Part shown: piece after piece, positions 1 to 33,340 of the stretch
Layout: each line of letters opens with the position of its first letter
How positions within the stretch are numbered: position 1 is the first letter of the stretch
Assembly (NCBI RefSeq): GCF_006704265.1
Contig: NZ_VIKA01000024.1
Coordinates: 1-33,340 of the forward strand
DNA: 33,340 nucleotides
Origin: Elioraea sp. Yellowstone
GTDB taxonomy: Bacteria > Pseudomonadota > Alphaproteobacteria > Acetobacterales > Acetobacteraceae
Direction of reading: 5' to 3'
Position numbers and translations under genes: made by a program
Notes under the pieces: model-generated
What the model was told of the DNA's origin: nothing
What the model saw: the letters and a program-made list of their open reading frames with translations, nothing else
Database searches by the model: none

Positions 1-729
1 GGCGTCACCGTCAGCGTGCCCGGCACGAAGGTGATCGCGTAGTTGCCGCTGGTCAGGCCCGAGGGCGTGATCGCGTAGCTGCCGACCGGGCTCGCCGGCG
101 CCGCCGGTGTGGCGAAGGTCAGCGTGCCGCCCAGCACGCCCGGCCCCTCGCCCAGCACGAAGCCGGCATAGGTCGCGCTGAAGGCCGGATTCGCCGCGCC
201 GTAAGTGCGCGTCGCGTCGTTCGCCGTCACGGTCAAGGGCGCCGGCGTCACCGTCAGCGTGCCCGGCACGAAGGTGATCGCGTAGTTGCCGCTGGTCAGG
301 CCCGAGGGCGTGATCGCGTAGCTGCCGACCGGGCTCGCCGGGGTCGCCGGTGTGGCGAAGGTCAGCGTGCCGCCCAGCACGCCCGGCCCCTCGCCCAACA
401 CGAAGCCGGCATAAGTCGCGCTGAAGGCCGGATTCGCCGCGCCGTAAGCGCGCGTCGCGTCGTTCGCCGTCACGGTCAAGGGCGCCGGCGTCACCGTCAG
501 CGTGCCCGGCACGAAGGTGATCGCGTAGTTGCCGCTGGTCAGGCCCGAGGGCGTGATCGCATAGCTGCCGACCGGGCTCGCCGGGGTCGCCGGTGTAGCG
601 AAGGTCAGCGTGCCGCCGAGCACGCCCGGCCCCTCGCCCAGCACGAAGCCGGCATAGGTCGCGCTGAAGGCTGGGTTCGCCGCGCCGTAAGTGCGCGTCG
701 CGTCGTTCGCCGTCACGGTCAAGGGCGCC
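1..729 (-). repeat. Three near-identical 243-bp tandem repeats encoding 81-residue MBG (YGX-type) domains
   Basis: The plus strand shows the start of a unit (ggcgtcaccgtcagcgtg) at 1, 244, 487 and 730, an exact period of 243 bp. The units 1-243, 244-486 and 487-729 differ at only a handful of bases. Each codes on the minus strand for an 81-residue module containing AYGAANPAF or TYGAANPAF, GTLTFATPATPASPVGSYA and GTLTVTPA, the usual pattern of MBG_2/YGX domains in bacterial adhesins. A much more diverged unit (VYGTAVAPGA ... DGTLTVTPA) lies at about 730-975 and caps the array on its N-terminal side. The window starts exactly on a unit boundary, so the true copy number is unknown. Confidence 0.93.
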
Positions 730-3713
730 GGCGTCACCGTCAGCGTGCCGTCCACGAGCACGAGGGCATAGCGCTGGGCCGCGCCGCGCGCCGTGAGTGC
801 GGCGACCGGCGAGGTCACATAGGTGCCGACAGCCGCGCTGTCGGGTGCGCCCGTGCTGGTGGAGGTCGTGCCGCCCGTCAGCACTGTCGCCAGCGGGCCG
901 TCCTTCGGGCGCAGCGCGGATGCATCGATGCTGGCTCCCGGCGCGACCGCCGTGCCGTAGACCTTCGCGAGCGTCTGGCCGGTGACCACCAGCACCGGCT
1001 GTTCGCCGTAGACGATGCGGTTGCCGCCCAGCACGTCGAGCGTGACCACCTGGCCGGGGACGTCGGCGCGCGCCGGATCGCCGTAGTCGAACGGTCGGCC
1101 ATAGAGATCGAACTGCGGCGTGCCCGGCTCCGTGCCGAGCATGCCGGCGAAGGTGTCGAGGAACACCAGCCAGCGGCCGTTCGGCGCGGCGAGCGCCCCG
1201 GCGCCGGCCTGGTTGTCGAAGCCGCGCCCGGCCGCGATCGTCAGCGCATCGCCCGTGCCGGTGGCGGTCACGGTCGCCCCGGGCGCGAGCGTGACGCGCT
1301 CCTCCGACACCAGCGCAACCTGCGCCGCGGTCACCGGCGCACGCAGGGTGATCGTGCCCGTGCCGCGCGTGTCCACGCGCAGACCGACCGGGGAGGTGTA
1401 GCTGCTCGCGGTCGTGCCGGTGCCCGGACCCGGCGCCGAGGCCTCCAGCATGAAGTCGCTGCCGGGACCCAGGTTGAAGAGCGGCGCGACGCCGGCGCTG
1501 ATCGCACCCGCCACCCGGACCGATCCGCCGTTGCCGACGGCGGCATCGCCGGCCCGCACCACCCCGTTCCAGAACTGCTGCGGCGCGCGCATCGTCAGGT
1601 CGGCGCCGTTCAGCGCGAACACCCGACCCGGGCTCGCGCCGTCGAGGACGCGGATGCGGCGGCTCGCCTCCATGGTGAGCGATCCGCCCGCCCCCGCCAC
1701 CACCTCGACGAAGGCGTTGCTCCCCGTCCCGCCGATGACGTCGATGGACGGCGCGCGCAGGGTGATGGCGCCGGTCTCGCTGCGCACCCGCGCCCATGAG
1801 GCGCCGGCATTGCCGCGCACCTCGATCGCCGTGCCGGCAACGATGTCGAGCGGCCCGCTGTCGGTCTGCACGCGCACGTTGCGCGTGTCGGCCGAGACGA
1901 GACGCTGCAGGCGCACGGTGCCCGCGGTCGCCTCGAGCCTGAGCGAACCGGAGGTGGTGGTGATCGCGATGTTGCGGTCGTTGCCGGCGTTGGAGGCGAT
2001 CAGGTTGCCCGTGCGTGCCTGCAGGCCGATATCGCCCGTGCCCGAGGCGATCACGTTGTGGTTGACGATCAGGTTCCGGCCCGTGTCGATCCGGAGGTCG
2101 CCGCTGCCCGAACTCGTCAGCGGGGCGGCGATGGTGGTGTCGGTGGCGGCGATGCCGGTGAAGCTGCCCGCACCGGAGGTCGTGATCGCCTGGTTGATCA
2201 CCAGGTTGTTGTCGGCGATCAAGGTGAGGCTGCCCGCCCCGCTCCAGCTGATGCCGGCATTCACGGTGATGTTGCCGAGTTGCGGTCCGGCGACGTTGGT
2301 CGTGATCGTCACGTCGCTGCCGAGATCGAGCACCGACTGGATCACGTCGCGATCCACCACCCAGTCGCCCGGACCGGCGGGCGGATCGTTCACTCCCGCA
2401 CCGACCCCGGCACCGGTGGTCTGGATCCGCACGTTGCGCGGATCGAGCAGCCACGTGCCGCCCGCGCCCGGCGTGACGCTGGCCGAGGGTGCGACCCCCA
2501 GATCACCCTTGGCCGAGGTCTCGATGAAGCCGCCGGCGAGCAGGCCGTCGGCCGCGATGGCACCCGCGACCCAGGTGGCCTGATCCGCCCAGAGGATCAC
2601 GCTGCCGCCCGCCCCTTCGGTCGCGCGCGCCTCGATCCGCGCGCCGGCCTCGAGCGTCGTCGTCTCGGCCCGGCGCAGCGCGCCCTGTCCCTGGCGATCG
2701 CCGCCGACCCGCACCGTCCCGCCGGCGCTGCGGCCATTCGCGACGACCTGCGCGCCGGAGGCCACGCGGACATCCTGGCCGGTCACGGTCACCGATCCGC
2801 CACGGGTCGCGCCGGACGCGTCGAGCGTGCCCGCGACCCGCACCGTGCCCTGGCCGCGGCCGACGAGCTCGATCGTGCCGCCCGCCCCCTCGGCCGAGGC
2901 GGCGCGGATCACGCCGGAGGTGTTGATGACGTTGGCGAGCAGGCCTGACGCGGTGCCGGCAGTGAGCAGCACGCGTCCGCCGCCCGCATCGATCAGCCCC
3001 GTGTTGGCGACGGCCGCGTCGGGACGGCCGGCATCCCCCTCGACCGCGATCCGCACCACGCCGTCGCCGGCGAGATCGATCGTCGTCGTCTCGCCGGAGG
3101 CGAGCGCGACCGTGCCGCGGCGGGCGACGATGGTGCCGCTGTTGGCGACCCGGCCGCCGACCAGGGCGGCGAGGCCCGCCTCGCGCACGGTGATGCTGCC
3201 CTGGTTCTCGACACGGGCGCCGGCGGCCTCCGCGCCGCGCAGCTCCAGCCGGCCTTCGGCCATGAAGCGGTTCGCATCGGCGGCACGGCTGGTCGCGACC
3301 AGACCGCCGACATCGACCCGCGCCGTTCCGGTGAAGACCACCCCGTGCGTGTTCTGGATGATGACGGTGCCGGGGGCGGTGATCTGCCCCGCGATGGTGC
3401 TTTCCCGCCCCGAATGCACGCGGTTGAGCGTCGCCGCGTGGGCCCCGGGCTGGTCGAAGGCGACGCGATGATCGCGCCCGACATCGAAGCTCTGCCAGTC
3501 GATCACTGCCCGCGGCGTGGTCTGGCGGATCCGCGTCTCGGCGGCGGTGGCGGAGATGGTGGCGGCGCCCTGGGCGACGCTGCCTCCCTGCGGGGCCTGG
3601 GCCTGGGCGGGCTGGGCGAGCAGCGCCGCGGCCGCGGCGCCGGCGAGCAACAGACGACGGGGTGCGGTGGCGGCCGTCTCGATTGCGGTGACACGGGGTT
3701 CAGGGAGTGCCAT
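1..3713 (-). CDS. Large secreted adhesin, filamentous haemagglutinin / two-partner secretion (TpsA) type, C-terminus cut off
   Basis: Reading leftwards from the ATG at 3713, the frame stays open in every stretch I translated and runs off position 1, giving 1237 residues without the C-terminus. Residues 1 to about 39 form a long signal peptide: basic residues (APRR), a hydrophobic LLLAGAAAAALLA core and an AQA cleavage site. Next comes the TPS/haemagglutination-activity domain, seen in motifs such as VIDWQSFDVG, TLNRV, GTVIIQNTHGVVF and GLVATS. A long beta-helix-like part follows, rich in short motifs (for example NNLVINQAITTSGAG). The last part seen is MBG-type (YGX) repeats. Family members are exported across the outer membrane by a TpsB/FhaC partner and act in adhesion or biofilm formation. 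No TpsB gene is in this window. The gene is divergent from a secreted protease gene. No strong Shine-Dalgarno precedes the ATG, but the signal peptide fixes the start well. Confidence 0.9.
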   Translation of the reverse strand, partial: MALPEPRVTAIETAATAPRRLLLAGAAAAALLAQPAQAQAPQGGSVAQGAATISATAAETRIRQTTPRAVIDWQSFDVGRDHRVAFDQPGAHAATLNRVHSGRESTIAGQITAPGTVIIQNTHGVVFTGTARVDVGGLVATSRAADANRFMAEGRLELRGAEAAGARVENQGSITVREAGLAALVGGRVANSGTIVARRGTVALASGETTTIDLAGDGVVRIAVEGDAGRPDAAVANTGLIDAGGGRVLLTAGTASGLLANVINTSGVIRAASAEGAGGTIELVGRGQGTVRVAGTLDASGATRGGSVTVTGQDVRVASGAQVVANGRSAGGTVRVGGDRQGQGALRRAETTTLEAGARIEARATEGAGGSVILWADQATWVAGAIAADGLLAGGFIETSAKGDLGVAPSASVTPGAGGTWLLDPRNVRIQTTGAGVGAGVNDPPAGPGDWVVDRDVIQSVLDLGSDVTITTNVAGPQLGNITVNAGISWSGAGSLTLIADNNLVINQAITTSGAGSFTGIAATDTTIAAPLTSSGSGDLRIDTGRNLIVNHNVIASGTGDIGLQARTGNLIASNAGNDRNIAITTTSGSLRLEATAGTVRLQRLVSADTRNVRVQTDSGPLDIVAGTAIEVRGNAGASWARVRSETGAITLRAPSIDVIGGTGSNAFVEVVAGAGGSLTMEASRRIRVLDGASPGRVFALNGADLTMRAPQQFWNGVVRAGDAAVGNGGSVRVAGAISAGVAPLFNLGPGSDFMLEASAPGPGTGTTASSYTSPVGLRVDTRGTGTITLRAPVTAAQVALVSEERVTLAPGATVTATGTGDALTIAAGRGFDNQAGAGALAAPNGRWLVFLDTFAGMLGTEPGTPQFDLYGRPFDYGDPARADVPGQVVTLDVLGGNRIVYGEQPVLVVTGQTLAKVYGTAVAPGASIDASALRPKDGPLATVLTGGTTSTSTGAPDSAAVGTYVTSPVAALTARGAAQRYALVLVDGTLTVTPAPLTVTANDATRTYGAANPAFSATYAGFVLGEGPGVLGGTLTFATPATPASPVGSYAITPSGLTSGNYAITFVPGTLTVTPAPLTVTANDATRAYGAANPAFSATYAGFVLGEGPGVLGGTLTFATPATPASPVGSYAITPSGLTSGNYAITFVPGTLTVTPAPLTVTANDATRTYGAANPAFSATYAGFVLGEGPGVLGGTLTFATPAAPASPVGSYAITPSGLTSGNYAITFVPGTLTVT

Positions 3714-3907
3714 GGTGTGTCCGTCAGGGGGAGGGCGTTAAAGAACCCTTAATGAAAACCAAAACTAGTTGGCAACGCTTATTTTTTAGATGCCTGACAT
3801 CATAATTGTTTCTGTAACGGTTGAATTAACGCCGCACTTACCCCACCTCGCCTACGCAGTGTGCGCACACGCTGCGCCAGAAGGGCGCTCTTCGGAGTGG
3901 CCTGCGC
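3714..3907. promoter_or_regulatory. AT-rich divergent intergenic region between the adhesin and protease genes
   Basis: This 194-bp gap holds no convincing gene. Positions 3739-3835 are strikingly AT-rich compared with everything around them, including attttttaga at 3781, so promoters for both divergent genes probably lie here. I cannot name -10 and -35 boxes with confidence. A perfect 10-bp palindrome, tgtgcgcaca, lies at 3860-3869, flanked by gcag and ctgc. It could be an operator, but palindromes of this length are expected by chance many times in 33 kb. Confidence 0.5.
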
Positions 3908-4666
3908 ATGCGACGGTTGGGGAACGGGATTGCGTGTGCGCTCTCTCTCGTCGTCGCGCTCGGCGGAGAGGGCGTGGTGTCACCCGCGACCGGCCATCAG
4001 GCCGGTTCCGCGACACCACGCGCCGTCTCCTTGATCGCGCCGGCCGACCCGATCGCCCTGCACGTGGTCGTCCTCGCCCCCCGCAGCATCGGCTCCGCCT
4101 TCCCCCTGGACCGCGACCTGCTGGTCACCGCCGGCCATCTGGTCAGGGGCCTGCCGCTCGGCGCGCCGGTCACGCTGCGGCGCGGCGGCGGCATGGCGAC
4201 CATCGAGGCGCGGCTGATCGCGGTGAGTCGCGACCTCGACCTTGCGGTCCTGCGCGTGCCTCCGGGCTTCGCCCCGGCAGAGCCCGCTGCCGAGTCGGCC
4301 GCCCTGCCCTCGGATCTTCCCCTGACCGCGGCCGGCTCCGTCCCGGTCGCCGATCCGCGCGTGCTCGCGGCGCCGCGCCGGGCATTCGGTGCGGCCACCG
4401 GCGCCTCGCTCGCCATCGCCGGGATCGGCCCCGGCCTCGTCGTCAGGCTGGCCGGGGTTGCGCCGGGCTTCTCCGGCGGTCCCGTGATGGATGCGCGCGG
4501 CCGTCTGGTCGGCATGATCGTGGCGATCCGCCGTGTCGCCGGAACCCGGCTGTCGGCCTTCGCACCGCGCGCGGCCGCCGCCGAGGGCGGCGTGAGCGAG
4601 GCGTTGATCCTGCCGGTGGCCGCGATCCGCGCCGAGGTGCAGAGCCTGCTCGCCGCGGCGCACTGA
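3908..4666 (+). CDS. Secreted trypsin-like serine protease (S1 family, trypsin_2 type)
   Basis: The product is 252 residues. The N-terminus (RR, then a hydrophobic ACALSLVVALGG stretch) looks like a Sec signal peptide or membrane anchor, so the protein probably acts in the periplasm or outside the cell. The catalytic triad is readable: His77 in LLVTAGHLV, Asp111 in SRDLDLAVLRV and Ser189 in PGFSGGPV, the spacing expected of a small chymotrypsin-fold protease. After Ser189 the usual GRLVGMIV strand is present. There is no PDZ domain, so it is not a full DegP/HtrA. It lies 194 bp from and divergent to the adhesin gene, which suggests, without proof, that it processes or trims surface proteins. 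A ggag stretch lies about 10 bases before the ATG. It could also be a housekeeping envelope protease unconnected with its neighbour. Confidence 0.8.
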   Translation: MRRLGNGIACALSLVVALGGEGVVSPATGHQAGSATPRAVSLIAPADPIALHVVVLAPRSIGSAFPLDRDLLVTAGHLVRGLPLGAPVTLRRGGGMATIEARLIAVSRDLDLAVLRVPPGFAPAEPAAESAALPSDLPLTAAGSVPVADPRVLAAPRRAFGAATGASLAIAGIGPGLVVRLAGVAPGFSGGPVMDARGRLVGMIVAIRRVAGTRLSAFAPRAAAAEGGVSEALILPVAAIRAEVQSLLAAAH

Positions 4667-4734
4667 GCCGCGCCGCGCCCCGGTCCGCCCCCTCCCCCGC
4701 GACAACGCCGGTCGGATCGCCTAGAAGCCGTTGC

Positions 4735-6642
4735 ATGTGCGGCATTGCCGGCCTGCTCTCCCCTGGGCTCGCGCCCGACGCGCTGGCTGCGCGCGCCCGC
4801 GCCATGGGCGCGGCGCTCGTGCATCGCGGTCCGGATTCGCAAGGGGTCTGGACCGACCCCGCCGCCGGGCTCGCCCTCGCCCACACCCGGCTCGCGATCG
4901 TCGATCTCTCGCCGGCCGGCCACCAGCCGATGGTCTCCGCCTGCGGCCGCTACACGATCATCTACAACGGCGAGAGCTACAACGACGCCGAGATGCGCGC
5001 CGCCCTGCCGCCGCACAACTGGCGCGGGCGGTCGGACACCGAGACGATCCTCGAAGCCTGCGCGCGCTGGGGGGTGGAGGAGACGGCGCGGCGGCTGAAC
5101 GCCATGGCCGCCTTCGCGCTCTGGGACGCCGTGGAGCGGCGGCTCTGGCTGGTGCGCGACCGGGTCGGGATCAAGCCGGTCTATTACGGGCGGTTTCCGG
5201 GCCTGTTCCTGTTCGGCAGCGAGCTCAAGGCGTTGCGCGCCGTTCCTGGATGGACGCCGGAGCTCGATCCGGCCGTGCGCGCGGCCTATCTGCGGTGGGG
5301 CTACGTGCCCGGGCGGCACGCGATCTATCGCGGGATCGCCAAGCTCGAGCCGGGCTCGGTCCTGTCGGTGCGTGCCGGCGAGGCGCCGCGCATCGTCCGC
5401 TACTGGGACCCGCGCGACGTGGCCCTCGCCGGCATCGCCCGCCCGCTCGACCTCTCCGAGGACGAGGCGGCGGAACGGCTCGATCACCTGCTCGCGGATG
5501 CGGTCAGGCGCCAGCTCGTCTCCGACGTGCCCCTCGGCGCCTTCCTGTCGGGGGGCGTCGATTCCTCCACCGTCGTCGCGCTGATGCGCAACGGCAGCGT
5601 GCCGCGCACCTTCACGATCGGCTTCGACAGCGCCGCGCACGACGAGGCGCCGCATGCCGAGGCGGTCGCCCGCCATCTCGGCACCGACCACACGGTGATG
5701 ACGGTGGGCGACGCGGAGGCGCTGAAGGTCGTGCCCACGCTCGCGGAGATGTACGACGAGCCCTTCGCCGACGTCTCCTCGGTGCCGACCGCGGTGGTCT
5801 GCCGGCTGACGCGCAGCCAGGTGACGGTGGCGCTCTCCGGCGATGGCGGCGACGAGCTCTTCGCCGGCTACACGCGTTACGTGCAGGCTGAAGCGATCCG
5901 GTCCCGGCTCGGCCGCATCCCCGTCCCGCTCCGCCGCGCCGCCGGAGCCCTCCTGCGCGCCCTGCCGGCGCGCACCGGCGATGCGATCGCCCGTCTCTTG
6001 CCACGTCGCCTGCAGGTCACGACCGCCGGGCACCGGCTGAACCGGCTCGGCGTGATCCTGGCCGACGGCAGCTTCCCAGGCCTCTACCGCGAGATGATCG
6101 GGCTCTGGCCCGCCGTGCCGGTGCTCGACCCGCCGGCCGAGGAGGCGGCCCCCCCTGCCCTGCCGCCCGGGCTCGCGCCGCTCGACCACATGCGGCTGTT
6201 CGACACGCTCGCCTATCTGCCCGACGACATCCTGACGAAGGTGGACCGGGCCTCGATGGCGGTCTCGCTCGAGGTGCGCGTGCCGCTGCTCGACCACCGC
6301 GTGGTGGAGTTCGCCTGGTCGCTGCCGCCCGCGCTGAACGGCGCCCAGAACGGGGGCAAGCGGCTCTTGCGCCGGGTGCTCTACCGCCGCGTACCGCGCG
6401 ACCTGATCGAGCGGCCCAAGCGCGGCTTCGCCCCGCCGATCGGCGCCTGGCTGCGCGGCCCCCTGCGCGACTGGGCCGAGGACCTGCTCGATCCCGCCCG
6501 GCTCGCCGAGGGCGGCATCGATCCCGCCCGGATCCGGCCGCTCTGGGCGCGCCATGTCGCGGGGGTGGTGAACGAGCAGTACCGGCTCTGGGCGGTGCTG
6601 ATGCACGAGGCCTGGCGCCGGCGCTGGCTCGCTTCGGGGTAG
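4735..6642 (+). CDS. asnB: AsnB-like glutamine-dependent amidotransferase (asparagine synthase family), copy 1
   Basis: The product is 635 residues. I start at ATG 4735 because Cys2 of MCGIAG must be N-terminal: it is the class II glutaminase nucleophile after Met removal. The open frame continues upstream only as noise overlapping the protease gene. The glutaminase domain spans about 1-200, with HRGPDSQG, YNGESYN and SDTETI. The synthetase domain follows, with the PP-loop SGGVDSS at 272-278 and SGDGGDELFAGY further on. In surface-polysaccharide clusters such enzymes are thought to amidate sugar uronic acids or other carboxyls rather than make free asparagine, and its neighbours favour that here. 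The stop is 2 bases before the next start. A second family member sits at 11027. Confidence 0.9.
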   Translation: MCGIAGLLSPGLAPDALAARARAMGAALVHRGPDSQGVWTDPAAGLALAHTRLAIVDLSPAGHQPMVSACGRYTIIYNGESYNDAEMRAALPPHNWRGRSDTETILEACARWGVEETARRLNAMAAFALWDAVERRLWLVRDRVGIKPVYYGRFPGLFLFGSELKALRAVPGWTPELDPAVRAAYLRWGYVPGRHAIYRGIAKLEPGSVLSVRAGEAPRIVRYWDPRDVALAGIARPLDLSEDEAAERLDHLLADAVRRQLVSDVPLGAFLSGGVDSSTVVALMRNGSVPRTFTIGFDSAAHDEAPHAEAVARHLGTDHTVMTVGDAEALKVVPTLAEMYDEPFADVSSVPTAVVCRLTRSQVTVALSGDGGDELFAGYTRYVQAEAIRSRLGRIPVPLRRAAGALLRALPARTGDAIARLLPRRLQVTTAGHRLNRLGVILADGSFPGLYREMIGLWPAVPVLDPPAEEAAPPALPPGLAPLDHMRLFDTLAYLPDDILTKVDRASMAVSLEVRVPLLDHRVVEFAWSLPPALNGAQNGGKRLLRRVLYRRVPRDLIERPKRGFAPPIGAWLRGPLRDWAEDLLDPARLAEGGIDPARIRPLWARHVAGVVNEQYRLWAVLMHEAWRRRWLASG

Positions 6643-6644
6643 CG

Positions 6645-7787
6645 TTGCGCGTCCTGCACGTGATCACCGGCCTCGGCATCGGCGGCGCCGAGACCATGCT
6701 GGCGCGGCTGATCGAAGCCACGCCCGCGATCGCGCATGTGGTTGCGCCGCTGACCGATGCGCTCGGCCTCGCGCCGCGGCTCGCCGATGCCGGGGCGCGC
6801 GTGGTGCGGCTCGGCATCCGCTCGGCGGCCACGCTGCCGTCCGGGCTCGTCGGGCTCGCCAGACTGATCCGCGAGGTCCGGCCGGACCTGATCCAGTCCT
6901 GGCTCTACCATGCCGATCTCGCGGCGACCGTGGCGCGGAGCCTCGCCCGGCGCCCGGTGCCCCTGGTCTGGTCGATCCGCTGCGCCGATCTCGACCTTCG
7001 CCGCTATGCCCCCACCACGCGCTGGGTGGTGCGTGCGCTCGCGCGGCTCTCGCACCTGCCGGCGGCGGTGGTCAGCAACAGCGAGGCCGGGCTCGCCTGG
7101 CACCGGCGACTCGGCTACCGGCCGCGCCGCGCATTGGTGATCCCCAACGGCTACGACACGTCCCGCTTCCGCCCGGATCGCGAGGCGGGGGCTGCGCTGC
7201 GGCGCGCGCTCGGCTGGCCGGCCGATGCCGTGATCGTCGGCATGGTCGCGCGCGTCGATCCGGCCAAGGACCATGCCGGGTTCCTCGAGGCGATCGGCCG
7301 GGGGCCGCCCGCCCTGCGCGCCGTGCTGATCGGCCAGGGCACCGAGGCGCTCGCGATCCCGCCGCGGCTCGCCGGCCGGGTCGCCGCCCTCGGCGTGCGC
7401 GCGGACGTCGCCGCGCTGACCGCCGGCTTCGACATCGCCTGCCTGGCGAGCTTCACTGAAGGATTCCCCAACGTCGTGGCGGAGGCGATGGCCTGCGGCG
7501 TGCCCTGTGTTGCGACCGCGGTGGGCGATGCCGCCGCCATCCTCGGCGGCACGGGCGTGCTGGTGCCACCGGGCGATCCGACCGCGCTCGCCGCGGCCTT
7601 CGCGCGGCTCGCCGCCATGCCCGCGGCGGAGCGCCGGGCGCTGGGGGAGGCCGCCCGCGCCCGCGTGATCGAGGCCTACTCCATCGCCGCCGCGGCCGAA
7701 CGCTACACCGCCCTCTGGCAGGACGCCGCCGCGACGGAGCCGCATGCGGCGCGGACATTTGCGGCGCGCGGAGAGGCTGGTATGTAG
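6645..7787 (+). CDS. Glycosyltransferase, GT4 family (GT-B fold)
   Basis: The product is 380 residues, starting with TTG at 6645; ggggtag lies just upstream, within the end of the previous gene. The N-terminal Rossmann domain opens with HVITGLGIGGAETML, typical of GT4 enzymes working on a lipid-linked or protein-linked acceptor. The C-terminal donor-binding domain has the E-x7-E motif, EGFPNVVAEAMACGVP, near residue 270, followed by GGTGVLVPPGDP. There is no signal peptide or membrane segment, so it is probably cytoplasmic or peripheral at the inner membrane. It is tightly coupled to the AsnB-like gene, so it likely adds one sugar of the same glycan. Donor and acceptor cannot be read from the sequence. 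Confidence 0.88.
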   Translation: MRVLHVITGLGIGGAETMLARLIEATPAIAHVVAPLTDALGLAPRLADAGARVVRLGIRSAATLPSGLVGLARLIREVRPDLIQSWLYHADLAATVARSLARRPVPLVWSIRCADLDLRRYAPTTRWVVRALARLSHLPAAVVSNSEAGLAWHRRLGYRPRRALVIPNGYDTSRFRPDREAGAALRRALGWPADAVIVGMVARVDPAKDHAGFLEAIGRGPPALRAVLIGQGTEALAIPPRLAGRVAALGVRADVAALTAGFDIACLASFTEGFPNVVAEAMACGVPCVATAVGDAAAILGGTGVLVPPGDPTALAAAFARLAAMPAAERRALGEAARARVIEAYSIAAAAERYTALWQDAAATEPHAARTFAARGEAGM

Positions 7788-7814
7788 CCGCGCCGCAGCC
7801 CCCGAGGGCGCGGC
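7787..7814. other. Perfect 8-bp inverted repeat in the gap between the glycosyltransferase and epimerase genes
   Basis: gccgcgcc (7787-7794) pairs perfectly with ggcgcggc (7807-7814) across a 12-base loop, immediately after the stop of the glycosyltransferase and before the gaggagac ribosome site of the epimerase. No T-run follows, so it is not a classical terminator. It may slow transcription, stabilise mRNA, or be chance in such GC-rich DNA. Confidence 0.35.
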
Positions 7815-7841
7815 CGCCCCTCCGTTCCCGAGGAGACGAGC

Positions 7842-8837
7842 TTGGACATCCGAGGCAAGCGCTTCGTGGTCATCGGCGGCGCCGGCCTGATCGGCTCGCA
7901 CACGGTCGATCTGCTGACGCGCGAGGACGTCGGCGCGATCGTCGTCTACGACAACTTCGTGCGCGGCCGGCACGAGAACCTCGCCGCCGCGCTCAAGGAT
8001 CCGCGCGTGCGGATCTTCGAGGCGGGCGGCGACATCACGCAGACCGATATCCTCGAGGCCGCGCTCGAGGGCGCGGACGGCGTGTTCCATTTCGCCGCCC
8101 TCTGGCTGCTGCAGTGCCACGAGTTCCCGCGCGCCGCCTTCGAGGTGAACGTGAAGGGCATGTTCAACGTCCTCGACGCCTGCGTGCGCAGGGGCGTGAA
8201 GCGGCTGGTCTGGTCGTCCTCGGCCTCGGTCTACGGCGATGCGGTCGAGGAGCCGATGACCGAGGACCATCCCTTCAACAACCGCAACTTCTACGGCGCG
8301 ACCAAGATCTGCGGCGAGGCGATGGCGCGCGCCTACCACCACCGCTACGGCCTGCCCCAGGTGGGCCTGCGCTACATGAACGTCTACGGGCCGCGCCAGG
8401 ACTACCAGGGCGCCTACATCGCCGTGATCATGAAGATGCTCGATGCGATCGACCGCGGCGAGGGACCGACCATCTTCGGCGACGGCTCCGAGGCCTTCGA
8501 CTTCGTCGCGGTGGAGGACTGCGCGGTGGCCAATCTCTGCGCCATGCGCGCCGAGGTGGCGGACGGGTTCTACAATGTCGGCACCGGCCGGCGCACCTCG
8601 CTCAGGGAGATCGCCGAACTCCTGCTGCGGCTGACCGGATCGAACCAGGAGATCCGCTACGCGCCGCGCAGCCAGGCGACGCTGGTGCGCAACCGCATCG
8701 GCTCGCCGGAGCGGGCCAGGCGCGAGCTCGGCTTCGAGGCGCGCATCGGCCTCGAGGAGGGGCTCGCCCGGCTGATCGCGTGGCGGCGCGCGCACAAGGC
8801 CGAGGTCGAGGCGCGCCGCGCGCGCATCGGGACGTGA
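7842..8837 (+). CDS. NAD-dependent nucleotide-sugar epimerase/dehydratase (extended SDR)
   Basis: The product is 331 residues. The TTG start at 7842 is supported by gaggagac about 5 bases upstream and by the Rossmann motif falling at the usual distance, GGAGLIG at 12-18. The catalytic triad is typical of extended SDRs: serine in SSSASVYG at about 125-129, then Tyr151 and Lys155 in YGATK. RYMNVYGPRQ and DFVAVEDCA further on are family signatures for binding the nucleotide sugar. The closest general match is UDP-glucose/UDP-GlcNAc 4-epimerase-like enzymes, but dehydratases and uronate decarboxylases share these motifs. Placed just before a DegT aminotransferase, it may prepare a keto sugar or set the C4 configuration. 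The substrate is not resolved. Confidence 0.85.
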   Translation: MDIRGKRFVVIGGAGLIGSHTVDLLTREDVGAIVVYDNFVRGRHENLAAALKDPRVRIFEAGGDITQTDILEAALEGADGVFHFAALWLLQCHEFPRAAFEVNVKGMFNVLDACVRRGVKRLVWSSSASVYGDAVEEPMTEDHPFNNRNFYGATKICGEAMARAYHHRYGLPQVGLRYMNVYGPRQDYQGAYIAVIMKMLDAIDRGEGPTIFGDGSEAFDFVAVEDCAVANLCAMRAEVADGFYNVGTGRRTSLREIAELLLRLTGSNQEIRYAPRSQATLVRNRIGSPERARRELGFEARIGLEEGLARLIAWRRAHKAEVEARRARIGT

Positions 8838-8850
8838 CGGAGCCGCACCG

Positions 8851-10014
8851 ATGAACGATGCGCCGCCGCGCAAGGTGCCGATCGCGCTCCCCGCGATGGG
8901 CGAGGAGGAGTTGCAGGCGGTGCGCCGGCCGATCGCCTCCGGCTGGCTCACCCAGGGCCCCGAGGTCGCCGCCTTCGAGCGTGCCTTCGCCGCGCGCCAC
9001 CAGGTGCCGCACGCGCTCGCCACCACGAGCTGCACCACCGCGCTGCATCTCGCCCTCGCCGCCCTCGGCATCGGCCCGGGCGACGAGGTGATCGTCCCCT
9101 CCTTCACCTGGATCGCCACCGCCAACGCGGTGCTCTACTGCGGCGCGACCCCCGTGCTGTGCGACGTCGATCCGGCGACCTGCAACATCGACCCGACCGC
9201 CGCCGCGGCGAAGGTGACGGCGCGCACGAGGGCGGTGATCCCGGTGCACCTGTTCGGGCTCTGCGCCGACATCGACGCGCTGCGCGCCGCGCTGCCGGCG
9301 CATGTGCGCATCGTCGAGGACGCGGCCTGCGCCGCCGGCGCCTCCTACAAGGGCCGGCCGGCCGGCGGGCTCGGCGACCTCGCCTGCTTCTCCTTCCATC
9401 CGCGCAAGTCCATCACCACCGGCGAGGGCGGGATGCTCACCACCACCGACCCGGCACTCGCCGCGCGCGCCGAGGTGCTGCGCAACCACGGCGCCTCGAT
9501 CCCGGAGGAGCAGCGCCACGCCGGCCCGCAGCCCTGGCTGCTGCCGGACTTCGACGAGCTCGGCTTCAACTACCGCATGACCGACCTTCAGGCCGCGATC
9601 GGGCTGGCGCAGCTCGCCAAGCTCGACGCCTTCGTGGACGAGCGCGACGCCTGGGCGCGCTACTACCGCGACGCGCTCGCCGACATCCCCTGGCTGCGCC
9701 ATCCCGAGCGGCCGAACCACGGCCGGCATGCCTGGCAGGCCTACGTGATGCGCGTCGATCCGGCCTCGGCGCCGATGTCGCGCAACGAGATCATGGCGCG
9801 CCTGCACGCGCGCGGCATCGCCACCCGCCCCGGCACGCACGCGATCCACATGCTGGGCTATTATGCCGGCCGCTTCGGCTTCGCCCCCGACGACCTGCCC
9901 GGCGCGCACGACTGCGCGCGGAACACGATGGCGATCCCGCTGCACAACCGCATGACGGCGGAGGACTACGCCTACGTCGTCGCGGAGCTGCGCGCGATCG
10001 CCGGCATGGCATGA
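8851..10014 (+). CDS. PLP-dependent nucleotide-sugar aminotransferase (DegT/DnrJ/EryC1/StrS family)
   Basis: The product is 387 residues, normal for the family. The PLP-binding lysine is Lys186 in SFHPRKSITTGEGG, with Asp157 in IVEDAAC contacting the cofactor ring. Other landmarks are TTSCTTALHLAL near 58-69, PSFTWIATANAV at 83-94 and FNYRMTDLQAAIG. It transfers an amino group, normally from glutamate, to a keto sugar nucleotide in the cytoplasm. The lysine context (HPRKSITTGEGG) is that of the general perosamine-synthase-like branch. It differs from the context I associate with WbpE (a TKPLG-like context), so it may not be the missing 3-aminotransferase of the WbpA/WbpB/WbpD pathway encoded 9 kb away. 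It starts 13 bases after the epimerase and overlaps the next gene by ATGA. Confidence 0.9.
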   Translation: MNDAPPRKVPIALPAMGEEELQAVRRPIASGWLTQGPEVAAFERAFAARHQVPHALATTSCTTALHLALAALGIGPGDEVIVPSFTWIATANAVLYCGATPVLCDVDPATCNIDPTAAAAKVTARTRAVIPVHLFGLCADIDALRAALPAHVRIVEDAACAAGASYKGRPAGGLGDLACFSFHPRKSITTGEGGMLTTTDPALAARAEVLRNHGASIPEEQRHAGPQPWLLPDFDELGFNYRMTDLQAAIGLAQLAKLDAFVDERDAWARYYRDALADIPWLRHPERPNHGRHAWQAYVMRVDPASAPMSRNEIMARLHARGIATRPGTHAIHMLGYYAGRFGFAPDDLPGAHDCARNTMAIPLHNRMTAEDYAYVVAELRAIAGMA

Positions 10015-11021
10015 CGGCTCCGCCCGGCTGGCTCGGCGATCTGCTCGGCGGCCCCTTGCCCGCGGAGGGCGGCAGCATGGTGGCGCATGGCCAGCCGCTC
10101 ACCCTGATCGGCGGCATCCCGCGCGCGGCCGAACTCCACTCCGCCGCGCAGGCGCAGACGCGCGAGACCTTCGGCTTCAAGTGGGCGCGGCGCGACACCT
10201 ACGAGGGCGGGGTCGCGGCCCATGCCGCGCGCTGGCTGGCCGAGAAGTACGGCGACCTCGCCGCCGCGGCCTGGCTCGACGAGCACGGCCCTGCGCCGCT
10301 CCTGCTGGATGCCGGCTGCGGCGCCGCGCTCTCGGCGCTCGCGCTGTTCGCGCCGGTGCTGCACCGCGTCCGCTATCTCGGCGTCGATGTCTCGACCGCG
10401 GTGGAGGTCGCGGCACGGCGCTTCGCCGAGCGCGGGCTGAGCGCGGCCTTCCTCCAGGCCGACCTGATGCGGCTTCCCCTGCCGCCGGAGAGCGTCGACC
10501 TGATCTTCTCCGAGGGCGTGCTGCACCACACCGACGACACGCGGGCGGCACTCGCCGCGCTGACGCGCCACCTCAAGCCCGGCGGGCGGATCCTGTTCTA
10601 CGTCTATCGCAGGAAGGGGCCGATCCGCGAGTTCACCGACGACCACGTGCGCGCGAAGCTGCAGGCGATGACGCCCGAGGAGGCCTGGGCGGCGCTCATG
10701 CCCCTGACCCGGCTCGGCCGCGCGCTCGGCGAACTCGATGTCGAGATCGAGGTGCCCGAGACGATCGACCTCCTCGAGATCCCGGCGGGGCGGATCAGCC
10801 TGCAGCGCTTCTTCTACTGGCATGTCTGCAAGGCGTTCCATCGTCCGGAGATGTCGCTCGAGGAGCTGAACCACATCAACTTCGACTGGTTCGCGCCAAG
10901 GAACGCGCATCGCCACACGCCGGAGGAGGTGCGCGGCTGGTGCGCCGGGCTCGGGCTCGCGATCGAGCACGAGCGCATCGAGGAGGCCGGCATCACGATC
11001 CGCGCGAAGAAGGTGGGCTGA
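10011..11021 (+). CDS. Class I SAM-dependent methyltransferase
   Basis: The product is 336 residues. The ATG at 10011 overlaps the aminotransferase stop as ATGA, which fixes the start by translational coupling. About 95 N-terminal residues of unclear function, including FGFKW and WLAEKYGD, precede the Rossmann core. Motif I is LLLDAGCG near residues 97-104, then YLGVDVS, and the post-motif region FSEGVLHHTDDT is typical of small-molecule methyltransferases. After LKPGGRILFYVYRRKGP a further 130 residues, rich in charged and aromatic residues, may form an acceptor-binding cap. In this cluster it probably O- or N-methylates a sugar or a glycan end, but no specific substrate can be assigned. It ends 5 bases before the second AsnB-like gene. 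Confidence 0.85.
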   Translation: MTAPPGWLGDLLGGPLPAEGGSMVAHGQPLTLIGGIPRAAELHSAAQAQTRETFGFKWARRDTYEGGVAAHAARWLAEKYGDLAAAAWLDEHGPAPLLLDAGCGAALSALALFAPVLHRVRYLGVDVSTAVEVAARRFAERGLSAAFLQADLMRLPLPPESVDLIFSEGVLHHTDDTRAALAALTRHLKPGGRILFYVYRRKGPIREFTDDHVRAKLQAMTPEEAWAALMPLTRLGRALGELDVEIEVPETIDLLEIPAGRISLQRFFYWHVCKAFHRPEMSLEELNHINFDWFAPRNAHRHTPEEVRGWCAGLGLAIEHERIEEAGITIRAKKVG

Positions 11022-11026
11022 GCGCG

Positions 11027-12919
11027 ATGTGCGGCATCGCCGGCATCCTCCAGCTTGATGGCGCCCCGGCCTCGGCCGCGGCGGTGCAGCGCATGACGGA
11101 TGCGATCGCCCATCGCGGCCCCGACGGCGAGGGCGTGTGGGTGGAGGGCGCGGTCGGCCTCGGCCACCGGCGGCTTGCGATCATCGATCTTTCCGAGGCC
11201 GGGCGGCAGCCGATGGCCACGGCCGACGGGCGCTTCGTCGTCAGCTACAATGGCGAGATCTACAACTTCCGCGAACTGCGCACCGAGTTGCAGGCGCTGG
11301 GGCACCGCTTCCGCACCCGCACCGACACCGAGGTGGTGCTGGCGGCCTTCGCCGAATGGGGCCTCGCCGCCCTGCCCCGCTTCAACGGCATGTTCGCCCT
11401 CGCCCTCTACGACCGCGCCGAGCGGCGGCTCACCCTCGCGCGCGACCGTTTCGGGATCAAGCCGCTCTACTGGACGGCCGAGGCCGGGCGCGTGCTGTTC
11501 GGCTCGGAGGTGAAGGCGATCCTCGCCGCTCCCGGCGCCTCCGCCGCGCTCGACGCGGAGGCGCTGGTCGAGTACCTGACCTTCCAGAACTTCTTCACCG
11601 ACCGCACGCTGTTCCGCGGCATCCGCCTGCTGCCGCCGGCGACCGCGCTCATCCTGACGCCCGGACGGCCGGTCGAGCGCACGACCTGGTGGGACTTCGA
11701 CTTCCGCGAGGCCGAGGCGGGCGACGACGCCGCGCTCGCCGAGGCGTGCGACCGGCTGTTCCGCCAGGCGGTGAGCCGGCAGCTCGTCGCCGACGTGCCC
11801 GTGGGCGCCTATCTCTCGGGCGGGATCGACTCGGGCGCGATCACCGCCGTCGCCGCGCCGCAGATCCCCGGGATGCGCAGCTTCACCGTGGGCTTCGACC
11901 TGAACTCCGCCTCGGGCCTGGAACTCGGCTTCGACGAGCGCGCCAAGGCCGAATACATGTCCTATCTGTTCGGCACCGAGCACTACCAGATGGTGCTGAA
12001 GGCCGGCGACATGGAGCGGGCGATGCCGGCACTCGCCTGGCACCTCGAGGAGCCGCGGGTCGGCCAGAGCTACCCGAACTACTACGCCGCGAAGCTCGCC
12101 TCGCGCTTCGGCAAGGTGGTGCTGGCCGGCACCGGCGGCGACGAGGTCTTCGGCGGCTATCCGTGGCGCTACTATCGTGCCGTGGTGAACGACGATTTCG
12201 GCCACTACGTCGAGAAGTACTACGCGTTCTGGCAGCGCCTGCTGGCCGAGGAGGAGCTTCCGCGCGTGCTCGCGCCGATCTGGCCGGAGGTGCGCCACGT
12301 GGCGCCACGCGAGATCTTCGCCGGCGTGTTCCGCCGCCACGCCGAGGCCATGACGCGGCCCGAGGACTACGTGAACCACTCGCTCTACTTCGAGGCGAAG
12401 ACCTTCCTGCACGGCCTTCTGGTGGTGGAGGACAAGCTCGCGATGGCGCACGGGCTGGAGGCGCGCGTGCCGTTCCTGGACAACGACCTGGTCGAGTTCG
12501 GCATGCGCCTGCCGGTGCGCTGCAAGCTCGGCAGCCTGGCCGAGGTGGTGCGGATCGACGAGAACACGCCGGGCAGCAAGCGCGCGGCCTTCTTCGAGAG
12601 GACGCGGGACGGCAAGAAGCTCCTGCGCGAGGTGCTGCAGCGCTACGTGCCGGAGCAGGTGAGCCAGGCGGTGAAGCAGGGCTTCTCGGCGCCGGATGCG
12701 AGCTGGTTCCGCGGCGAGAGCATCGCCTATGTCCGGCGCGTGCTGCATGACCGCAAGGCGGCGATCTACGACGTGCTCGACCGTGCGGCCGTGCTGGCGC
12801 TGGTGGACGAGCATCTGGAGGGGCGGCGCAACCGGCGGCTTCTGGTGTGGTCGCTCCTCTATCTCGAGGCGTTCATGAGGGCGTTTCTGGCCAATGCGAG
12901 CCCGAGGAAAGTCGCGTGA
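11027..12919 (+). CDS. asnB: AsnB-like glutamine-dependent amidotransferase (asparagine synthase family), copy 2
   Basis: The product is 630 residues and starts MCGIAG, with Cys2 as the glutaminase nucleophile. Visible motifs are HRGPDGEG, YNGEIYNFRELR, RTDTEVVL, RDRFGIKPLYW, the ATP-binding SGGIDSG at 264-270 and GTGGDEVFGGYPW. It is closer to the canonical AsnB pattern than copy 1: IYN and RFGIKPLYW here against SYN and RVGIKPVYY in copy 1. So copy 2 could be the true asparagine synthetase and copy 1 the specialised one, or both may modify sugars. The C-terminal half contains LEARVPFLDN and KQGFSAPD, normal for the family. Its stop overlaps the next start as GTGA, although base composition changes sharply exactly at this junction. 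Confidence 0.9.
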   Translation: MCGIAGILQLDGAPASAAAVQRMTDAIAHRGPDGEGVWVEGAVGLGHRRLAIIDLSEAGRQPMATADGRFVVSYNGEIYNFRELRTELQALGHRFRTRTDTEVVLAAFAEWGLAALPRFNGMFALALYDRAERRLTLARDRFGIKPLYWTAEAGRVLFGSEVKAILAAPGASAALDAEALVEYLTFQNFFTDRTLFRGIRLLPPATALILTPGRPVERTTWWDFDFREAEAGDDAALAEACDRLFRQAVSRQLVADVPVGAYLSGGIDSGAITAVAAPQIPGMRSFTVGFDLNSASGLELGFDERAKAEYMSYLFGTEHYQMVLKAGDMERAMPALAWHLEEPRVGQSYPNYYAAKLASRFGKVVLAGTGGDEVFGGYPWRYYRAVVNDDFGHYVEKYYAFWQRLLAEEELPRVLAPIWPEVRHVAPREIFAGVFRRHAEAMTRPEDYVNHSLYFEAKTFLHGLLVVEDKLAMAHGLEARVPFLDNDLVEFGMRLPVRCKLGSLAEVVRIDENTPGSKRAAFFERTRDGKKLLREVLQRYVPEQVSQAVKQGFSAPDASWFRGESIAYVRRVLHDRKAAIYDVLDRAAVLALVDEHLEGRRNRRLLVWSLLYLEAFMRAFLANASPRKVA

Positions 12920-13530
12920 CGCTTGACGCGTTCGTCGAACTGCTTAAGGCGGCTGCGCTTGCGCGAGAGGCACAGCTCCGCGAGCAGTTTCAACGCAGCC
13001 TGCCGTTCGCTGATGCGATATTCGACCGCTGGGAACGAGCCCGACGTCTCGGTTTCGGCGAAGGCAGTTCAATCTACGATTCCGCATGCGTGTTCGGTGA
13101 CGTTACGGTGGGACGTCATGTCTGGATCGGCCCGTGGGTTATGCTCGACGGGTCTGGCGGCCTCACCATTGGCGATCATGTCTCACTCTCGGCGGGCGTC
13201 CAGATCTACACCCATGACACCGTACACTGGGCGGTGTCGGGTGGCGTTGTCCCGCCGCGTCGAGCCTCCGTCGCGGTCGGTGACCGCGTTTATGTCGGTA
13301 GCCAATCGGTCATTGCGCAAGGCGTCACGATCGGACGCAAATGCGTGATCTCGGCCAACAGTTTGGTCATCGACGACGTGCCGGAAGCCACAATCGTCGG
13401 AGGCGTCCCAGCGGTGCCGATCGGGCGCGTTGAAGGTGAAGGGGCGGAGGTGCGGCTAGTATTCACACGCCGCAGGATGCAGCGGACTGCCGGTTTGCCA
13501 ACGAAGGCCATTGGCCGAGAGCGCCGATGA
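12916..13530 (+). CDS. Hexapeptide-repeat acyltransferase (left-handed beta-helix, probable O-acetyltransferase)
   Basis: The product is 204 residues from GTG 12916, chosen because it overlaps the previous stop (GTGA) and has gaggaaag just upstream. A longer frame exists but would lie wholly inside the AsnB-like gene. After a helical N-terminus (about 1-45, rich in A, R, E and Q) come hexapeptide turns such as VTVGRHVWIGPWVML, LTIGDHVSLSAGVQI, VAVGDRVYVGSQSVI and VTIGRKCVISANS. His100 in YTHDTVHW sits where the catalytic histidine of the maltose/galactoside acetyltransferase group is found. It ends GGVPAVPIG, also typical. It likely acetylates a hydroxyl of the polysaccharide repeat unit. Codon use is clearly less GC-rich than in the upstream genes. 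Confidence 0.85.
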   Translation: MTLDAFVELLKAAALAREAQLREQFQRSLPFADAIFDRWERARRLGFGEGSSIYDSACVFGDVTVGRHVWIGPWVMLDGSGGLTIGDHVSLSAGVQIYTHDTVHWAVSGGVVPPRRASVAVGDRVYVGSQSVIAQGVTIGRKCVISANSLVIDDVPEATIVGGVPAVPIGRVEGEGAEVRLVFTRRRMQRTAGLPTKAIGRERR

Positions 13531-13790
13531 TAGAGGCGCGTCTGTTACTCGCCCGCAAGCTCTCGGAGGCCACCGAGACGCCATGGGACCCCGATCGCCC
13601 GACGCGTGTCGAGCTGGTCGAGTGCGGCGCCGGGGTCGGCCTGCGCTTCTTCGCCATGAAACGGACCGGCGAATGGGTTATGGTCCACGAGGAACCTTCC
13701 GTCCCCCTGGCGACCGAGGCGGACGCGGACGACCTGCTCGCGCGCGGCCTGTCGATCTTCCTGATGAATCACCCGACCTGGCCGGCGTGA
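13527..13790 (+). CDS. Small protein of unknown function (87 residues)
   Basis: I do not recognise this gene. The ATG at 13527 overlaps the acyltransferase stop (ATGA), which argues that it is really translated and coupled. The product is acidic-to-neutral and soluble-looking. It has an N-terminal helix (IEARLLLARKLSEA), a central beta-type stretch (RVELVECGAGVGLRFFAMKR, then GEWVMVHEE) and an ADADDLLARGLSIFLMNHP end. No signal peptide, membrane segment or cysteine motif is seen; it has one cysteine. Possibilities are a small regulatory or accessory partner of the acyltransferase, or a remnant fixed by coupling. Its base composition is closer to the high-GC flanks than that of its two neighbours. 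Confidence 0.55.
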   Translation: MIEARLLLARKLSEATETPWDPDRPTRVELVECGAGVGLRFFAMKRTGEWVMVHEEPSVPLATEADADDLLARGLSIFLMNHPTWPA

Positions 13791-13822
13791 GACCACGCCA
13801 CAAGCACCACGGAGAGGCGCCG

Positions 13823-13918
13823 ATGCTCGCGCGCAAGATCAGGCTGGTGGGGGAGGTTCGACTGGCGTTCAGTCACCGGACCTCGGCGGCCGCGTGGACC
13901 GCGCAGCAGCGAGAGTGA
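13823..13918 (+). CDS. Possible 31-residue small ORF in the gap before the GT-C-like gene
   Basis: The 229-base gap 13791-14019 contains no recognisable gene. The only candidate with a ribosome site is an ATG at 13823, preceded by ggagagg, that would encode a basic 31-residue peptide beginning MLARKIRLVGEV. A second tiny frame starts at 13920 (39 codons, ending 14039) but overlaps the next gene and has no clear ribosome site. Neither shows recognisable features. The region may simply be the leader of the GT-C-like gene. Confidence 0.2.
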   Translation: MLARKIRLVGEVRLAFSHRTSAAAWTAQQRE

Positions 13919-14019
13919 GATGGTACGACGTCTTGCAGCATTGACGCCGAGACCCATTGATGCGCGCAACCTGATACGACACACAGTCCCTCGTCAGGGC
14001 AAACGATGGACTGCGACGC

Positions 14020-15588
14020 ATGCTCCCCATGGTCGTTGATCCGGCGCTCTTGGTTGCTGTCACCCTCGCGACACGCATACCATTCCTCCTGATGCCGTCG
14101 TCCGACAAGGCGACGCAGCTCTGGATCATCGAGACATTCGCAGCCAACCGGCGCATCGCCCCGCTGCGGTTCCAGAACAGTCTGCGGCAGGGCATGCTGG
14201 CCTATCCGCCCCTGCCGCACTTCTTTCTCGCGTTCCTACCACGCCATCTCCGCCTTGCCGCCGGTGCCGCAGTCAACCTCCTCGCGGACGTGATTCATGT
14301 GCTGATCGTCTACGTCGTGCTGCGGCTCCTGCTCGCAGGTCATGACACCCCGGGCGACGTCTCGCCCACGCTCGCCTTCGCCCTCTTGTTCGCGACACTG
14401 CCGATCCTTCACCCCGTCAACGCGCGCCTTGCCGGGATCGGGGCGCGGACGATCGGTCCCCTGCTCTTTACGCTCTACGCCATGGCGCTGTTCCAGGCGC
14501 AGCACGCGAGTTCGCCCCTCTTCCATGTTGTCTGCATCGTCACTGGCATCGCGATCGTGCTCGCCTCGCAGTTCGCGCTTCAGGTTCTTGTCGGGATCAG
14601 CCTGTTCCTGTCGGCGTGGATGTCATCGGTCGTACCAGGGGTCATCGTCGCTCTGTCGATCGGGATCGGCGCGCTCATTCCTGGCCTCAACATCGGCCCT
14701 CAGCTTCGGTGCAAGATGCAGCACTATCGCTGGTACGCCTCGGCCCGGAATCTTCACATCGACATGCGCAACAGCCTCGCCCAGATCCGCAAGATCCTTG
14801 GAGGCGAACCTCGTACCGCGGGACCCAGGCTGATCGTCTACCTGGTTTCCTCGACAACGCCGGCCGCCGTCGTACTGGGAACTGGCACTCTGGTCCTGGC
14901 GGCTGTCCGGGCATGGCCCTGGCCGGATGGCGTTGATGCTAATCCCTTCATCACGTTCGCAGTGGGCATCGTGATCGGTGCATCGCTGCTCTGCCTCTTG
15001 ACGATCCGAGGGCCGCTCAGGATCTTCGGTGAGGCGGAGCGCTATGTCGAGTACGCCGCGCCGTTCGCGGTTGTCGTCGTCGCCAGCGCATATGTCGCCG
15101 AAGGTGCAGACGTCGGCGCCGTGCTCCTGCTCGTCATTCTGAACTGCTCGGTCATCGCCGGTCAGTGGACCATTTCCGTGCTGCCGCAACTGCGCAGCGC
15201 CATCGGCTTCGAGCCGACCGACGATCTCAAGGCACTGGTCGCGTTCCTGGATCGACGCCCTGGCCGTCGCATCGTGACTAGTCCGATCTTCCTCGCCTCG
15301 TCGTTGGCGCTGCTGTCACGCGGCGAGCACGAGTTCCTGCATGTCCTCGTCGCGGATGCCGATGGCCGCTTCTCGCACTGGCACGAGGACCTGATCGGCT
15401 ATCCTCATCTGCGCGGGCGAGCCAGCCATTTTGTCGAACGCTACCGCGCTGATACGATGGTGCTGGAGCGCAGCAGCTTCGAGGCGATCCGCCGCCTGGA
15501 CGTGGAAGCTGATCTCGACATCAGGCCGATCGCCTACCAGAATCATGGCTTCCTCGTGTTCGAGCTCGATGTTCCCGCGCGTGACTGA
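14020..15588 (+). CDS. Polytopic membrane protein, GT-C-like glycosyltransferase or polysaccharide assembly protein
   Basis: The product is 522 residues. Many hydrophobic segments fill residues 1 to about 390, for example PALLVAVTLATRIPFLLM, AAVNLLADVIHVLIVYVVL and GVIVALSIGIGALIPGL. A soluble C-terminal part of about 130 residues follows. The N-terminus fits GT-C enzymes using polyprenyl-linked donors: a short first helix, an acidic residue in a loop (Asp29 in PSSDKATQLW), then YPPLPHFFLAFLP at 62-74, which resembles the YPPL/H segment of dolichol- or undecaprenyl-dependent transferases. Against a Wzy polymerase are that loop and the large soluble tail. Its place directly before a flippase gene suggests a role on the periplasmic side of glycan assembly. 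I cannot name a family with certainty. The end overlaps the flippase start. Confidence 0.65.
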   Translation: MLPMVVDPALLVAVTLATRIPFLLMPSSDKATQLWIIETFAANRRIAPLRFQNSLRQGMLAYPPLPHFFLAFLPRHLRLAAGAAVNLLADVIHVLIVYVVLRLLLAGHDTPGDVSPTLAFALLFATLPILHPVNARLAGIGARTIGPLLFTLYAMALFQAQHASSPLFHVVCIVTGIAIVLASQFALQVLVGISLFLSAWMSSVVPGVIVALSIGIGALIPGLNIGPQLRCKMQHYRWYASARNLHIDMRNSLAQIRKILGGEPRTAGPRLIVYLVSSTTPAAVVLGTGTLVLAAVRAWPWPDGVDANPFITFAVGIVIGASLLCLLTIRGPLRIFGEAERYVEYAAPFAVVVVASAYVAEGADVGAVLLLVILNCSVIAGQWTISVLPQLRSAIGFEPTDDLKALVAFLDRRPGRRIVTSPIFLASSLALLSRGEHEFLHVLVADADGRFSHWHEDLIGYPHLRGRASHFVERYRADTMVLERSSFEAIRRLDVEADLDIRPIAYQNHGFLVFELDVPARD

Positions 15589-17032
15589 ACTCCGCAGGCT
15601 CGTCGCCGAGATGGCGATCTATGCGGTCGGTCGTGCGGCGAGCGCGCTGATTCCGTTCCTGCTGGTCCCATTCCTCACGCGGACCTATACACCGGAGGAG
15701 TTCGGCACCCTCGAAGTTGTGCTGGTGTCGGCCGCTATTGTGGGAACCATCATCTCGAGCGGTCTCCCGGGTGCCTACATGTTCTTCGTTCGTGCGCCAT
15801 CCTATAGAGGAGCGACGCACGTGCTGTTGGGCGCGTGCGCCACTTGGTATGTCCTCTGGTCGGTGATTGTGCTCGGCCTGCTCGCCCTGTGTCTGCCGTT
15901 CGTATTCCACCTCCTGACAGCCAGATTGTTAAGTGGCCTGGAAGTCGGTCTGTTCTTCGGCGTCGCCGTCACGCAGCAGATTCTGGTCTTTGTCACAGCC
16001 GTTCTGCGCATGGACAACCGGGCCTGGGCGGTTGTCCTCCTGTCGGTCGGAGGCAGCCTGTGCGCGGCCCTCCTCACCGTCGCCTTCGTTCTTTGGCAAG
16101 GACCGACGATCCAGGCCTATCTGCTGGGCTTCACGATCGGATTCGGCGCTGCGGCGATCGTGGGATGCGGCGTGATCCGGCCACGCCGCAAGCTTATGCT
16201 GTGGAGCAGTGCCGATCTGGGACGACTTCTCGCCTTCGGCCTGCCTCTCGTGCCAAGCGCCCTGTCCGAGGTCGCCCTCACCATGGCGGATCGTGCCATC
16301 GTCATGAGCCTTCTTGGTGCCCGCGAGCTGGCCGTCTATGCGGTCGCAGCAAGAGTCGCAAGCCTTGTGCAGCTTGCGATCCAGTCGGTCTCGCTGGCTT
16401 TGCCCCCGCTGAAGATGCGGCTTCTGCACGAGTCGGATCGTGAGGCGTCAGGCCGGCTGCTGGGCATCCTCTGGCGGTACGTCTCGATGGTCTTCCTCGC
16501 CGGCGCGGTGCTTGGCGCGATGATCACCCCCCTCCTAGTGAAGTTCTTGGCTCCTCAGGCGTACCGAGGCGCCATGCACGTTGCGCCATATCTCATGCTT
16601 GCTCACGTGTTTTATTCGTTCACAAATTTTATGTCGCTGGGCGCCCTAAAGGCCGAGAAGACCTATCTGTATACGCTGAGCGTGCTCGCCGGGGCCATCC
16701 TGAGTGTCGCCGGATCGCTTGCCCTGGTTCCGCATCTTGGACTGCTTGGCGCGGCCGCGGGAACACTGGCCGGCAGCATCATGACGCCAGCGATCTGCCT
16801 GGCGCTCAGCCAACGGGTGTGGCGCCTTGATCTGCCGCTCAATCGTGTCATCGCAATGTCCGGGGTCGCCCTGCTCGCTTGCGCCCTGCTGGCAAGAGCA
16901 GGCGGTGACGGTGTGACCCCTGTGCAGCTGGCCGTCACTGCGGCAGCGATCGGTGTGATGGCGCCTATCGCCGTCAGCCGCGCCGACCTCACGCTGCTCA
17001 GGAGCATGAACCGGTGGGGCTCGCCCACCTGA
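15569..17032 (+). CDS. Wzx-type polysaccharide repeat-unit flippase (MOP superfamily)
   Basis: The product is 487 residues from ATG 15569, overlapping the previous gene by 20 bases. GTG 15581, overlapping by 8, is an equally possible start. About 12 to 14 hydrophobic segments run the full length. The N-terminal signature is AIYAVGRAASALIPFLLVPF followed by RTYTPEEFGTLE, the classic opening of polysaccharide biosynthesis (PST/Wzx) transporters. A repeat of the fold begins near RLLAFGLPLVPSALSEVA, with DRAIVMSLLGARELAVYAVA in the middle. It should flip undecaprenyl-diphosphate-linked oligosaccharide across the inner membrane. It is the only transporter in the cluster, and no ABC export pair is seen. 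This implies a Wzy-dependent route, with the polymerase elsewhere or being the GT-C-like neighbour. Confidence 0.88.
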   Translation: MFPRVTELRRLVAEMAIYAVGRAASALIPFLLVPFLTRTYTPEEFGTLEVVLVSAAIVGTIISSGLPGAYMFFVRAPSYRGATHVLLGACATWYVLWSVIVLGLLALCLPFVFHLLTARLLSGLEVGLFFGVAVTQQILVFVTAVLRMDNRAWAVVLLSVGGSLCAALLTVAFVLWQGPTIQAYLLGFTIGFGAAAIVGCGVIRPRRKLMLWSSADLGRLLAFGLPLVPSALSEVALTMADRAIVMSLLGARELAVYAVAARVASLVQLAIQSVSLALPPLKMRLLHESDREASGRLLGILWRYVSMVFLAGAVLGAMITPLLVKFLAPQAYRGAMHVAPYLMLAHVFYSFTNFMSLGALKAEKTYLYTLSVLAGAILSVAGSLALVPHLGLLGAAAGTLAGSIMTPAICLALSQRVWRLDLPLNRVIAMSGVALLACALLARAGGDGVTPVQLAVTAAAIGVMAPIAVSRADLTLLRSMNRWGSPT

Positions 17033-17043
17033 AGCGGAAAGGC

Positions 17044-17061
17044 GCCGACATTGGTGTCGGC
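17044..17061. terminator. Hairpin between two convergent genes, possible bidirectional terminator
   Basis: gccgaca and tgtcggc form a perfect 7-bp stem around a ttgg loop, in the 36-base gap between the flippase stop (17032) and the stop of the oppositely oriented methyltransferase (17069). There is no T-run on either side, so termination efficiency is doubtful. Its position between converging genes is what supports the call. Confidence 0.4.
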
Positions 17062-17068
17062 CATAGGG

Positions 17069-17818
17069 TCAAGGCGTCCCAGGTCCTGGCTTGCGCGCGA
17101 CCAACCGGAAATGGCTCAGGAGAAAATACGCCGCTACGCGATTGCCCAGCAGGAACCGTCCAAGTCGGCCGAGCCGATTGGGGGACGTCCACTCATACCG
17201 CGCCGGCAGGAACCCAGCGCGCTGCAACAGACGATCCCACAGGCGCGGGTGCTGGTGCTTGTGCCACTCGATCGTCGGGCAGAACGGACTTCTCAGTCCA
17301 AGATCGTTGAAGACATTCGATCGATCGCAGTCGGTAATGATCAGAACCCCACCATCGCGGAGGAGATGCCACGCCTTGCGAAAGATGGCGTGATAGGTCG
17401 CCTGCGCAGCGTCGTCATGAGCGAGGCGAACGCAGGCCTCCTCGTCGAGGTGATTGATCGAGTTCGCCATGACGATGACATCGAACGGCTGTTCGTCCAG
17501 AAAGCCCTGGAAGGCAGCGGGCAACAGCCGTGCTCGTCCGCCCGTATCGATGCACGATTCCATGCGTGCAAAGTGCAAAGCCGCGCCGGAGGTAGCTCCG
17601 TCCGCCTCCGGTTCAAGACAGATCGCTTCCGCACCACGAACCGCCGCATACAGCGTCAGCAGCCCGGTTCCACCACCGACATCGAGGACGCGCTTTCCTT
17701 CCAGATCGACCCCCTCGAACATGAATGAAACATACTGCCTCAGATTGAAGGCATTGGAGTACTGGCCGCACGCCAGAACGCACGTGATGTATCGCGTCAG
17801 CGGATCGGACAAGGCCAT
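17069..17818 (-). CDS. Class I SAM-dependent methyltransferase, inverted within the cassette
   Basis: The product is 249 residues. Motif I is LDVGGGTG at 45-52, followed by the acidic end of beta-2 (AICLEPEAD). FDVIVMANSINHLDEEACV and WHLLRDGGVLIITDCDRSN are the later strands, so the fold is complete. The C-terminal part (WDRLLQRAGFLPARYEWTSP) resembles small-substrate methyltransferases. It is the only minus-strand gene between 3908 and 19108, lying between flippase and glycosyltransferase, so it needs its own promoter. The 57-base gap to the divergent glycosyltransferase start at 17876 is the obvious place for one. A role in methylating or capping the same glycan is plausible, but nothing in the sequence names the substrate. 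Confidence 0.82.
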   Translation of the reverse strand: MALSDPLTRYITCVLACGQYSNAFNLRQYVSFMFEGVDLEGKRVLDVGGGTGLLTLYAAVRGAEAICLEPEADGATSGAALHFARMESCIDTGGRARLLPAAFQGFLDEQPFDVIVMANSINHLDEEACVRLAHDDAAQATYHAIFRKAWHLLRDGGVLIITDCDRSNVFNDLGLRSPFCPTIEWHKHQHPRLWDRLLQRAGFLPARYEWTSPNRLGRLGRFLLGNRVAAYFLLSHFRLVARKPGPGTP

Positions 17819-17846
17819 CTGCGTGTCAACCTTCGGCGTGGTTTGC

Positions 17847-17957
17847 GGTCGCCCCTTGCTGGTATAAGGCTTTTCGTGTCATCGCCTGAATCTACAACCG
17901 TCCCAGAGCCCTTCTGCGACGACAACTCCTTAAGGTCGCCCCTGGCTGGTGCAAGGC
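17847..17957 (+). repeat. Imperfect direct repeat (24 bp, 21 identical) 87 bp apart at the start of a glycosyltransferase gene
   Basis: The 24 bases at 17847-17870 and 17934-17957 both begin ggtcgcccct and end aaggc, with three mismatches. The offset of 87 bp is a multiple of three, so both copies would read RSPLAG in the same frame. The first copy lies across the probable ribosome site (taagg) of the glycosyltransferase; the second encodes part of its N-terminal extension. This could be the trace of a short duplication or of an excision/insertion event. Confidence 0.6.
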
Positions 17958-19108
17958 GAAATATTCTGATCGTCATCGGTAGCCTCGATGTAGGCGGAAC
18001 CGAACGGCACATTCTCCGAACCGTGCCGAGGCTTGCATCGGCCGAGCGTGTGTTCACGGTCTTCACACTTGCCCGCCCCGGCACGCTCGCGGACGAGTTG
18101 CAGTCGCAGGGTGTTCGCGTGATCACTCCGTGGATCGAGACGAGGAGTGGACGCGCCGCTCGTATCATGCTGGCATTCCGGATCCTGGCGAGGTCGCTCC
18201 AACTCCTGCTCTACCTTCTTGCCCAGCGGCCGGACATCGTTCACTGCATCTTGCCTCAAAGCTACTGGCTTGCGGCGCCTCTTGCCATCCTGGCCGGCAT
18301 ACGCGGTCGCATGATGAGCAGACGCAGCCTCAACATCTATCTGGACCACCAGCCGACTGTCATACGTTGGCTCGAGCGGTGGTTGCACCAGCGTATGTCG
18401 GCAATCGTCGGCAACTCCCAGGCCGTGGTCGATCAGCTCATTCGCGAGGAAGGGGCACCGGCAGACCGGACCGTGCTGATCTACAACGGGATCGACACGG
18501 CGGCCTTCTTGCCGACGCGAAGCTCGGCGGACATGCGCCGGAGCCTCGGCGTTGGCGACGGCACGGTTGTTCTGTGCGCGGTTGCAAATCTCATTCCCTA
18601 CAAGGGGCATGCCGATCTGCTTGCTGCCTGCGCCCGCCTTGATCCAACGCTTGATTGGCATCTGCTTGTAGTCGGCAACGATACCTCCGGTATTGCAGTG
18701 GAATTGATAAGGATGGCGCGCGATTTCGGCATCGCCAAGCAGGTCAGCTTCCTCGGGAGTCGTGATGACATAGCGGACATTCTTCATGCTGCCGACATCG
18801 GCGTTCTGGCCTCACACGAAGAAGGTTTGCCCAATGCGATCCTCGAGTACATGGCGGCGGGTCTGCCGGTTGTCGCCACGGCGGTGGGTGGCGTGCCGGA
18901 GCTCGTCATCCCTCATGAGACGGGGCTGCTCGTACCGGCGCGGGACGTTGTTCGGCTTACAGACGCGCTTGGTCGGCTGATCGCCGACCAAGGCCTCCGA
19001 AGCCGCTTCGGGGCAGCAGGGCAAGAACGGGTCCGCAAGACGTTTGCAATCGAACGAACGCTCGAGCAGTACGCACAGGTCTATGACCGTGTGGCGAGCC
19101 GATCGTAG
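17876..19108 (+). CDS. Glycosyltransferase, GT4 family (GT-B fold), second copy in the window
   Basis: The product is 410 residues from GTG 17876, which has taagg 6 bases upstream. An in-frame TTG at 17843 would add 11 residues but lacks a ribosome site. About 30 residues of low-complexity extension precede the conserved core, which begins NILIVIGSLDVGGTERHILR. The donor domain carries NGIDTAAF, FLGSRDDIADILHAADIGVLAS, the E-x7-E motif EEGLPNAILEYMAAGLP near residue 314 and GVPELVIPHETGLLVP. A hydrophobic stretch (LARSLQLLLYLLAQ) near 110-125 probably docks on the membrane. It is the last plus-strand gene of the cassette and lies tail to tail, 27 bases away, with the WbpB-WbpD fusion gene. 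Confidence 0.87.
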   Translation: MSSPESTTVPEPFCDDNSLRSPLAGARRNILIVIGSLDVGGTERHILRTVPRLASAERVFTVFTLARPGTLADELQSQGVRVITPWIETRSGRAARIMLAFRILARSLQLLLYLLAQRPDIVHCILPQSYWLAAPLAILAGIRGRMMSRRSLNIYLDHQPTVIRWLERWLHQRMSAIVGNSQAVVDQLIREEGAPADRTVLIYNGIDTAAFLPTRSSADMRRSLGVGDGTVVLCAVANLIPYKGHADLLAACARLDPTLDWHLLVVGNDTSGIAVELIRMARDFGIAKQVSFLGSRDDIADILHAADIGVLASHEEGLPNAILEYMAAGLPVVATAVGGVPELVIPHETGLLVPARDVVRLTDALGRLIADQGLRSRFGAAGQERVRKTFAIERTLEQYAQVYDRVASRS

Positions 19109-19135
19109 CGACAACTGACAGACTGCCGGCCCGCC

Positions 19136-20713
19136 CTACCCCCCGATCGGCTCCAGCCGTTCCCCGTCCACCAGCCGGTAGCGCTCCCCCGTGCCGGGGC
19201 AGACCAGGTCCTCGCCCAACCGATGCCCCGCCCGGCTCATCCAGCCGATCCGCCGCGCCGGAACGCCGGCCATCAGCGCGTGGTCCGGCACGTCCGTCGT
19301 CACCACCGCGCCGGCGGCGATGAACGCGTAGGCCCCGATCGTATGGCCGCAGACGATGGTCGCATTCGCGCCGATCGTCGCCCCGCGCCGCACCAGCGTC
19401 GGACGGAACTCGGCCTTGCGCGGAATCTCGGCGCGCGGATTGAGGACGTTCGTGAACACACAGGAGGGGCCGCAGAACACCCCGTCCTCGAGCGTCACGC
19501 CCTCGTAGACCGAGACGTTGTTCTGGATCTTCACCCGGCTGCCGACCGTGACCTTGGGGCCGATCACCACGTTCTGGCCGATCTGCGTCTCCTCGCCGAT
19601 GCGCACGCCGGACAGGATGTGGCTGAAGTGCCAGATCCGCGTGCCGCGGCCGATCGTCACCTCGGCATCGACATAGGCGCTCTCGTGGATCATCACATCC
19701 GGATGCGTGCCGACGACGCGCGGTGCCGCGGGCGCGGCCGCGGCCTCCCGGCGCAGGGCGCGCGTCGCCCGGTCCAGCACGGCGAGCACGCGCAGTCCCT
19801 CCCGCCCGTCGGTGCGCGGACTCGCGCCGGTCGTGATGCAGTCGAGGAAGTGCCGGCACTCGGCGCGCAGCGGCTCCTGCTCGACCAGCGGCACCGGTTC
19901 GGCCTCCCCCTTCACCGGTACCGGCAGGTTCTCGCGCCAGGCGACCCTGTGCGGATAGAGCAGAAGCTTGCGCGCCCAGGGCTCGCCGTCGTCGAACACC
20001 GCCATCGCCTCCGAGCCGACGACGACCAGCTTCTGCTCCTTGTAGGGATGCAGCCAGGAGACGAAGACATGCGCGCGCTCGCCGCCGGGAAAGGCGAGAT
20101 GCGTGGTCGTCACGTCCGCGATCGTGCGGTGCAGGTAGCAGCCGCCGACCGCCTCGACCGTGTCCGGCTCGGCGCCGACGAGCGAGAGGATCATCGAGAT
20201 GTCGTGCGGCGCGAACGACCAGAGGATGTCCTCCTCGCGCCGGATGCGCCCGAGATTCAGCCGGTTCGAGTAGAGATACTGCAGCCGGCCGAGCCGGCCC
20301 TCGCGCACCAGGCGCTTCAGCTCCAGGAAGGCCGGGTGATACTGCAGCAGATGCCCGACCATCAGGCGCCGATCCAGCCGCTCGGCGAGCGCGCAGAGCG
20401 AACGCGCCTCCTCCAGCGCCAGCGCGAGGGGCTTCTCGACGAAGACGTGCTTGCCCGCCTCGAGCGCGTGCCTCGCGAGCGGGAAGTGCTGCGCCGCCGG
20501 CGCCGCGATCGCCACCCCGTCAACCGTCCGATCGGCGAGGATCGCGTCGAACCCGCGCGCCGGCACGCCGTACCGCTCGGCCTCGCGCTGCGCTGCGGCG
20601 GCATTCGCATCGCACACGGCCGCGAGCGCGCCGAGCTCGGCGAAGTTGCGCACGAGGTTGCGCCCCCAGGCGCCGCAGCCGACCACCGCCACCGACGCGG
20701 CCATCGCCGTCAT
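19136..20713 (-). CDS. Fusion of nucleotide-sugar 3-dehydrogenase (Gfo/Idh/MocA, WbpB/WlbA-like) and N-acetyltransferase (WbpD/WlbB-like)
   Basis: The product is 525 residues. The ATG at 20713 overlaps the wbpA stop (ATGA). Residues 1-322 form an NAD-dependent oxidoreductase: GCGAWG at 12-17, EKPLAL with Lys94, and the substrate-domain motif [12 protein letters not shown] near 165-176. A short alanine/proline linker (about 323-339) leads to a left-handed beta-helix acetyltransferase (340-525) with [38 protein letters not shown] and [11 protein letters not shown]. In Pseudomonas and Bordetella these are separate proteins: WbpB/WlbA oxidises UDP-GlcNAcA at C3, and WbpD/WlbB acetylates the 3-amino group after WbpE transamination. 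Here both ends of that sequence are in one chain while the aminotransferase is not part of it. Base composition is again very GC-rich. Confidence 0.9.
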
Positions 20714-22077
20714 GCCTTCACGATCGTCGCACCGGTGACACCGTGGCGCTGGCAGGCGTTGCGCGTATCGACCACCACCTTCGCGTGCAGGGCGACCAGG
20801 CGGTAGTCGACCGCATCGTGATCGGTCGCGATCAGCACCGCGTCGTACCGGCCGAGGGTCGCCGCGTCGAGCGCGACGCTGCTGCGCCCGGCCAGCTCGC
20901 CATGCTCGCGCGTCGGCGGCAGCACGGGAATGAAGGGGTCGTGGTAGTCCACCACCGCGCCGCGCCGCTCGAGCAGCGCCATCAGCTTCAGGGCCGGGCT
21001 CTCGCGCATGTCGTCGACGTTCTTCTTGTACGCCACGCCGAGGATCAGGATGCGCGCGCCGTTGAGCCCGCGCCCCGCGGAACGGTCCACCGCCTCGGCG
21101 AGGCGGTTGACGACGTGATAGGGCATCTCGGTGTTGATCTCGCCGGCGAGCTCGATGAAGCGCGTGGCGATGTCGTACTCGCGCGCCTTCCAGGTGAGAT
21201 AGAACGGATCGATCGGGATGCAGTGTCCGCCCAGGCCCGGGCCGGGATAGAACGGCATGAAGCCGAAGGGCTTGGTCTTCGCCGCCTCGATCACCTCCCA
21301 GACATCGATCCCCATCGCGCCGTAGACCAGCTTCAGCTCGTTCACCAGCGCGATGTTCACCGCGCGGAAGATGTTCTCGGTCAGCTTCACCGCCTCCGCC
21401 GTCGCGGTGGAGGAGACCGGCACGGTATCGACCACGATGCGGCCGTAGAGGGCGCGCGCCATCGCCAGCGCCGCCGGGCCGTCGCCGCCCACCACCTTCG
21501 GGATCGACCGCGTGCCGTGCGTGGGATTGCCCGGGTCCTCGCGCTCGGGCGAGTAGGCGAGATAGAAGTCCTTCCCGCTGCGGAGCCCCGTGGCCTCGAG
21601 CACCGGCTTGATCACCTCCTCGGTGGTGCCCGGGTAGGTGGTGGATTCCAGCACGATGAGCTGACCGGGGCGGAGGCGACCGGCGATCGCCCGGGCCGTG
21701 TTCTCGACGAAGCTCAGATCGGGCTCGCGCTGGCGGGTCAGCGGCGTGGGCACGGCGATCAGGATGGCGTCGGGCTCGCCCAGGCGGGCGAAGTCGTCGG
21801 TCGCCTCGAACCGCCCGCTCGCGCGCGCCTCCGCGATCGCCGCGGCGGGAATGTGCCTGATGAAGCTCTCGCCCCGGTTCAGCTGCGCCACCCGCGCGGT
21901 GGCGATGTCGAATCCCAGCACCGGCAGATCCGCCTTCACGGCGGCGAGCGCGAGCGGCACGCCGACATAGCCGAGGCCGATCACGCCGATGAGCGGCCGA
22001 CCGTCGCGGAACAGGGCGAGGCGACGCGCGGTCTCGGCGGAGGGCTCTGCGGTCGCCTGGGCGGCGGCGGTGGACAT
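20710..22077 (-). CDS. wbpA: UDP-N-acetyl-D-glucosamine 6-dehydrogenase (WbpA type)
   Basis: The product is 455 residues from ATG 22077, supported by aaggg 7 bases upstream. A GTG nine codons earlier is less likely. The NAD-binding motif is [13 protein letters not shown] near 31-43, the central substrate-binding helices include [17 protein letters not shown], and the catalytic cysteine is Cys286 in [16 protein letters not shown]. The C-terminal domain has [17 protein letters not shown]. The enzyme oxidises C6 of UDP-GlcNAc to the uronic acid in two NAD-dependent steps. UDP-glucose or UDP-ManNAc dehydrogenases share the fold, but the coupled WbpB-WbpD gene directly downstream favours UDP-GlcNAc. 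It is the first gene of this two-gene unit. The 100 bases before it contain the serA terminator and probably its own promoter. Confidence 0.9.
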
Positions 22078-22141
22078 GGGCGGACCCTTGCGGTTCGGCG
22101 TCACGGCGCGGCCTTGCTGCGCGGTTGCGCGGCAAAGATCA

Positions 22142-22170
22142 AGGGCAGGGCGCGCTCCGCCCCCTGCCCT
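22142..22170 (-). terminator. Probable terminator after serA
   Basis: On the minus strand agggcaggg (22170-22162) pairs perfectly with ccctgccct (22150-22142) over 9 bp with an 11-base loop, beginning a few bases after the serA stop at 22177. The next bases read ttgatctttg, a weak T-rich tail. It would separate the serine genes from wbpA. Confidence 0.6.
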
Positions 22171-22176
22171 GCCCGC

Positions 22177-23763
22177 TCAGAACGACAGCGGCGTCGCCTG
22201 CTTGACCAGCGGCAGGCGGCGCACCGCCTCCAGCACCGGGGCCGGCACGGGCTCGTCGACGGAGACCAGGCAGATCGCATCGCCGCCCGGCGCGTTCCGC
22301 CCCAGGTGGAAGGTGGCGATGTTCACCCCCGCTTCCGCCAGCGTCATGCCGAAGCGGCCGATGAAGCCCGGCTTGTCCTCGTTGGTGACGTAGAGCATGT
22401 GGCGCGAGAAGTCTGCCTCCACCGGGATGTCCTTGATCTCGACGATGCGCGGCCGCGACCCCGCGATCAGCGTGCCGGCGACCGCGCGCGTGTCGCGGTC
22501 GGTGGTCACGGCGATGCGCACCAGCGTCTGGTACTCGCTCGGCCGGTCATGCACCGCCTCGGTGATCTCGATCCCCTTCTCGCGCGCCGCATGGGGGGCG
22601 TTCACCATGTTGATCCCCTCCATCAGCGGCCCGAGCAGGCCGGCGAGCGCGGCCGCGGTCAGCGGCGTGTGGTTGAGCTCTGCCGCCGCCCCCTCGTATT
22701 CGATTGCGACGGCGCGGAACCCGCCGTCGCGTGCGACCGAGAGCTGGCCCGCGAAGGCGCCGAGCAGGCGGCAGAGCTCCATGTAGGGCTTGAGCCTGGG
22801 CGCGTCCTCGGCCGAGACCGAGGGCATGTTGATCGCGTTCTGGACCGCGCCGGTGAGCAGGAAGTCGCTCATCTGCTCGGCGATCTGCAGCGCGACGTTC
22901 TCCTGCGCCTCGGTCGTCGAGGCGCCGAGATGCGGCGTGCAGACGACGTTCTCGAGCGCGAAGAGCGGACTCTCCGTCGCCGGCTCGGTCTCGAACACGT
23001 CGAGCGCCGCACCCGCAACATGGCCGGAGACGAGCGCCTCGTGCAGGTCCTGCTCGACGATCAGCCCGCCGCGCGCGCAGTTGATGATGCGCACGCCCCT
23101 CTTCATCCTCGCGATCGCGCGCGCGTCGATGATGTGGCGCGTGCCTTCGGTGAGCGGCGTGTGGAGCGTGATGATGTCGGCGCGGGCGAAGAGGTCGTTG
23201 AGCTCGACCTTCTCGACGCCGAGCGCGACCGCGCGCGCCTCCGACAGGAACGGGTCGTAGGCGATCACCTTCATCTTCAGGCCGAGCGCACGGTCGGCGA
23301 CGATCGAGCCGATGTTGCCGCAGCCGATCAGGCCGAGCGTCTTGCCGTAGAGCTCGACGCCCATGAAGCGGTTCTTCTCCCACTTGCCCGCCTTGGTGGA
23401 GGCGGAGGCCTCTGGGATCTGGCGCGCGAGCGCGAACATCAGGGCGATCGCATGCTCGGCGGTGGTGATCGCGTTGCCGTGCGGCGTGTTCATCACCACC
23501 ACGCCGCGCGCGGTCGCCGACTTCACGTCCACGTTGTCCACGCCGATCCCGGCACGGCCGACCACCTTCAGGTTGCGCGCGACCGCCAGCAGCTCCGCCG
23601 TCACCTTGGTGGCGGAGCGGATCGCAAGCCCGTCGTAGTCGCCGATCACGGCGCGCAGCTCGGCGGGCGACAGGCCGGTCTTGACGTCCGCCTCGATGCC
23701 GCGCGCACGGAAGATCTCGACCGCGGCTGGCGACAGCTTGTCGCTGATCAGGACCTTGGGCAT
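22177..23763 (-). CDS. serA: D-3-phosphoglycerate dehydrogenase (long, ACT-containing form)
   Basis: The product is 528 residues, the length of the long SerA type with an extra ASB domain and an ACT domain. Reading from ATG 23763 (MPKVLISDKLS), the NAD-binding motif is GLIGCGNIGS. The catalytic residues lie in NCARGGLI (Arg), DVFETEP (Glu) and CTPHLGAST (His). The C-terminal regulatory part includes LYVTNEDKPGFIGRFGMTLAEAGVNIA, split here as an ACT-domain strand and helix. It catalyses the first step of serine synthesis from 3-phosphoglycerate in the cytoplasm and is usually feedback-inhibited by serine through ACT. The gene follows serC by 5 bases, so both are read as one operon from the promoter at 25012-25040. 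Confidence 0.96.
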   Translation of the reverse strand: MPKVLISDKLSPAAVEIFRARGIEADVKTGLSPAELRAVIGDYDGLAIRSATKVTAELLAVARNLKVVGRAGIGVDNVDVKSATARGVVVMNTPHGNAITTAEHAIALMFALARQIPEASASTKAGKWEKNRFMGVELYGKTLGLIGCGNIGSIVADRALGLKMKVIAYDPFLSEARAVALGVEKVELNDLFARADIITLHTPLTEGTRHIIDARAIARMKRGVRIINCARGGLIVEQDLHEALVSGHVAGAALDVFETEPATESPLFALENVVCTPHLGASTTEAQENVALQIAEQMSDFLLTGAVQNAINMPSVSAEDAPRLKPYMELCRLLGAFAGQLSVARDGGFRAVAIEYEGAAAELNHTPLTAAALAGLLGPLMEGINMVNAPHAAREKGIEITEAVHDRPSEYQTLVRIAVTTDRDTRAVAGTLIAGSRPRIVEIKDIPVEADFSRHMLYVTNEDKPGFIGRFGMTLAEAGVNIATFHLGRNAPGGDAICLVSVDEPVPAPVLEAVRRLPLVKQATPLSF

Positions 23764-23768
23764 GGGGA

Positions 23769-24953
23769 TCACTCCGCGGTGGAAACGGCGGCGAAGCGGG
23801 CGGCGACCGTGTCGGCCGCCCAGTCGAGCCAGGGCAGCACCGCGCGCATGTCGGCGGTCTCGACCGTCGCGCCGCCCCAGAGGCGAAGCCCCGGCGGGGC
23901 ATCGCGATAGCCGCCCGCATCCAGCGCGACACCTTCCTGTTCCAGCAGCGCCGCGATCGCCTTCGCCGCGTCCGCCTGGCGCGCGGCATCCAGCGCGGTG
24001 AACCAGGGCGCGGTGATGGAGAGGCAGATGGAGGTGCAGGACCGTGTGGCCGGATCCTCGGCCAGGAAGGCATAGTTCGGCGTGCGCGCGACCCACTCGG
24101 CCACCGCGGCGAGATTGGCCTCCGACCGCGCGACCAGCGCTGTCAGGCCGCCGATGCCCTCGGCCCAGCGCAGCCCGTCCAGCGCGTCCTCAACGCACAG
24201 CATCGAGGGCGTGTTGATCGTCTCGCCCCGGAAGATCCCCTCGATCAGCTTCCCGCCCGAGACGAGGCGGAAGATCTTGGGCAGCGGCCAGGCGGGCCTG
24301 TGCGAGAGCAGCCGCTCCACCGCGCGCGGCGACAGCGCCAGCATGCCGTGCGCCGCCTCGCCGCCCAGCACCTTCTGCCAGGACCAGGTGACGACATCGA
24401 GCCGGTCATAGGGCAGGTGCATGGCGAAGGCGGCCGAGGTCGCGTCGCAGAGCGCGAGCCCCTGGCGGTCCGGGGCGATCCAGTCGCCGTTCGGCACGCG
24501 CACGCCCGAGGTGGTGCCGTTCCAGGTGAACACCACGTCGCGCGACCAGTCCACCGCCGAAAGGTCGGGCAGGCGGCCGTAGGGTGCCGCCAGCACGCGA
24601 TGCTCGAGCTTCAACTGCTTCGCGACATCCGTCGCCCAGGCCTCGCCGAAGCTCTCGAAGGCCAGCACATCCACCGGGCGCGGCCCGAGCAGCGTCCACA
24701 TCGCCATCTCGATCGCCCCGGTGTCGGAGCCGGGCACGATGCCGAGCCGCCACTCCGCCGGCAGGCCGAGGATCGCGCGCGAGCGCTCGATCACCTCGGC
24801 GAGCTTGGCCTTCGGCCCCTTGGCACGGTGGCTGCGCCCGAGGGCTGCGCCCGCAAGCGCGGCGAGCGACCAGCCCGGCCGCTTGGCGCACGGGCCGGAG
24901 GAGAAATGCGGATTGTTCGGACGGACAGGCGGACGGATGGCGTCATGCGCCAT
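23769..24953 (-). CDS. serC: Phosphoserine aminotransferase, Methanosarcina-type
   Basis: The product is 394 residues from ATG 24953, with ggaaggg 9 bases upstream. The N-terminal [18 protein letters not shown] and the PLP lysine Lys194 in [16 protein letters not shown] mark the SerC branch first described from Methanosarcina and widespread in alphaproteobacteria, rather than the enterobacterial one. Other landmarks are [27 protein letters not shown] and [15 protein letters not shown]. It converts 3-phosphohydroxypyruvate plus glutamate to phosphoserine and 2-oxoglutarate. It is the first gene of serCA and follows a short structured leader that may control it. The partner phosphatase SerB is not in the window. 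Confidence 0.95.
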
Positions 24954-25006
24954 GGCGGATGCTCCCTTCCAGAAGCGAAGCGCCCCGGTGGGGGGGCGTG
25001 ACCCGC
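24954..25006 (-). ncRNA. Structured 5' leader of serC, candidate for the alphaproteobacterial serC RNA motif
   Basis: From the promoter at 25012-25040, transcription should start near 25006. The leader has an inner 6-bp stem, ggggcg (minus) at 24986-24981 with cgcccc at 24998-24993, around a 6-base loop. It is enclosed by agcg (25007-25004) and cgct (24977-24974), and followed by gaagggag as ribosome site. A conserved cis-acting serC motif has been reported in front of alphaproteobacterial serC genes. The position, small size and hairpin near the transcript start agree with it, but I cannot align it to the published consensus here. Confidence 0.5.
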
Positions 25007-25011
25007 TGCGG

Positions 25012-25040
25012 CTGATACTCCGCGAGCCGCCGGCATGCAA
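25012..25040 (-). promoter_or_regulatory. Candidate sigma-70-type promoter of serCA
   Basis: On the minus strand, ttgcat (25040-25035) and tatcag (25017-25012) are separated by exactly 17 bases. The -10 box matches the consensus in four positions and the -35 in its ttg half. It sits 58 bases before serC and just upstream of the leader hairpin, in the 147-base gap shared with the divergent c-di-GMP gene. Confidence 0.5.
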
Positions 25041-25100
25041 GCCGCGCGAGGCGCGTGCGCGTTAACGCCGCGGTGACGGACCGATGCCAGGGTGCCAGCC

Positions 25101-26933
25101 ATGCCCCCTGCCCCCATTCCAGCCGATGAAGCCGAGCGGATCGCAGAGCTGCGGGCCCTCCAGATTCTCGATACCCCGGCCGAGGAGCGCTTCGACGTCT
25201 TCACGCGGCTCGCCGCCCGCGTCGCGGCAGCGCCGATCGCCGCCCTGTCGCTCCTCGATACCGGCCGGCAGTGGCTGAAGTCGCGGATCGGCATCCCGGC
25301 GGCGGAGATGCCGCGCGCGGTCTCGTTCTGCGCCCATGCGATCCTGACGCCCGACCGGCCGCTGGTGGTCGAGGATGCGACGCGCGACCCGCGCTTCGCC
25401 GACAATCCGCTGGTGACCGGGCCGCCCGGCATCCGCTTCTACGCCGGCGTGCCCGTGAAGGGGCCCGGCGGTCATGCGATCGGCGGGCTCTGCGTGGCCG
25501 ACACGGTCCCCCGCCGCGCCTCGCCCCTGCTGGTCGAGACGCTCGCCGATCTCGCCCGCGGTGTGACGGACGCGCTGCGGCTGCACGACACCGTCCGACG
25601 CCTCGCCCGGCTCGCCGAGACCGATGCGCTGACCGGCCTTGCCAACGCCGCCGCCTTCGAGCGCCACCAGCATCGCCTGGCCGAGGACGGCACGGCGCAC
25701 GCCGTGCTGCTGCTCGATCTCGACCGCTTCGCGCAGATCAACGACCTGTTCGGTCACGACGGCGGCGATGCCGCGCTGGCCGAGGCCGCTTCACGGCTGC
25801 GCGCCGAGGCCGGGACCGAAACGATGGTCGCGCGCCTGGACGGCAACTGTTTCGGCCTGATCAGCCCTGCGCCGGACGAGGCGGCCCGGCTGGCGCAGCG
25901 TCTGCACCGCGTCTTCGTGCGTCCGTTCGCGATCGCCGGGCAGCTCGTCCGGCTCAGCGTCTCGATCGGGCTCGTGCGGTGGCCGGCCGATCTCGCCGAG
26001 GCGGATCGCGTCCTCGAACGGGCCGATCGCGCGCTCGCCCGCGCCAAGCGGAGCGGCCGCAACCGGACCTGCGATGCCGCGGCGGAGGGCGAGCACGAGT
26101 CCGGGGCGGGCCGGCACGGCCTCGCCCGCGCCCTGCGCGAGGCGCTGATCCCGCCCGGCCGCGAGCCGTTCCGCCTGGCTTGGCAGCGGATCGTCGCCGC
26201 CGAGACCGGCGCGCTCGCCGCGCTCGAGACGCTGATCCGCTGGCCGCGGCCCGGCCGCGGCAGCGTCGCCCCCGCCGAGTTCATCCCGATCGCCGAGGAA
26301 CGCGGGCTGATCGCGCATCTCGACCGCTGGGTGCTGCGCACCGCCGTGCGCCAGGCGGCGGGCTGGACCGCGCCGGTGCGCATCCACGTGAACATCTCGC
26401 CGCCGAACCTCTTCCTGGCCGACGGCGTGGGCTTCATCGAGTCCATCCTGCGCGAGAGCGGACTCGCGCCCGGCCGGCTGGTGATCGAGGTGACCGAGGG
26501 CGTGCTGATGCGCGACACGCGCGCGGCCCTGCACACGATCGCCACGCTGCGCGCCCTGGGGGTCGGCCTGGCGCTGGACGATTTCGGCTCGGGTCACGCC
26601 TCGCTCGGCTATCTGCGGGACTTTCCCTTCGACATCATCAAGCTGGACCGGGGGCTGGTCGCGCGCGCGCCCGCCTGCCGCCGTTCGCTCGCGCTGCTGC
26701 GCGCCGTGCTGCGGCTCGCCGGCGAGCTCGGCGCGACCACGGTGGCCGAGGGAGTCGAGACCGAGGCCCAGGCCCGCTTCATGCGCGAGGAGGGCGCGGA
26801 CATGCTGCAAGGGTTCCTGTTCGGCGTGCCTGGTGCGGTGCCGCGTGCCCTCCGGCGGCGCACGGGCGGGCGGTGCGGCGCGCTCCGTCCGCCGGATCAA
26901 CTGGAAATGGCAACGATCTCGCCGCGCGCGTAG
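25101..26933 (+). CDS. GAF-GGDEF-EAL protein; degenerate cyclase domain, probable c-di-GMP phosphodiesterase
   Basis: The product is 610 residues from ATG 25101 (GTG 25092 is possible). GAF: about 15-155, with ILDTPAEERFDVFTRLA and SFCAHAIL, a light- or redox-sensor-like subclass. GGDEF: about 165-325, beginning ETDALTGLANAAAF, but the signature loop reads DGNCF at 247-251 instead of GGDEF/GGEEF, so cyclase activity is very unlikely. EAL: about 345-590, with ETL (376-378) in place of EAL while keeping the glutamate. It also has NISPPNL, EVTEG, LDDFGSGH, IIKLDRG, VAEGVET and LQGFLFG, so the metal and substrate residues are present. It therefore probably degrades c-di-GMP in response to a GAF signal. 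It lies alone, divergent from serC. Its last 37 bases overlap the convergent PhzF-family gene. Confidence 0.9.
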   Translation: MPPAPIPADEAERIAELRALQILDTPAEERFDVFTRLAARVAAAPIAALSLLDTGRQWLKSRIGIPAAEMPRAVSFCAHAILTPDRPLVVEDATRDPRFADNPLVTGPPGIRFYAGVPVKGPGGHAIGGLCVADTVPRRASPLLVETLADLARGVTDALRLHDTVRRLARLAETDALTGLANAAAFERHQHRLAEDGTAHAVLLLDLDRFAQINDLFGHDGGDAALAEAASRLRAEAGTETMVARLDGNCFGLISPAPDEAARLAQRLHRVFVRPFAIAGQLVRLSVSIGLVRWPADLAEADRVLERADRALARAKRSGRNRTCDAAAEGEHESGAGRHGLARALREALIPPGREPFRLAWQRIVAAETGALAALETLIRWPRPGRGSVAPAEFIPIAEERGLIAHLDRWVLRTAVRQAAGWTAPVRIHVNISPPNLFLADGVGFIESILRESGLAPGRLVIEVTEGVLMRDTRAALHTIATLRALGVGLALDDFGSGHASLGYLRDFPFDIIKLDRGLVARAPACRRSLALLRAVLRLAGELGATTVAEGVETEAQARFMREEGADMLQGFLFGVPGAVPRALRRRTGGRCGALRPPDQLEMATISPRA

Positions 26934-27697
26934 AGCCGCGCCGCGCCCGCCATCAGCACGCGGTCGCCCGCGAGGCGACAGTGCAGTGTGCCGCCGCGGC
27001 GCGAGGCCTGCACGCAGGTGAGCCTGTCCTTGTCGAGCCGCGCCGCCCACAGCGGCACGAGCTGCACATGCGCCGCCCCCGTGACGGGGTCCTCGGGGAT
27101 GCCGATCTTCGCCGCGAAGTAGCGGCTGACCACGTCCGCGCCGCCGTCGCCCGGCGCGGTCGCGATGGTGCGCGCGTCCTCGCCCGGCAGCGCGGCGAGG
27201 CGCGCGTGATCGGGCGCAAGCGCGCGCACGGTGGCGGCGTCGTCGAACACCGCGATCCAGTCGCGCCCCTTCCACACCTCGCGCGGGGTCGCGCCGAGCG
27301 CCCCGGCAAGCCCTGGCGGCGCGTTCGTCCGCACGGGCGGATTGGCCGGGAAGTCGAGCACGTAGAGCCCGTCCTCGCGGGTCACGCGGAGCTCGCCCGA
27401 GCGTGTGCGGAACGCGAAGGGCGGCGCGAGGCCGCGCTCGGTCGCGAGCACGAACGCCGCCGCAAGCGTGGCGTGGCCGCAGAGCGGCACCTCGACCGTG
27501 GGGGTGAACCAGCGCAGGGAGAGCCCCTCGGGCTCGGCGACGACGAAGGCCGTCTCACTCAGATTGTGCTCGGCCGCGATGCCCTGCAGCACCTCGTCCG
27601 GCAGCCATTCCTCGAGCGGCACGACCGCGGCCGGGTTGCCGGCGAAGGGCCGGTCGGCGAAGGCATCGACGATGTAGAGCGGCAGTGCCCCGGTCAT
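26897..27697 (-). CDS. PhzF-family isomerase/epimerase-like protein
   Basis: The product is 266 residues. The ATG at 27697 overlaps the thiD stop (ATGA). Family marks are YIVDAFADRPFAGNPAAVV at the start, the catalytic glutamate Glu48 in HNLSETAFV, LCGHATLAAAFVL, and EDPVTGAAHVQL in the second half of the two-fold diaminopimelate-epimerase-like fold. The namesake enzyme acts in phenazine synthesis, but most family members have unknown substrates, and no phenazine genes are present here. Translational coupling to thiD may only reflect operon compaction. The end runs 37 bases into the convergent GAF-GGDEF-EAL gene. Confidence 0.88.
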   Translation of the reverse strand: MTGALPLYIVDAFADRPFAGNPAAVVPLEEWLPDEVLQGIAAEHNLSETAFVVAEPEGLSLRWFTPTVEVPLCGHATLAAAFVLATERGLAPPFAFRTRSGELRVTREDGLYVLDFPANPPVRTNAPPGLAGALGATPREVWKGRDWIAVFDDAATVRALAPDHARLAALPGEDARTIATAPGDGGADVVSRYFAAKIGIPEDPVTGAAHVQLVPLWAARLDKDRLTCVQASRRGGTLHCRLAGDRVLMAGAARLYARGEIVAISS

Positions 27698-28511
27698 GCG
27701 CGCGCGAGGGCCGCGAGCCGCGCCGGATCGACCGTGACTGCGTGGTCGAGCGGCCCGTGCCCCCGGCCATAGCCGGGAGCCGAGGCCATGGCCAGCAGCA
27801 CGTAGTGCCGCGCGCGGATCACGGCCTCGCGCAGCGCCATGCCTTGCGCGAGACCCGCCGCGACCGCCGAGGCGAGGGTGCAACCGGTGCCATGCGTGTG
27901 CCGCGTCTCGACGCGCGGGCTCTCGAAGGCCTCGATCCCGTCGCCCGTGGCGAGCAGGTCGGTCACCCGCTCGCCCGGCAGATGGCCGCCCTTCAGCAGC
28001 ACCGCCCGCGCGCCTGCGCGCAGCAGCGCCTCGGCCGCGCGGCGCATGTCCTCGATGCCGATGATCGCCATGCCGGAGAGCGTCTCGGCTTCCGGAACGT
28101 TCGGGGTGATCACCGTGGCGCGCGGGATCATCAGTCGCGTCAGCGCCTCCACCGCGCTCTCCTCCAAGAGCCGGTGCCCGCCCTTCGCCACCATCACCGG
28201 ATCGACCACGACCGGCACGGCGGGCGCGAGCTGGGCGAGCTCCTCCGCCACCGCCTCGATCACGGCCGCGTCGTGCAGCATGCCGGTCTTCACCACGTCG
28301 ACGCCGAGATCGGAGACGACCACGTTCATCTGCTCGCGGATGAAGCCGGGCGGGATCGGCAGCACATTCGCCACCCCCTCGGTGTTCTGCGCCGTCAGCG
28401 CCGTCACCGCCGTCATGGCGAAGGCACCGAGCGCGGTGACCGCCTTGATGTCGGCCTGGATCCCCGCTCCGCCGCCCGAATCCGAACCGGCGACGATCAG
28501 CACCCGCCCCT

Positions 28512-28515
<4 letters not shown>
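27694..28515 (-). CDS. thiD: Hydroxymethylpyrimidine/phosphomethylpyrimidine kinase
   Basis: The product is 273 residues from GTG 28515, whose GTGA overlaps the glmM stop. The ribokinase-fold signatures are clear: [18 protein letters not shown] at the start, [42 protein letters not shown], and [16 protein letters not shown] for the anion hole and catalytic aspartate region. A variant is seen: the last motif lacks an aspartate directly after GTGC, as is usual for ThiD. The enzyme phosphorylates the pyrimidine part of thiamine twice, using ATP. No other thiamine genes are nearby, so its place after glmM is probably an operon accident of this lineage. Confidence 0.94.
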
Positions 28516-29897
<1,382 letters not shown>

Positions 29898-29912
29898 CCT
29901 TGCCTCCTCCGC

Positions 29913-30882
<970 letters not shown>

Positions 30883-30905
<23 letters not shown>

Positions 30906-32817
30906 GCCCCAGCGCGCCCGGCGCGCGGCCCGATCGCGGGATCCGCCCGGAGGTCGGCACCGAGGCGCGGCGCTGGTCGGGCTGCGGCGTCTCCTCCGGC
31001 GGCTTGCGCACGATCTCCTCGCCGGCGAGCAGGGCCTTGATCTCCTCGCCCGAGAGCGTTTCGTACTCGAGCAGGCCGTTGGCCAGCCGGTCGAGATCCG
31101 CGCGCCGCTCGGTCAGCACGCGCTTCGCGGTCGCATAGGCCTCGTCGATGATGCGCTTGATCTCGCGGTCGATCTCCTGCGCGGTCGCCTCGGAGACGTG
31201 TTTGGACTGGGTGACCGAATGGCCGAGGAACACCTCCTGGCTGTTCTCGCCGTAGGCGATCATGCCGAGCCTGTCGGACATGCCCCACTCCGTCACCATC
31301 CGGCGCGCCTGATCCGTCGCCATCTTGATGTCGCCGGCGGCACCATTGGAGACGCGGTCGGGGCCGAACACGATCTCCTCCGCCGCGCGCCCGCCCATCG
31401 CCATGGCGAGCTCCTGCAGCAGCTTGGACTTGTGCTTGGAGTAGCGGTCGCCCTCGGGCAGCGACATGACGAGGCCGAGCGCGCGGCCCCGCGGGATGAT
31501 GGTGGCCTTGTGCACCGGATCGCATTCCGGCATCGACAGCGCGACGAGCGCGTGTCCCGCCTCGTGATAGGCGGTCATGCGCTTCTCCTCCTCGCTCATC
31601 ACGAGGCTCTTGCGCTCCACCCCCATCAGGACCTTGTCCTTGGCCTGCTCGAACTCGGCCATGCCGACCACGCGCTTGCCGAGCCGGGCGGCGAGCAGGG
31701 CAGCCTCGTTGACCAGGTTGGCGAGATCCGCTCCCGAGAAACCCGGCGTGCCGCGTGCCAGCACCTTGGGGTCGACATCGGCCGCGAGCGGCACCTTGCG
31801 CATGTGCACGCGCAGGATCTTCTCACGCCCGTTCACGTCCGGGTTCGGCACGACCACCTGGCGGTCGAACCGGCCGGGGCGCAGGAGCGCCGGATCCAGC
31901 ACGTCCGGACGGTTGGTCGCGGCGATCAGGATCACTCCTTCGTTCGACTCGAACCCGTCCATCTCGACCAGGAGCTGGTTCAGCGTCTGCTCGCGCTCGT
32001 CGTTGCCGCCGCCGAGCCCTGCGCCGCGATGCCGCCCGACCGCGTCGATCTCGTCGATGAAGATGATGCATGGCGCGTTCTTCTTGCCCTGCTCGAACAT
32101 GTCGCGCACGCGGGAGGCACCGACGCCCACGAACATCTCGACGAAGTCCGAGCCCGAGATCGTGAAGAACGGCACGTTCGCCTCGCCCGCGATCGAGCGG
32201 GCGAGCAGCGTCTTGCCCGTGCCGGGGGGACCCACCAGCAGGACACCCTTGGGGATCTTGCCGCCGAGGCGCTGGAACTTCTGCGGATCGCGCAGGAAGT
32301 CGACGATCTCCTGGAGTTCGCCCTTGGCCTCGTCGATGCCGGCGACGTCGTCGAAGGTGACGCGGCCCTGCTTCTCGGTGAGCAGCTTGGCGCGCGACTT
32401 GCCGAAGCCCATCGCGCGTCCGCCGCCCGACTGCATCTGGCGCATGAAAAAGATCCAGACGCCGATCAAGAGCAGCATCGGGAACCAGGAGAGCAGGTAG
32501 TGGAAGATCGGGTTGACCTCGCTCTCCTCGGGCTTGGCGACCACGCGCACGCCGCGCTCGGTCAGCTTCTGCACGATCCCCGAACCCTCGGGCAGGAAGG
32601 TCTGGAAGGTCCGCCCGTCGGTGAGCTGGCCGGTGACGGTGCGGCCCTGGATGGTCACGTCGCGCACCTGGCCGTTGTTCACCTCGTTCAGGAAGTCGCT
32701 GTAGGCGACCTGGGTCGCCATCGTCCGTTGGCCGGCGGGCTGGAAGAGATTGAACAGCGCCACCAGCAAGAGCGCGATGATCACCCAGAGGGCGAGATTG
32801 CGGCCGAAATTGCTCAC
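30883..32817 (-). CDS. ftsH: ATP-dependent zinc metalloprotease FtsH
   Basis: The product is 644 residues from GTG 32817, with aagga 8 to 12 bases upstream. Two inner-membrane helices (about 9-26 and 105-126) flank a periplasmic domain. The AAA+ module has Walker A GPPGTGKT at 196-203, Walker B IIFIDEID at 251-258 and the arginine-finger region RPGRFDR. The peptidase zinc site is HEAGH at 418-422. The tail is proline-rich. It degrades misfolded and regulatory membrane proteins, including LpxC in many Gram-negatives, linking it to envelope balance. It lies between tilS and folP as in other alphaproteobacteria, and its last 23 bases overlap the longest folP reading. Confidence 0.97.
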
Positions 32818-32862
32818 GCGGACGGCATCCTTATCCTCGGCGCGCAGGCGCGCCTCGTATCC

Positions 32863-33279
32863 TCAAGATGGGATGGCGCTGCCGCACGCCAATGCCACCA
32901 TGCTCGCCGTCACCACACGATGCGGTGCGGGCGCAGACACCGGCACAGGGGGCCTGAAGACCGCGCGGATCATCCCTCCAAGGCGGTGCGGATCATACCC
33001 GATCGGCGGCACCGCCACCAGCGCGCGTCCGTCGCGCAGCGCCGGCAGGGTGGCGAGCACGGCGCGCGGCAACCCGGCCGCATGCGGATGGATGCGCGCG
33101 AGCGGGCGCGCCTCCGCCCCCACCGCGCCGACGGTCAGGCCGGGTGGCGCGGTCACCTGCCACCGCCCGTCCCAGAGGAGGCGGCCTGCGGGCGGCACCA
33201 TGGCCTCGCCGGGGAGGGCAGCCGGTTCACGGCAGATCAGCCAGGCGGCGCCCGATCGCCGCACCAGGCAGCGGGCCGC
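32863..33279 (-). CDS. tilS: tRNA(Ile)-lysidine synthetase, C-terminal part only
   Basis: Only the last 138 codons or so are readable, ending at 32863. The frame can be followed to about 33279 (AARCLVRRSGAAWLICREP), after which the sequence degenerates. The C-terminal pattern, VRRSGAAWLICREP followed by LLWDGRWQVTAPPG, is that of the TilS C-terminal domain. The position just ahead of ftsH is where tilS lies in alphaproteobacteria. The catalytic PP-loop domain would lie outside the window. TilS converts the wobble C of a tRNA-Ile to lysidine. The internal GTG at 33264 is not a real start. Confidence 0.7.
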   Translation of the reverse strand, partial: AARCLVRRSGAAWLICREPAALPGEAMVPPAGRLLWDGRWQVTAPPGLTVGAVGAEARPLARIHPHAAGLPRAVLATLPALRDGRALVAVPPIGYDPHRLGGMIRAVFRPPVPVSAPAPHRVVTASMVALACGSAIPS

Positions 33280-33340
33280 GGGGGGGCCCCCCCCCGGCGC
33301 CCCCCCCCCCCGGGGTGTTTTTAAAAAAAACCCGCCCCCC
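33280..33340. other. Low-quality homopolymer sequence at the right end
   Basis: The last 60 bases are long runs of g, c, t and a (for example a c-run of fourteen and a run of eight a after five t). They break the tilS frame and do not resemble any other part of the window. This is most likely read-end or contig-end error rather than biology. Confidence 0.85.

Follow-up and report, generated by a model that had tools for sequence, protein, structure and literature searches.

In this study, the tandem array at the start of the window, that is, the whole of contig C166 of Elioraea sp. Yellowstone (33,340 bp), was very probably identified as the stalk of a type Vb (TPS) adhesin of the CdrA/Periscope kind, cut at a K=77 branch of the assembly. 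The other half of the gene, tpsA, was found on contig C276 of the same genome (G000; 358 contigs, listed completeness 100%), and the two contigs together give a minimal gene with at least five MBG_2 units, namely a diverged first one, three near-identical middle ones and a diverged terminal one. The units observed in the window were as follows.

1 to 243, minus strand: near-identical unit 1, on the contig edge (MBG_2 at 9-236; Tandem Repeats Finder and Pfam)
244 to 486, minus strand: near-identical unit 2 (MBG_2 at 252-479; Tandem Repeats Finder and Pfam)
487 to 729, minus strand: near-identical unit 3 (MBG_2 at 495-722; Tandem Repeats Finder and Pfam)
738 to 992, minus strand: first, diverged MBG_2 unit (weak match; Pfam and unit alignment)

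Tandem Repeats Finder reported a period of 243 over window 1-749 (3.1 copies, 97% matches, 0 indels, score 1428), by a wide margin the strongest tandem array in the window. The three 243-bp units filling window 1-729 share 96.7-97.9% pairwise DNA identity, with 5 base differences per 243 between units 1 and 2, 7 between units 1 and 3, and 8 between units 2 and 3; these change two, one and one residues, respectively, and the remaining base changes are silent. Since each of the three carries private base changes, the array is no threefold copy of a single sequence. The fourth unit differs from them at 151-152 positions without gaps and reaches about 50% identity once aligned, so that the original prediction of three near-identical units and a strongly diverged fourth holds, with its end at about 992 instead of the proposed 975. 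The MBG_2 assignment was likewise recovered on all four units by Pfam, the diverged unit alone scoring 25.6 bits, narrowly above the cut-off of 25. The window had also been said to begin exactly on a unit boundary, which needs correction: base 1 is in a short linker, 8 bases before the Pfam edge at 9. At 81 aa and the above DNA identity, the units fall within the definition of Periscope Protein repeats (more than 50 residues, at least 80% identity).

Two further features of the array concern the contig edge.

1 to 77, no strand: 77-mer common to the right end of C276 and the window start, a K=77 node with two predecessors
244 to 320, no strand: second copy of the 77-mer, closing the loop that leaves the unit count unfixed

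A DNA search of the contigs of the genome showed that C276 matches the array through its final base, the terminal 77-mer of the contig being identical to window 1-77. When the two contigs, left unjoined, were converted into a K=77 de Bruijn graph, a node with two predecessors fell exactly at window base 1, corresponding to position 28089 of C276, where the last 77-mer of that contig begins. The base preceding it is T on C276 and C at window 243, and this difference makes the branch that sets the contig edge. K = 77 belongs to the defaults of SPAdes. The left edge of the window is thus an assembly edge, a short-read K=77 de Bruijn branch inside the array, in agreement with the assembler stop within a repeat that had been foreseen. 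The truncation of the array at this edge stands as a matter of assembly, yet the rest of tpsA is not simply lost, because the far side of the array, the terminal unit and the C-terminus sit on C276. The 98-bp repeat at the break could be spanned by ordinary reads, and the stop of the assembler there is accounted for in part and not fully explained. When two other contig ends were tried, neither yielded another 77-bp contig overlap: the left end of C276 gave only an internal 90% match, and the right end of the window matched only itself. Window 33280-33340 consists of homopolymer runs, first of G and C and then of T and A, resembling low-quality sequence, and the right end looks like a different sort of edge from the left one, not a repeat edge.

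The coding sequence itself is laid out as follows.

3 to 3713, minus strand: tpsA, 1237 aa in the window, its open 3' end running off the window start (ORF list, Pfam)
2850 to 3596, minus strand: TPS secretion domain, aa 40-288 (PF05860, E 4.3e-33)
2139 to 3659, minus strand: region alignable to EtpA, aa 19-525 (8vba, E 4.4e-65)
28165 down to 27464 of C276, minus strand: continuation of tpsA, joined by the 77-bp overlap

The reading frame is open across all the near-identical units, and C276 extends it through a fifth, terminal MBG_2 unit and then about 124 more residues. The N-terminal part aligns to EtpA, a solved beta-helical TPS adhesin, and TIGR01901 (NCBIfam) matches aa 71-144 with an E of 5e-19. 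The tpsB gene on C276, which carries POTRA_2 and ShlB domains, overlaps the end of tpsA, and two sister species, G002 and G003, share this tpsA-tpsB order. The product is classed as a TpsA by its N-terminal TPS domain (PF05860, TIGR01901) and the adjacent tpsB. The genome also encodes a second TpsA-like protein, at C57:2308-4038, which shares 42% identity with this one along some 575 N-terminal residues. For TpsA itself, neither an adhesion ligand nor a head domain was identified.

The window part of TpsA (1237 aa) is free of cysteine, and the part on C276 has two, as C-x12-C close to the C-terminus. This pair, the only cysteines of TpsA and in pattern a CdrA-type cysteine hook, is invariant in both sister species. 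A Roseobacter homologue, 46% identical in the best segment, likewise contains just two cysteines, spaced as C-x13-C and followed by an E-S-Y-W-like motif resembling that of the Elioraea protein. In HMW1/HxuA a disulfide anchor is located at the C-terminus (PMC5422565), and a cysteine hook keeps CdrA in CdrB (PMC7616799). With a C-terminal pair in an exoprotein otherwise free of cysteine, as in HMW1/HxuA, we infer by analogy that the pair would lock the tail of TpsA in the TpsB pore; unlike in those proteins, the disulfide and the anchoring are predictions from sequence, and the C-terminal ~124 aa were detected in the genus Elioraea alone among the 299 family genomes.

The three-unit AlphaFold2 model is confident (mean pLDDT 97.4, pTM 0.80) and consists of repeating beta-sandwich units. 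Structure comparison placed it closest to tandem Ig-like, cadherin and bacterial adhesin stalk domains, by individually weak matches of middling score (best Foldseek E 1.1e-6; VIA-align Z up to 6.3) that indicate a shared domain arrangement and nothing beyond it. By sequence, no solved MBG_2 structure was found, with weak matches only (E 0.23 or worse). The model of the C-terminal piece, with a pLDDT of 30 from a three-sequence alignment, was disregarded. On the reading as an adhesin stalk, TpsB, encoded just downstream, would export TpsA with the N-terminus first, the TPS domain and beta-helix would form the distal part, and the tandem small beta-sandwich domains of MBG_2 would serve as a rod held at the cell by the cysteine hook. 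The near-identity of the middle units at the DNA level would make unequal recombination possible, by which units could be gained, lost or homogenised, and a changed unit number would change the reach of the adhesin head. An adhesin rod with its reach set by unit number is the best-supported working model.

In the sister species G002 the array is unbroken, with a diverged first unit, one middle unit and a terminal unit, so there is one middle unit, a count that may itself be too low, against at least three in the Yellowstone genome. The middle units of the latter are 75-78% identical in DNA to the middle unit of G002, a level similar to that of the other parts of tpsA and tpsB between the species (75.9-78.9%), and unit 1 comes out slightly low in the unit alignment as it is trimmed by the contig edge. 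Given about 97% identity within the genome and 75-78% to the sister unit, the amplification or homogenisation of the middle units dates from after the divergence of the species, which sustains the recent event originally proposed. First units pair with first units across species, the diverged first unit having 69% DNA identity to the matching units of G002 and G003. In the other MBG_2 arrays compared by the same measure, adjacent units are at most 92% alike, making this array the most homogeneous among those compared. MBG_2 was found in 12 of the 299 family genomes, and in three of the 12 (G000, G003 and G302) the arrays are interrupted by contig ends, of which there are seven. The G003 array is broken at two of them, the ends of C1 and C11, without exact overlap. 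G302, of another genus, has three contig ends within MBG_2 arrays (the start of C15 and the ends of C20 and C22), the last 22 bases of C22 being the first 22 of C15.

How many units the gene holds admits more than one answer. The loop in the graph is made up of two repeats (98 and 111 bp), two unit variants and a return edge, and it leaves the number and order of the middle units unfixed by the assembly. The array could be much longer, with identical copies of the looped unit collapsed or lying on short contigs, which we find plausible without quite expecting it. Besides the cycle itself, the 98-bp repeat left uncrossed hints at ambiguity beyond two copies, those contigs of 366-2931 bp that were sampled appear as N, so that unit contigs could hide among them, and Paraburkholderia acidicola has 29 MBG_2 units in a complete array. 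Yet the contigs demand no extra copies, needing three near-identical units at most; the collapsed repeat with many more units that had been predicted, and extra copies of the looped unit beyond the minimal gene, are possible in view of the loop. The Paraburkholderia array (L049, 11109 onwards), unbroken and with 76-90% identity between most neighbours, is a good test case for length variation.

Somewhat doubtful, in our view, is that the locus has exactly five MBG_2 units, three of them near-identical, in a fixed number, with gene conversion acting without change of length. The two contigs join in one minimal path for which further units are unneeded, and the terminal unit seems drawn towards its neighbours, as gene conversion would give, being 83.5% identical to the middle units of its own array against 79.4% to the terminal unit of G002; but the single middle unit of G002 means that length has changed within the genus. 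That strain mixture or mis-assembly created the near-identical units, in an organism that has fewer, is very improbable: the assembly is in 358 contigs and two short repeats are traversed twice within one contig of the K=77 graph, but private substitutions mark each unit, the frame is open throughout, the listed contamination is 0.01, and other family genomes likewise break within MBG_2 arrays.

With reference to known systems, MBG_2 (PF18676) was defined in the Periscope Protein study, in which CdrA repeats vary among strains of P. aeruginosa (PMC8201768), and a CdrA of 15 repeats measures 71 nm in length (PMC9704523). Like CdrA, the Elioraea TpsA is a TPS adhesin with a tandem MBG_2 stalk of highly similar repeats, a TpsB partner and, judging by the cysteine pattern, a C-terminal hook. 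Unlike CdrA in PAO1, with its 15 units, five are seen here; Psl binding and c-di-GMP control are features of CdrA, the likeness to which was drawn from domain content and the cysteine pattern. LapG cleaves CdrA off the surface (PMC4694147). No LapG (Peptidase_C93, PF06035) was detected in any of the seven genus genomes, while the Caulobacter control scores, and the release mechanism is therefore different from that of CdrA or absent. We tentatively suggest, as something rather less than probable, that unit number changes within populations, gain and loss of MBG_2 units being the sole means by which a hook-anchored TPS adhesin without LapG control tunes its reach. Unlike the Periscope Proteins SasG, Rib and Sgo_0707 (PMC8201768), the Elioraea adhesin varies in unit number, as far as was seen with a single genome for each species, only between species, and it appears to be anchored by a Gram-negative TPS system instead of sortase. 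The near-identical domain repeats of about 240-300 bp in Ilm of Yersinia ruckeri (PMC6868369) are similarly uncountable by short reads, though Ilm has an Ig-like domain and is a different protein.

Next to the adhesin, window 7842-22104 holds a polysaccharide cluster with an epimerase, a DegT aminotransferase, a second AsnB, a hexapeptide transferase, a Wzx-like flippase, a glycosyltransferase and a UDP-sugar dehydrogenase. G003 lacks the cluster at the corresponding position, its first glycosyltransferase being directly followed by SerA. GC drops from about 73% to 61-65% over window 13-19.5 kb, which suggests acquired DNA. A conserved link between adhesin and polysaccharide cluster, as for CdrA and Psl, was considered and rejected, for beside the G003 adhesin only the protease, AsnB1 and a single glycosyltransferase are retained before SerA.

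Adhesin lengths taken from such fragmented assemblies are lower bounds, as the arrays reach contig ends in three of the 12 MBG_2 genomes, and the missing half of an apparently truncated gene can be recovered from elsewhere in its own assembly. Moreover, the two related species with different unit numbers provide a concrete pair for MBG_2 Periscope Proteins. Variation in MBG_2 repeat number is already known from CdrA of Pseudomonas, itself a Periscope Protein, and the Elioraea adhesin represents a further lineage of this kind of protein.
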